Source of the DNA: a virus
Virus record (IMG/VR): IMGVR_UViG_3300047388_000216
Span: 1-39,603 of that record
Reading direction: 5' to 3' (one strand)
Length of the DNA: 39,603 bases
Shown here piece by piece: positions 1 to 39,603 of the stretch (position 1 is the stretch's first letter; each line of letters starts with the position of its first letter). Both the position numbers and the translations under genes were made by a program. The notes below the pieces were generated by a model. The model was given only the letters and a program-made list of their open reading frames with translations. It was not told where the DNA came from and made no database searches.

Positions 1-116
1 ATCTGGTCGCCGAAGCGGAGGTCGCCGCGTTCGCCGGCTTCTGGCATGGGGAGGGGGACGACGGTGAGGCCGATGTGGAGCTGCGCGGGGCGTGTCGGGT
101 CCGGCATGGCGGTCAT
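1..116 (-). CDS. partial hypothetical protein (N-terminal part only)
   Basis: This is the first 38 codons of a minus-strand gene that runs off the left edge. Its ATG (114-116) overlaps the TGA of the upstream gene in an ATGA junction, which is why I accept it. The peptide begins MTAMPDPTRPAQLHIG and has no recognisable domain. It should be translationally coupled to the two genes before it. Its function is unknown. Confidence 0.5.
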   Translation of the reverse strand, partial: MTAMPDPTRPAQLHIGLTVVPLPMPEAGERGDLRFGDQ

Positions 117-331
117 GACGTGCCGCCAAGGGTCTTGTTCCATGCGAGCCAGTCGTAGGGGTCAGCGTTGCCGCGGGTTGTTGCCGTCGCGGCGGCGAGG
201 GCGAGCGTGGCGTGAACCTGGGCGAGGGCAGTCACCTCTGGCGCTGGCGCAACGACGACATTGCTGCTACTCGGGCAGCCATACGGGCGGATGAGCCGTT
301 CGGCTTCGCGGTAGTGCTCGGGGCCGGTCAT
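113..331 (-). CDS. small hypothetical phage protein, 72 aa
   Basis: This 72-residue protein starts with TGPEHYREAERL, followed by an alanine-rich helical stretch (AQVHATLALAAATA). This arrangement is often seen in small early proteins of actinobacterial phages and elements, although I know of no function. It has no signal peptide or membrane segment. The ATG overlaps the stop of the 328-549 gene (ATGA), and its own stop overlaps the next start, so the three genes form a coupled set. Confidence 0.65.
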   Translation of the reverse strand: MTGPEHYREAERLIRPYGCPSSSNVVVAPAPEVTALAQVHATLALAAATATTRGNADPYDWLAWNKTLGGTS

Positions 332-549
332 GACGCGCTGCCTTCGGTGAGGCTGTCGATGATGGCCAGCAGGTCACGGATGGTGTTGTTCGCCCAGCCC
401 GTCGCCATGGCGTACACCGCGCAGCGGTCGCCGCCTGGGGGGGCGTGCATGTAGGCGGCGAGCGCGCCGCCGCCCTGATTCACTGCGGCGGCGAAAGCGC
501 GTGCCGCGCCGACATCAGCCTGCTGGGTGGGTGTCAAGGTGATACTCAT
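328..549 (-). CDS. small hypothetical protein, 73 aa
   Basis: The product is a 73-residue, mostly helical protein beginning MSITLTPTQQADVGAARAFA. It is the first gene of the leftmost coupled minus-strand set, and a purine-rich GGAG lies upstream of the ATG. No domain is recognised. The 160 bases before it hold a strong hairpin (629-660), so it probably has its own promoter or is read through from 713-1235. Confidence 0.6.
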   Translation of the reverse strand: MSITLTPTQQADVGAARAFAAAVNQGGGALAAYMHAPPGGDRCAVYAMATGWANNTIRDLLAIIDSLTEGSAS

Positions 550-628
550 AGCTCCGGGTCTCCGTTATTGTTGATGCGGTCCCCCGGTCGGTTCCCTGCT
601 CCGGGTTTCCGGGGCCGGGTGGACCGGG

Positions 629-660
629 GACGGGCTGCCGTCGCCCGACGGCGGCCCGTC
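629..660. terminator. hairpin terminator, 15-bp stem
   Basis: Two 15-base arms (629-643 and 646-660) pair with a single G-T mismatch around a 2-base centre. A short T-rich run (TGCTTTT) follows on plus and the matching A-rich run precedes it on minus. It lies just after the minus-strand gene that ends at 713, the usual place for a terminator of the XRE operon. The T-run would suit plus-strand transcription better, so the orientation is left open. Confidence 0.55.
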
Positions 661-712
661 TGCTTTTGTCAGGCTGGTGTGGCCGCTCCCCCCCGGGGGC
701 CGGGTAAGTGGC

Positions 713-859
713 TCATGCGGCCGCGTCCCCGTCCTGGGTGCGTGTGGGTGCGAGGATCGCGGCGACGAGGTCGGCGGTGTCCTGGTCGAGCGGCGGTTCG
801 CCGGCGGCGTCGTCTTTGGCGGCGGCGTAAACCTCGTCGAGGCTGCGGCATGTGGTCAC
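713..859 (-). CDS. small hypothetical protein, 48 aa
   Basis: The GTG start (857-859) overlaps the stop of the 856-1005 gene as GTGA. The 48-residue acidic peptide begins with TTCRSLDEVYAAAKDDAA and ends with TQDGDAAA. It has no zinc motif or membrane segment. I support it on coupling, its consistent length and the terminator-like hairpin that follows. Its function is unknown. Confidence 0.5.
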   Translation of the reverse strand: MTTCRSLDEVYAAAKDDAAGEPPLDQDTADLVAAILAPTRTQDGDAAA

Positions 860-1005
860 GACGCCTCCTCCTCTTCGGCGCGGCGCCGTTCCTCGTCCTC
901 AGCGCGGCATGAGGCGCACACCCACCCCGGCGGGTCCCACCCAGAGCGGTGGAAGTGAACAACGGTCTTCCGCTCGCACTTGCTGCAGGTTCCGTAGCGG
1001 CTCAT
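856..1005 (-). CDS. small zinc-ribbon protein, 49 aa
   Basis: The 49-residue product begins MSRYGTCSKCERKTVVHFH and has two CxxC pairs (CSKC near residue 7, CASC near residue 31) separated by 21 residues, the layout of a small zinc ribbon. A charged tail rich in Glu and Arg follows. The ATG overlaps the TGA of the XRE gene (ATGA), so it should be co-translated with that regulator. The zinc binding is inferred from spacing, and its role is unknown. Confidence 0.65.
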   Translation of the reverse strand: MSRYGTCSKCERKTVVHFHRSGWDPPGWVCASCRAEDEERRRAEEEEAS

Positions 1006-1235
1006 GACGCCACGTCCTCGGGTTCGGGGAGGATGCTGCTGATCGCGGCGAGCGGCACCCCGAGACGGTCGGCGATCTTCCGCAACGTCGGATCCCTCGG
1101 CTGATGCACCCCGACCTCGATCCGCCACATCGTGGACCTGTCCACACCGACCGACGCCGCGAGCTCAGCGGGGGAGATCCCCAGGGCTTTGCGAAGCTCG
1201 CGGATCGCAACACCGTTGGTTCGCCGTGATGCCAT
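1002..1235 (-). CDS. XRE-family transcriptional regulator, 77 aa
   Basis: This is a single-domain helix-turn-helix protein. Residues 10-65 follow the XRE pattern: IRELRKALGIS, AELAASVGVDRSTMWRIE as the turn and recognition helices, then LRKIADRLGVPLAAI. I choose ATG 1235 because upstream in-frame codons lie in the divergent control region. It faces a second XRE gene at 1402 across an inverted-repeat region, an arrangement typical of phage or element immunity switches. It heads an operon with the small zinc protein and the 48-aa protein. Confidence 0.85.
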   Translation of the reverse strand: MASRRTNGVAIRELRKALGISPAELAASVGVDRSTMWRIEVGVHQPRDPTLRKIADRLGVPLAAISSILPEPEDVAS

Positions 1236-1255
1236 GCCGAGCACGCTACCGAACC

Positions 1256-1358
1256 CAACGCAACACCGCAAGTCGCATTTCACAAAACGCCGCTACCTGC
1301 CTGAACATTGAGGGTTGCGAGGTGGTGACAGTTTGTGAACCTTTGCGGTGGTTCGTTG
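1256..1358. promoter_or_regulatory. divergent control region with two-fold symmetric operator-like motifs
   Basis: Two 16-base motifs lie in opposite orientation and match at 14 of 16 positions: plus-strand TTGCGGTGGTTCGTTG at 1343-1358 and its minus-strand partner at 1256-1271. Each is preceded in its own reading direction by TTTGTGAA (plus 1332-1339; minus 1286-1279). The arrangement sits midway between the divergent XRE genes, so each gene has one copy of the same composite site upstream. Binding by either XRE protein is inferred. A TTGACG at 1366-1371 could be a -35 element for the plus gene. Confidence 0.6.
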
Positions 1359-1401
1359 CATCCGGTTGACGTTTGATGCGTTGTGGGTTTGGATATCGGC
1401 C

Positions 1402-1743
1402 ATGGCTGACCAGTCCCCCGGCGCGCGTATCCGCCTGCGCCGCCAGGCGCTCCGCTGGACCCAGCAGGACCTCGCCGACCGCCTCGGTGTCAACCGCGCG
1501 ACCGTGTCGGCGTGGGAAAGAAACAAGCAGCTGCCGGACCGGACGCAGGGCGCGATCGAGGACGTCCTCGGCATCAGCCTGCTCAACGGCACCAGCCCAG
1601 AGGTCTACATCGACCCGGTTGAGCGGGCCGTATGGGAAGACCTCACCCTCGGCACCGACAGCGAGCGCCGCGATCTGATCACCGACCTCCGCCGTGCGAA
1701 ACGGGAGCACGCACGCCGGTCGGCATTACCACCGGCCCAGTAG
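1402..1743 (+). CDS. XRE-family transcriptional regulator, 113 aa
   Basis: The helix-turn-helix occupies residues 6-60: ARIRLRRQALRWTQQDLADRL, then VNRATVSAWERNKQLPD. The tail after residue 65 (VERAVWEDLTLGTDSERRDLI) is helical and may dimerise. An in-frame ATG at 1348 exists, but the ATG at 1402 begins the conserved fold and is preferred. It diverges from the 1002-1235 regulator, suggesting a two-repressor switch. Which of the two keeps the element silent cannot be told from sequence. Confidence 0.85.
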   Translation: MADQSPGARIRLRRQALRWTQQDLADRLGVNRATVSAWERNKQLPDRTQGAIEDVLGISLLNGTSPEVYIDPVERAVWEDLTLGTDSERRDLITDLRRAKREHARRSALPPAQ

Positions 1744-1795
1744 GCAAAGGCGCCGCCCCACCCGCTGCGGGACGGCCGGGAGGGGAAACCACATC

Positions 1796-2761
1796 ATGGC
1801 TGAGGTCGACACGCATGAGGTGAGACGGCTACGCGCCGAGATCGCACGGCTTCAGGCCGCTGTGGACGCGCTCGCGAAAGTGGCTGGACTGTTCTATACC
1901 GCGGGCCGCGCCGACGGCGGCGCCGGTGCCCACGCCGCGCCGAAACGCAAACGCCCGCCCCGTGACCCTAACCGGGACCGCACCCACCTGTATGTCGTCC
2001 GCGCCTTGATCATCGCCTGCCTCGGTGTGGCGGTCCTCATGGCCGGGCCCATCCCCGTGTTCTCCGTCGACCGGCAGTACCGGTCACCGGGGTTCCAGGC
2101 GCACATCCTCCGTGCGGAACCCCGGCCCCCGGGCCGACGCTGGCAGGACTACCACTTTGTAACACCCGCTCACCAGTGCCCGGCGAACGCCAAGCTCGAG
2201 GCCTGCGAACTCGTCCAGGCTGAGGCCCGCATGGCGGCCGAGGACGCGGGCCTGTGCGCCGGCCCCAGCCAGCTCCCGGATATCGGCGAGCCGCGCGTCG
2301 AGGGAGTCGAGGCGCGCGAGAAGGAGGGGGAGTCGGCCCTTGGTGTGGTCGGCGATCGCGGCCTCGACCTGCTCGCGCTCCTCGGCCAGTGCGCGGAGCT
2401 CAGCAGCCAGCCCCGGCGTGTCCGGCAGGCGCCCGGGGGGGCTGGCGGGGTTGTTCAGACGTTCCACAACGCGGGCCGATACGTACCCGTCGAGCAGAGC
2501 CAGGTCGCGGAACACTTTGCGGCAGCCGTCGCGCAGGCATCCGTACCGCGCGGCCACGTGAACCGGCTTCGCGGTCCATCTCGCTGTGTGCGCGGGCAGC
2601 ACCTGAAGGCCGCGCCCGCACACCCCGCACACCGCCAGGCCGGACAGCAGGTACTTGCGTGCGTTGTGCCCCGCCGGCAGCATGCCGCCGTTGGCCGCGA
2701 GGAGCGCGGTCGCCGCTTCCCACTCGCCGCGGTCGAGGAGGGCGTCCCATGCTGCAGCTGA
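1796..2761 (+). CDS. coiled-coil/membrane protein with doubtful 3' end
   Basis: The start is well supported by GGGAGGGG ten bases before ATG 1796. Residues 1-25 form a short coiled coil (VRRLRAEIARLQAAVDAL). A basic linker follows, and residues 65-90 form one hydrophobic span (YVVRALIIACLGVAVLMAG). After that the frame stays open to 2761, but from 2084 onward it runs antisense to the integrase and looks like noise. The real protein probably ends near 2084-2250, or its original 3' end was lost by recombination. Its function is unknown. Confidence 0.5.
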   Translation: MAEVDTHEVRRLRAEIARLQAAVDALAKVAGLFYTAGRADGGAGAHAAPKRKRPPRDPNRDRTHLYVVRALIIACLGVAVLMAGPIPVFSVDRQYRSPGFQAHILRAEPRPPGRRWQDYHFVTPAHQCPANAKLEACELVQAEARMAAEDAGLCAGPSQLPDIGEPRVEGVEAREKEGESALGVVGDRGLDLLALLGQCAELSSQPRRVRQAPGGAGGVVQTFHNAGRYVPVEQSQVAEHFAAAVAQASVPRGHVNRLRGPSRCVRGQHLKAAPAHPAHRQAGQQVLACVVPRRQHAAVGREERGRRFPLAAVEEGVPCCS

Positions 2762-3502
2762 GGTGCCGCCGGGCATCAGGCCGGCATAGCGGGGATTGGC
2801 GAGCATGCGGCGGATGGCCAGCGGATGCATCGGCTTGCCCGCGGTGGTGGTGACGCCGCGGGCGGCCAGACCCGCGGCGATGTGGCGGACGGAGTTCCCG
2901 GCGAGGATCGCGGCGGTCACCTCGCGGACGATCGCCGCCTCCTTGGGGACGTGGGTGACGCCGTCCTTCTCAAACCCGAACAGCCTGCCACCGCGCCCGC
3001 CGGTAGTGACGATGCCGGCGCGGCGCCTGCGGGCGTGGCCCGTCTTCATCCGCCGGGAGGTGTCGTCGGATTCTTTGCAGGCGACGTCGGTGAGGATGCG
3101 GAGGACGAACCGGTCGTCGTGGTTGTCGAGGTCGCGGTCGCCGGTGGGGCTGGCGATCCTGAGGCCACGGCCGTCGGCGAGCTTGATGAGGTGGTTGAGG
3201 TCGAACGGCTGCCGGACGAGACGGTCGCCGTGGTAGACGACGATCGCGGCGAGCTTCCCGGCGTCGACGTCGGTGAGCATCTGGTCCCACGCGGGCCGTT
3301 TGGTGTTTTTCTTCCACGCGGATTTGCTGTTGTCGGTGTAGACGCCGTTGGGGTCGGGGTAGCCGCAGCCGGTGACTGGTTCCCATCCGCGCTGGCGGAG
3401 GAGTTCGCGGCAGATGCGTTCCTGCTCGTCGACTTTGGTGGTGTCGCCGTCGCGGGCGAGGGACAGCCGGCAGTAGATACCGGCCGTGATCGGTTTAGTC
3501 AC
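2084..3502 (-). CDS. large serine recombinase (phage integrase), 472 aa
   Basis: This protein catalyses site-specific integration between attP and attB through a serine-DNA intermediate. Residues 8-150 are the resolvase domain with YCRLS and nucleophile Ser14. Residues 165-270 are the recombinase domain (RLFGFEKDG, then IAAGLAARGVTTTAGKP). Cys292, Cys295, Cys322 and Cys327 form the zinc ribbon. Residues 364-416 are the coiled-coil part that controls synapsis. The length is normal for the family. Its start overlaps the 64-aa gene by 8 bases. Excision should require a separate directionality factor, which I cannot identify. Confidence 0.95.
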   Translation of the reverse strand: MTKPITAGIYCRLSLARDGDTTKVDEQERICRELLRQRGWEPVTGCGYPDPNGVYTDNSKSAWKKNTKRPAWDQMLTDVDAGKLAAIVVYHGDRLVRQPFDLNHLIKLADGRGLRIASPTGDRDLDNHDDRFVLRILTDVACKESDDTSRRMKTGHARRRRAGIVTTGGRGGRLFGFEKDGVTHVPKEAAIVREVTAAILAGNSVRHIAAGLAARGVTTTAGKPMHPLAIRRMLANPRYAGLMPGGTSAAAWDALLDRGEWEAATALLAANGGMLPAGHNARKYLLSGLAVCGVCGRGLQVLPAHTARWTAKPVHVAARYGCLRDGCRKVFRDLALLDGYVSARVVERLNNPASPPGRLPDTPGLAAELRALAEEREQVEAAIADHTKGRLPLLLARLDSLDARLADIRELAGAGAQARVLGRHAGLSLDEFAGLELGVRRALVSGCYKVVVLPASARGPGFRTEDVRLEPR

Positions 3503-3689
3503 CGTTGGCGGCGAGCGCGGCGCGGGCCATCGCCACCGCCGCTGGGTGGATCTCGCCGTTCAGGCACGGCAAGTACACACGGTGGAACTCGGGAGTTTCT
3601 TCGATGGCCAGAGCGGCAGCGGCGAGGGGCTCGGGTATCCGGCCTAGCTTGGCTGCTGCGGCGATGACTTCGGCTCGCGTATAGGTCAC
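3495..3689 (-). CDS. small protein co-transcribed with the integrase, 64 aa
   Basis: The 64-residue protein begins TYTRAEVIAAAAKLGRIPE and has a loop GEIHPAAVAMARAAL near the C-terminus. The GTG start at 3689 lies 6 bases after a TATCAT box, which fits leaderless transcription. It overlaps the integrase start by 8 bases, so both are made together. A small partner of a serine integrase could be a directionality factor, but no family is recognised and co-expression with the integrase argues against a simple excision role. Confidence 0.6.
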   Translation of the reverse strand: MTYTRAEVIAAAAKLGRIPEPLAAAALAIEETPEFHRVYLPCLNGEIHPAAVAMARAALAANGD

Positions 3690-3695
3690 GCTCTG

Positions 3696-3701
3696 ATGAT
3701 A
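3696..3701 (-). promoter_or_regulatory. -10-like TATCAT for the integrase operon
   Basis: On minus, TATCAT ends 6 bases before the GTG at 3689. In actinobacteria this spacing places the transcription start on or next to the start codon, giving a leaderless mRNA. No clear -35 element is seen 17-18 bases upstream. The 113-base gap up to 3802 otherwise shows nothing I can name, though an attP site beside the integrase would be expected in or near such a gap. Confidence 0.35.
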
Positions 3702-3802
3702 GCCTTAAAGCTGTACATACGATGGCTCGTAAGTCACGCCACTACGCATACCCGGGAAAGCGCTCCGAGGAGCCACAGAAACGCCTCACCAGTCACAGGA
3801 GG

Positions 3803-4018
3803 CTACTGGCGTATAGCCGCAGAGCCCCGCGCCCCGTCAGCGGTGACAGTCAGTGACAACAGGCCCCGAGCCGCCCCCGGCGGCGGTTGCCTTTCATTGC
3901 CTGCCGTCCCCGGTATCGGTTTTCTCTCTCTAACCACTACCGGGTGGCAGCGGCCAGCTTCCGGGACCAGCGCAGGATCCACCCACAACATCGGCAGCCC
4001 GCAGATCGCGGCAATCAC
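3803..4018 (-). CDS. small hypothetical protein, 71 aa
   Basis: The GTG start (4016-4018) overlaps the stop of the 4015-4227 gene as GTGA. The 71-residue product starts with IAAICGLPMLWVDPALV and has a basic, Gly/Pro-rich second half. No domain is recognised. Support rests on coupling and position, so I give moderate confidence. Confidence 0.4.
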   Translation of the reverse strand: MIAAICGLPMLWVDPALVPEAGRCHPVVVRERKPIPGTAGNERQPPPGAARGLLSLTVTADGARGSAAIRQ

Positions 4019-4227
4019 GCCGGGCCGTCCTTCATCAAGGCCAGAAGCGCCTCACGCCACGCAAAGTCGCGGCGCTCGTATGCGATGTCTTGTGAGGGGT
4101 CCGCTTGGACTGGGTCCACGGATCGGACTCCCTTGATCATGCGCAGTGCCGCGATGATCTCCTCAGCGTCGTCCTCGCGGATGTCGCGGGCGAGGACGAC
4201 GAGGTATCCGGCGTGGCGGTCGGTCAT
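4015..4227 (-). CDS. conserved small phage protein, 70 aa
   Basis: The 70-residue product begins MTDRHAGYLVVLARDI and continues REDDAEEIIAALRMIKGV, a pattern I know from many actinobacterial phages and integrative elements as a small protein of unknown function. The alternating beta and alpha pattern suggests a small alpha/beta fold. ATG 4227 is chosen because it begins this conserved block and has AGGGAG upstream. Longer in-frame extensions lie in low-complexity sequence. It is coupled to the 71-aa gene. Confidence 0.75.
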   Translation of the reverse strand: MTDRHAGYLVVLARDIREDDAEEIIAALRMIKGVRSVDPVQADPSQDIAYERRDFAWREALLALMKDGPA

Positions 4228-4259
4228 GGCTGCTCCCTGGCGTATGCGACACATCTCAG

Positions 4260-4433
4260 GTATCGGTTCGCCCCTACCGCCCATAGGCTGGTGAGGTGGC
4301 CGGCTAGCAGGCCATGAGGGGGGGCGGCAGATCGCCGGGTGCGGTGCCCGGCCTCGCTTTGGAGGCGTGTAGCAGTAGCAGGTATGCAGCCGCCCCATTC
4401 ATCCATCGGTATCGTCTTGCTCCGAACCGATAC
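4260..4433. repeat. 11-bp exact inverted pair flanking an intergenic region
   Basis: GTATCGGTTCG at 4260-4270 recurs exactly in inverse orientation at 4423-4433. A further partial copy (GGTATCG) lies at 4408-4414. The pair brackets most of the 214-base gap between the HNH-GntR fusion gene and the 70-aa gene, where no gene is seen. Operator sites for the adjacent GntR-type proteins, or the arms of a looped regulatory region, are the simplest readings. Confidence 0.4.
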
Positions 4434-4441
4434 TGGGCTAC

Positions 4442-4864
4442 TCATTCCTTCCCCCTGACGAACGTCCCCTTGCCCCACAGCGTCTCGATGAGCCCCCGCT
4501 CCCGCAGCTCCTTCATCGCGCGCCGGGCCGTCGAGTAGGCGACGCCGTACTCCTCGGCGATGGCCTGCTCTGGTGGCAGCTTGTCCCCCGGCCGCAGCTC
4601 GCCGGTTTCGATCTGGCCGGCGATCGCCTCTGCGACCCGCATGTATTCCAGCACGCCGCGCTTGCCCCACGTGCCGGTCCGCTTGTGCTCGGCGCGATGG
4701 CACTCGCCGCACAGGACGATGATCTCTAGCGCCTTGCTGGGGTCGGGGTGGTGCCGTTCCAGCCGTTTGGTGGCTGAGCAGTGCTCGCACGCCGTGAGGA
4801 CGCGGTGGGCGCGGCGTGCCCTTTGCCGGGCCGCGTTCATGGCCAGCGTCTCCGTGGCGGTCAC
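4442..4864 (-). CDS. HNH-like zinc domain fused to GntR DNA-binding domain, 140 aa
   Basis: The N-terminal part carries Cys26 and Cys29 (CEHC), His38-His39 (RLERHHPD), then Cys52, Cys55, His56 and His60 (LCGECHRAEH), the layout of an HNH nuclease zinc fold. Residues 73-138 are a GntR winged helix (GDKLPPEQAIAEEYGVAYST, then GLIETLWGKGTFVRG). A GntR domain normally joins a ligand-binding domain at its C-terminus, so this order is unusual. The GTG start is coupled (GTGA) to the 50-aa gene. It may be a KorSA-like repressor, with or without nuclease activity. Confidence 0.8.
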   Translation of the reverse strand: MTATETLAMNAARQRARRAHRVLTACEHCSATKRLERHHPDPSKALEIIVLCGECHRAEHKRTGTWGKRGVLEYMRVAEAIAGQIETGELRPGDKLPPEQAIAEEYGVAYSTARRAMKELRERGLIETLWGKGTFVRGKE

Positions 4865-5013
4865 TTCGGCACCGCAGCCTTGGTGCCCTTAACGGTGCCG
4901 CACCAGTGGCCTTCCCAGGCACCGACATGACAGTAACCAGGGCACGCCGACCCGCCGCATCGGCATGGCTGGATCAGTCGACCGCAATGCAGGCACTTCA
5001 TGCTCTTAGCCAT
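4861..5013 (-). CDS. cysteine-rich small protein, 50 aa
   Basis: The product begins MAKSMKCLHCGRLIQPCRCG and has seven cysteines, including CLHC and CRC, which suggests zinc binding. AAGGAG lies 5 bases before ATG 5013, which decides the start. It overlaps the stop of the GntR gene upstream by 8 bases and couples by GTGA to the HNH-GntR gene downstream. It is sandwiched between two regulators, so it may share their role. No family is recognised. Confidence 0.65.
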   Translation of the reverse strand: MAKSMKCLHCGRLIQPCRCGGSACPGYCHVGAWEGHWCGTVKGTKAAVPK

Positions 5014-5254
5014 CTCGCTCCTTGGTGACGAATGTGCCGCGGCCCTGCACCGTGTAGACGGCGCCCTCGTCGACGAGGACGCGGATGGCGCGGCGGATCG
5101 TCTCAACCGCGAGCCCGGTCTCCCGGACCAGTGCCTGCAGCGACGGGATCTTGCGGCCAGGCCCGTATTCGCCGGCGTCGATCGCGGCGCGGAGCTGGTC
5201 CGCTACCTGCCGGTACGGGAACACGTCCGACTCATGATCAATTTGCACCTGCAC
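5006..5254 (-). CDS. GntR-family repressor, KorSA-like, 82 aa
   Basis: This is a minimal GntR protein: almost the whole length is the winged helix (FPYRQVADQLRAAIDAGEYG, KIPSLQALVRETGLAVETIR, then GAVYTVQGRGTFVT). There is no effector-binding domain. Short GntR proteins of this kind (KorSA in pSAM2) silence transfer and integration genes in actinomycete elements. It diverges from the transfer operon starting at 5350, with overlapping promoter-like sequences between them, which is the expected position for such a repressor. The GTG start at 5254 is preferred. Confidence 0.85.
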   Translation of the reverse strand: MQVQIDHESDVFPYRQVADQLRAAIDAGEYGPGRKIPSLQALVRETGLAVETIRRAIRVLVDEGAVYTVQGRGTFVTKERDG

Positions 5255-5299
5255 AACGTAGTGATCCAGCCCCTGGTCTGCCGATAGAGCCCAGTCTCT

Positions 5300-5327
5300 G
5301 GTATAGGCACGACATGGTTAGTATAGT
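5300..5327. promoter_or_regulatory. overlapping divergent promoters of GntR gene and transfer operon
   Basis: TATAGT at 5322-5327 on plus fits a -10 box for the operon starting at 5350. On minus, CTATACC around 5300-5306 could serve the GntR gene starting at 5254. The two boxes lie within 28 bases, so a repressor bound here would control both. No good -35 elements are visible, which is common in actinobacteria. Assigning the GntR protein to this site is inference. Confidence 0.4.
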
Positions 5328-5349
5328 AGAACACTTGGGAGGGGACCAG

Positions 5350-5571
5350 ATGGATGACGAGCCGACCGAGGCATCAGTGAGAGACGAGTTCCCGGACTGG
5401 GAGATTGGCGACGGCCGCAATCCGGGCCTGAGGCACGCCCGGCGGCGGCGGTCGTCGCCGCCGGTCGTGGTGCGGGGTGAGGACTGGCGGGCGCTGCGGG
5501 ATGAGATCGTCCGCGCCGCGGGGGAGATCGAGCAGCACGTGTACTGGCAGCGGGAACTGGAAGGCCGGTGA
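5350..5571 (+). CDS. small conserved element protein, 73 aa
   Basis: The product contains VRDEFPDWEIGDG, RHARRRRSSPPVVVRGEDW and a helical end (IVRAAGEIEQHVYW). Proteins with this FP.WEI pattern sit at the start of transfer modules in Streptomyces elements, and their role is unknown. ATG 5350 is chosen because GGGAGGGG lies 7 bases upstream and the alternative ATG at 5314 would place the -10 box inside the gene. It opens the plus-strand transfer operon and overlaps the next gene by GTGA. Confidence 0.75.
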   Translation: MDDEPTEASVRDEFPDWEIGDGRNPGLRHARRRRSSPPVVVRGEDWRALRDEIVRAAGEIEQHVYWQRELEGR

Positions 5572-5678
5572 GGCGGTGGTGGAGACGCTGGCGGTGGTGG
5601 GCGCTGTGGGCGCTGGTGCTGCTGGTCGCCGCAGCGGGGACGGCGCTGTGGGTCGTGGCCGCTTACCGCGGCAGTTGA
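5568..5678 (+). CDS. tiny membrane protein, 36 aa
   Basis: The GTG start forms a GTGA overlap with the previous stop. The 36-residue peptide has an Arg/Trp-rich head (RRWWRRWRWW) and one hydrophobic span (ALVLLVAAAGTALWVVAA). Tiny membrane proteins in this place resemble the spread (Spd) proteins of actinomycete conjugative elements, which help plasmid spread between hyphal compartments. The family link is by position and shape only. Confidence 0.55.
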   Translation: MRRWWRRWRWWALWALVLLVAAAGTALWVVAAYRGS

Positions 5679-5750
5679 CTTGGCGGCCAGCGGTTAGCGC
5701 GCAAACGCCTCCCGCTGGCCTAAGACCCCAAACCGAGTGAGGTCCTGAAG

Positions 5751-6290
5751 ATGAACCGTACAAGGCGCATCCGCCGCGCCGCTGGCGTGACCATGGCCGC
5801 GTTCGCGCTCATCGCCGCCGTCATCTCCTACAGCGACGGGCTGCTCCTTATCCGCCTCGCTGGTGTGACCGGGCGCATGGCCTACCTGTATCCGCTGCTG
5901 CCGGATGGGCTGATCGTCATCTCGTCGCTGTCGCTGTATGAGACAGCGGTGACGGGTGCGCCGAGGTCGCGGTGGGCGATGGCGGGAATCTTCCTCGGCG
6001 CGGGTTTGACGGTGGCGATGAACGTGGCGGCCGGGTGGTCGGTTTCGCCGCTGCTGGCAGTGGCGGACGGGTTCGTGCCGGTGGTGTTCTTCGTCGCTCT
6101 GGAGATCCTGATCGGGCTGATCCGCCGTGGCCGCGTAGCCGTACCCGTCCGCGTACCCGTGGCACGCCGGGAAGGGGTACGGGAGATCCGCGCCAAGCAC
6201 AAGGTGAGCTCGGCGACCGCAACCAAGATGCGGGACTACGCCACCGCGCAAGTCAAGGCCGCCAGCAACGGCCACGGAGGCGAGTCGTGA
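5751..6290 (+). CDS. DUF2637 membrane protein, 179 aa
   Basis: Four hydrophobic spans fill residues 10-125 (for example AAFALIAAVISYSDGLLLI and PLLPDGLIVISSLSLYETA), the hallmark of DUF2637. A cytoplasmic basic tail follows, with REGVREIRAKHKVSSATATK. Such proteins are almost always found beside TraB/FtsK genes in Streptomyces plasmids and integrative elements, where they count as spread or transfer-assisting proteins. It overlaps the next gene by GTGA. The biochemical role is unknown. Confidence 0.85.
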   Translation: MNRTRRIRRAAGVTMAAFALIAAVISYSDGLLLIRLAGVTGRMAYLYPLLPDGLIVISSLSLYETAVTGAPRSRWAMAGIFLGAGLTVAMNVAAGWSVSPLLAVADGFVPVVFFVALEILIGLIRRGRVAVPVRVPVARREGVREIRAKHKVSSATATKMRDYATAQVKAASNGHGGES

Positions 6291-6415
6291 TGCACTGGCT
6301 TATTCTCGCGGGCCTGGTTGCTGTCTTCATTGCCGCCGGGCGCTGGGCTGGGCGGCCGGGACGCGTCTGGAAGCGGACGGTGCGCCAGTGGCAGGGACGC
6401 GATCCCCATGAGTGA
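6287..6415 (+). CDS. single-span membrane protein, 42 aa
   Basis: This starts at GTG 6287 (GTGA overlap) or ATG 6290. The product has one transmembrane helix (HWLILAGLVAVFIAAGRWAG) and a basic tail (VWKRTVRQWQGRDP). It lies between DUF2637 and the TraB-like gene and overlaps the latter by 8 bases, so it is co-translated with the translocase and may be an accessory Spd-type protein. No family is recognised. Confidence 0.6.
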   Translation: MMHWLILAGLVAVFIAAGRWAGRPGRVWKRTVRQWQGRDPHE

Positions 6416-8492
6416 CCCCACCGACCGGCCGCCGCGGCACCTGGTGGCCATCCCAGACGAACTGCCCCCGCCGAAACCGGCGGTCTATGACACCTCCTAT
6501 GAGGTGGCGCTGGACGAGGAGCCATCCGGGGAGGTGGTGCCGGTTGACCCGGAGCCGCCGCGGGGTGAGCTGCTGCCGGTCATCCCCGCGCACCTGCAGA
6601 CCCTCGCCGGGGTGCAGGCGGCGGTCGCGCACTGGGGCGGCAGGCAGTTGCACCGGGCGAAGTATCACGGGATCCGTTCACCCAGGTACCTGCTGCTGGC
6701 GCTGTTCTGGGCGGTGGTCGGTGGCCTGCGGCTGGTGAGCCGGTGGCTGCGCTGGTGGCTGTTCCCCGTGCCCGTGTCGGTGCATCTTGATGCGGCGACG
6801 GGAGGCCACCGGGACTGGATGACGGTCCACCGCGAGCATAAGAAGACGGCGGTGGCGCGGGCGAAGATCACCGCCGCCGTCCTGGCGCCGGTGCTGGTGG
6901 GTGGCGTCTTGCTGTGGGAACTCGTCCCCTGGTGGATGTGGCTCCCCCCGCTGGTGGCGGTGTGCGTGGCACTCCTCGCCCGCGCTGGGCACCCGAAGGA
7001 CAAGCCGATCCTGCGCCCGGCCACGATCACCCCGAGGTTCCGGGTGCTGAACGCCGACATCGTCCTCCGCGCCTACTATGCGGCGAAACTTGGCGACCCG
7101 GAGAAGGACGGGCAGCAGGTCACGTTCGGCGGCAGGCCGATGCGCACAGACGGTGCAGGCAGTGGCGTGGACGTTGACCTGCCCTACGGCAAGGGCCTCA
7201 ACGACGCGGTCGACGCGAAGCCGAAAATCGCGTCGGGGCTGGATGTGCAGGTCAGCCAGGTGTTCCTCCACCGTGACCCGACATCACACCGCCGCCATTA
7301 TCTATGGGTGGCTGACCGTGACCCGCTGGCCGTGCCGGTGGGGAAGACGCCGCTGCTCGCCTGCCGGCAAACCGACATCTGGAAGCCTGCGCCCCTTGGC
7401 CTCGACGAACGCGGGAAGCTGGTCACGCTGCTGCTGCTGTGGTCGTCGGTGCTGGTCGGTGCGCTGCCCCGGCAGGGGAAGTCGTGGACGGCGCGGGCGC
7501 TCGCCCTGTTCTGCGCGCTCGACCCGCATGTGAAGCTGGATGTGTTCGACGCGGCGGGGAAACCGGACTGGCGGAAGTTCGCGCTGGTCGCGGACTCGTA
7601 TGCGTTCGGGACCACGCCGACCCGTGATGGGCTGCCGCCGGAGATCCTGCTCGCCACATTGAAGCGGATCAAGGAAGATGTGCAGGACCGGTACAACCGG
7701 CTGTCTGACCTGCCCACCAGTGTGTGCCCGGAGGGGAAGCTGACCCGGCAGATCGCCCGCGACCCCCGGTATGGGATGCCGGTGCGGGTGCTGGTGCTGG
7801 ACGAGTTCCAGGAGTACTACGACCTGGGGAAGATCTCGACCGAGATCGCGGAGGGTTTGCGGTTCCTGGTGAAGGTCGCCCCCGCCGCCGGGGTGATCCC
7901 CATCTGGGCGACGCAGAAACCGGCGGGCATCGGCGGGACGGGGAACCTGTCCACGATGTTCAACGCGACCCGCGACAACTTCGTGGTCAGGTTCGCGCTG
8001 CGCACCGCGTCATACACCGTGTCGGAGGCGGTGCTGGGCCAGGGCACCACCAGCATGGACCTGGATTCCTCCAAGCTGCTGCCGCAGTACAAGGGTGTCG
8101 GGATCCTGCATGGCGCGACGGATGCGTCGCCGACGGTGCGGTGTTACAGCGCGAACGACACCGACGCTGAGCGGATCCTGCTCGCCGCGCGGGCGCTGCG
8201 GGAGAAGGCCGGGACACTCGACGGCATGGCCGCCGGGGTGACGGTGGACAAGCCCGTCAGGGACGTCCTGGCCGACGTGCTGTCCGTGTTCGGCGGCAAC
8301 ACGGGGCTGCAGTGGCAGCAGCTCGCGGAGCGGCTCGAGCGGCATTTCCCCGACCGGTACGCCGACGTCACGGCTGATGCGATCTCGGCGCAGTTGCGTG
8401 ACCTGAAGGTGCCGTCGCGGGATGTGAAGTTCGTGGGCCGCAACCTGAAGGGGTGTTACCGGGAGGACGTAGAGGCGGTAGCGGCCCAGTGA
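6408..8492 (+). CDS. TraB/FtsK-family DNA translocase (pSAM2 TraSA type), 694 aa
   Basis: This is a hexameric double-stranded-DNA pump of the kind that moves whole plasmids between actinomycete hyphae. The N-terminal third has hydrophobic spans (LLALFWAVVGGLRLV and AVLAPVLVGGVLLWELV) that anchor it in the membrane. The motor domain has Walker A GALPRQGKS (residues 351-359) and Walker B VLVLDEFQEYY (Asp465, Glu466). The last 60 residues (LQWQQLAERLERHFP to KGCYREDV) look like a winged helix, which in TraB proteins reads clt repeats. The length is typical. A cluster of GGTAGCGG repeats begins within its last codons. Confidence 0.9.
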   Translation: MSDPTDRPPRHLVAIPDELPPPKPAVYDTSYEVALDEEPSGEVVPVDPEPPRGELLPVIPAHLQTLAGVQAAVAHWGGRQLHRAKYHGIRSPRYLLLALFWAVVGGLRLVSRWLRWWLFPVPVSVHLDAATGGHRDWMTVHREHKKTAVARAKITAAVLAPVLVGGVLLWELVPWWMWLPPLVAVCVALLARAGHPKDKPILRPATITPRFRVLNADIVLRAYYAAKLGDPEKDGQQVTFGGRPMRTDGAGSGVDVDLPYGKGLNDAVDAKPKIASGLDVQVSQVFLHRDPTSHRRHYLWVADRDPLAVPVGKTPLLACRQTDIWKPAPLGLDERGKLVTLLLLWSSVLVGALPRQGKSWTARALALFCALDPHVKLDVFDAAGKPDWRKFALVADSYAFGTTPTRDGLPPEILLATLKRIKEDVQDRYNRLSDLPTSVCPEGKLTRQIARDPRYGMPVRVLVLDEFQEYYDLGKISTEIAEGLRFLVKVAPAAGVIPIWATQKPAGIGGTGNLSTMFNATRDNFVVRFALRTASYTVSEAVLGQGTTSMDLDSSKLLPQYKGVGILHGATDASPTVRCYSANDTDAERILLAARALREKAGTLDGMAAGVTVDKPVRDVLADVLSVFGGNTGLQWQQLAERLERHFPDRYADVTADAISAQLRDLKVPSRDVKFVGRNLKGCYREDVEAVAAQ

Positions 8493-8600
8493 GCAGGCAG
8501 CCCGCTACCCGCTACCGCGCAGGTCGGCAGGTAGCGGCGGTAGCGGCCATCGGAGTTTATGCAGGTCAAAGCGAGTAGCGCGAACGCTACCTGGTAGCGG
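8477..8600. repeat. clt-like cluster of GGTAGCGG 8-mers
   Basis: Six exact copies of GGTAGCGG or its complement lie at 8477-8484 (+), 8502-8509 (-), 8509-8516 (-), 8530-8537 (+), 8539-8546 (+) and 8593-8600 (+). Near copies lie at 8574-8581 (+) and 8584-8591 (-). The last pair makes a 15-base palindrome, CGCTACCTGGTAGCG. TraB proteins of Streptomyces plasmids bind 8-base TRS repeats in the clt locus near traB, so this is the best candidate transfer origin. Iterons of a replication origin are the alternative. Confidence 0.7.
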
Positions 8601-8613
8601 CTAGGAGAAGGCA

Positions 8614-8913
8614 GTGGGAATCGTTCACAGGCATAAGCGGACGACGGTGTCGGGGAAGGTGACGACGGTCCGGCAGCACACCCGCGACACGGGCGGCGGC
8701 GGCAGTGAGCGCCGCCCGGCGGCTGAGGACGCAGCGCCGGCGTACCGCTATTGCGACTGCGTGGGGTCGCACCGCCCAGGCTGCCCGAACGGTGTGCCCG
8801 GTGGTCTGCCGCCGCTGCCTGACACGCCGGACGAGGATGCGCAGGAGTGGTGGGCTGAAGATGACCGGCCGCCGCCCGGCGAGTTCTGGGATGAGGACGA
8901 CGCTGATGGCTAA
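8614..8913 (+). CDS. acidic Cys/His protein downstream of the translocase, 99 aa
   Basis: GTG 8614 follows AGGAGAAGG at good spacing. The product has a basic N-terminus, a Cys/His cluster (YRYCDCVGSHRPGCPNG) that may bind a metal, and a Pro/Asp/Glu-rich tail (DEDAQEWWAEDDRPPP). The first gene after the 8-mer cluster, it overlaps the next gene by 8 bases. No family is recognised. Confidence 0.65.
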   Translation: MGIVHRHKRTTVSGKVTTVRQHTRDTGGGGSERRPAAEDAAPAYRYCDCVGSHRPGCPNGVPGGLPPLPDTPDEDAQEWWAEDDRPPPGEFWDEDDADG

Positions 8914-9082
8914 CCCGCTGGCGAAGAAAACGCACCCGAAAGGCCCCTGCCGCAACGAGGAGTGTTACCGCCCGTTCTGCCAGGGCTATCAGCTCGGTTA
9001 TGAGGAGGGTTACGGCGCCGGCCACGCCGCCGGGTACGCGGCTGGCTACGCAGCTGGTGTCGCTTCGGCCGGCGGCCAGTGA
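8906..9082 (+). CDS. glycine-tyrosine repeat protein, 58 aa
   Basis: The N-terminal part has a compact Cys motif (CRNEECYRPFC). From residue 30 on, the sequence is a chain of four-residue units of the type GY/GH plus two residues (GYQLGYEEGYGAGHAAGYAA), ending GVASAGGQ. The regular spacing puts Gly and Tyr on one face of a helix, which suggests helix packing. Similar GYxx proteins occur in small-gene clusters of actinomycete elements. It couples by GTGA to the next gene. Confidence 0.6.
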   Translation: MANPLAKKTHPKGPCRNEECYRPFCQGYQLGYEEGYGAGHAAGYAAGYAAGVASAGGQ

Positions 9083-9357
9083 TCCCGAACGGGCGCACCT
9101 GGACCGCGGCCATCCTGCTGCTGATGACTGGCCTCGCCCGTGCGTGGGTGGCGTTCGCTGTCGTGGCCGGTGTGGCGGCCGCCTGGTGGCTGATGCGTTT
9201 GCGGCGCCATCCGCGGGGGCCGTGCCGGTGGTGCCGTAACCGCCGCGGCCGGAACCCTGGCAGCGAGGAGGAGCAGTGGGGCTGGTGCTCGCACTGCAAC
9301 CACACCGGGGAGCGGCTGCGGTTCGGTGCCCGCTGGATCAACTCGAAGCTTCGCTAG
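9079..9357 (+). CDS. membrane protein with zinc-ribbon tail, 92 aa
   Basis: GTG start in a GTGA overlap. Residues 8-42 hold a hydrophobic region (AAILLLMTGLARAWVAFAVV and AAAWWLM). The C-terminal half carries CRWC and CSHCNHTG about 20 residues apart, a zinc-ribbon layout. This pairing of a membrane anchor and a DnaJ-like or ribbon domain is frequent in Streptomyces integrative elements. It belongs to the transfer operon, but its precise role is unknown. Confidence 0.7.
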   Translation: MIPNGRTWTAAILLLMTGLARAWVAFAVVAGVAAAWWLMRLRRHPRGPCRWCRNRRGRNPGSEEEQWGWCSHCNHTGERLRFGARWINSKLR

Positions 9358-9366
9358 GGAGACGGA

Positions 9367-9726
9367 ATGTGTACGCCTGAGAGGTTGCGGGAGAACTGTT
9401 CGTGTCCGCATCTGGCGCTGAACCGGCCGGCTGGTGTCTGCCGTGCCGTGTCCGCGCTCGCTGCGGGTGGGGTGGTGTGGGTGGTGGTCACGGCGGTGCC
9501 GTGGTGGAAGCTGGTGATCGGCGCGTGGTGCGTGCTTGGGCTGCTGGTTTTGATCCGGCAGGCTACCCGTGCAGCAGCAGCCAGAGGAACAGGTACAGCA
9601 GGATCCCGTTCGCCTGCCACAGCACCATCCCGACCGCGAACCACAGCACCCGGTGCGCCGGTGGTGAGGGCTGCGGTGCCGGACCGGCTCCCGGCGTTGG
9701 GTAGCCAGCGAAGCCGTTCTGGATGA
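9367..9726 (+). CDS. membrane protein, last gene of the transfer operon, 119 aa
   Basis: AGGGAGACGG precedes ATG 9367. The N-terminus is Cys-rich (MCTPERLRENCSCPHLALN) and residues 27-64 form two hydrophobic spans (AGGVVWVVVTAVPWWKLVIG and CVLGLLVLI). The tail after residue 65 is low-complexity Arg/Ala/Pro sequence that runs antisense to the 9563-9754 gene. The true tail may be shorter in ancestral forms. It has no known function. Confidence 0.6.
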   Translation: MCTPERLRENCSCPHLALNRPAGVCRAVSALAAGGVVWVVVTAVPWWKLVIGAWCVLGLLVLIRQATRAAAARGTGTAGSRSPATAPSRPRTTAPGAPVVRAAVPDRLPALGSQRSRSG

Positions 9727-9754
9727 GGGTGTCGAGCTCGTCGGGTGATGGCAT
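9563..9754 (-). CDS. small membrane protein, 63 aa
   Basis: From ATG 9754 the product begins MPSPDELDTLIQNGFAGYP, has a Pro-rich linker, then one long hydrophobic span (FAVGMVLWQANGILLYLFLW). It converges on, and overlaps by 164 bases, the 9367-9726 gene. Its leader shares the left arm of the 24-base inverted repeat whose right arm leads the DUF6221 gene. A TTG at 9805 would add 17 residues. Its role is unknown. Confidence 0.55.
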   Translation of the reverse strand: MPSPDELDTLIQNGFAGYPTPGAGPAPQPSPPAHRVLWFAVGMVLWQANGILLYLFLWLLLHG

Positions 9755-9814
9755 GGGTGTACCCGTCTGGTGGTGCGGAGGGGTGCGGCGATCGCAGCAG
9801 GACAAGCCTAGTGG

Positions 9815-9967
9815 CAGAGTACGGAGCGAGAGGCACAGGCTCGGCGTGGGGAAGATTCGCTGGGAATAACACGTGTTGGGTCGGGGGCTGACCGGGTGAT
9901 GCCGTGCCGGGGCCGGGCACCGTACCAGCTACACCCTGAAGGTCTGTGCCTCTCGCTCCGTACTCTG
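9815..9967. repeat. 24-bp perfect inverted repeat, 105-bp spacer
   Basis: The left arm (9815-9838) and right arm (9944-9967) are exact reverse complements. In outward reading, each arm begins CTGTGCCTCTCGC and ends CGTACTCTG. The arms point outward toward the start of a minus gene (9754) and a plus gene (9985). Each contains TACTCT, which could be a -10 box, so this may be a mirror-image promoter pair. A MITE-like remnant or invertible segment is also possible. The spacer holds a perfect palindrome, AACACGTGTT, at 9868-9877, and no gene. Confidence 0.75.
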
Positions 9968-9984
9968 GCCGAGAGGATGCGACG

Positions 9985-10269
9985 GTGAGTGACTTGGTGG
10001 CTTTTCTCAGGGCGCGGCTCAGCGAGGACGAGGCGGTGGCGAAGGACTGGCCGGATGAGATGGACGTCCGCTGGTACAAGGTGCCCACCTACACGCCAGA
10101 GCGGGTGCTGCGCGAGGTGGAAGCCAAGCGGGCCATCCTGTCCCGCTACCAGAGTGCGGTTGATCACGAGGACGACTGGTACATCACTGGCACCCTGGAT
10201 GGCGTCCTGCACCTCCTCGCCGCCGTCTACCGGGACCACCCGGACTACGACCCGGACTGGGCCCCGTAA
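9985..10269 (+). CDS. DUF6221 family protein, 94 aa
   Basis: The sequence SDLVAFLRARLSEDEAVAKD followed by RVLREVEAKRAILSRYQ matches the DUF6221 pattern known from Streptomyces phages and plasmids. Residues 60-90 are acidic and aromatic (DWYITGTLDGVLHLLAAVY, then DYDPDW). GTG 9985 is preferred because GAGAGGA lies upstream and it begins the conserved block. It stands alone between the 24-bp inverted repeat and a bidirectional terminator, so it is its own transcription unit. The function is unknown. Confidence 0.85.
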   Translation: MSDLVAFLRARLSEDEAVAKDWPDEMDVRWYKVPTYTPERVLREVEAKRAILSRYQSAVDHEDDWYITGTLDGVLHLLAAVYRDHPDYDPDWAP

Positions 10270-10280
10270 AAGGGAAAGCG

Positions 10281-10312
10281 CCCCCTCGCGGCGGGAAGGC
10301 GCTGCGAGGGGG
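10281..10312. terminator. bidirectional hairpin terminator
   Basis: CCCCCTCGC at 10281-10289 pairs perfectly with GCGAGGGGG at 10304-10312 around a 14-base loop. It sits in the 56-base gap between the convergent DUF6221 gene (plus) and the end of the long structural operon (minus), so it can stop both. No long T run follows, as is usual in GC-rich actinobacteria. Confidence 0.8.
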
Positions 10313-10325
10313 ACGTCTGTCTGGG

Positions 10326-10502
10326 TCAGTAGATGCCGCGGGCGGTAAGCCACGCGGCGAGAGCCTGGGCGAGCTTGGCGTTGCCTGCGGGATGGGGTGG
10401 GGTGTTCTGGTGGAGTCCCATCCAGGGGACGGCGACCTTGGCGAGTGCGAGGTCGGCCGCGTCTGGTGACCGGCTGGGCGGTTCGGGTGTGGGTGTGGTC
10501 AC
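10326..10502 (-). CDS. small protein ending the late operon, 58 aa
   Basis: GTG 10502 forms a GTGA overlap with the 10499-10735 stop. The product ends AGNAKLAQALAAWLTARGIY and contains VPWMGLHQNTPPHPAGN. No domain is recognised. This is the last gene of the minus-strand operon before the terminator. Confidence 0.55.
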   Translation of the reverse strand: MTTPTPEPPSRSPDAADLALAKVAVPWMGLHQNTPPHPAGNAKLAQALAAWLTARGIY

Positions 10503-10735
10503 GCCTCGTCCAGCCAGTCGATCCGGGTGCCGTACTCCGGGTGGCCGTGGATCGCGTCCAGGTCTTCCCAGCTCGACCACACCGAATGGGACCGGAACTT
10601 GGTCAGCCAGCGGACGCACACGGTGCCATCGCTGAACACGACGCCCTCGAACTGCGGTTCATCGGGAGGGTTCGCTGCACCTTGGGCGTAGTACTCCTCT
10701 GGCGGTGCTGGCCTGTAGCAGATAAAACGCCTCAC
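10499..10735 (-). CDS. small hypothetical protein, 78 aa
   Basis: GTG 10735 overlaps the previous stop as GTGA. The product contains FEGVVFSDGTVCVRWLTKFR and VWSSWEDLDAIHGHPEYGTR, which suggests a small mixed alpha/beta protein with a beta-hairpin. Similar short proteins (phrased DG.V.VRW....S...W.S.ED...VHGH.G..) are common in Streptomyces phages, with no known role. It is coupled on both sides. Confidence 0.65.
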   Translation of the reverse strand: MRRFICYRPAPPEEYYAQGAANPPDEPQFEGVVFSDGTVCVRWLTKFRSHSVWSSWEDLDAIHGHPEYGTRIDWLDEA

Positions 10736-10986
10736 ACGTCCTCCTGGGCTCGCGCTGAGTTGGCCGCAGCGAGCCTCCCACGGGAGCGCTCGCGCTTTGC
10801 CAGCCCTTCCGGCGTCCCCCAGGTACCCCGCGAGTCCTGCGCCAGCCCTAGCCCGGTGGGGTCGCGGCAGACGATGACCGGGTGCCGGTTGTAGTCGACG
10901 TCTTGGTGGGCGTCGAAGAGGGTGAGGCCGGTGAACGTCTGCCCGCAGAGGACGCACCGGCATTCGCTGCCCCGGGGTTCGGTCAT
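10732..10986 (-). CDS. FDXHR-type putative zinc-binding protein, 84 aa
   Basis: The sequence CRCVLCGQTFTGLTLFDAHQ followed by a later cysteine (VIVCRDPTGLGLAQD) matches the short actinobacterial family named for its FDxHR motif. Here the Arg is replaced by Gln (FDAHQ). The Cys pair, His and distal Cys would hold one zinc. ATG 10986 begins the motif-bearing part and overlaps the nuclease stop as ATGA. The role is unknown; the proteins are frequent in phages. Confidence 0.75.
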   Translation of the reverse strand: MTEPRGSECRCVLCGQTFTGLTLFDAHQDVDYNRHPVIVCRDPTGLGLAQDSRGTWGTPEGLAKRERSRGRLAAANSARAQEDV

Positions 10987-11333
10987 GTGAAGGGCACCGC
11001 CTGCCCAGCGGCGAGCATGGCCGCGGCGAAGTCGGTCCCGTCGGGGAGGGTGATCGTGCCGTCCCACCGGCCGCCGTACTTGTCCCACGAATGCGACACG
11101 ACGGTGACTATCGTCCCCGGCGGGCACAGTGTCTGGGCGTACGTATGCGCCGCCTTCCCCGCGTCGGTGGCGAGCTCGGGGGCGTTGATGCCGTAGATGC
11201 GGCAGGACAGCTGGGGGCTGCCTGTGAGGGTGTAGGCGGCGGCGCGTTGGGAGAAGCCAAGGTCGACGTCGATGTGGGCGGTGTCGCCGTCGTGCCAGTC
11301 GAGGACTTTCGCCGGGTATGGGCCGTAGGTCAT
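10983..11333 (-). CDS. staphylococcal-nuclease-like protein, 116 aa
   Basis: This is a thermonuclease (SNase) fold: LDWHDGDTAHIDVDL carries the metal-binding Asp positions (Asp15, Asp17), CRIYGINAPEL carries Arg45 and Glu53, and WDKYGGRW carries Arg89. These match the catalytic Arg-Glu-Arg set of the family, although the usual DKYGR reads DKYGGR here. There is no signal peptide, so it should act in the cytoplasm, perhaps on host DNA or RNA during the lytic phase. It is coupled to the genes on both sides. Confidence 0.8.
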   Translation of the reverse strand: MTYGPYPAKVLDWHDGDTAHIDVDLGFSQRAAAYTLTGSPQLSCRIYGINAPELATDAGKAAHTYAQTLCPPGTIVTVVSHSWDKYGGRWDGTITLPDGTDFAAAMLAAGQAVPFT

Positions 11334-11491
11334 CAGAACCAGTGCCTCCGGCCGCCGATCGCGTGGCCGCTCATCCCGAGGACCAGCAGAACCAGGCCGA
11401 TGACGATGAGGATGATCCCGATCGTGACCAGGATCGACAGCTGCGGGAGGACGAGCCCGGCGATGAGCAGGATGATGCCGAGGATGATCAT
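11333..11491 (-). CDS. DUF6131 family small membrane protein, 52 aa
   Basis: The product starts MIILGIILLIAGLVLP, has a second hydrophobic span, and ends GMSGHAIGGRRHWF. The two-span layout and GGRRHxF end are those of DUF6131, common in actinobacteria and their phages. Start ATG 11491 overlaps the previous stop (ATGA) and its own stop overlaps the nuclease start by one base. It lies next to a holin-like gene, so a membrane role in lysis is possible but unproven. Confidence 0.85.
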   Translation of the reverse strand: MIILGIILLIAGLVLPQLSILVTIGIILIVIGLVLLVLGMSGHAIGGRRHWF

Positions 11492-11736
11492 GCGACTGGC
11501 CCGTCGGGCGGCGCGGGGGGAAGCGGCGGCGCGGCCACGGGCGCGGCGGCTGGGCGGGGGGTGTGCCGCGCGAGATAGCCAGCGGCGAACGTGATCCCCG
11601 CCGGGACGAGGGCATACACCCAACTGGTCACGACGTCGGGGACATTGCCCCGGAAGGCGTACGTACCCAACCCCCACAGGATGAGCCCGGACAGCGCCGC
11701 CGCGGCGGTGGACGCCTGGACCTTCTTTTCGATCAA
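11488..11736 (-). CDS. holin-like membrane protein, 82 aa
   Basis: A short charged N-terminus (MIEKKVQAS) is followed by two hydrophobic spans (ALSGLILWGLGTYAF and WVYALVPAGITFAAGYLA) and a Pro/Ala-rich tail. Size, topology and position after the tail genes fit an actinophage holin, which would release a lytic enzyme across the membrane. No separate endolysin gene is seen nearby. The TTG start is coupled (TTGA) to the HNH-AP2 gene. DUF or anchor functions remain possible. Confidence 0.6.
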   Translation of the reverse strand: MIEKKVQASTAAAALSGLILWGLGTYAFRGNVPDVVTSWVYALVPAGITFAAGYLARHTPRPAAAPVAAPPLPPAPPDGPVA

Positions 11737-12242
11737 GGGTTCTCCTCGAAGTTCAGCCGGGCGAAGGGGCCGAACGCCTCCCTCGCGGCGACGTCGTACG
11801 CGTGGGCAGCGTCCTCCTCACTGGTGAAGTAGCCAAGGCATCGCACGTAGCGGTTGTGACATATCTGCGCGTGCCACTTCTGATCCCGCCGGTTCCAGCT
11901 GACGCCTTTGTACTGCGATGTACCAGCACGAGGGCCCTGGTTGGCTGCGTTCTGGCTCCTCGTGGCCACCCGCAGATTGGCCCGCTGGTTGTCTAGCCCG
12001 TCGCCGTTGCGGTGATCGATGCCTTTGCAGCCCAAGATCAGGTTGTGCATCTTGGTTGTGGTCATGCGCCCGTCGTCTCGCCTGATGTCGGTCTGCGCAT
12101 ATGGACCGTCGGCGGTACGCCCGGGGCCGCGCTCCCGCTGCTTGACGCACCACCGGTAGGCCATCACGAGCGCGTAGTCCTCGTCGTCAACGAGCGCGAC
12201 CCGGCCAGCGGCCGTCTTGCCGTGCAGGGGTATCGTGCGCAT
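11733..12242 (-). CDS. HNH homing endonuclease with AP2 domain
   Basis: Residues near 65-110 (MHNLILGCKGIDHRNGDG, then NLRVATRSQNAANQG) form the HNH_3 nuclease core. Residues near 105-165 (SQYKGVSWNRRDQKWHAQI, then DAAHAYDVAAREAFG) are an AP2 DNA-binding domain. This combination is typical of free-standing phage homing endonucleases. GGGAGTGATGAC before ATG 12242 decides the start, although ATG 12269 would add nine residues. It has inserted within the lysis-like gene cluster without disturbing coupling. Confidence 0.9.
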   Translation of the reverse strand: MRTIPLHGKTAAGRVALVDDEDYALVMAYRWCVKQRERGPGRTADGPYAQTDIRRDDGRMTTTKMHNLILGCKGIDHRNGDGLDNQRANLRVATRSQNAANQGPRAGTSQYKGVSWNRRDQKWHAQICHNRYVRCLGYFTSEEDAAHAYDVAAREAFGPFARLNFEENP

Positions 12243-12270
12243 GTCATCACTCCCACAAGTGGTGTCCATG

Positions 12271-12299
12271 CCCCCGGCCTGTTTCCGCAGGTGCGGGGG
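12271..12299. terminator. hairpin between the 161-aa gene and HNH gene
   Basis: CCCCCG (12271-12276) pairs with CGGGGG (12294-12299) and CCTG (12278-12281) with CAGG (12288-12291), with a small internal bulge and a 6-base loop. It lies after the minus-strand gene ending at 12319 and just before the HNH-AP2 start. It may end the upstream transcript or restrict HNH translation. Confidence 0.5.
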
Positions 12300-12318
12300 T
12301 CTATTTCCAATCTTGATT

Positions 12319-12804
12319 CTACTGCGAGACCATTACCCCGCGTACGTAGTCCTCGCCATCGTCGTCCCACTCGACGCGCTTGTCTGGGAAGTGCTCGCAG
12401 ACTTCATCGAAGGTCAGCGGGCGTGAGTACACTTTCCGTTCGCGCTTCAGGCTGAACCGGCCGCCGCGCTGGCCGAGCCAGAACAGCAGGCCGCCGAGGG
12501 AATGCCGCCTGAGGCCATCCTCATCGCCCCAGCCGATCTTGAACGTCCACCCTGCGAGGCTGCACAGGCACAGCGGGCAGCCCCAGCCACCCGTGGCTTT
12601 GCAGATCGCGTTGATGACGCTGGTGTTCACTTCGTCGAGCACGTAGGCCCACGCTGGAACGTCGCGGATTTCGAGGGTGTAGCCGTCCTTGCCGTGCCAG
12701 ACGGATGCGGTGCGGATCATTTCGGCAGCGTACTTGTCCACGTTACGGTCGTCGCTCCCGAAGACGGCCAGGTCGTCGTGATGGGAGTACTGCTCCACCA
12801 CCAT
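12319..12804 (-). CDS. hypothetical protein, 161 aa
   Basis: This acidic, soluble protein has no recognised family. Visible features are VWHGKDGYTLEIRDVPAW, a compact CPLCLC motif near residue 77 that might bind a metal, and YSRPLTFDEVCEHFPDKRVE near the end. ATG 12804 is well placed. It stands between a membrane protein and the HNH gene with a hairpin after it. The good coding character and length argue for a real gene. Confidence 0.7.
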   Translation of the reverse strand: MVVEQYSHHDDLAVFGSDDRNVDKYAAEMIRTASVWHGKDGYTLEIRDVPAWAYVLDEVNTSVINAICKATGGWGCPLCLCSLAGWTFKIGWGDEDGLRRHSLGGLLFWLGQRGGRFSLKRERKVYSRPLTFDEVCEHFPDKRVEWDDDGEDYVRGVMVSQ

Positions 12805-12885
12805 GACAACGGCGCTGGTGGGTCGAGCCGGTTGGCGGCGTGGCGCAGCAAGGTGGCTAGTGTCCGGCGCACTGGTGCGGCCATG

Positions 12886-13059
12886 TCAGGCGGCCGGGTG
12901 GCGGCGGACTGGCCCCCACCAGCCGGTCACCACATGGACCGCCAGGCACAGGAACCCGATGAGGGTGAACAGGGTTTCGTCGACCTTGCCGGAGCCCCAG
13001 CCGAACAGGTGCATCAGCAACGCGATGGCGAAGCTGACGATTGCGGCGACGCCAAACAT
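12886..13059 (-). CDS. small two-span membrane protein, 57 aa
   Basis: GGGAGGT six bases before ATG 13059 decides this start over the ATG at 13074. The product (MFGVAAIVSFAIALLMHLF, then TLIGFLCLAVHVVTGWW) has two hydrophobic spans joined by a short charged loop and a basic end. It follows the coiled-coil membrane protein and could be a second holin-like or anchoring protein. No family is assigned. Confidence 0.7.
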   Translation of the reverse strand: MFGVAAIVSFAIALLMHLFGWGSGKVDETLFTLIGFLCLAVHVVTGWWGPVRRHPAA

Positions 13060-13185
13060 TGGGACCTCCCGCATGATGGGTGGATGGGCTGGTTTGACCG
13101 TGGGATGTGGCGGCCTAAGATCCGGCAGCGTCAGTGGTTGCGCCGTCAGCGCCTGTCCCCACCCGGGTGGCGCGGCCGGCGGCGG

Positions 13186-14031
13186 CTAGTGCCCGGTGGC
13201 GATCAGGACGGTGACGATGATCCCGGCGGCGACGAGGATCAAGCCGAGGACGGCCAGGAGCTGCCCGTTGTCGAGGCGCCGTTCTGAGTGCGCGGCGCCG
13301 GTGGCCACCCCACCGGCCTCGAGGCGGACGAGCCGGTCTTTCAGGTCTGAGATCGTCGCCGCCTGGCTGGTGAGCGAGTTGGTGTTCTGCGCCGCGTTGG
13401 CGGCGATCGTCTCCTTCGTCGCCTGCTCGCTTTTGGTGATGGCGAGCGTGTTGGACTTGTTCTGCTCCGCCGCCGCTTCTTTCTGCGCCGCGAGGGCGGC
13501 GGTCAGCGCGAGCGCGTTAGAGGCGAACGTCCCCTCGATGGCACTGAACTTCTCCTGGCTCACATCCTGGACGTTGCGGATGTCAGCTTGGAGGACTTCC
13601 CGCAGCGCCTTCGTCGCCTTGTCCAGGTCGGAGGGGAACTGGCGGACGTTCTCGGCGAGCAGGTCGTTGGCCTTGTCCATGGCGTCAAGGCGGGCTTCGA
13701 GAAGTTCCCGCAGGTTCAGGACGGCGGCGGCCATCTCTGACCGGAGCAGCTCCCGGCCGCTCTGCAGTTCGGGGCCGAACCTGCCGATCCGCTCGGCGAG
13801 CAGTTCAGTCGCCTTGTCCATGCCGTCAAGGCGCTGCTCGATCAGTTCCCGCAGCCCGGCGACCCGCTCGGCGATCGTCCGGTTGAGCGAGGTCTCGGTC
13901 TCGCGGAGTTGCTGGGTGGTGAGGACAGTCGGGTCAGGCCGTGGCCGCCAGTCGTACTGCCGGGCGGAGGCCGCCTGGGCGGCCACCTCGTTGTCGGGCA
14001 CGTCCTGATCACCGCCGTTGCGGTCAGCCAT
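13186..14031 (-). CDS. coiled-coil protein with C-terminal membrane anchor, 281 aa
   Basis: Residues 35-240 are almost wholly helical with heptads. Two related segments, LRELIEQRLDGMDKATELL and LRELLEARLDAMDKANDLL, show an internal repeat. The end (LLAVLGLILVAAGIIVTVLI) is one membrane span. Such tail-anchored coiled-coil proteins are common after the tail genes of actinophages, where their role is unknown. Ideas are a membrane-bound lysis regulator or tail-associated fibre. It lies between the minor tail gene and the small membrane protein. Confidence 0.8.
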   Translation of the reverse strand: MADRNGGDQDVPDNEVAAQAASARQYDWRPRPDPTVLTTQQLRETETSLNRTIAERVAGLRELIEQRLDGMDKATELLAERIGRFGPELQSGRELLRSEMAAAVLNLRELLEARLDAMDKANDLLAENVRQFPSDLDKATKALREVLQADIRNVQDVSQEKFSAIEGTFASNALALTAALAAQKEAAAEQNKSNTLAITKSEQATKETIAANAAQNTNSLTSQAATISDLKDRLVRLEAGGVATGAAHSERRLDNGQLLAVLGLILVAAGIIVTVLIATGH

Positions 14032-14058
14032 CCCAGGTACCCCTGCTGCTTGGTGCGG

Positions 14059-15183
14059 TTATGCGGAGATCATCGGCTGTGTCGTCGGGGGTGGCGCGGG
14101 GGTCGGGAGGGTGGTGGCGAGCGCCGACAGCAGCGACGGCAGGTCGTTCGGCACCGACTGGAACGGCGTCACTGACAGCGTTTGTGCCCCGTCGTCATAC
14201 TCGACCCGGCCGACGGGGAACGTCACCGGCGGCGACGGCGACACTTCCCCGCCGTACGGGCCGTCGGCCAGCTGCAACTGGACGACCTCCCCCGCGACCT
14301 CACACCCCAGATCGACCGGCACACCGGTCATGGTCGTGTAGGAGCCGTAGCGGACGGTGAGCGGCCCCGCCCACGACGCGCCCTGGTACAGGGTGAGCGC
14401 CTGGGCGACGAACCCGGCCGCGGTCCCCGAGGAGATGGTGCCGGCCTGGGTGATGTCCCAGAACGCCTCCGTCCGCAGATGCTTGGCGATGGACGCGGCG
14501 TTGGTGGCGGTGGTGAGGGCGAACGTCGCGGCGGCGCCGGTGGTGGCGTTGTCGTCGGCGCTTTGGTATCTGCCGGTCAAGGCGTTGATGTACCCGGCGA
14601 GCGAGCGGGCGGCGGGGCTGCCGGCCATCAGGATCCGCGTCGGGGTGGTGGGGATCGGGAACACGGACAGCGTGTTGCGGCGCCCCACATGCCATGTGTA
14701 CGCACCAGGTCTTGTGACGAGGGTCAGGAAGTCGCTGATCGTCTGCGACCCGGAGTCCTGCTGCTCCGCCAGGTACAGCCCGGTCGAGGCGAACGACGGC
14801 TTGTTCCAGCGGAGGCCACGGGTGATGGCGGCGTCGATGGGGTTGTTCTGGTTCCACACCGTCCAGACGCTCAGGTAGTTGTCGCCGTAGTTCCCGGCGC
14901 CTTTGGCTGTCAGCGCCCACCCGCCGTCACCCGGCTGCGGCTCCCCCAGGATCCCCTCCCAGATCTTGCTGCCGCCCCGGTATGCCTCGAGGATGCGGCC
15001 GGGGTCGAACGCGGGATGCCGGTAGGAGGGGGGGATTTGGAGGGTGCAGGTGAGGGAGTCGTTGCCGCCGGGGAGCGTGTCGGAGTAGACGGCGGGAGTC
15101 ACATGTCCGAGGGTGCCGAGGGGGGTGAAGTTGGTGCCGTCGGGTGCCCTGGTGGCGACCTGCGTGACGTCATACGCGTACAT
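14059..15183 (-). CDS. minor tail protein (Gp37/tail-associated family), 374 aa
   Basis: The N-terminal half has motifs of actinophage minor tail proteins: GGNDSLTCTLQIP, RILEAYRGGSKIWEGILGEP and WALTAKGAGNYGDNYLSV. It would form part of the tail tip complex near the tail protein encoded upstream. The middle is mixed alpha/beta, and the end is Pro/Thr-rich. It follows the 1038-aa tail protein and two small genes in the usual tip-gene order. The assignment is by motif and place. Confidence 0.8.
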   Translation of the reverse strand: MYAYDVTQVATRAPDGTNFTPLGTLGHVTPAVYSDTLPGGNDSLTCTLQIPPSYRHPAFDPGRILEAYRGGSKIWEGILGEPQPGDGGWALTAKGAGNYGDNYLSVWTVWNQNNPIDAAITRGLRWNKPSFASTGLYLAEQQDSGSQTISDFLTLVTRPGAYTWHVGRRNTLSVFPIPTTPTRILMAGSPAARSLAGYINALTGRYQSADDNATTGAAATFALTTATNAASIAKHLRTEAFWDITQAGTISSGTAAGFVAQALTLYQGASWAGPLTVRYGSYTTMTGVPVDLGCEVAGEVVQLQLADGPYGGEVSPSPPVTFPVGRVEYDDGAQTLSVTPFQSVPNDLPSLLSALATTLPTPAPPPTTQPMISA

Positions 15184-15192
15184 GGTGGCCGT

Positions 15193-15513
15193 TCACTGCG
15201 GGATGACGCCCATGAGTTTCGCGGCGTTAAAGAAGAAGTTCGACGCGGCGGGCTGCGCCTGCTGGCCGTGGGCGACAGCCGACAGGTTCTGCAGGTCAGC
15301 GAACGAGGCGATGATCAGCCCCGCGTTGCTGGTGCCCTGCGGGTCACCGGCGGCGGTGAACATCGCTGCCAGGTTCGCCTGCCCGAACCCGCGGGACGTG
15401 TCGTTGAGCATCGTGTTCAGCCCGGAGCAGGCCGCGAGCGCCTGCGCCAGCGCAACGACGGCGTTGCCGCAGGCGCGGTTGATGTCCCCGGCCTGCGCTG
15501 ACAGTCCCGCCAT
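15193..15513 (-). CDS. tail-region hypothetical protein, 106 aa
   Basis: The product begins MAGLSAQAGDINRACGNAVV and is mostly helical with a small, Ala/Asn-rich composition. It lies in the tail tip gene set, so it is probably a virion or assembly component. No family is recognised. Confidence 0.65.
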   Translation of the reverse strand: MAGLSAQAGDINRACGNAVVALAQALAACSGLNTMLNDTSRGFGQANLAAMFTAAGDPQGTSNAGLIIASFADLQNLSAVAHGQQAQPAASNFFFNAAKLMGVIPQ

Positions 15514-15531
15514 GACAGTCCAGCCTCCCTG

Positions 15532-16017
15532 TCAGTTGATGACGACGTTGTTGTTGGACAGCTGCTGCCTGATCCAGTCGGCGCGGTCGGACGCGAGACT
15601 CAGCTGGTCGATGATGTCGTTGACGCGGGAGACGGTGTTGTCGGTGAACGACTGCGAGTACGACGCGGGTGAGCTGCCCTGGTGGGTGTTGGGTGTCCAG
15701 GCGAGGTCGGCGCGGCCCTGGCCGGATGGGTTGACCTTGCCGGTGGTGTTCAGTGTGCCGCCGATGGTGCCGCCGTTGGCTTGCAGGTTGACGGCGGGGG
15801 CGGTCGCGGCGACGTGCGTGTTGAGCCGGGACTCGACGTTGGCCGCCTTGGGGCTGGCTTTGGCGGTGACCATCCCGGCCATCGACGCGGAGGCGAGGAC
15901 GAACAGGCCGGTCAGTTTCAGCTTGTCCTTCCCGAGCTCGGACGCGGCGAGGTACACGGCTGCGCCAGCACCAGCGGCGAGCGCGGCCCTGGTCTGGCGG
16001 CGTGACAACAGGAACAC
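15532..16017 (-). CDS. tail-region hypothetical protein with N-terminal hydrophobic region, 161 aa
   Basis: GTG 16017 is chosen because AGGAGA lies eight bases upstream and the longer frame above it is low-complexity. The first 55 residues are hydrophobic and Ala-rich (LAAGAGAAVYLAASELG, LTGLFVLASASMAGMVTA), followed by a beta-rich middle (NLQANGGTIGGTLNTTGK) and a helical end. It lies directly after the large tail protein. The role is unknown; a membrane- or virion-associated tip protein is possible. Confidence 0.65.
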   Translation of the reverse strand: MFLLSRRQTRAALAAGAGAAVYLAASELGKDKLKLTGLFVLASASMAGMVTAKASPKAANVESRLNTHVAATAPAVNLQANGGTIGGTLNTTGKVNPSGQGRADLAWTPNTHQGSSPASYSQSFTDNTVSRVNDIIDQLSLASDRADWIRQQLSNNNVVIN

Positions 16018-16124
16018 AGACGGTCTCCTACACTGAGCGGGCGGCGTGGGGCGCGTGACCAGGCGGGAAGAATGCGGGCACTCCAGATGCCCCAACCGGC
16101 GATGCCGGCGCCCCCGCGCCGCAA

Positions 16125-19100
16125 CTAGGACAGGCGGGAATCCCGCCAACGGGGGTAGAAGGTGGCCGTGAGCCCTGGTGCTCCCGCGTCCGGCGAGTAG
16201 GCAAGGAGCCATCCGGCGCCAGCGGGGTCGATGACCAGCGGCCCACCGGTCAGGATCATGTCGTTCGCGTCCAGCACGCTCGTGGCCTGCGCCCGGTCAT
16301 AGTCGGAGGCGAGGACACGGCCCCAGTCCCGGTCGGTCGACGGTTCGTCCAAATAGTAATTGACGTGCCCGGTGCCGGAGATGTTGATCGCCGCGGTCTG
16401 CCCGCGGACGTCGATCGCGACGATGTCGAGCGCCCTGTCGCTTGCGTTGGTCGAGTTGACGGCGGCGGTGTAGAACGCGGCGGTGTTGTCCTGGGCATGA
16501 TCACGGCACGGGAGGGTCAGCTCCCCGATGACGACGAATCCGTTCGCGATCGGCGGCGACTCCGTTGACGGGGTGAGGGTGCGGGCGACCGACCGGCTGG
16601 TGGAGGGGCCACCCACATAGTCGTATTGGCGGAACGTGACTGTGACGACCCTGGAGGCGGAGGGGGTGTTGATGGTGGAGAAGAACACGATGATCGTGTA
16701 CGTCCCGTAGTACCTTGCGGGCAGGCCGGGGACGGGGGAGGCGATCGTGTATTCGCGGCCGTCGGGTGGGTCGAGGCCGGAGCCGGCGGGGATGAGCGGG
16801 TTCAGCGTCGGCGGCGCCAGGTAGCTCGGCGAGTGCGCCAGCAAAGTCTTGAAGGCGGCGAGCGGCGGCGTGTAGGTGATCGTGACCTTCCCGGCGGCGC
16901 CGGCGGCGCCGGAGACGGAGCCGCCGATGGAGAACGACCCGCCACCGGGCACGACCCCGGCGTTGTTTCCGCCGGCCGCGCCACCAGCGCCGCCGCTGAT
17001 ACCCCCGGATGGTGCGGTCGCACCGGCCTGCCCGGCGGCGTTCACACCCGCCAGGGCGTCACCGGCTGAGGAACCGGCACCGCCGCCGGTGGTGGACGCG
17101 GTGAACCCGTTGCCGCCGTTGAACGTCGTCCCACCCGCCGGCACCACCGACGCGCTGGCCAGGCCCCCGCTGGCACCCGTGGCCGTGTTCACCGGGACAC
17201 TTTTCCCGCCGTCGGCGATGAACGCCGTCCCGTCGAACGTGGACGCGCCGCCGTCGGTCAAAGCGCCGGTGTTGAATGCCTGGATTTCGATCGCGGCCAT
17301 CGTCCACGTCTGGCTTGGGGCGGTCAGCCCGACCGTCACCGCCCCGGCGGTCGCCTGCGTCTGCCACGCGAAGTAGCCGGTGCAGTCACCGGCGGTCCAG
17401 TACTGCTCCTCGGTGGGGGTGCCCCGGTAGGTGCGGGCGCCGGTGCCCTGGTCGAAGTCGCCGTTCACCCAGGAAATCACGCTGTTGTTCGCGATCGTCG
17501 TCTCCACCGCGGACGGGGCGCCGGAGCCGGTCGCGTTGATCACCGCCGGGGACCCGGCGAGTTTCGCCCCGGACCACCGTTCCACGACGAACGCGTGGTT
17601 CTGCTGGCTGGCGGCGACGGTCAGGGAGATCGTCATCGCTGTTGGGGAGCCGCCTACGGTCGCGGTCCAGATGTCGGCGCGGCAGTGGGAGGTGACGTTC
17701 TGGTCAACCCTGTTGGTGAACGTCAAACCACCACCCGTGGGGGTGCCGAACGTCTGCGACCGTTCCGAGTTGAGCGCCTTGACCACGATGAGCTCGCCCG
17801 CCGTGGGGGTGAACGACGGTGTGACCAGCGTGTTGTAGTTCCACGCATCCTCATGATCGAAATAGCTGGCGACCAATGTGGGGAACCCGCCGGAACCGCC
17901 CGCGGCGCCGATGTAGCCGGAGAGAACCGTGCCGGGCACCAGCGGATACGTGGCGTGGGTGGCGCCAGCACCGCCGCCAGCACCCCCACCGGCACCTGCC
18001 GTGGTCCGGTCGCCGCCTTTCCCGGTGGCGCCCTTAACCGACACCGCGCCCACCGTGACACCCGCCGGCACCGGCCACGTGAACGGCCCCGCCGTGCTGA
18101 ACGTCACCGTCGCCGGCGTCGTGATAGGCGGCGACTGGAACTGGGTCGACATCGGCGCCCGCGCCGTCCCGCGGGGCGGGATCTGATAGAGGGTGCCCCT
18201 GATCGCGGCGATCGGGTTCTGCGCCGACGCGATGGCCGTCAAACCGTTCAGGTACGCCGCGCTGTCGAGCTCGAGGGCGCCGTCGCGGTCGACGAACCGC
18301 CACGCGTGGATGCTGTAGGAGTTGAGGTGGGTGTAGTCGAACGTGGCGGAGGTGGGGATGGGGAACGTGACCTGTGTCCACGTCGGGGACAGTGTGTTGT
18401 TCGACGCGACGCAGTACGCGACGCCGCCGGTTGACAGGGTGTGCGCCGCGTTGTCGGTGAGGGTGACGGCGAAGGTGACGTTCCCGGCGTGCCACGACTT
18501 GTAGTTGCTGGTGCCGAGGCCGAACTGAAACGTCAGGTTCGGCAGGCCGGTGATGTCCAGCGGCGCGGCGAGCGTATGCGTATAGAACGGACCGGAGTCC
18601 CGGTCGGTAACAGGCTGATTCCAGAATGCGGAGAACGAGTCGGCGACATGCTGGCTGGACTGCGTCCACCACCCGGCGGTCGTCTGCGTCGTCGTGGACA
18701 CCGTCGAGTAGTCGTCGATGCGGACCGGGTTCGCCGGCGTGGGGAACGACGACGGCGTGGGGAACACCAAAGTGGTCTGCGTGTCCGACCGGCCGAACGG
18801 CAACGCCGGGAACGTGATCGTCAGCTGCGAGACGAGGCTGTCCTCGAGGACCAGGTCACGGTTGACGACAGCGGTCGCCCGGAAACAGTCGAAGATCATC
18901 GGCAGCGCCGTGCCCGTCCCCGGGTCCGGCGTCCACGTCAGCCGCCACGTGTCGGCGTCCACCAGCTGCTGCAGCAGCTCCCGCGCGCCGTCCATGATGG
19001 GCCGCGACGGGCCCCGGATCTGGATCGGGAGCGAGATGGTGCGGTTGTCTGCGCGGCGCCCCACGGGAATCGATCCGTCCCTCAGCAAGCTAGCCACGAT

Positions 19101-19241
19101 TTCCGTCTGGGGCTGCGGTGCGCCGAAGTCGAAACCGACGAGGGTGATCTGCGCCCCCGGGCACAGCGGGTGCTGCGAGATGACACCGCCGCCGAGGAGC
19201 TCAACGACGTCAGCGAGGATCAGGCTGTCGGCTGCGCTCAC
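16125..19241 (-). CDS. large distal tail / fibre protein, 1038 aa
   Basis: Residues 1-165 have the look of a distal-tail (Dit-like) domain (CPGAQITLVGFDFG, SLPIQIRGPS, LVDADTWRLTWTPD). A galactose-binding-like beta domain follows (to about 330), then a long glycine-rich domain (GAGGGAGGGAGATHATYPLV, later ISGGAGGAAGGNNAG). A beta-sandwich of about 190 residues is inserted in the glycine-rich domain. The end is again beta-rich. It would link tail tube to receptor-binding parts. The GTG start overlaps the tape measure stop (GTGA). Confidence 0.85.
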   Translation of the reverse strand: MSAADSLILADVVELLGGGVISQHPLCPGAQITLVGFDFGAPQPQTEIVASLLRDGSIPVGRRADNRTISLPIQIRGPSRPIMDGARELLQQLVDADTWRLTWTPDPGTGTALPMIFDCFRATAVVNRDLVLEDSLVSQLTITFPALPFGRSDTQTTLVFPTPSSFPTPANPVRIDDYSTVSTTTQTTAGWWTQSSQHVADSFSAFWNQPVTDRDSGPFYTHTLAAPLDITGLPNLTFQFGLGTSNYKSWHAGNVTFAVTLTDNAAHTLSTGGVAYCVASNNTLSPTWTQVTFPIPTSATFDYTHLNSYSIHAWRFVDRDGALELDSAAYLNGLTAIASAQNPIAAIRGTLYQIPPRGTARAPMSTQFQSPPITTPATVTFSTAGPFTWPVPAGVTVGAVSVKGATGKGGDRTTAGAGGGAGGGAGATHATYPLVPGTVLSGYIGAAGGSGGFPTLVASYFDHEDAWNYNTLVTPSFTPTAGELIVVKALNSERSQTFGTPTGGGLTFTNRVDQNVTSHCRADIWTATVGGSPTAMTISLTVAASQQNHAFVVERWSGAKLAGSPAVINATGSGAPSAVETTIANNSVISWVNGDFDQGTGARTYRGTPTEEQYWTAGDCTGYFAWQTQATAGAVTVGLTAPSQTWTMAAIEIQAFNTGALTDGGASTFDGTAFIADGGKSVPVNTATGASGGLASASVVPAGGTTFNGGNGFTASTTGGGAGSSAGDALAGVNAAGQAGATAPSGGISGGAGGAAGGNNAGVVPGGGSFSIGGSVSGAAGAAGKVTITYTPPLAAFKTLLAHSPSYLAPPTLNPLIPAGSGLDPPDGREYTIASPVPGLPARYYGTYTIIVFFSTINTPSASRVVTVTFRQYDYVGGPSTSRSVARTLTPSTESPPIANGFVVIGELTLPCRDHAQDNTAAFYTAAVNSTNASDRALDIVAIDVRGQTAAINISGTGHVNYYLDEPSTDRDWGRVLASDYDRAQATSVLDANDMILTGGPLVIDPAGAGWLLAYSPDAGAPGLTATFYPRWRDSRLS

Positions 19242-22200
19242 CGGGGCACCATGCCGTTGAGCGCCCTGCCCAGGCCGACCGACGTAGCGGCGGGGGCGGC
19301 CCGGACGGCAGCGACGACCTCGCGGCGCATCGCCCGCACCTCCGCGAGCAGCGCCGTCATCTCAGCCCCGGAGATCACATGCTCCGGCCCGTTCTCCGCC
19401 AGCGCGTAACCCTGCCCGCTGCGCCCGTACCCCAGCACCGGCTCCCGGAGCACCCCGCCGCCGCCCATCTTCTTGAACCCGGCAGGCGGGACACCGGTCC
19501 ACATCAGCGGCGCGAACCGCAAGTTCTCCCACTGCGGGCCCATCCCGCCGCCCTGGCTGATGACGTGTCCGGCGTCGGCGACGATCGCGACATGCCCCGG
19601 CGGCGGCCCACCAGCCGGCGAGTTGTAAAACGCCAGGCCGCCGGGCACCGGCGCAGACCGCCGCACCCACGCGCCCTGCGCCTCCGACGTCCGCGGCGCG
19701 CTGATCCCGTGCCGGCTGTAGATCGTCTGGACGAACCCGCTGCAGTCCGCGCCACCCGGGACGGCGGTGCCGCCCCACACATACGGGATCTTGTACAGGT
19801 ACTGCTTGGCGTCCCTGACGATCGCGCTGCTCGACCCGGCCGCCGCTGCCGCCTTGAACTCCTTCATCACCTCGGCGGCCATCAGTTTGGCCTCGCCGGC
19901 GGTCATCGTCGTCTGCCGCTTACCGGTCTCGGTGTACATGGTTCCCGCACCGGCGACCTGGCCGACGAGCCCGCCAGCGGCGTACCTGACTATCGCCCGG
20001 CCGGCGTTGATCGCGTCCATCGCCTTGACGCCGTACTTGGCGACAGCGGCGGCCTTCTGCACGTATTCGCCGTGGCTGAGGAGGGCAAGGTTCGCGTCGG
20101 CGGTGGGGCCGCCGCGGCCGCGGACCATCCCGCCGGAGGCGAGCGGGTGAATGAAGAGGTTGGCCTTCACGTTCGGGAACGTCGAGGTGATCGCCACGCC
20201 GCCGTGGCCAGAGCCGGTGACGGTGACGTTGGTGTTGTGGTTCTTCGGGATGTTGCCGATCGCCGTGGTCAGCCTGTTGACCAGGGTTTTGGCCTGATCC
20301 GACGTCAGCCCCGACGACCTGAGGTCGGAGATAAGCTTCGACCGCGACGAGCGGGCCGCGTCGGAGTCGGTGCCGTTCTTACGGACCGCCGTGGTGTAGT
20401 TCTGCAGGTCGGTCTTGCCCTGCTGGGAGTTGCGGAACGCGTCACCAATGTCGGTGACCAGCCGCCGCCGCGCCGCCCGCGCGGCATCCGAGTTGACCCC
20501 GTTGTCCCTGACCGCTGTGGTGTAACGGTTCACGTCCGTACGGGCGGTCCCCGCGTTCACCCCGGCCTGCACCAGATCGGCGATCAGGTTCTTCCGCTGG
20601 GTGGTCGCCGCCTGCGACCCGATCCCGTTGTCCTTGATCGCCTGCGTGTAGTTCCCGAGCGCCCGGTCAGCGCCCCGGGCGCCGGTCTCCTGCCGGGTGA
20701 AATCGGCGGTGACAGCGGCTGTGGCCTTCTTAGAGTCGGCGGTGAGCGCGGCCGACCAGCGGCTCGACGAGGAGGTGATGGCACCCCGGACGTTATCGAC
20801 GATGTGCTCGACGTCATGCCCGAAGCTGGTCCAGCTGTTGAGAGCGCCCTTCCCCTTATCGGTGCCGAACGGGTTGTCCCACCAGTTCTTCCCTTTGCCG
20901 CTGGAGATGTCCTGGAGGGTGGGCTTGACGATCAGTTCGGTCACGGCGACCGCGACACCGCCCCGGATGATCCACTTCAGGCCGGTGCCGCGGGCCAGCC
21001 ATCCGAGGACGCCACCCTTCGCGGCGGCTCCCGCAGCGCCAGCCGCACCTCCAGCCGCGCCCTCACCGGCGGCGACGGCACCGCCGCCAGCCATCGCAGC
21101 CCTGATCTCCGCCGCGGCCGCCGCGCCGCCGGTGCGCATCGCGGCTTCCATTTCGCCGGCGGCAGTCGCACCGCCGAGGGTCAGGGTGCCGCCGGACAGC
21201 AGCTTCGAGCCGAACCCCACCAGTTTGAGCCCGGCCTTGATCACACCCAGTTTCGACAGCAGCAGCAGCGCCCCAGCGGCTTCAGTGAGTTCCCGCTGCC
21301 AGTTCGGCGGCAGCTTCGCAACCAGGTTCAGGAAACTGCCGAGGGCCTGCAGTTCCAGCGTCCCGACCGTCGTCGCGCCCTTGAAAATGCCGGGCAGGAT
21401 CGTCCCCAGATCCTTCAGGATGCCCTTGACCACCGGGCCCTCGTCGTGGAGGAACTGCATGAACCCCTGCACATCGGCGCGGGCCTTCGCCGACTTGCTC
21501 CACGTGAGGAACCCGTCACCGATCCCCGACAGCCACGGCCCGAACGCGCTGAAGTTCGCCCCGCTGGCAGCGAGATCCTTCCCCAGATTGAAGACGCCCT
21601 TGGCGATGTCGCCGATGAACTGCCCGATGCGGAAAAGCTGCTGCGCGGCGAAGTTCCCGAACGCCGCCGCCAGCTCCCTGATCCGCTGGGCGTGCACCGG
21701 GTCCTTGAAGTAGGTGTTGAGCGTGATCCCCCACAGAGTGAACGCGTCAGCGACCGGCTTGATCAGCGGCTTGAGGAACTTCAGCCCCTCCGTCAGCACC
21801 GGCAGCCACACATTCAGGGTGGGCACCGTGATCGCCTGGCTGATCGACTTCCACTTCTGCTGGAACGTCTGATACTGGTCGATCAGGTCCAGGTAGCCCT
21901 TCGACCAGCCTGCCTTCAGCGCGGCGATCGCCTGCTCGGCCGCCTTCTTCTGCGCCGGTGTGGTGGCCTTGAGCAGGGCCACGTTCAGCGTCTGCAGCTT
22001 CTGCAGATCCTTGCTGGCGCCTGACAGGACGGTCGTCGCCATCAGGCCGAACCCGGCCGACGCGAGCGCCGCGGCGCCGAAGCTGACACCGATCGCGCCG
22101 ACCCCGGCGGCGACCTGCGCGGCGAGGGGGATCAGCGCCGGCGACAGCGCCAGCGCCGACCCGATCGCCGACGGCTGCAGGAACGACATCTTCGACAGCT

Positions 22201-22534
22201 TGCTCAGGGCGCTGTCGTCAACGTGGATCTTGGTGCGCTGGGCGTTCAGCTTGTCCATCCGCAGCTGCAGCCGCTCGGCCTGGATCCGCGCCGCCCTGAT
22301 CTGGTCGTCGTTCATGTGCGTCGTGGTGACGCGCTTGTCCAGCTTGTCCAGCTTCAGGCCGATGTCGTCATAGGCGAGCTTGAACTGCCTGTCATCGAGG
22401 CCGAGCTTCGGCGTCGCTTTCTTGCCGTCAAGCTTGTTCAGGTCCTCGTTCAGCTTGTCAGCGCTGGCAGCGATCTTGGCAAAGGCGGCCGACGCATCGT
22501 CAGTCGCCCGCACCACGTACTGGAGAGTCGCCAC
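19238..22534 (-). CDS. tape measure protein with NlpC/P60 peptidase domain, 1098 aa
   Basis: The N-terminal 120 residues are coiled coil (KLNEDLNKLDGKKATPK). Hydrophobic segments follow (ALALSPALIPLAAQVAAGVG), typical of tape measures. Residues about 625-755 hold three related 38-residue repeats. The C-terminal part is an NlpC/P60 domain with Cys931 (GGADCSGFV), His981 (GHVAIV) and a third polar residue near 990, which would cut cell-wall peptides during DNA entry. The length suggests a tail of roughly 160 nm. The GTG start follows the chaperone stop by three bases. Confidence 0.92.
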   Translation of the reverse strand: MATLQYVVRATDDASAAFAKIAASADKLNEDLNKLDGKKATPKLGLDDRQFKLAYDDIGLKLDKLDKRVTTTHMNDDQIRAARIQAERLQLRMDKLNAQRTKIHVDDSALSKLSKMSFLQPSAIGSALALSPALIPLAAQVAAGVGAIGVSFGAAALASAGFGLMATTVLSGASKDLQKLQTLNVALLKATTPAQKKAAEQAIAALKAGWSKGYLDLIDQYQTFQQKWKSISQAITVPTLNVWLPVLTEGLKFLKPLIKPVADAFTLWGITLNTYFKDPVHAQRIRELAAAFGNFAAQQLFRIGQFIGDIAKGVFNLGKDLAASGANFSAFGPWLSGIGDGFLTWSKSAKARADVQGFMQFLHDEGPVVKGILKDLGTILPGIFKGATTVGTLELQALGSFLNLVAKLPPNWQRELTEAAGALLLLSKLGVIKAGLKLVGFGSKLLSGGTLTLGGATAAGEMEAAMRTGGAAAAAEIRAAMAGGGAVAAGEGAAGGAAGAAGAAAKGGVLGWLARGTGLKWIIRGGVAVAVTELIVKPTLQDISSGKGKNWWDNPFGTDKGKGALNSWTSFGHDVEHIVDNVRGAITSSSSRWSAALTADSKKATAAVTADFTRQETGARGADRALGNYTQAIKDNGIGSQAATTQRKNLIADLVQAGVNAGTARTDVNRYTTAVRDNGVNSDAARAARRRLVTDIGDAFRNSQQGKTDLQNYTTAVRKNGTDSDAARSSRSKLISDLRSSGLTSDQAKTLVNRLTTAIGNIPKNHNTNVTVTGSGHGGVAITSTFPNVKANLFIHPLASGGMVRGRGGPTADANLALLSHGEYVQKAAAVAKYGVKAMDAINAGRAIVRYAAGGLVGQVAGAGTMYTETGKRQTTMTAGEAKLMAAEVMKEFKAAAAAGSSSAIVRDAKQYLYKIPYVWGGTAVPGGADCSGFVQTIYSRHGISAPRTSEAQGAWVRRSAPVPGGLAFYNSPAGGPPPGHVAIVADAGHVISQGGGMGPQWENLRFAPLMWTGVPPAGFKKMGGGGVLREPVLGYGRSGQGYALAENGPEHVISGAEMTALLAEVRAMRREVVAAVRAAPAATSVGLGRALNGMVPR

Positions 22535-22537
22535 AGC

Positions 22538-23076
22538 TCACAGGCCCTTCATCGCTGGCGCCGTGCCGGGTTCCTTCTTGCGCTGCTCAGCCTCGAACTG
22601 GGTGAACGCCTGCCACCCAGTCAGCTCCCGGCTGCTCACCTGGCCGAGGAGTTCTTCGACGGTTTTGCCGAGCCGGGCGGCGAGGCCGTAGAGGAAGAAC
22701 TCCCACCCTCCCCGCCGAAATCCCCGGCCATCTCCTTCTCGTCCTCATCCCGCATCCCCGACAGCTTCGCCGCCACCTCGTAAAGGCGGTCGAGCGCGGC
22801 GGCCGACTTCCCGCCGAGCACGTCGATGTCAGCGTCGTCAAAGAGGCGCTTGCCGTCGTCGTCCACGACGCAGCGGATGACGACCCGCGCACGTGCGTTC
22901 ACCAGGTTCCGCTCGCCGTTGCGCCGGTCCACCGTTGACACCTCGAACTCGTCGCGTTCGCGGCCGGTCATGCCGCGGACCAGGACGCTGCCGTTGTAGC
23001 CGGGCAGGTCAGACAGGTCCACTTCCTCGGTGACGAGGTCTTCGGCTTTCAGGAAGTCGTCGCGGGACAGGTGCAT
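22538..23076 (-). CDS. tail assembly chaperone, long form by -1 frameshift (GT-like)
   Basis: Near 22700-22727 the reading frame should slip by -1. The -1 frame then gives WEFFLYGLAARLGKTVEELL and VSSRELTGWQAFTQFEAEQ, the conserved T-part of actinophage GT chaperones, and stops at 22538, four bases before the tape measure start. The likely slip site is GGGGATTTC (Phe codon TTC to TTT) or the following GGGGAGGGT. Neither is a textbook heptamer. The long form would coat the tape measure during tail assembly. Confidence 0.8.
22636..23076 (-). CDS. tail assembly chaperone, short form (G-like), 146 aa
   Basis: The product begins MHLSRDDFLKAEDLVTEEVD and has the typical VLVRGMTGRERDEFE segment of actinophage tail chaperones. 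AGGAGA precedes ATG 23076. It lies directly before the tape measure gene. After GDFGGEGG the zero frame continues only into low-complexity Ser/Pro sequence, while the -1 frame carries the conserved continuation, so most of the useful information lies in the frameshifted form. Confidence 0.85.
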   Translation of the reverse strand: MHLSRDDFLKAEDLVTEEVDLSDLPGYNGSVLVRGMTGRERDEFEVSTVDRRNGERNLVNARARVVIRCVVDDDGKRLFDDADIDVLGGKSAAALDRLYEVAAKLSGMRDEDEKEMAGDFGGEGGSSSSTASPPGSAKPSKNSSAR

Positions 23077-23135
23077 GCGGTCTCCTGGGCAGTTGGCAGC
23101 AGGGTGGTACGGTGCAGGTGAGGGGGGAATGTCAG

Positions 23136-23255
23136 ATGACTACCACCGGGCAGGCGCGTAAGCGTCACCGCGTCCGCAGCATCCTGCTCACCGTGGCAGC
23201 CGCCATCGGGATCTGGATCATCATCGGGCTGGTGCTGGCGCACATCCCTAGCTAG
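23136..23255 (+). CDS. plus-strand single-span membrane micro-protein inside the tail operon, 39 aa
   Basis: This short gene fits the gap between two minus-strand genes and is the only plus-strand gene in the right-hand 29 kb. The product has a basic head (TTTGQARKRHRVRS) and one hydrophobic helix (ILLTVAAAIGIWIIIGLVLA). GAGGGGGG lies about 12 bases before ATG 23136. Its stop overlaps the stop of the 23252-23773 gene by four bases. An independent promoter would be needed. Expression during lysogeny is an attractive guess. Confidence 0.55.
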   Translation: MTTTGQARKRHRVRSILLTVAAAIGIWIIIGLVLAHIPS

Positions 23256-23773
23256 CCGTTGATCTGGCGGGTGATGTCGTCCAGCGCCCGCTGCATCGCC
23301 GCACCCGCCGCCCGCCCGAACCCGCCAGCGGCCTGGAAGAAGTACGGGTGCGGCGGCTGCTGAACCCACGGGTCCTTGTTGCGGCCGAACACCGGGTGAC
23401 GCCAGCGGGAGTCGCCGCGGCGGCCGACGCCCACGCCCTGCATCAGCAGCGGGAGCGACTTCTCCCTGTCGGGCATGTGCTGCGGCTGGATCTCCACCGC
23501 GACGGCCACCTCACGGGGGGCGTCCTGCCACGACGCGACCGCAGCGCACGCCGCGATCCGCGCCCGCAGCCCCGTGTGCCTCCCGTCCACCTTCACCGGG
23601 ATCGCCAGCGCTGACGCCCGCACCGCCGGGACGAACGGACCCGCCGCGTCGGTCAGCCGTTTCTTAAAGATCCCGGTGACCTTCGCGTCGTCCATCGCCC
23701 GCAGCTCGCGGGAGATGGTACGCAGGCTCGCGCCCTGGCTGCCCACGTTCATCCGGACCGACGCGTCAGCCAT
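23252..23773 (-). CDS. HK97-gp10-like tail completion protein, 173 aa
   Basis: The sequence RWRHPVFGRNKDPWVQQPPH followed by the helical end AAMQRALDDITRQING matches the gp10-like head-tail or tail completion family. The N-terminal part is helical (LRTISRELRAMDD) with a beta-sheet core. In most phages this gene precedes the tail tube gene, but here it follows. ATG 23773 directly abuts the tail tube stop. It should act at the head-tail joint. Confidence 0.75.
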   Translation of the reverse strand: MADASVRMNVGSQGASLRTISRELRAMDDAKVTGIFKKRLTDAAGPFVPAVRASALAIPVKVDGRHTGLRARIAACAAVASWQDAPREVAVAVEIQPQHMPDREKSLPLLMQGVGVGRRGDSRWRHPVFGRNKDPWVQQPPHPYFFQAAGGFGRAAGAAMQRALDDITRQING

Positions 23774-24253
23774 TTACGGCACCGTCAAGTTTTCGCCCGG
23801 GATCTTCGTGACGTAGTACGAGAAGTTCAATACCGTTGGCGACCCGAACGCCGTCGGCTCCGCGGCGGAGCCGACCTTGCAGGGGAACACGGTCATCTTG
23901 CGGCCGGTGATGTCACCGCCCGGGAATTTGACGATGAACCCCACCGAGTTACGGGGCATCAGCGTCCGCGCGTCGGCCTGGTTGTCGTCGCTGTACATGT
24001 TGAGCGTCGACCCGTCGATGGTGATCTTCCCGGGGATCTGGGAGGTGAACGTGGTTGCCAGGTCAGGCGTGTCGATCGCGTTCGACACGATCCCCCAGTT
24101 CCCGGACGACTCGACTTCCGGGGTCAGGTTCGTCCCGGCGTTCAGCTCGGCCCGCGTCGGCGCCAGGTAAGACGCGAACGTGACGACCCAGTAGAACTGG
24201 GTGGCGCCCTCGGGGATGAACCGGTCAGATGCGGAGATAGGCGGTGCCACCAT
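23774..24253 (-). CDS. major tail tube protein, 159 aa
   Basis: The motifs LAPTRAELNAGTNLTPEVES, IDTPDLATTFTSQIPGKITI and SDDNQADARTLMPRNSVGF are those of the phiC31-type actinophage tail tube protein, which stacks as rings around the tape measure. The length is normal. Its ATG overlaps the upstream TAA by one base (TAATG). It is expected to be one of the most abundant virion proteins. Confidence 0.92.
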   Translation of the reverse strand: MVAPPISASDRFIPEGATQFYWVVTFASYLAPTRAELNAGTNLTPEVESSGNWGIVSNAIDTPDLATTFTSQIPGKITIDGSTLNMYSDDNQADARTLMPRNSVGFIVKFPGGDITGRKMTVFPCKVGSAAEPTAFGSPTVLNFSYYVTKIPGENLTVP

Positions 24254-24432
24254 TACTTGTCACCCTTCCCGGGGGCCTTGCTGGCTGCGGCCTCACGTTC
24301 GGCGCGTGCGGCCTCGTTCGCGTAGTGCTCGTCCAGCAGCACCCAGCCGGACATGCGGTAATGCGGCAGTGCCTCCTCAGGCACCGCCACCCGGCCCTGC
24401 GTGCCCGGGTGGTAGATGATGACGTCGCTCAT
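24253..24432 (-). CDS. conserved small phage protein before the tail tube gene, 59 aa
   Basis: The product begins MSDVIIYHPGTQGRVAVPEE and continues ALPHYRMSGWVLLDEHYA, a pattern I know from actinophage tail modules just ahead of the tube gene. ATG 24432 overlaps the previous stop (ATGA) and the TAA overlaps the tube ATG by one base. It was absent among longer frames because it is short. It is probably a minor structural or assembly factor. Confidence 0.75.
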   Translation of the reverse strand: MSDVIIYHPGTQGRVAVPEEALPHYRMSGWVLLDEHYANEAARAEREAAASKAPGKGDK

Positions 24433-24764
24433 GGGATCGTCACCACCGCGACACCGGACAGGCCCGTACCGGTCAGCGTGGTCACGTTGCCGTAGGTGAC
24501 CGCGACCGTCCCCGCCCCATACACCGAAGACGGCAACGGGATCAGGTAGACCGAGGAGGCGGCGATGGTGATCGCCGGGAAGGTGACCGTCATCCCGTCG
24601 TACGTGGGCACGGCGAAGGAGACGGTCGTCGGCGTGGCACCGTTGCCGACGTACAGCGCGAGCCCGGCGCCGGTGGGAGCCAGGTCGCCGGACACGGCGG
24701 GCGCCTGGAGGGTGATCGCCCCCGCGGGACGGTGTATCGGGGCCTGAACGGCATACGTGGCCAT
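24429..24764 (-). CDS. decoration-like virion protein, 111 aa
   Basis: This beta-rich protein has the run LAPTGAGLALYVGNGATPTT and later VYLIPLPSSVYGAGTVAVTY, the pattern of small jelly-roll or beta-sandwich proteins that follow connector genes in actinophages. It is probably an outer virion component. ATG 24764 has good purine spacing (GGGAGAAAC upstream). Its function is inferred from fold and place. Confidence 0.6.
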   Translation of the reverse strand: MATYAVQAPIHRPAGAITLQAPAVSGDLAPTGAGLALYVGNGATPTTVSFAVPTYDGMTVTFPAITIAASSVYLIPLPSSVYGAGTVAVTYGNVTTLTGTGLSGVAVVTIP

Positions 24765-24773
24765 GTTTCTCCC

Positions 24774-25256
24774 TTACGAACCGATGAACGATATGAACGT
24801 GACCTGGAACGCGACCTGCGCCGTCGTGCCGTCCGAGGTGGACTGCTGCAGCCCGATCCCCGACACCCCGGGACTGCCCTGGTCCGCGAGGCCGCCAAAC
24901 TTGTCCGCGTTGCCGCGGATCAGGTCTTCAACGGCGGCGAGGATCGCGAACGCCTGCGCGCGGACCGTCCGGGAGTCGTCGGTGCCCGCCCACGCCACCG
25001 CCGCACAGTGGATCGTGACCGTCTCCTGCCGCCCCCGGGTAGAGCCCATCCGCGCCTGCTCGGAGCTCGCCGAGATGGGGGCCTGGTCGGTGAACACGTC
25101 ATCGACGCCGACGTACAGCGCCAGCTGCGCCGGGGCCGCGGTGACCACGGGCCCGTCGAAGACGAGCACCGGCGGTGTGGCGGCGCCGAGGGTGGGCGCG
25201 GCGTTGAACAGGTTAAACAGGTAGTCGATCAGCGGCCCGATACGGCTGGTGGTCAC
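24774..25256 (-). CDS. tail terminator / head closure protein, 160 aa
   Basis: The product has the typical layout of neck proteins: an N-terminal helix (IGPLIDYLFNLFNA), a beta strand with a Gly-rich approach (PAQLALYVGVDDVF), a central sheet (RQETVTIHCAAVAWAG), a helix (RAQAFAILAAVEDLIRG) and a final strand (QVAFQVTFISFIGS). It follows the connector gene by GTGA overlap. It would cap the tail tube or close the connector. The exact neck position is inferred. Confidence 0.7.
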   Translation of the reverse strand: MTTSRIGPLIDYLFNLFNAAPTLGAATPPVLVFDGPVVTAAPAQLALYVGVDDVFTDQAPISASSEQARMGSTRGRQETVTIHCAAVAWAGTDDSRTVRAQAFAILAAVEDLIRGNADKFGGLADQGSPGVSGIGLQQSTSDGTTAQVAFQVTFISFIGS

Positions 25257-26140
25257 CGGGCGAACACCGAATCCGCGAACGCCATCCCGTTCAGGTGGCC
25301 GTTGAGCAGTTCAGCGGCGTAGTTGGGCACAGCGAACCCGAACCCCGGCGGCGTCACCAGCTCCATCCCGCCGCCCATCGACGGCCGCGACGCCGGGCCG
25401 TGCTGGGTGTCCCACAGATGCTGCAGGATGATCCGCGCCGCCAGGTTGATCGACGGCGGCACCGCAGTGCCCCACCCAGCGACATAGGTGACGAGGACCA
25501 CTGTCGAATCTGATGAGAACGGGGAACCGTCTTTGCGGCGGATCGTGCGGGCGGCCGGGTTGATGTCCAGCCCGGCGGTGATGTCGATCGTGGTGCCGGA
25601 CAGGACCGACGTGACCGACGTGACGGAGACGAGGGGACGCTGCTTGACCTGCAGCATCTGGTACCAGCCGGCGAATTCGCACCGTTCGGCGGTGATCGTC
25701 TTGTTGACCATGGGGCCGCCGGTCATGCCCCGCAGCGACGCCTCGATCGTCGCGATGTAGGACGCGATCTCCGTGTCGTTGCTGGTTGTGGCCTGCGGGA
25801 TGTTGAGCATGTCTTTCCCGTCCTGCAGGGACAGGACGGCCGTCTCGAACGGGTCGTGGATGTCGAACTCGCCGAACGAGACACCGGCGCCGGTGCCCGT
25901 GCTCGTCCAGCTGTATTGGTAGTGGCCGACGCTGGCGAGGTCGGTGACGGGGATGTCCTGGTGGTACAGGCCGAGGCCGTCATGGGCGGGGGTGGCGTAG
26001 GTGCCGGTGGTCGTCCACGTGCCGTCCACCGCGGCGAGTTTCACCAGCAGCGTCAAAGCGCTTGCGTCGACGAGGGCGCCGGTGACGTCGCGGACGGTGG
26101 TACTGAGGCGAATGGGCTGCTGGCTGGGATACCGGCTCAA
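25253..26140 (-). CDS. head-tail connector (gp6-like) with N-terminal beta domain, 295 aa
   Basis: Residues 105-160 (SLQDGKDMLNIPQATTSNDT, IASYIATIEASLRGMTG) are a gp6-like connector that binds under the portal ring. About 100 residues of an extra beta domain (TTVRDVTGALVDASALTLLV, LYHQDIPVTDLASVGHYQY) precede it, similar to an Ig-like module. The TTG start overlaps the previous stop (TTGA). The fusion may expose the beta domain on the neck. Confidence 0.8.
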   Translation of the reverse strand: MSRYPSQQPIRLSTTVRDVTGALVDASALTLLVKLAAVDGTWTTTGTYATPAHDGLGLYHQDIPVTDLASVGHYQYSWTSTGTGAGVSFGEFDIHDPFETAVLSLQDGKDMLNIPQATTSNDTEIASYIATIEASLRGMTGGPMVNKTITAERCEFAGWYQMLQVKQRPLVSVTSVTSVLSGTTIDITAGLDINPAARTIRRKDGSPFSSDSTVVLVTYVAGWGTAVPPSINLAARIILQHLWDTQHGPASRPSMGGGMELVTPPGFGFAVPNYAAELLNGHLNGMAFADSVFAR

Positions 26141-28254
26141 CCCGGGCCTCCTGTCCGCTTGTCTCCCGCTGTGAGCGCCCCAGACGGCGCTGTAGCGGCT
26201 GTGAGGGTGCTGGTGGTACCCGAGGCCACCAGGACCGCTGTCGGCTTGTCAGCGGCGCTCAGGGCGCCGACGGTGAACGGTGCGACGATCGGCGCGGTGT
26301 AGGTGCCAGCCCGCCACCGGGAGCGGCCGGTGAGGACCGGCCGCTGTGGCTGGCCGCGCACCGGGCGGCGCAGCGGGATCGTGGGTGGGCCGGTCTGCCC
26401 GTACGGGCCGCGCTGCGACGCGACCCGGCCGCGGGTGGGCGGTGGCGGCTGCCGCCGCGACACCCCGATGGGGCCTTGCTGCGGCTTGACTGGTGGCCCG
26501 GTCTGGGCGTAGGTGCCGGCGCGGCGCACCACCCGCCCGCCCTGCAGCGGCTGGCGTCTCGCCTGCACCGGGTGGCCGAGCGGGTAGACGGTGGGCCCAG
26601 CCTGCGGCACACCCGAGGTGAGTGTCCCCGCGCGGCTGGCGACCGTCCCACCGCGGCGCGGCGCAGGCTGGGCCTTAACCGGGCCAGCGGGTGCCTTGAC
26701 CGGCGGTCCAGTTCCGCCGTAGACCCCCGCGGCCCGGGTGACACGCCCGCCCCGCGCGGGCTGCCGCCGCGCCTGGACGGGGTGGCCGAGTGGGTAGATG
26801 GGGGGCCCGGCGCCGAGGACGACAGCCGTGTATGTCCCCGTGCGGCTTTGCGTGCTGCCGCCGCGGCGCGGGAGCTGATGCGCCTGCACCGGCCCCGTAG
26901 CGGGTTTGACCGCCGGGCCGAGTTGCCCGTAGACGCCGCTGCGCCCGGCGGTGCGGCCACGGGCTGGCAGGCCCCGCAGCTTCCCGGCGACCGCGGACGC
27001 GAGCGCCTTGACCGCCGGACCCACACCGCCGAACGTGCCGGTACGGCGGGTGACCTGGCCACCGCGGACCGGCTGCGGGATCCTCGCCCGGGCCGGCCCA
27101 TCGGCAGGCGTGACCGGTGGCCCCGTCTGCCCGTAGACACCGTCGCGGCTCGTGACACTGCCGCCGCGGCGCGGCAGCAGCCTCGCCTGAACCGGGCCAG
27201 TTCGCGGCAGAGGCGGCGCAGCGGCAGCCGGCGTGGCGGCGGGGGCCGCGATACCACCAGCGGCACGGCCACGCGGGCCGACGATGGGGCGGCGTGAAAC
27301 CTTCCGCGCATACCCGGAGACACGCTGGTAAACGGCCGGCTGGACGGCGGGTTTCGGGCCTGCTTCACCGGCGCCGGTGACGTTCGCCAGGGGGCCGACG
27401 CGGGCGCGGGCCGGTGCGGGGCGTTTCCCGGGGCCGCCCATCCACGTCATCGGCGGCATGACCGGGCCGGGTGTGCCCAGGATCAGCGGCGGCACCGGCA
27501 CCGGGGACGGCGATGGGGGCGCGTAGAACGGTGTCCCGCCCGGCTCACCCGGCAAGCCACGGCCCGGATGCCACCCCGGGCCGTAAAGCGCCGCCACCGC
27601 CCCAGGAGCCGCCGCGCTCCCGGCGATGCCCTTGACCTCGACAGCGACCTTCGCGAACGTCCCCGACGACGTCTCACCCGTCGTCCCATAGGACGTGGTG
27701 CCCGTCGAGCCCTGGTCGCCCCAGTCAGCGACGTAGATCGTGTACGGCGTGAACGCCGCATGCTGCCGGTCATGACCGACGGTGGGCGTGAAGCTGTACC
27801 CGGTCGACGCTGCCGCTGAGAAGTCGCCCGCCGCGGAGACGACCATCGAGTTCGCCGCGACGCGGGTCAGGCTGATCGTCTTCGCGGTCGTCTTATCGAC
27901 GACCGGGGTACCCACGCCGCCGGGGCCGCGGAACACCCACAGCCCGACACCCCACGCGTGGGTGTTCACCCCACCGTCGGCCGACACGGCAGCGACCGCG
28001 ACACTCGTCTGGTCCGATGTGGCGGTCGCGGTGAAGACACCCGCGAAACACGTCGACCCGGCCGTGCCCGTCGTCGTCGAGGTGAACGTCAGGCCGAACT
28101 GGTTAGCGACCGTGACCGTACACGCGAAATCCTCAGTGAGGGACGCGACAACGATCAGGTCGCCGTTCAGCCACGACGTGACCGGCAGCGACTTGTTCGC
28201 CCCGGTCGTGTTCCAGACAGTCTCTACATAGGAGACCAGGGTCGGGGCGGGCAT
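26137..28254 (-). CDS. beta-sandwich plus basic 33-37-residue repeat protein, 705 aa
   Basis: Residues 1-210 are a beta-sandwich (SWLNGDLIVVASLTEDFACT, NSMVVSAAGDFSAAASTGYS) related to a domain inserted in the large tail protein. A Pro-rich linker follows. Residues 353-653 hold about nine repeats of 33-37 residues built on GPVQAR, PRRGG, a Ser-Arg pair, GVYGQTGPPV and a Pro. They are strongly basic, Gly/Pro-rich and free of Cys. The end is Ala/Thr-rich. It sits with virion genes, so a surface filament, adhesin or DNA-contacting internal protein are all possible. Confidence 0.75.
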   Translation of the reverse strand: MPAPTLVSYVETVWNTTGANKSLPVTSWLNGDLIVVASLTEDFACTVTVANQFGLTFTSTTTGTAGSTCFAGVFTATATSDQTSVAVAAVSADGGVNTHAWGVGLWVFRGPGGVGTPVVDKTTAKTISLTRVAANSMVVSAAGDFSAAASTGYSFTPTVGHDRQHAAFTPYTIYVADWGDQGSTGTTSYGTTGETSSGTFAKVAVEVKGIAGSAAAPGAVAALYGPGWHPGRGLPGEPGGTPFYAPPSPSPVPVPPLILGTPGPVMPPMTWMGGPGKRPAPARARVGPLANVTGAGEAGPKPAVQPAVYQRVSGYARKVSRRPIVGPRGRAAGGIAAPAATPAAAAPPLPRTGPVQARLLPRRGGSVTSRDGVYGQTGPPVTPADGPARARIPQPVRGGQVTRRTGTFGGVGPAVKALASAVAGKLRGLPARGRTAGRSGVYGQLGPAVKPATGPVQAHQLPRRGGSTQSRTGTYTAVVLGAGPPIYPLGHPVQARRQPARGGRVTRAAGVYGGTGPPVKAPAGPVKAQPAPRRGGTVASRAGTLTSGVPQAGPTVYPLGHPVQARRQPLQGGRVVRRAGTYAQTGPPVKPQQGPIGVSRRQPPPPTRGRVASQRGPYGQTGPPTIPLRRPVRGQPQRPVLTGRSRWRAGTYTAPIVAPFTVGALSAADKPTAVLVASGTTSTLTAATAPSGALTAGDKRTGGPG
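26296..27198 (-). repeat. about nine coding tandem repeats of ~100-110 bp
   Basis: The repeat block of the 705-aa protein is visible in DNA as alternating segments such as GTGCAGGCGCG and CGGCGCGGC. Two units (residues 491-510 and 561-580) share HPVQARRQP with nearly the same following GGRV. Variation in length (33 versus 37 residues) comes from insertions like TAVVLGAG and TSGVPQAG. Unit number could change by slippage or recombination. Confidence 0.7.
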
Positions 28255-28283
28255 TACTCACCGCCCTCCGGCGGGCGGAAAGG

Positions 28284-28889
28284 TCAGCCGAGCAGTTCGC
28301 AGGTCAGCTCGTTCGTGGTGATGCTGGTGATACCGGTCGCGGTCGTGACGGTACAGCCGACCTGGATGCACTGCGCGTTGTAGGTGATCATCCCCGTCGC
28401 GGTCTGCGCGACCGTCTGCGCGCCGACCGACTGCGGCGCGATGTTCACCGTCTCCGCCGTGACCCAGGACGTGACGTTCGCGGTGAACCGGCCACGGCCG
28501 ACGATCGACCCCGTCGTGCCCGTCGTCGTGGACACAGCGGCGATGAGACCCCAGTATTCGAGCTGCCACGGCATCGTGGTGGCGACCGCCGTGACCGCCG
28601 GGCCCAAAGTCAGTACTGCCGGGGTCGTCAGGATCGTGACCCCCGGGTTGTTCATGTAGAACCCGAACGCCATCGTCGACGCGGTCGTCGTCGCGATGTA
28701 GGAACCCCAGGCGACGATCCGCAGGCGGGTGCCCAGGTTCAGCATCCCCGCCGGGATCTCATACTGGCCGCCGATCGTGCCTGACGCCGCCCCAGGCGTG
28801 ATGTCCAGCACCGCCGCCGTGATCGTGGACTGCACGAACGGCTGGTTGTTGCCTATCGCGGCAGGCGCCGACCACTGCGTTGACGGCAT
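28284..28889 (-). CDS. beta-rich virion-region protein, 201 aa
   Basis: The product has repeated strand-turn patterns (NLGTRLRIVAWGSYIATTT, MPWQLEYWGLIAAVSTTTG) and resembles phage surface jelly-rolls seen between capsid and connector genes in large actinophage head modules. No catalytic motif is visible. The downstream gap (28255-28283) contains the ribosome site of the 705-aa gene in a small GC hairpin. Its role as a decoration or adhesion protein is inferred. Confidence 0.65.
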   Translation of the reverse strand: MPSTQWSAPAAIGNNQPFVQSTITAAVLDITPGAASGTIGGQYEIPAGMLNLGTRLRIVAWGSYIATTTASTMAFGFYMNNPGVTILTTPAVLTLGPAVTAVATTMPWQLEYWGLIAAVSTTTGTTGSIVGRGRFTANVTSWVTAETVNIAPQSVGAQTVAQTATGMITYNAQCIQVGCTVTTATGITSITTNELTCELLG

Positions 28890-28902
28890 GTCAGCGCCTT
28901 TC

Positions 28903-29589
28903 TCAGTTGGGGGTGATGTCGAGCGCGACGTCCACCGGATCCGCGCTGTTCCCGCCGAGGATCTGGACCAGGCCAGGCGACGCGGCGTTCACCGCCCACC
29001 CGCAGCCAGCACACGCGCCGGTAGTTGTGCCCGTCCCGAAAATGTCCGACATCCCGCTCTGCTGCAGATCCACACTGCTGGCCCCGCTGAGCACCGAATC
29101 CTGACCACCCCACGCGTAGATCGTCGCGTCCAGCGGGGTAGCGATAGTCAGCGGCGGCGACGGGTTCGGCAGAGACGTCGTATAACCGGAAGCCGTGTCA
29201 TACACCGCCGTATTCGCCACCATCTTGACGCCCGTGGTGGACCGCAGGACCAGCAGGCACCCCACCGCCCACGCCGCCGCGGTGAAACTGACCGTATAAA
29301 CCGTGCCCTCACCGGAAGCGATCCGCGTCCCGGCCCAGAACGGGTGGCTCGCGCTCAGGTTGCCGGCACCCTGAATCTGGGTGGTGAAACCTGAGCAGCT
29401 GATCGACCCGGCACCATCAGCGCAGAACCCGGCGACGTACAGGAACAGCAGATCCCCGTCAGACGCGGCCACCAGCAAATTGATCACCAGCGAAGTTGAG
29501 TTGGTGGCATTCCCAGCCCCAGCGGCAACCTTCCCCCAGGTCGCGGCACCCGCCGCCACATTCGCCTGCTGCGACCCGCCGAACGTCAC
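28903..29589 (-). CDS. beta-sandwich virion-region protein, 228 aa
   Basis: The sequence contains SDGDLLFLYVAGFCADGAGS, SHPFWAGTRIASGEGTVYTV and AAAWAVGCLLVLRSTTGVK, the same strand pattern as the N-terminal domain of the 705-aa protein and the insert of the 1038-aa tail protein. Two Cys near the end (GACAGCGWAV) could pair. GTG 29589 is the start. It is probably exposed on the virion. Homology among the three is by eye and needs profile comparison. Confidence 0.65.
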   Translation of the reverse strand: MTFGGSQQANVAAGAATWGKVAAGAGNATNSTSLVINLLVAASDGDLLFLYVAGFCADGAGSISCSGFTTQIQGAGNLSASHPFWAGTRIASGEGTVYTVSFTAAAWAVGCLLVLRSTTGVKMVANTAVYDTASGYTTSLPNPSPPLTIATPLDATIYAWGGQDSVLSGASSVDLQQSGMSDIFGTGTTTGACAGCGWAVNAASPGLVQILGGNSADPVDVALDITPN

Positions 29590-29592
29590 CCG

Positions 29593-30078
29593 TTACTCGC
29601 TGAACACCAGGTCAGCGACATACGTCGTCGACGTCGCCGCCGTCGCCGTCACGAACAGGTGCAGCCCAGAGTTCGCCGCCGCCGTCGCGATCGCCGGGAC
29701 CTGCCACTCATACCCCGCCGGCGGGAACTCCTCCCACGACGACCCCGACGTCTGCGGCAGCTCCTGCTCCCACAGCACCGTCCCGATCGTCGGCGCCGTC
29801 GACCAGGTGAGCGCCTGCGACGAAATCGAGTTCGGCGCCGAGAAGTCATGCGCCGGCACCGTCGCGAGCCCGGTCGCGGTGTGCGTGTTCCCAGGACGGG
29901 CCAGCTGGAACAGGACGCTGGAGCCGACGATCGCCGTCGTCGCCTGGACATCTATGCGGACCCCGACGACCCACGCCCGTTTCGTCGCCGGGCTGATCAG
30001 GGACATCAGCGGCGTCGCAGCCGTCGTCGCCACCGTCACTATCCCGGACCGCGCGGTGTAGACGTCGCTGATAGCCAT
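29593..30078 (-). CDS. beta-rich virion-region protein, paralogue A, 161 aa
   Basis: The product begins MAISDVYTARSGIVTVATTA. Its second half, LPQTSGSSWEEFPPAGYEW then GLHLFVTATAATSTTYVADL, closely parallels the next gene upstream (30094-30612). This looks like a tandem duplication of a virion surface protein. No enzymatic motif is present. It belongs to the expanded region between capsid and connector. Confidence 0.7.
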   Translation of the reverse strand: MAISDVYTARSGIVTVATTAATPLMSLISPATKRAWVVGVRIDVQATTAIVGSSVLFQLARPGNTHTATGLATVPAHDFSAPNSISSQALTWSTAPTIGTVLWEQELPQTSGSSWEEFPPAGYEWQVPAIATAAANSGLHLFVTATAATSTTYVADLVFSE

Positions 30079-30093
30079 AGCTTTAGACCGTTC

Positions 30094-30612
30094 TCACTCG
30101 GTGAATTCGAGCTCGCCGGCGAACGTGGTGCCGGTACCAGCCGACGACGCGGTCACGAACAGGGCGAACTTCGTCGAGATCGGGATGTTGATCTCAAACC
30201 CGGGCGTGAACCACTCACCCCACGACGACCCCGCGGTGAACGGCACCGACTGCGCCCACAGTTCGGTTGTCATCGTCACCGTCGTGATCGCCGCCGCCGA
30301 CGTGCCACCCGCCGTCAGGAACGTCGTGTTCGCCGCCAGTGCCGACCCGCCCGACAGCAGCCGCGCCACCGCCGCGTTACCACCGGCCTGCGCACCCGTC
30401 GCGATGTTCAGCGAGAACACCACCGACGCGTTCGCCGGGAACGACGCCGCACCCATCACGCTGCAGCGGATCGCGGAAATGTTCACGTCCTGCGTGGCGA
30501 TGGTCGTGCCGTGCAGGAGCGGGATCGGGGTCGTCACCGTCGACGTGCCACCGGTGGCGAGGGGCGTCGAGGTGTCGAAGACGCCGACCTTGTAGTAGCG
30601 GGCAATGGCCAT
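30094..30612 (-). CDS. beta-rich virion-region protein, paralogue B, 172 aa
   Basis: Parallel to 29593-30078: VPFTAGSSWGEWFTPGFEI then KFALFVTASSAGTGTTFAG, with both ending in a short acidic strand (FSE versus FTE). The N-terminal half has diverged more. The protein would be made with its paralogue and may assemble in mixed arrays on the capsid. ATG 30612 is clear. Confidence 0.7.
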   Translation of the reverse strand: MAIARYYKVGVFDTSTPLATGGTSTVTTPIPLLHGTTIATQDVNISAIRCSVMGAASFPANASVVFSLNIATGAQAGGNAAVARLLSGGSALAANTTFLTAGGTSAAAITTVTMTTELWAQSVPFTAGSSWGEWFTPGFEINIPISTKFALFVTASSAGTGTTFAGELEFTE

Positions 30613-30620
30613 CGCTTAAC

Positions 30621-31127
30621 TCACTTTCCCTCAGGTTTCACCGCGGTTGCCCGCACGTCGCACGGGAACGCCTGCACATCCACCAGCACATCCGCCCACC
30701 CCGCCGCAGACAGCGCCAGCGCCAGCTCAGCCGGGCGGATGTTCGCGTAATGCTCCCCCGGCAGCAGCCGGAACTCCCCATCCACCGCCGAATGAGGCGG
30801 CCGTCCGGGTGCGGCGGTGGTGACGATGAACCGGCCCCCGGGCGAGCACGCCGTGTAGGCGGTGCGGATGATCGCCCGCCATGCCGCGGTGTGCTCGAAC
30901 GTCTCGGCGCAGATCACCACGTCCCACCAGTCGGTCGGCTGCCATGTGGCGGCGTCTGCGGCGATGTCCACCCCCGGGCCGTCGCGCAGGTCCAGCACCG
31001 TGTAGCAGATGGCGCCGGGGAACAGGTGCTCGGGGGTGCCGTTGATGTCCCGGCCGCCGAGGTCCAGTACCTTCACCGGCTCGCTGGTGGCGTACTTGGC
31101 GATCCACTGCATTGCCTGGTCATGCAC
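30621..31127 (-). CDS. class I SAM-dependent methyltransferase, 168 aa
   Basis: Residues 19-30 (KVLDLGGRDING) are the SAM-binding motif I, Asp46 in VLDLRDG is the ribose-binding acidic position, and DVVICAETFEH (69-79) is motif IV/VI. GTG 31127 is preferred since it overlaps the glycosyltransferase stop by 8 bases and begins just before the fold. The substrate is unknown. Direct coupling to a glycosyltransferase suggests modification of a virion glycan or of the sugar donor. Confidence 0.85.
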   Translation of the reverse strand: MHDQAMQWIAKYATSEPVKVLDLGGRDINGTPEHLFPGAICYTVLDLRDGPGVDIAADAATWQPTDWWDVVICAETFEHTAAWRAIIRTAYTACSPGGRFIVTTAAPGRPPHSAVDGEFRLLPGEHYANIRPAELALALSAAGWADVLVDVQAFPCDVRATAVKPEGK

Positions 31128-32553
31128 TGGTGTGCTCGTCCCGCCGCGCGGTGAACAGTTCCCGGTCCTGGTCGATGTGCTCGCGGCCGAGGGCATACGT
31201 GGCGTCGTCTTCGGCGCCGCCCCACAGCGGGTGCAGGTGCTCGACCTTCGAGTGGAACGCCATCACCCATGCGTCCCGCTGCTTCGCCGCGGTCACGATC
31301 TCGTCGTCCACGAACCAGTGCCGGTAGCCCTCATGGGCGACGACCTTCGGGCCGTCCCAGGACCCGCCGCGCTCGTCCACATAGGCGCGGCGGACCAGCA
31401 GATGCGTCGCGTGGTCGCCGGCCGTCACCCGCGGATTGTGCAGATCGTTCGTGCCGATGACGTCGGCGCCGTCGCGGGCGGCATGCTGCGCCTGGTCGAG
31501 CCACCCGGGATGGAACTTCACGTCGTCGCCGGTTAGGAACAGCCACGGCTCGGAGGTCATGGCGTAGCCGAGGTTGACCTTCTCCGCGAACGTCCCCGGC
31601 GGCTCGCCGCCGCGGTACAGGATCTGTGCCCCGGCGTCTCCCCACGCATTCGCCGTCTCCATATCCGCCCCGTCGATGACCGCGTACACGGTGGCGAGCG
31701 GCGCACCCGATGCGGCGAGCGAGGCCATGAACGGTGCCGCGTTCTGCGGGCGGCCCAGCACCGGGACGATGACCGCCGTCTCCTCGGTGGCGTCCGGCAC
31801 TGGCGGAACCATCTGGGCGAGGGCGACCTGCCCGTAATAGTCGTCCTCGGCGAGCCACAGCGTCTTCTGATGCGTCGTCTTGACCCCGGTGTGGACGTGG
31901 ATCGGGATGTCCAAAGCGCAGGCACGCAGGCACAGCGACAGATCCTCGCTGATGACCTGCCCCATGGTCGTGTTCGGCACCCGGTCATACCACGTGCCGT
32001 ACTCAGCCTGGACCTTCTCGAACACCGACCGGTGGATCAGCACACACGCCGACCCGGTACCCGCGACCCGTGTCAGCGTGTCCGGGGCGTAGTTCCACCG
32101 GACGCTGAACCCCATCTGCCCCGCGTCCTCGAGGACGGTCCAGTCGAACACGGTGGGTGTGGCGCGGCACCGCCACCCGCCCATCCCGTCGGAGGTCTCT
32201 TCCCGCTGCGTGAAGCACAGCCCGCCGACGACCGGCCGCTCTTCGGGGTCGGCGGCGGCCATGAGCCGGTCGATCGTGTCCGGCGCGAACCCCATGTCGG
32301 TGTCGATCCAGAACAGCCAGTCCGCCGTGTCCTCAGCGAGGAACGCGGCGACGAGCTTGTTCCGCGAATCGACCAGGCCGTCGGTGCCGCACGTCCACGC
32401 CTTGTAGCCGCCGCGGATGATCCGCGCCTCGTGCGCCAGGTCCCACCCGATCATCTCGATCATGCAATGGTGAAATGACGCGGCGAGGTTCTTCTCATGC
32501 ACGTAGGCGACAGTGACCGCCCCGGCGCGGTCTTCCGGTGCGGGGTCAGCCAC
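31120..32553 (-). CDS. two-domain glycosyltransferase, 477 aa
   Basis: The N-terminal half is a GT-A fold with WLFWIDTDMGF (Asp84-Thr-Asp86, metal-binding) and VISEDLSLCLRA. The C-terminal half is a second GT2-like domain (AVIVPVLGRPQN near 260, VYAVIDGAD, WLFLTGDDVKFHPGWL with Asp343-Asp344). GTG 32553 overlaps the previous stop by 8 bases; the in-frame upstream part is low-complexity. It probably transfers sugars to capsid or decoration proteins, as shown for some mycobacteriophages, with the methyltransferase acting next. Confidence 0.85.
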   Translation of the reverse strand: MADPAPEDRAGAVTVAYVHEKNLAASFHHCMIEMIGWDLAHEARIIRGGYKAWTCGTDGLVDSRNKLVAAFLAEDTADWLFWIDTDMGFAPDTIDRLMAAADPEERPVVGGLCFTQREETSDGMGGWRCRATPTVFDWTVLEDAGQMGFSVRWNYAPDTLTRVAGTGSACVLIHRSVFEKVQAEYGTWYDRVPNTTMGQVISEDLSLCLRACALDIPIHVHTGVKTTHQKTLWLAEDDYYGQVALAQMVPPVPDATEETAVIVPVLGRPQNAAPFMASLAASGAPLATVYAVIDGADMETANAWGDAGAQILYRGGEPPGTFAEKVNLGYAMTSEPWLFLTGDDVKFHPGWLDQAQHAARDGADVIGTNDLHNPRVTAGDHATHLLVRRAYVDERGGSWDGPKVVAHEGYRHWFVDDEIVTAAKQRDAWVMAFHSKVEHLHPLWGGAEDDATYALGREHIDQDRELFTARRDEHTSA

Positions 32554-32791
32554 GGCGCACCGCGGCCCGCTTCTCCCCCGGCCCGGCGGTCGCCTGCTCC
32601 ACCGGCGCCTCCGACAGCTCCGGCGGCGGCGACGAGAACGACACCCCATACCGGGCGTCGGTGCTGAACCTGCCCGGGTCGGCCTTCACCACCGGGTCGT
32701 CCGCGGGCCAGTGCTGCCCGCCCTGCACGTTGTGCCGGCCCCCGTCAGGGGTCTCCACCTGCCCGCCATATTTCGCGTACACGACCTGCAT
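32546..32791 (-). CDS. small head-module protein, 81 aa
   Basis: The product (MQVVYAKYGGQVETPDGGRH, NVQGGQHWPADDPVVKADPG) is a type of short protein found after major capsid genes in actinophages. The Pro/Glu-rich second half is probably disordered. It overlaps the glycosyltransferase start by 8 bases. A role in capsid stabilisation is only a guess. Confidence 0.65.
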   Translation of the reverse strand: MQVVYAKYGGQVETPDGGRHNVQGGQHWPADDPVVKADPGRFSTDARYGVSFSSPPPELSEAPVEQATAGPGEKRAAVRRG

Positions 32792-32817
32792 CGGTTTCTC
32801 CCATGTGTGGTGGCGCC

Positions 32818-33228
32818 TCAGTAGATGAAGGCGTCGAGGGTGTTGGTCACGTTCGTGTTCGCCGAGTACGTCACCCGCAGGAACCGCACCGGGATCAGCG
32901 CCGGGATCAGCCTGAAAAACGTGCCCGCAGTGGTGATGACGAACGTGGTGATCACCAGCGTCTGCGGCGTCGCCGAGTCGGCGTTCTGGATCGGGAACCA
33001 GATCGTGCCGGACGCCGACCCCTCAACCAGGTACGTACATGTAGGAGTCGCGCCGACAGTGGTCGTCAGCCGGAGCAGGGCTGGCCCTACCGACCCGCCG
33101 CGGTCCACGACATTGTCTGACGGGGCGCTGGTGACCTGGCCCGTGGACAGGTTCGCCACGCCGACGTCCGACACGGTCACGCCGAAACTGCCCGGGCTGA
33201 TGCCGCCTGATGCTGTGATAACCGGCAT
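32818..33228 (-). CDS. capsid-decoration-like beta protein, 136 aa
   Basis: The product (GPALLRLTTTVGATPTCTYL, EGSASGTIWFPIQNADSATP, RFLRVTYSANTNVTNTLDA) is a beta-sandwich that looks like a small capsid decoration protein. It is the first gene after the capsid transcription terminator-like hairpin, thus the first of the accessory virion set. No enzyme motif is visible. Confidence 0.65.
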   Translation of the reverse strand: MPVITASGGISPGSFGVTVSDVGVANLSTGQVTSAPSDNVVDRGGSVGPALLRLTTTVGATPTCTYLVEGSASGTIWFPIQNADSATPQTLVITTFVITTAGTFFRLIPALIPVRFLRVTYSANTNVTNTLDAFIY

Positions 33229-33248
33229 GCGTCACCCCTCCTGTGTGG

Positions 33249-33285
33249 GTGGTGGCCCGGGGCACATGGCACCCCCGGCCACCAC
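33249..33285. terminator. hairpin after the capsid gene pair
   Basis: GTGGTGGCC (33249-33257) pairs with GGCCACCAC (33277-33285), and after one C-C mismatch GGGG pairs with CCCC, giving 13 pairs around a 9-base loop. It lies in the 71-base gap after the 64-aa gene and capsid, a usual place for a partial terminator that lowers expression of later genes relative to capsid. Confidence 0.65.
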
Positions 33286-33299
33286 GCCTGCTATTGCTA

Positions 33300-33494
33300 T
33301 TAGAAGCCGAGTTCGGCCAGTTGCGCGTCTACGGCCTTGACGGCGTCGTCGTCGCCGTTGCTGACCGCGATGGCCCGGTGGGCGAGGAGGTTCTGCACCT
33401 CCGGGCTGGTGGACGCCGCTGCTGACCCCAGCACCGGTCCCGCCGCCGGTGCTGGGGACTTCTCCGGCCGCTGCGCGGCCTTCTGGTCAGCCAC
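33300..33494 (-). CDS. small protein following the capsid gene, 64 aa
   Basis: The GTG start lies four bases after the capsid stop. The N-terminal half is Ala/Pro-rich and likely disordered. The C-terminal half is helical (VQNLLAHRAIAVSNGDDDAV). The short gap to capsid argues for equal co-expression. It may be a small capsid-associated factor; no family is recognised. Confidence 0.6.
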   Translation of the reverse strand: MADQKAAQRPEKSPAPAAGPVLGSAAASTSPEVQNLLAHRAIAVSNGDDDAVKAVDAQLAELGF

Positions 33495-33497
33495 GGG

Positions 33498-34976
33498 TCA
33501 CGAGTTCGCGACGAGGAGGCGGAACCCAGCGGTGTTGCTGGAATCGGAACCTATCCGTGCGTAGGCGAACCAGCCGCGCTGTCCCGTCGGGACCGCAGGC
33601 CCCGAGCCCGCAGTGACCTGCTGGAACAGCTGCGGCACGAGCTCCACCGACATGCCGCCGTTGCGGGCGACGACAAAGTTGGCGAAGTCGCCGACGATCG
33701 CCTGCCCCTCCGCCGTGGTCGTCCACGTGGTCGTGTCGGGCATGTACGCCGACTCGTACACGGGCCGGTTGAACAACTGGTCGGCCCAGCCTTCGGGCAG
33801 GTTGACGGTGTAGCCGTGGAACACGTTCGCGGCGCCGATCTGCCGGATCGCGTTGTTCACACCCACACTCATCAGCCAGGACGCGTTGCGGCGGTACTTC
33901 TGCGGCAGCGCCTTCCACACCAGGTACGGGTCCGGGGCGCCGATCGTGCCGCCGGTGGTGACCTTCACCCGGTCACCCGCGACCGCGGAGATCGCGGTGA
34001 GGATGCCCTTCGGCTCGTTCGTGCCGGAGCCGATGGTGAACTTCTGCACCAGCAGCTCGTCGTAGCCCTGCGCCAGCAGCGTGGACATCTCCGACGCGAA
34101 CCCGGGGTAGTCCATCCCGACCTCAATCGAGTAGGGGATGAACCCGCGGGCCATGTGGACGAGGACGGCGGGCTGCGCCAGCACCGGGCTGTTGTCGGTG
34201 ACGGCGGCGGCTTCAGTCTGGAACGCCCACGTCACACCAGCGGAGGAGACGCCCTTCCACTGGTTCGTATTAACGGTCACTTGTTTTGCAATTGCCAGGA
34301 ATGGATTGCCGCTTTCCTGGGCGGTTAGGATAATGGACGGATCTATGAATACAGGTATGCCGAACCCGCCCGCTGTGGTCGTCCAGTCACCCAGCGCACG
34401 GAACTCGTACCACGCCTGCACCGCCCGGTTCTCCTCCGGGGACAGCACCGGATGCGGGTCGGTGACCATCTTCATCCACGCCGACCGGTAGTCCTCGTTC
34501 TCGGTGACGAGGAGCCGCCGGGCGGTGACATGGTCGCGGCGGACCCACTTGTCGACCTGCGTCTTCTGCGCATCGGACAGTTCGGATGCGTCGCGGGAGT
34601 CGAGGATCCGCAGCGCCCGGTCCCGCGCCTCAGTGTTCGTCATCCGCCGCGTGTCGCCGGCGGGGTCGTCGAGGCCGTAGCGGATGTTCGCGTACGCCTG
34701 CTGCACCTGCTCGGGACGGCGGCGGAACACCTCGCTGATCTTGCGGTGCTCCTCGAGCCGGTTCAGGATCTCCTCCCGCATCTGCAGGCCGAGGTCGAAC
34801 GCGCCCTGCTCGGCGTCGTCGAGGTCGCGGATCTCCCCGTCGTCGGTCTGATGCAGCGACTTCAGGTGCGCGTCGAGGACCTCGAACAGTTGCCGCAGCT
34901 CGTCGGGGGTGCGGCCCCGCAGGTCGTCCATGCTGCCGGGGAGGAAGTCCGCCCGGTTCTCATCGGTGGTGGTCAT
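33498..34976 (-). CDS. HK97-fold major capsid protein, 492 aa
   Basis: The first 160 residues are a long coiled-coil delta domain (ELRQLFEVLDAHLKSLHQTD, EQVQQAYANIRYGL), removed by the protease during maturation. From about 190 the HK97 fold begins (WTTTAGGFGIPVFIDPSII) and continues with KQVTVNTNQWKG, DELLVQKFTIGSGTNEPKGI and FVVARNGGMSVELVPQLFQQ. The length fits the T = 7 type siphovirus capsids. A stretch of AT-rich codons lies at 34266-34360. ATG overlaps the protease stop (ATGA). Confidence 0.95.
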   Translation of the reverse strand: MTTTDENRADFLPGSMDDLRGRTPDELRQLFEVLDAHLKSLHQTDDGEIRDLDDAEQGAFDLGLQMREEILNRLEEHRKISEVFRRRPEQVQQAYANIRYGLDDPAGDTRRMTNTEARDRALRILDSRDASELSDAQKTQVDKWVRRDHVTARRLLVTENEDYRSAWMKMVTDPHPVLSPEENRAVQAWYEFRALGDWTTTAGGFGIPVFIDPSIILTAQESGNPFLAIAKQVTVNTNQWKGVSSAGVTWAFQTEAAAVTDNSPVLAQPAVLVHMARGFIPYSIEVGMDYPGFASEMSTLLAQGYDELLVQKFTIGSGTNEPKGILTAISAVAGDRVKVTTGGTIGAPDPYLVWKALPQKYRRNASWLMSVGVNNAIRQIGAANVFHGYTVNLPEGWADQLFNRPVYESAYMPDTTTWTTTAEGQAIVGDFANFVVARNGGMSVELVPQLFQQVTAGSGPAVPTGQRGWFAYARIGSDSSNTAGFRLLVANS

Positions 34977-36163
34977 GTGGGTTGTCTCCTCATGCGCCAG
35001 GCCCTGTCACGCAGGGCCGCTCTGTTGACAGGTGACGTCCCGCCGTTTTCCTGGCGCACGTCCATGCGCTCACCGCCGGGGGCGCTCCACGCGCCGTCCC
35101 GCCCGGTGAAGTCTGCTGGCAGGCCGGCCGACCGCACCGCGTCCTCGAACGCGGGGGCGTCCACCTGCTGTAGCCGGTGATAGAACTCGTCAGTCCCGGA
35201 GCGGATCCCCGACGTCGCGCCCTGGTTCGCGGGGAACGTCACCGGCCCGAACTCCGGCACCTTCATGCGGGTGATCGTCCGCTCCGGGATCCCGTCCGGG
35301 TTCATGTCCGAGCGTGCGGGTTCGTCGTCCCACGTGTCGCCGGTGACCCGCATCCGCATCGACGCCCCGTACACGCCGGCCTTCAGGCCCGGCAGCAGGT
35401 CCCGGTTGTAGGACGTGTCGAACAGCGGCACCTCATAATGCGGGCCGTCGCTGCGCTCGGTCAGCGAGTCGATCGGGCCGAGAACCTTGTTCCCGATCTG
35501 GGCGTCCATCCCGTGGTCGAACAGGACCCGCATCGCGTCAAGGTCGTCGCGGATCGTGTCCACCGTCGCGCCCGGGGCGACGCGTTCCATGAAGTCGCCC
35601 TCGAACCGGGACGACACCTTGTACCAGCGGCCGAACTCGGAGAACCGGCCGGTCAGGACACCCAGCGACCCGTCCGGCGACTCATCCGCAGACCGCAGCT
35701 CCATGAGTTCGCCGGATCGCACCACATCCAGATCAGGGGCGAAGTGCGCGGCGTTCGACTGGCTGACGGTGATCCCGAACTTCTTGCACGCCGCCATGAT
35801 CCGCGCCTTCACCGACGCGAGGGTGACCCCGTTGAGCGGGTATTTCGCCGCGTTCTTCGGCATCGAGATGTACGAAAGGGCCGCTTTCGCGTGCGCGGCC
35901 GTGTCGATGGGGTACTTGCCGTTCTTCGGGTCCGCGTAGGCGACGCTGCCGTACGGCTTCGGGCCCCGGGCCGGGAGATCCAGTGGGGTCGCCGACAGCG
36001 CGGTCATAGCACCGGCGGGGTCGTTCTGCAGCAGCCCATCCATGTCGTCCTGCGCGGACTGCTGGTCCACATGGCAGCGCAGCACCTTCCCGTCGCCGTC
36101 CTTCAGGACTGCCCACGGCCGCGCTATGGGGCAGCCGTCGGACTTCGCAACGTGGTAGCTCAT
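34973..36163 (-). CDS. HK97-type prohead protease with N-terminal DUF6582-like domain, 396 aa
   Basis: Residues 70-130 (YGSVAYADPKNGKYPIDTAA, KYPLNGVTLASVKARI) match the DUF6582 type domain often fused to phage proteases. The peptidase core begins near 147 (VRSGELMELRSA) with a GRFSEFGRWYKV strand, His217 (MRVLFDHGMD) and Ser268 (VYGASMRMRV). It would cleave the capsid delta domain and itself. It precedes the capsid gene in the normal order. The substrate-side tail is Gly/Arg-rich. Confidence 0.9.
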   Translation of the reverse strand: MSYHVAKSDGCPIARPWAVLKDGDGKVLRCHVDQQSAQDDMDGLLQNDPAGAMTALSATPLDLPARGPKPYGSVAYADPKNGKYPIDTAAHAKAALSYISMPKNAAKYPLNGVTLASVKARIMAACKKFGITVSQSNAAHFAPDLDVVRSGELMELRSADESPDGSLGVLTGRFSEFGRWYKVSSRFEGDFMERVAPGATVDTIRDDLDAMRVLFDHGMDAQIGNKVLGPIDSLTERSDGPHYEVPLFDTSYNRDLLPGLKAGVYGASMRMRVTGDTWDDEPARSDMNPDGIPERTITRMKVPEFGPVTFPANQGATSGIRSGTDEFYHRLQQVDAPAFEDAVRSAGLPADFTGRDGAWSAPGGERMDVRQENGGTSPVNRAALRDRAWRMRRQPT

Positions 36164-36164
36164 G

Positions 36165-37601
36165 TCAGCCTCCTGCGGCCTTCCCGTTCACTGCCGGCAC
36201 TGGGACGGGTGCCCCGGCTGGCTGGCTGGGACTCACCGCCCCAGGCTCCGGCTTACGCGGGGACTCGGCACCCGGCTCCCAAAGCTGCACCGACACGAGC
36301 CCTGTGTGCTTCAGCAGCGAGATGTCCTGCCCGCGGACCGCCGCGACCGCCGACTCCGGCGTGAACCCGTCCTTCACATAACCGCTGATCGTCGCCTGCT
36401 TGACCGCCTCAATGTCGGCGGCGTCCTTCGCGTCCTCCCGCAGGATCGGCATGTCGTCCGTGCTGAACCACAACTCAGAATCCGGGGGCACCGTGGTGAT
36501 TGACGCCAGCGACGACGCCACATCCTGCAACGCCGGATACACCCACGTGTCAGAGAAGATCCGGCGGGTCATCGCCAGGTTCCCCGCGTTCAGGCTGGAA
36601 CCACTCAAGCCCTTCGAGATCCCCAGCAAAGCCGCCGGCACCCGGGACAGGACCGCGATCCTCGTCTCCGTCGCGCCCTGCAGATTCTCCAGATCCAGGT
36701 CCCGCAGGTTCGACCCGATCACGCTCGCGTCCGCGCCCGCTGTCAGATACAGCGTCCGGTACGCGTTCGCCACACCCGCGTGCCGGTCTTCCATCTCGTT
36801 GACCAGTTCCTCGAACTGGGTCCGCGACACCGCCGGAACACCTTTGACCACCAGGTTCGGTGTCGCGCCCTGCCCGAAATACCGGATCTTATGCTCGGTG
36901 CCGAGCCGGTCCAGTTGCAGTTCCCGGATCGCCGGCGTCAGCCACGACATGCCCAAACCGGCCATCTCCGGATCCGGGATCGGGCTCCAATGCGCCACCT
37001 CGTCCGGGAGCAGGATGTGCGGGTCCTCCGTCCCCCGGTTCCGGTACACGTAGCAGAGCAGTTCCGCGTCGATAGCACCCGACGCGAAGTCAGGTTCGAG
37101 CTGCGACCCGTACAGGATCGCCGTCCAGTCCGGCCGCAGCACCCGCAACCTGCCCGGCTGCCGCAGCACGTACGCGTTGCCCGCCAGCCCAGCGTCCCAT
37201 TCCATCCGGGACAGCAGATCCCCCGTCGTGCCGTTCGGCCACGGTGTTTCCAGCAGCGCCAGATCCCGGTTCCCGAACGTCCGCCGCGGCGTGCTCGCGG
37301 ACATCCGGTTCCGGAACGTGAACCTGGCCTGCGACAAAACGAGCGACCGGACCATCTGCGCGGCGAACGCAGGAGGGCACGCCTGCAACGCCATCCGGTA
37401 CCCCGGAATCGAGTTGGCGATCTCCGCGACCCGGTTCCCCGCGAGGGTCTGCGGCAGCCCCTGCCCGAGCGGGTACGTCACATTCCCGTACGCGAACGTC
37501 CCCGCCGACGGGATCAGGTACTGGCTGATCCACGTGTCGATCGAGAACCGGGACTCGTCACCGCGGGCCGCCGCGTTAACCCGTTCGAGCAGGCCCGCCA
37601 C
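36165..37601 (-). CDS. portal protein (HK97 family), 478 aa
   Basis: Residues 30-200 show portal features (PSAGTFAYGNVTYPLG, VRSLVLSQARFTF, WDAGLAGNAYVLRQPGR). The core helix region contains LGTEHKIRYFGQGATPNLVV and the following FEELVNEMEDRHAGVANAYR. The clip/crown part is Pro-rich at the end. It forms the dodecameric gate for DNA packaging. The GTG start overlaps the 74-aa gene by 26 bases. Confidence 0.93.
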   Translation of the reverse strand: MAGLLERVNAAARGDESRFSIDTWISQYLIPSAGTFAYGNVTYPLGQGLPQTLAGNRVAEIANSIPGYRMALQACPPAFAAQMVRSLVLSQARFTFRNRMSASTPRRTFGNRDLALLETPWPNGTTGDLLSRMEWDAGLAGNAYVLRQPGRLRVLRPDWTAILYGSQLEPDFASGAIDAELLCYVYRNRGTEDPHILLPDEVAHWSPIPDPEMAGLGMSWLTPAIRELQLDRLGTEHKIRYFGQGATPNLVVKGVPAVSRTQFEELVNEMEDRHAGVANAYRTLYLTAGADASVIGSNLRDLDLENLQGATETRIAVLSRVPAALLGISKGLSGSSLNAGNLAMTRRIFSDTWVYPALQDVASSLASITTVPPDSELWFSTDDMPILREDAKDAADIEAVKQATISGYVKDGFTPESAVAAVRGQDISLLKHTGLVSVQLWEPGAESPRKPEPGAVSPSQPAGAPVPVPAVNGKAAGG

Positions 37602-37800
37602 GAGCCGCTCCCGCCTGCCAGCCGACCTTCACCGCGACCGCGCACCACGCCACACCCAGGAACAACCGGCCCGCCATCCACCCCAGGCCGAAGAACACGG
37701 CGGCGATCAGCGTCAGCAGCAGGTGGCCGAACCTGACCTGGCGGGCCTGCGCGGTGATCTCATCCAGCGGGATGCGTTCAGCGATGCTGGTCACCGGCAC
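37576..37800 (-). CDS. small membrane protein between terminase and portal, 74 aa
   Basis: The product has a short head (IAERIPLDEITAQARQVRFG) and two hydrophobic spans (LLLTLIAAVFFGLGWMAGRL and LGVAWCAVAVKVGWQAG). The same type of protein occurs between terminase and portal genes in many Streptomyces prophages; its role is unknown. The start codon is GTG at 37800. Confidence 0.75.
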   Translation of the reverse strand: MPVTSIAERIPLDEITAQARQVRFGHLLLTLIAAVFFGLGWMAGRLFLGVAWCAVAVKVGWQAGAARGGPARTG

Positions 37801-37813
37801 CGGTCTCCCTCGC

Positions 37814-39334
37814 TCATCGTTGCGCCATGAAGAACGGCACCTGGTTCACACCGTGCGTCGCATGCCCATGCCGCGCCAAAGTCACCGCCTCAAGCGGGCT
37901 GATGTCCGCCGGCGAATGCTTCCACGACCACGCCCACGCATCCGCCAGCGGACGGGTCCGCGCACCCTCAACCGCCGCATCAACCGGAGACGGCCCCGGA
38001 TACCGCCACCGGTCATTGACCACGTCATCGCCGAGAGCGCCGCACGCGTGCGCGTACTCCCGCGCCCCCACGATCTGCAGCCTGCGCTCACCCGGGCCCG
38101 GCTTCACACTGAACCGGTGCTCCACCAGCTCAGCCTCAAAATCACCCGCAGCGCCCGCCGGGTTGATCACCAGCACACACGGGTCAAGCGACTCCACCAG
38201 CTCGAGCACCCGCGGCATCAGCCACGCCGTACCCGGCCGGTGATCGGCCAGTTCCCCATGCCCCAGCCCATCAGCGCGGCGGCCAGCCACGGCAATCGCC
38301 GCAGACGACCCGCCAGGCGCCACCGCGAACCCCAGAGCGACCGGGTCCAGCACCTGCGACCCCGGATCGGCGCACGCCGCCCAGTTGCTGAAATCCGCGA
38401 GATCCGCCACCTGCCCCGACAGATCCGGCACATTCCCGTAGGCGCGGGCGAACTCCTCCGCCTCCATCGACAGCCGCTCCCCGCGGACCGCATCCAGCGT
38501 CACAGTGTGCCGCCACGCCCCGCCACCACAGCGGCACGGCGGATCCGGGCACAACGCCGGCATAAACCCGAAATACGACTCCTCGTCAGCCGGATCCCAC
38601 CCATCCGGCGCCGAATACTCGATGTAAGCGACCCCGCGGCCCGTGTCCGCCTTCACCGCAGCCCGGCCAGCCGCAACCTTACGGGCCAGCACCACAGACT
38701 CCGCCGTCCCCGCCGTCGAACACACCAGGATCTGCGCATCCTCAACCGTGATCATCGCCGGGCGCAGGCCCTGCTCACGGCGGCTGTCCTTGTCATGCCA
38801 CACCTCATCAAGCACCGCCTGATGAAGCGTCTTCGAATGCCCAGACGACGTCGACGTGGACAGCAGCCGGATCAGCGACCCGTTGGCGAACCGGATGTAC
38901 TCGTTCCCCATGCCCTCATAGATCCGCGCCACCAGCGGTCGCAGCTTCCGCGACCGGCGGATCAGCGGGAACAGCTCATCCAGCCACTTGTCCCGCGCGT
39001 CCTTCCCCGACTGCGCCGTGAACGCCGACCGCTGCGGCTGCGCCCACCGCGGCGACGTACACCGGTTGATCTGCCACGTCAGGTACAGCGTCGTCTTCCC
39101 CGACTGTCGCGGGACAGTGACGATCACCTCCCGGTACGCCGGGCGGCCAGTGTCCGGGTCGATCTCACACCCGACCTCGGCCGCGTCATGCTGCCACGGC
39201 ATGAACGGCTGCCCCAGCGCCGCCGCGATCCGCGCCAGCTCCGGGCCGAACGTCTTCCGCTCAGGCCGGCGGCGAGTCGCCCACTTCGGCGAACAGGTTG
39301 CCGACGGCCTCATCGAAACCGCCGTCACTGTCAT
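37814..39334 (-). CDS. terminase large subunit, 506 aa
   Basis: This is the ATP-driven packaging motor with nuclease. Walker A is VPRQSGKT (74-81), Walker B is VLDEVW (Asp176, Glu177), and motif III is CSTAGT (205-210). The nuclease half has FAVAPGGSS (336-344), LVINPAGAAG and DAWAWSWK, where the acidic positions are partly changed compared with relatives. ATG 39334 or 39313 could be the start; both overlap the small subunit gene. Cys-rich CPDPPCRCGGG near 262 is a normal insertion in this subgroup. Confidence 0.92.
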   Translation of the reverse strand: MTVTAVSMRPSATCSPKWATRRRPERKTFGPELARIAAALGQPFMPWQHDAAEVGCEIDPDTGRPAYREVIVTVPRQSGKTTLYLTWQINRCTSPRWAQPQRSAFTAQSGKDARDKWLDELFPLIRRSRKLRPLVARIYEGMGNEYIRFANGSLIRLLSTSTSSGHSKTLHQAVLDEVWHDKDSRREQGLRPAMITVEDAQILVCSTAGTAESVVLARKVAAGRAAVKADTGRGVAYIEYSAPDGWDPADEESYFGFMPALCPDPPCRCGGGAWRHTVTLDAVRGERLSMEAEEFARAYGNVPDLSGQVADLADFSNWAACADPGSQVLDPVALGFAVAPGGSSAAIAVAGRRADGLGHGELADHRPGTAWLMPRVLELVESLDPCVLVINPAGAAGDFEAELVEHRFSVKPGPGERRLQIVGAREYAHACGALGDDVVNDRWRYPGPSPVDAAVEGARTRPLADAWAWSWKHSPADISPLEAVTLARHGHATHGVNQVPFFMAQR

Positions 39335-39521
39335 CCGCCGTCAACTCCCTGAGCGCCTCCCGGTACTGCCGCCACAACGCCGCATTCTGCGGCTCAGCGT
39401 CCAGCGCCCGCGCCATCGACCGCAGCGCCTGAACCGCCGCCGCGTCGATCTTCTCAACCCGGCCGAGGCGCCGCAGCTCCTTCAGCGTCTGCTCAACCTG
39501 ACCGCTGTTCGTCGTCCTCAC
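39261..39521 (-). CDS. terminase small subunit-like protein, about 86 aa
   Basis: The helical product (EQTLKELRRLGRVEKIDAAA, SMARALDAEPQNAALWRQYR) ends in an acidic tail (SDGGFDEAVGNLFAEVG), the layout of short actinophage terminase small subunits that bind pac or cos DNA. GTG 39521 has AGGTCAGG upstream and is preferred to the TTG at 39539. It overlaps the large subunit start, supporting the pair. The 82 bases upstream to the edge hold no gene. Confidence 0.7.
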   Translation of the reverse strand: MRTTNSGQVEQTLKELRRLGRVEKIDAAAVQALRSMARALDAEPQNAALWRQYREALRELTADDSDGGFDEAVGNLFAEVGDSPPA

Positions 39522-39603
39522 GGCACCTGACCTGCGCAAACTCGGAAGGCTGACACTGTAAGTAAATCGCAGATGGCTTGGGGGTCAGCAGCGGTCCATC
39601 CGT

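Follow-up and report, generated by a model that had tools for sequence, protein, structure and literature searches.

The window analysed here, the complete 39,603-nt viral record IMGVR_UViG_3300047388_000216, carries on its left side genes for a serine recombinase, HTH and GntR regulators, a DUF2637 protein and an FtsK-family translocase, and a cluster of short repeated words stands at the end of the translocase gene (Table 1). The minus strand encodes a tail protein besides the large terminase, portal, protease and major capsid protein. The joint presence of these genes in a single record gives the element the gene content of a temperate tailed phage. Two GntR-type regulators are encoded on the minus strand, the other one at about 5005-5250; the one listed in Table 1 has a Cys/His-rich, HNH-like N-terminus fused to its GntR part.

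Table 1. Features of the window, by position, and repeat words found behind traB in its relatives.
Feature	Position	Strand	Basis or carriers
Large serine recombinase, integrase candidate	2084-3502	-	PF00239, PF07508
GntR-type regulator with HNH-like N-terminus; possible KorA/KorSA-like control of the module	4442-4864	-	PF00392, E 2e-18
DUF2637 membrane protein, SpdB2-type partner, directly upstream of traB	5751-6290	+	PF10935, E 1e-6
traB-like FtsK-family translocase, 694 aa from ATG 6408; open frame from TTG 6318	6408-8492	+	phrog_1358, tblastn, AlphaFold2 model
Codon of wing residue N679, best TraB column for base 4 of the repeat word	8442-8444	+	column scan; wing strands in model
Repeat cluster, proposed clt / TraB loading site	8477-8600		six exact and one single-mismatch copies; same place behind traB in relatives
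Word copy 1, GGTAGCGG, within the last traB codons	8477-8484	+	exact match
Word copy 2, GGTAGCGG	8502-8509	-	exact match
Word copy 3, GGTAGCGG, sharing one base with copy 2	8509-8516	-	exact match
Variant constant word, plus-strand reading GCAGGTCG	8519-8526	-	sequence; relatives
Word copy 4, GGTAGCGG	8530-8537	+	exact match
Word copy 5, GGTAGCGG	8539-8546	+	exact match
Constant clt word TGACCTGCATAAAC, with TGACCTGC core at 8561-8568	8555-8568	-	sequence; relatives
Word copy 6, GGTAGCGT, single mismatch	8584-8591	-	near match
Word copy 7, GGTAGCGG, head to head with copy 6	8593-8600	+	exact match
Phage packaging and head genes: capsid, protease, portal, large terminase	33498-39334	-	phrog_10, phrog_80, phrog_12, phrog_9
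Lineage word GGTAGCGG or GGTAGCGC	behind traB		window-clade relatives
Lineage word GGTCGCGG	behind traB		L002, L015, L032 group, L043
Lineage word GGATCGCG	behind traB		L001, L011
Lineage word TGCAGCGG	behind traB		L013
Lineage word GTGTAGCG	behind traB		L123, L132, L133
Lineage word CGCGGCAC	behind traB		L060, L153
Lineage word GCGGAACG	behind traB		L019

The translocase matches phrog_1358 (FtsK/SpoIIIE-like; E 4e-15) and, by tblastn, plasmid FtsK/TraB proteins including that of pSVH1. Its sequence contains the motor motifs GALPRQGKS (Walker A) and VLVLDE (Walker B), and its AlphaFold2 model (mean pLDDT 76) superposes on the FtsK motor with a Z-score of 28.6 over 352 residues (Foldseek E 8.5e-16) and on the conjugation coupling protein TcpA with a Z-score of 28.4. 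Long hydrophobic helices, read as membrane segments from sequence and models, form the N-terminus. Modelled alone, the C-terminal domain is a winged helix (pLDDT about 90) with a recognition helix at residues 656-665 and wing strands at 671-675 and 678-684. As modelled, the product of 6408-8492 is thus an FtsK-type motor that is anchored in the membrane and carries a winged helix at its C-terminus. Among curated family models, the protein has no Pfam or NCBIfam match, and a relative (L043) meets NF041214 plasmid_TraB at E 1e-4, far under its cut-off. With the C-terminal domain as query, a sequence-profile search of solved structures returned chance matches only, and a fold search returned many winged-helix proteins, none of them outstanding, with FtsK gamma not among the matches listed. 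We call the protein TraB-like because of its fold, its gene order and the clt-like sequence behind it.

The word GGTAGCGG occurs nine times exactly in the window against 1.36 expected, a count reached in 0 of 100 shuffles. Only three of these copies lie outside the cluster (at 1290, 5200 and 10143), so that the word is not spread through the element. Given the outside rate, at least six copies per 124 bp have a Poisson p of about 1e-15, or about 4e-11 once every start position is allowed for, and none of 200 local shuffles of 8471-8605 matched the cluster. Copy 1 starts 16 bp before the end of traB, whose stop codon is at 8490-8492. A preliminary description of this DNA had reported six exact and two near copies, in both orientations, within 124 bases from the last translocase codons onwards. 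The extent, the mixed orientation, the six exact copies and one of the near copies are borne out; the second near copy, AGTAGCGC at 8574-8581, differs from the word at two positions. The 15-base palindrome that had been placed at 8586-8600 also exists, one base further left, at 8585-8599 (CGCTACC-T-GGTAGCG), where two words stand head to head around a 1-bp spacer.

Repeat words and a constant word in relatives and known plasmids

Relatives were sought in contigs, both viral and genomic, and in whole genomes from the order to which the L007 host, Actinomadura, belongs; we take this order to be the Streptosporangiales. The search gave 79 distinct TraB relatives in the clade of the window, and about 50 others fell into a second clade at a greater distance. 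In most of the window's clade a single 8-mer, in mixed orientation, is clustered right after the traB stop codon, and 55 of the 79 relatives have one word in at least four copies just behind traB. These words have a density of 13.0 per kb inside the clusters versus 0.23 per kb outside (57-fold). The place of the cluster behind traB is fixed across phage, plasmid and chromosomal elements, and all copies in a cluster change together from lineage to lineage (Table 1). The closest relatives, L001 and L011, lack GGTAGCGG and have a cluster of their own in the same place (0 of 200 shuffles, counted with 7-mers); what is conserved is therefore the cluster and its place, not the 8-mer, and the conservation in close relatives on which the preliminary description had staked its reading applies in this form. 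No cluster follows the TraB-like gene in the viral records L017 and L021. Among the 55 relatives with a repeated word, 23 contain head-to-head pairs within 0-2 bp and 33 contain direct pairs at close range, with an overlap of one or two bases or a spacing of at most 1 bp. Mixed orientation is therefore normal for the family, and the inverted arrangement in the window is not the oddity it had been taken for.

In L052, L032, L036 and others, the gene after the clt-like sequence often starts with Ala-Ala-Thr-Ala-Thr codons that repeat the element's own clt word (CCGCTACCGCTACC or CCGCGACCGCGACC), so that the cluster seems to reach into coding sequence on both sides. The second TraB clade of the same order (L070-L121) has candidate words of its own behind traB, some of them CTAG-cored (GTCTAGAG, CTAGCGGC).

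Between the repeats stands a constant word, TGACCTGC, often followed by GCAAAC. Its degenerate core, TGA[CT]C[TA]GC, is present within 200 bp after the traB stop in 55 of the 79 relatives versus 1.5 expected from shuffles; control stretches gave 8 within traB and 1 further downstream. The constant word recurs at +145 to +148 in five pSVH1-type plasmids (pSVH1 itself, L004, and L203-L206), and pIJ101 (L207) has TGACCTGCG at 6887, between a GntR-type regulator gene (6031-6756) and a gene at 6966-7208. The exact 14-mer TGACCTGCGCAAAC has at least 64 matches in 121 Streptosporangiales genomes versus 1 for the reversed control. These genomic copies are mostly intergenic and away from traB, and we dropped the 14-mer as a marker of clt loci only, given its genome-wide enrichment in the order.

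The same blind word counting procedure recovered GACCCGGA five times directly behind the traB of pSVH1, a word that we take to be its published TRS. The pSVH1 clt resembles the cluster in the window in that a single 8-mer is clustered directly behind traB in mixed orientation, with a TGACCTGCGCAAAC word beside the cluster and an SpdB2 gene ahead of traB. It differs in the word itself, in its carrier, a plasmid, and in its TraB, which is about 28% identical to that of the window over the motor. Clusters of other words occupy the same place in pFP11, pSTS2 and two other pSVH1 relatives, and in related plasmids the gene ahead of traB is annotated as DUF2637, as in the window.

In pWTY27, the clt spans the final 16 bp of traA plus the 159 bp that follow, contains direct and inverted repeats and, by experiment, is bound by TraA and needed for transfer; separate iterons of 7-8 bp are also present (PMC3583192). 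It starts 16 bp before the end of the tra gene, as the first word does in the window, whereas its 7-bp word, TGACACC, is that of a theta plasmid and its carrier is a 14-kb plasmid. The clt of pIJ101 is a short repeat-rich locus that is required, together with a single Tra protein, for transfer (PMC3583192). Unlike the cluster in the window, it lies near korB and not directly behind tra, although the constant word is again found in the korB region. KOPS of E. coli are 8-bp words read by the C-terminal winged helix of FtsK, FtsK gamma (PMC2680272), but they are spread and oriented along the chromosome, whereas the word in the window is clustered in one place and its three scattered outside copies do not form a KOPS-like guide. 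AICEs of the pSAM2 type combine TraB-type single-protein transfer with an integrase (PMC3218068). The element in the window does not class as an AICE: it carries virion genes for head and tail as well as packaging genes, and the proteins scanned include no AICE replication protein of the RepSA, RepAM or PrimPol type. A nucleotide search of plasmids with the clt-like sequence of the window returned nothing useful. The reading as a clt, put forward in the preliminary description on account of clustering, place and a word particular to each lineage, is supported by this sequence comparison with known clt loci, which the cluster matches in its mixed orientation as well.

Covariation of the word with the wing of TraB

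Within the clade, words differ most commonly at base 4 of GGT[A/C]GCG. We labelled 57 elements by this base as A (40) or C (17), with labels defined after the words had been seen, and placed them on a tree built from the TraB core with the winged helix left out. The label changes 10 times on this tree, at least seven of them on well supported branches. A pattern in the wing residues was first spotted by eye, and all 696 alignable TraB columns were scanned afterwards. The column of N679, in the wing, is the best predictor of base 4 among the 696 (balanced accuracy 0.963), and all seven independent pairs on supported branches agree with it (7/7, p 0.016). Ranked by pair score, the column that comes next has 4.5, with the 95th percentile at 2.8. 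In accuracy, the adjoining residue, 678, comes second. With A-type words, the column holds V (21), T (11), N (4), K (3) or R (1); with C-type words, it holds A (14), S (1) or K with a two-residue insertion (2), and the two proteins of the last kind fit the A/C rule only via that insertion. The GGTAACG words of L042 and L161 fall outside the rule.

Since the 3' end of traB is linked with the neighbouring clt-like sequence, part of the covariation could arise from linkage. However, columns of the C-terminal tail, which lie nearer the repeats, predict base 4 less well than the wing, which argues against mere linkage. In L068 and L069, which belong to one genome, 303 of 307 aligned core residues are equal and the helix, wing and tail differ; the word is GGTCGCGG in L068 and GGTAGCGG in L069. 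We had also considered that the recognition helix alone (SAQ versus SAE) sets the word, and dropped this idea, given that the pairs L043/L050 and L064/L044 have nearly the same helix and different words. Taken together, these correlations suggest that the word follows TraB, with base 4 tied to a wing residue of the C-terminal winged helix; the co-variation between repeat and translocase proposed as a check at the outset is thereby found in the sequences.

In a held-out set from another order, the new full-length regions gave GGTAAC-type words only and no new A/C words. A TraB group of that kind (L125, L212, L219 and relatives, of another order) has the wing G-Q-V-Q-K-G together with GGTAAC-type words, suggesting that the residue after the N679 position may bear on position 5 of the word.

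A candidate transfer locus on a phage genome

Several lines of evidence concern the carriers of this module. The same terminase family is encoded in 8 of 16 related viral records, and a ninth has a capsid gene. In an isolate of [Actinomadura] parvosata, a single large contig carries traB and, at a distance of 20 kb, a terminase gene. Chromosomal carriers other than this one mostly have no such terminase near traB, and the module is therefore common to phages and non-phage elements. Among 50,697 deposited phage genomes, we found no match to this TraB, and in the literature searched no paper describes a TraB/clt module on a phage; mob and oriT genes of phage-plasmids are noted in a review (PMC11652158). 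A 42-kb circular record of Pseudonocardia alni, pPaSha2 (L006, CP052773.1), encodes a terminase, portal, capsid, DUF2637 protein and a TraB of this type and is likely a phage-plasmid carrying a transfer gene. Its clt-like stretch is suggestive, without statistical support.

We consider it highly probable, as the best explanation of the whole, that the cluster is a clt or TraB loading site from which TraB and its SpdB2-type partner would move double-stranded phage DNA onward. Several TraB subunits would bind the words via recognition helix and wing and would seed a hexameric motor at the cluster on excised or extrachromosomal phage DNA. TraB and the SpdB2-type DUF2637 protein could then pump phage DNA, double-stranded and intact, into an adjacent compartment or cell, giving the phage two routes, virions and conjugation-like transfer. 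Binding by TraB, hexamer loading and transfer of unprocessed double-stranded DNA are modelled here on pSVH1, pIJ101 and pWTY27.

The words could instead be TraB sites of a pump that serves its own host only, at mycelial septa, in spores or in the upkeep of an episomal prophage, with no transfer between cells. TraB does resemble the FtsK/SpoIIIE family, whose members move DNA across septa of one cell or mycelium, and virions already carry phages from cell to cell. Against this, the layout of the module is that of conjugative plasmids, down to the SpdB2-type partner and the constant clt word, and the words form a local cluster, unlike FtsK guide sites; we regard a role confined to the host as unlikely. 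A decayed remnant, that is, a plasmid transfer module captured by a prophage and now out of use, is conceivable to the extent that, within the same order, many elements other than phages have TraB and clt-like sequences, so that a recent capture is possible. Yet traB is intact, the word copies are kept exact, and both traB and the cluster are retained by several different phage records, and we hold decay to be quite improbable.

Iterons and operators, too, typically show 8-mers repeated in both orientations ahead of small genes, and pWTY27 has iterons of similar size apart from its clt (PMC3583192), so that the cluster might be a replication origin, or an operator for the downstream genes, standing behind traB by an accident of gene order. 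Such an accident accords poorly with a place that is fixed behind traB in phages, plasmids and chromosomal elements alike and with a word that follows a TraB residue, and no replication initiator was seen adjoining the cluster in the window; we think this very improbable. The location in a phage genome would also suit a packaging (pac) site or a start site for head filling, but about 29 kb separate the cluster from the large terminase gene, and genomes that lack this terminase family have such clusters in their chromosomal elements too, which leaves this explanation scarcely credible.

What is less usual about this clt-like locus is its vehicle, a phage genome, a point absent from the preliminary description. 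Our broader proposal is tentative, and we would place it slightly on the doubtful side: there may be a recurring class of actinobacterial temperate phages that carry a complete TraB/clt module and are transmitted both as virions and by conjugation-like transfer of double-stranded DNA. The word would be set in part by one wing residue (V, T or N giving A, and A or S giving C, at position 4), such that a locus could be re-addressed by a point mutation and a homogenised change of all its clt repeats. The many natural clt words with their matching TraBs make a TraB recognition code testable by single substitutions. The same set of words and proteins also offers a means of finding clt loci in AICEs; for pSAM2, no clt motif has been described (PMC9513070). 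Virion transfer and conjugation are generally regarded as distinct routes, and both would serve a phage whose clt works. Such dual-route transfer could suit mycelial hosts, and mating may be a further means of spread for some viruses of filamentous bacteria.

Follow-up and report, generated by a model that had tools for sequence, protein, structure and literature searches.

Repeat-rich proteins encoded in the structural regions of phages are usually left 'hypothetical', and the question raised by this locus is what a 705-aa protein (P0001) with a basic Gly/Pro-rich repeat array does among the head genes of a soil phage. The DNA analyzed here is referred to as the window; it is a linear record of IMG/VR type, 39,603 bases long, with a G+C content of ∼68% and no tRNA genes. 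Along the minus strand, portal, protease, capsid and glycosyltransferase genes (all assigned by PHROG) are followed by small beta proteins, P0001, the head-tail adaptor, the major tail protein, the tape measure and Dit. The slot of P0001 thus lies between the portal-protease-capsid genes and the adaptor, in agreement with the first-pass annotation of this DNA, which had assigned the repeats to the head gene region. The capsid protein of the window is 33-38% identical to the listed capsid proteins of Gordonia and Mycobacterium phages. Features of the locus are collected in Table 1; related records are designated L followed by a number.

Table 1. Features of the P0001 locus in window coordinates
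Feature	Position	Strand	Basis
P0001, 705-aa modular slot protein: N-domain, linker, repeat array, C-tail	26137..28254	-	ORF translation, unit comparison, AlphaFold2, unit HMM
N-terminal beta-sandwich, residues 1-211, interchangeable among relatives	27622..28254	-	AlphaFold2, BFVD matches, homologs on other arrays
Pro/Gly-rich linker, residues 213-352, partly homologous to the start of the L039 W-type array	27199..27618	-	z 17.7; phmmer E 3e-11
GPV-type array, residues 353-653: eight clear units and a degraded ninth	26296..27198	-	unit comparison, unit HMM, dN/dS
C-terminal tail, residues 660-705 (FTVG...TGGPG), conserved, tracks adaptor lineage	26140..26277	-	alignment A5; profile in 29/41 records
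Head-tail adaptor gene, marker of the slot	25253..26140	-	PHROG 442, E 1e-17
b161, paralogue of b172 (31% identical), partner of W-type arrays	29593..30078	-	co-occurrence; clade
b172, small jelly-roll protein, partner of GPV arrays	30094..30612	-	AlphaFold2 mean pLDDT 86; co-occurrence; clade support 100/100
Major capsid protein gene, upstream border of the interval	33498..34976	-	PHROG 10, E 3e-30
Second N-domain copy, residues 453-659 of the Dit-type tail protein	17265..17885	-	hhalign 94.6%, E 7e-8; Dit via PHROG 33, E 3e-7

A basic repeat array in a three-part protein

The array had been described as nine repeats, and its span corresponds exactly to codons 353-653 of the P0001 frame. Comparison of the units upheld eight of them as clear repeats of 33-37 residues, while the ninth is degraded and runs into the C-terminal tail. 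In order, the nine are 33, 34, 34, 37, 33, 37, 33, 36 and 34 residues long, and within units 4-7 forms of 37 residues that end in YPLG alternate with forms of 33 residues. Pairwise comparison of the units gives a mean BLOSUM62 score of 52.6 versus -8.8 (sd 1.7) for shuffled sequences, none of which (0/500) reached the observed value. The cores quoted in the first-pass annotation are consensus-like, with GPVQAR found exactly at residue 353, HPVQAR at 491 and 561, and PRRGG three times. Units share 44% of their residues and only 46% of their third codon bases, which points to a protein repeat rather than to recent DNA slippage; Tandem Repeats Finder reported nothing over the array. The composition is as basic as had been stated, with 47 lysines and arginines against 2 acidic residues in 301, and residues 231-659 carry a net charge of +57.

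In single-chain AlphaFold2 models residues 1-211 form an all-beta domain (block mean pLDDT 60-94, most >77), and the remainder is essentially unstructured, with no strands and pLDDT mostly 30-50; no ordered model of the array was obtained, in line with the disorder predicted earlier. In a Foldseek search of BFVD the fold of the N-domain resembles that of minor tail proteins from actinophages (probability 1.00, E from 2e-6 to 1e-3, TM (target) up to 0.66), with Mycobacterium phages Hawkeye and Shauna1 and Gordonia phage GodonK among the named matches. Fold searches of the PDB with this domain returned common beta arrangements only (Z up to 6.2), profile searches of the PDB with N-domain and array queries gave nothing at E 1, and P0001 matched no family in Pfam or PHROG. 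The beta-sandwich recurs in the Dit-type protein, as had been noticed, and was not found in P0007 (hhalign 0.1%). P0001 thus shares a domain fold with actinophage minor tail proteins and differs from them in that its gene lies in the head region, not at the tail tip after the tape measure, and in that the rest of the protein consists of repeats; the copy in the Dit-type protein does lie in the tail-tip region. Three features go beyond the first-pass annotation: the conserved C-tail, the partner genes b172 and b161, and a homology in the linker, where part of residues 226-345 is related to a second array type, called W. Compared with L039 the linker scored z 17.7, and z ≤2.6 with every other slot protein tested; the phmmer domain that matches the W array of L039 extends over residues 226-411.

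An HMM of the unit was built from units 1-8 of the window; it recovers those eight in P0001 and leaves the degraded ninth unscored. With this profile we counted 7 units in L014, 8 in the window, 9 in L059, 10 in L013, 11 each in L002 and L007 and 13 in L005, as well as at least 14 in L004 and at least 15 in L003, whose frames end at the contig edge. The dN/dS values between the array protein of the window and seven relatives (0.27-0.46) indicate purifying selection. The first-pass annotation had named, as part of what would speak against its reading, a lack of length variation or of conserved cores in relatives; unit number varies (7-15), the cores are conserved and selection is purifying, so that the reading passes on the sequence half. 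The repeats are confirmed to be real, coding and under selection. Within one near-identical population, L007 and L011 differ by 35 substitutions and one deleted base over 7.6 kb. Twenty-three of the 35 substitutions are packed into 258 bases of the array (L007:5321-5578), a cluster that looks like a recombination or conversion tract, and the 1-base deletion in L011 breaks the frame upstream of it.

Exchange of modules in the slot

A scan with the adaptor gave 35 loci, in 28 of which the upstream frame carries the motifs of the C-terminal tail. A profile of this tail was found in 29 of 41 whole records, two of the 29 having it in short frames. All 29 belong to the 31 records whose adaptor is close; the 10 other records gave no match. 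Ahead of the tail the arrays are of several types, labeled by hand after reading the sequences: GPV, W (RPAPRRAVWRG-like), other basic, Ala/Gly/Thr-rich, DRREVPQQR-type and acidic DTGTASD-type. Judged by tail genes, the nearest relative of the window is L017/L031, with 91% in the major tail protein; it shares the N-domain (47%) and has a nearly identical C-tail, yet its array is Ala-rich. The N-domain of P0001 is joined to four or more array types (in the window, L012, L013, L015 and L031), and GPV arrays follow several N-termini that are unrelated to one another. A tree of 33 adaptor rows, from which L053 (a duplicate), L057, L060 and L064 were left out, shows at least 17 changes of array type among the labeled rows. 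A paired test that also left out the truncated or array-less L032, L041, L042, L047, L049 and L062 had three well-supported pairs and a median p of 0.25, which is not significant alone. As judged from these comparisons, the slot in uncultured relatives encodes a modular protein with an interchangeable N-terminal beta domain, an interchangeable array and a C-tail that follows the lineage of the adaptor.

Several arrangements of the slot were observed besides. In L030 the slot protein is encoded at 3517-5583; in L016, a contig of 128 kb, N-domain and array are two adjacent genes (5001-5723 and 5992-7959). A short PGQTWLRRFHH-like motif links N-domain and array in several unrelated combinations (L003, L009, L031, L033, L045, L054, L059), and by eye one kind of beta-rich domain lies in frame inside two unrelated arrays (L003:1-3033 and L039:2461-5313).

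Array composition and gene neighborhood bear on the jobs that have been proposed for the repeats. Binding of the basic array to packaged DNA or polyphosphate would suit its charge of +57. Net charges across those slot proteins that were scored range from -30 to +65. In 18 of the 28 the array in this slot is near neutral or acidic (net -30 to +9), and for this reason we regard such a job as highly improbable. A glycosyltransferase gene lies within the structural operon of the window (31120-32649, minus strand) and likewise upstream in many relatives, next to a frame at 30621-31196 that appears by eye to be methyltransferase-like. Members of the glycosyltransferase family are found between the capsid gene and the slot in 9 of the 30 records with this stretch at hand, so that glycosylation of the virion is possible; its presence has no association with array type in these records (p=0.69, Fisher, kinship ignored), and the suggestion that the repeats serve as a glycosylation acceptor found no support. 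The remaining proposals, a surface filament or host adhesion, fit best, given the minor-tail-type N-domain and the contents of the same interval in relatives, where pectate-lyase, GDSL, apiosidase, polysaccharide-deacetylase, K1-lyase C-terminal and tail-fibre domains were found. Apiosidase, polysaccharide deacetylase and K1-lyase C-terminal domains are located at L037:1810-3264, L061:3846-6995, L050:2818-4656 and L038:5189-6991; enzymes of adsorption are not usually encoded in the interval from head to adaptor.

As far as the consulted parts of the literature go, the described protein that comes nearest is gp54 of mycobacteriophage Tweety, in which conserved ends flank a GC-rich tandem repeat that varies in number and composition between relatives (PMC2884959, PMC9262239). 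According to the same passages gp54 has tetrapeptide repeats beginning with Ala-Ala, is encoded outside the structural operon and has a counter-defence role (PMC2884959, PMC9262239). P0001 resembles it in its conserved C-tail, its varying number of GPV units and its interchangeable arrays; its N-domain is not conserved, its units have 33-37 residues instead of four, and those passages describe no cognate partner of gp54. By analogy, the slot protein could act inside the infected cell, for example in counter-defence, with repeat number tuning the action. The position of the gene between capsid and adaptor genes, the minor-tail-type N-domain and the adhesin-type neighbors in the interval make this very unlikely.

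Small jelly-roll proteins that match the array type

Upstream of the array the window encodes two paralogous small proteins, b172 and b161, neither of which matched PHROG at E 0.01. The predicted fold of b172 is a jelly roll of the viral-capsid or TNF-like type. Its fold matches include ExsFA, ExsF and the GP4 cement protein 8h89_J (Z 7.1, rmsd 3.6, 123 aligned), a score in the range of common arrangements, as for most of its matches. Genes of this b family are present in 13 of the 41 whole records: 7 of 9 with GPV arrays, 6 of 6 with W arrays and none of 26 others, several of the latter being short contigs. In both GPV records lacking a b gene (L003 and L004) the contig begins inside the array. 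Relatives of b172 accompany GPV arrays and relatives of b161 accompany W arrays in all 13 discovery records, and the b tree divides, with 100/100 support, into two clades that coincide with the two array types. In an unbiased scan of upstream gene families the b family had the lowest p value (Fisher, kinship ignored), with some b172 genes missed through displacement by longer overlapping frames. Furthermore, the divergence of GPV arrays parallels that of b172 (8 phages, Mantel rho 0.92, p 0.0014; 0.82, p 0.009 without L016), even across chassis whose adaptors are remotely or not detectably alike. Divergent b-like genes were also seen near two other basic arrays, in L012 (33%, E 2e-6) and L033 (E 0.02).

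The match was checked on new contigs by reciprocal scans with b172 or b161 alone as the query, which gave 24 and 28 loci. Arrays were scored as GPV by the HMM and as W by phmmer, and new contigs needed at least 2 kb downstream. Set aside were 12 new loci with <2 kb downstream (8 for b172, 4 for b161; an array was visible in none) and 16 loci already known or assigned to a known population; L080, which shows GPV, was assigned to the population of L007 by an equal 74% match only. A GPV array was present on 6 of 6 new b172 contigs and a W array on 18 of 18 new b161 contigs, 16 of them directly and two (L109, L110) farther downstream; dereplication of the b161 set, with L117/L118 and L124/L125/L126 joined, left 15 of 15. 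Overall the partner matched the array in 24 of 24 new contigs, or 21 of 21 without near-identical ones, and no purely discordant pair was found among them. The W assignments of L118, L122 and L123 are weaker, L122 and L123 having matched the L034 query only (5e-7 and 2e-5) and not the L045 segment. The W class is heterogeneous, since L034-type arrays are tied to the rest solely via the truncated L041.

Both b types occur together, among loci with classified arrays, in the window and in L117/L118 only, and only the arrays of these loci mix both kinds of unit. L117/L118 encodes b161 together with a second gene that scores better as b172 (98 versus 57 bits), and its array consists of a GPV stretch (profile A1, E 1e-9; weak with the single-unit HMM) followed by W units; in the window the order is reversed, with the GPV units preceded by the stretch that matches the W array of L039. 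A W match at E 0.01 was absent in twelve GPV-bearing proteins of these loci. A further contig, L076/L100, carries b172 and b161 identical to those of the window and ends before the array.

As read from these genomes, the new finding is that the array type is accompanied by a matching small upstream jelly-roll protein. Array and b genes lie within a few kb of each other in one interval, a linkage that aids co-inheritance, and phage modules travel together; the two proteins might never touch and merely be inherited jointly, through closeness or through a common suitability for a host surface. Against this, the set of genes separating array and b varies among phages (none in L014, several in L002), and GPV chassis have strongly divergent adaptors. 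The b clade also agrees with the array type in 37 of 37 records that have a b gene and whose array is classified (13 from the discovery set and 24 new ones, near-identical contigs counted). We therefore consider inheritance without contact unlikely.

A proposed docking model and its partial precedents

The matching of array and partner across related phages suggests that repeats and jelly roll fit together on the virus particle. We infer, with a probability of about one half, that P0001 is a modular virion-surface protein in which the array docks cognate jelly rolls, the C-tail fixes the protein to the chassis and the N-domain is displayed for adhesion. The disordered basic array would act as a string of docking sites on which each repeat would bind a cognate jelly roll, singly or as a trimer, with b172 on the GPV units and b161 on the short stretch of W type that precedes these units. 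Anchored by the C-terminal tail to its own phage chassis, P0001 would present the beta-sandwich at the other end for adhesion. Repeat number would set both the count of gathered jelly rolls and the reach of the N-domain. The assembly could be placed on the head, with the b protein as a cement protein, or at the neck. The b proteins are mostly slightly acidic (net -6 to +3), which together with the basic array fits docking and is no proof of it. A more elaborate version, possible and in our view with the odds somewhat against it, is a two-component coded appendage: many jelly rolls would be threaded on the disordered strand, the repeat sequence would pick the jelly roll, array and partner would be exchanged as a matched pair with the C-tail kept by the chassis, and mixed strands as in the window and L117 would carry mixed subunits.

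Cognate pairs that move together are known from tail fibres and their Tfa chaperones, and the b/array pairs are similar in that the partner type matches the module across genomes (13/13 discovery records and 24/24 new contigs); they are unlike Tfa pairs in that the matched part is the array, not the fibre tip. An assembly chaperone that serves its own array and is absent from the final virion would be expected to show the same one-to-one matching from a gene a few kb upstream. Yet the predicted disorder of the array leaves little fold to chaperone, and the fold of b172 is that of a viral or TNF-like jelly roll with a capsid cement protein among its matches, so we think this role, too, rather unlikely for b172 and b161. 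For docking on the virion there are partial precedents. A repeat-bearing head protein is gp12 of SPP1, a collagen-like head decoration; P0001 has no Gly-X-Y pattern, glycine does not occupy every third residue, and the units span 33-37 residues. The gp1 protein of GP4 is a trimeric capsid cement protein of a size similar to b172 (PMC9698820). Like gp1, b172 is all-beta and encoded in the head region; the likeness is one of fold only, at the common-arrangement score given above and with no sequence relation shown, and the part of that report consulted here describes no link of gp1 to a repeat protein (PMC9698820). In the exosporium the ExsF trimer docks a Gly/Pro-kinked peptide of a fibrous protein, as described for BclA/F-Anchor leader peptides in a preprint (PMC11952670). 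That system differs from P0001 in having one leader peptide instead of an array. The repeats are no more similar to the peptide bound by ExsF than expected by chance, with z 0.1 for the window and a highest value of z 2.3 over 37 slot proteins.

The first-pass annotation had known similar repeat proteins only from environmental actinophages. This holds insofar as no isolate phage in INPHARED matched P0001, an array or the adaptor: tblastn with low-complexity masking gave no match for P0001, the adaptor, two slot proteins, b172, b201 (28284-28889) or the GPV array. The major tail protein of the window had a sole match there, Streptomyces phage ZL12 (33%), whose INPHARED annotation names no such slot protein. 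Genome contigs scanned with the array and adaptor profiles gave no confirmed match, so no host was found, and the titles and abstract openings listed in searches of open-licence literature give no account of these repeats or of an array/partner pairing. With a repeat class that has a genetically matched partner, and a match checked on new contigs, the job of such a protein becomes testable with two small proteins. If binding holds, it would provide a programmable peptide/jelly-roll pair and a rule for how phages exchange the modules of their surface, namely the N-domain, the array with its partner, and the C-tail.

Two further frames of the window were observed in passing. The tape-measure protein (gene at 19238-22534, minus strand) contains an NlpC/P60 domain in residues 917-994 (Pfam, E 2e-11). 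A 724-aa frame on the plus strand (6318-8492) resembles by eye an FtsK/SpoIIIE-type translocase; translocases of this kind occur in actinobacterial integrative elements.
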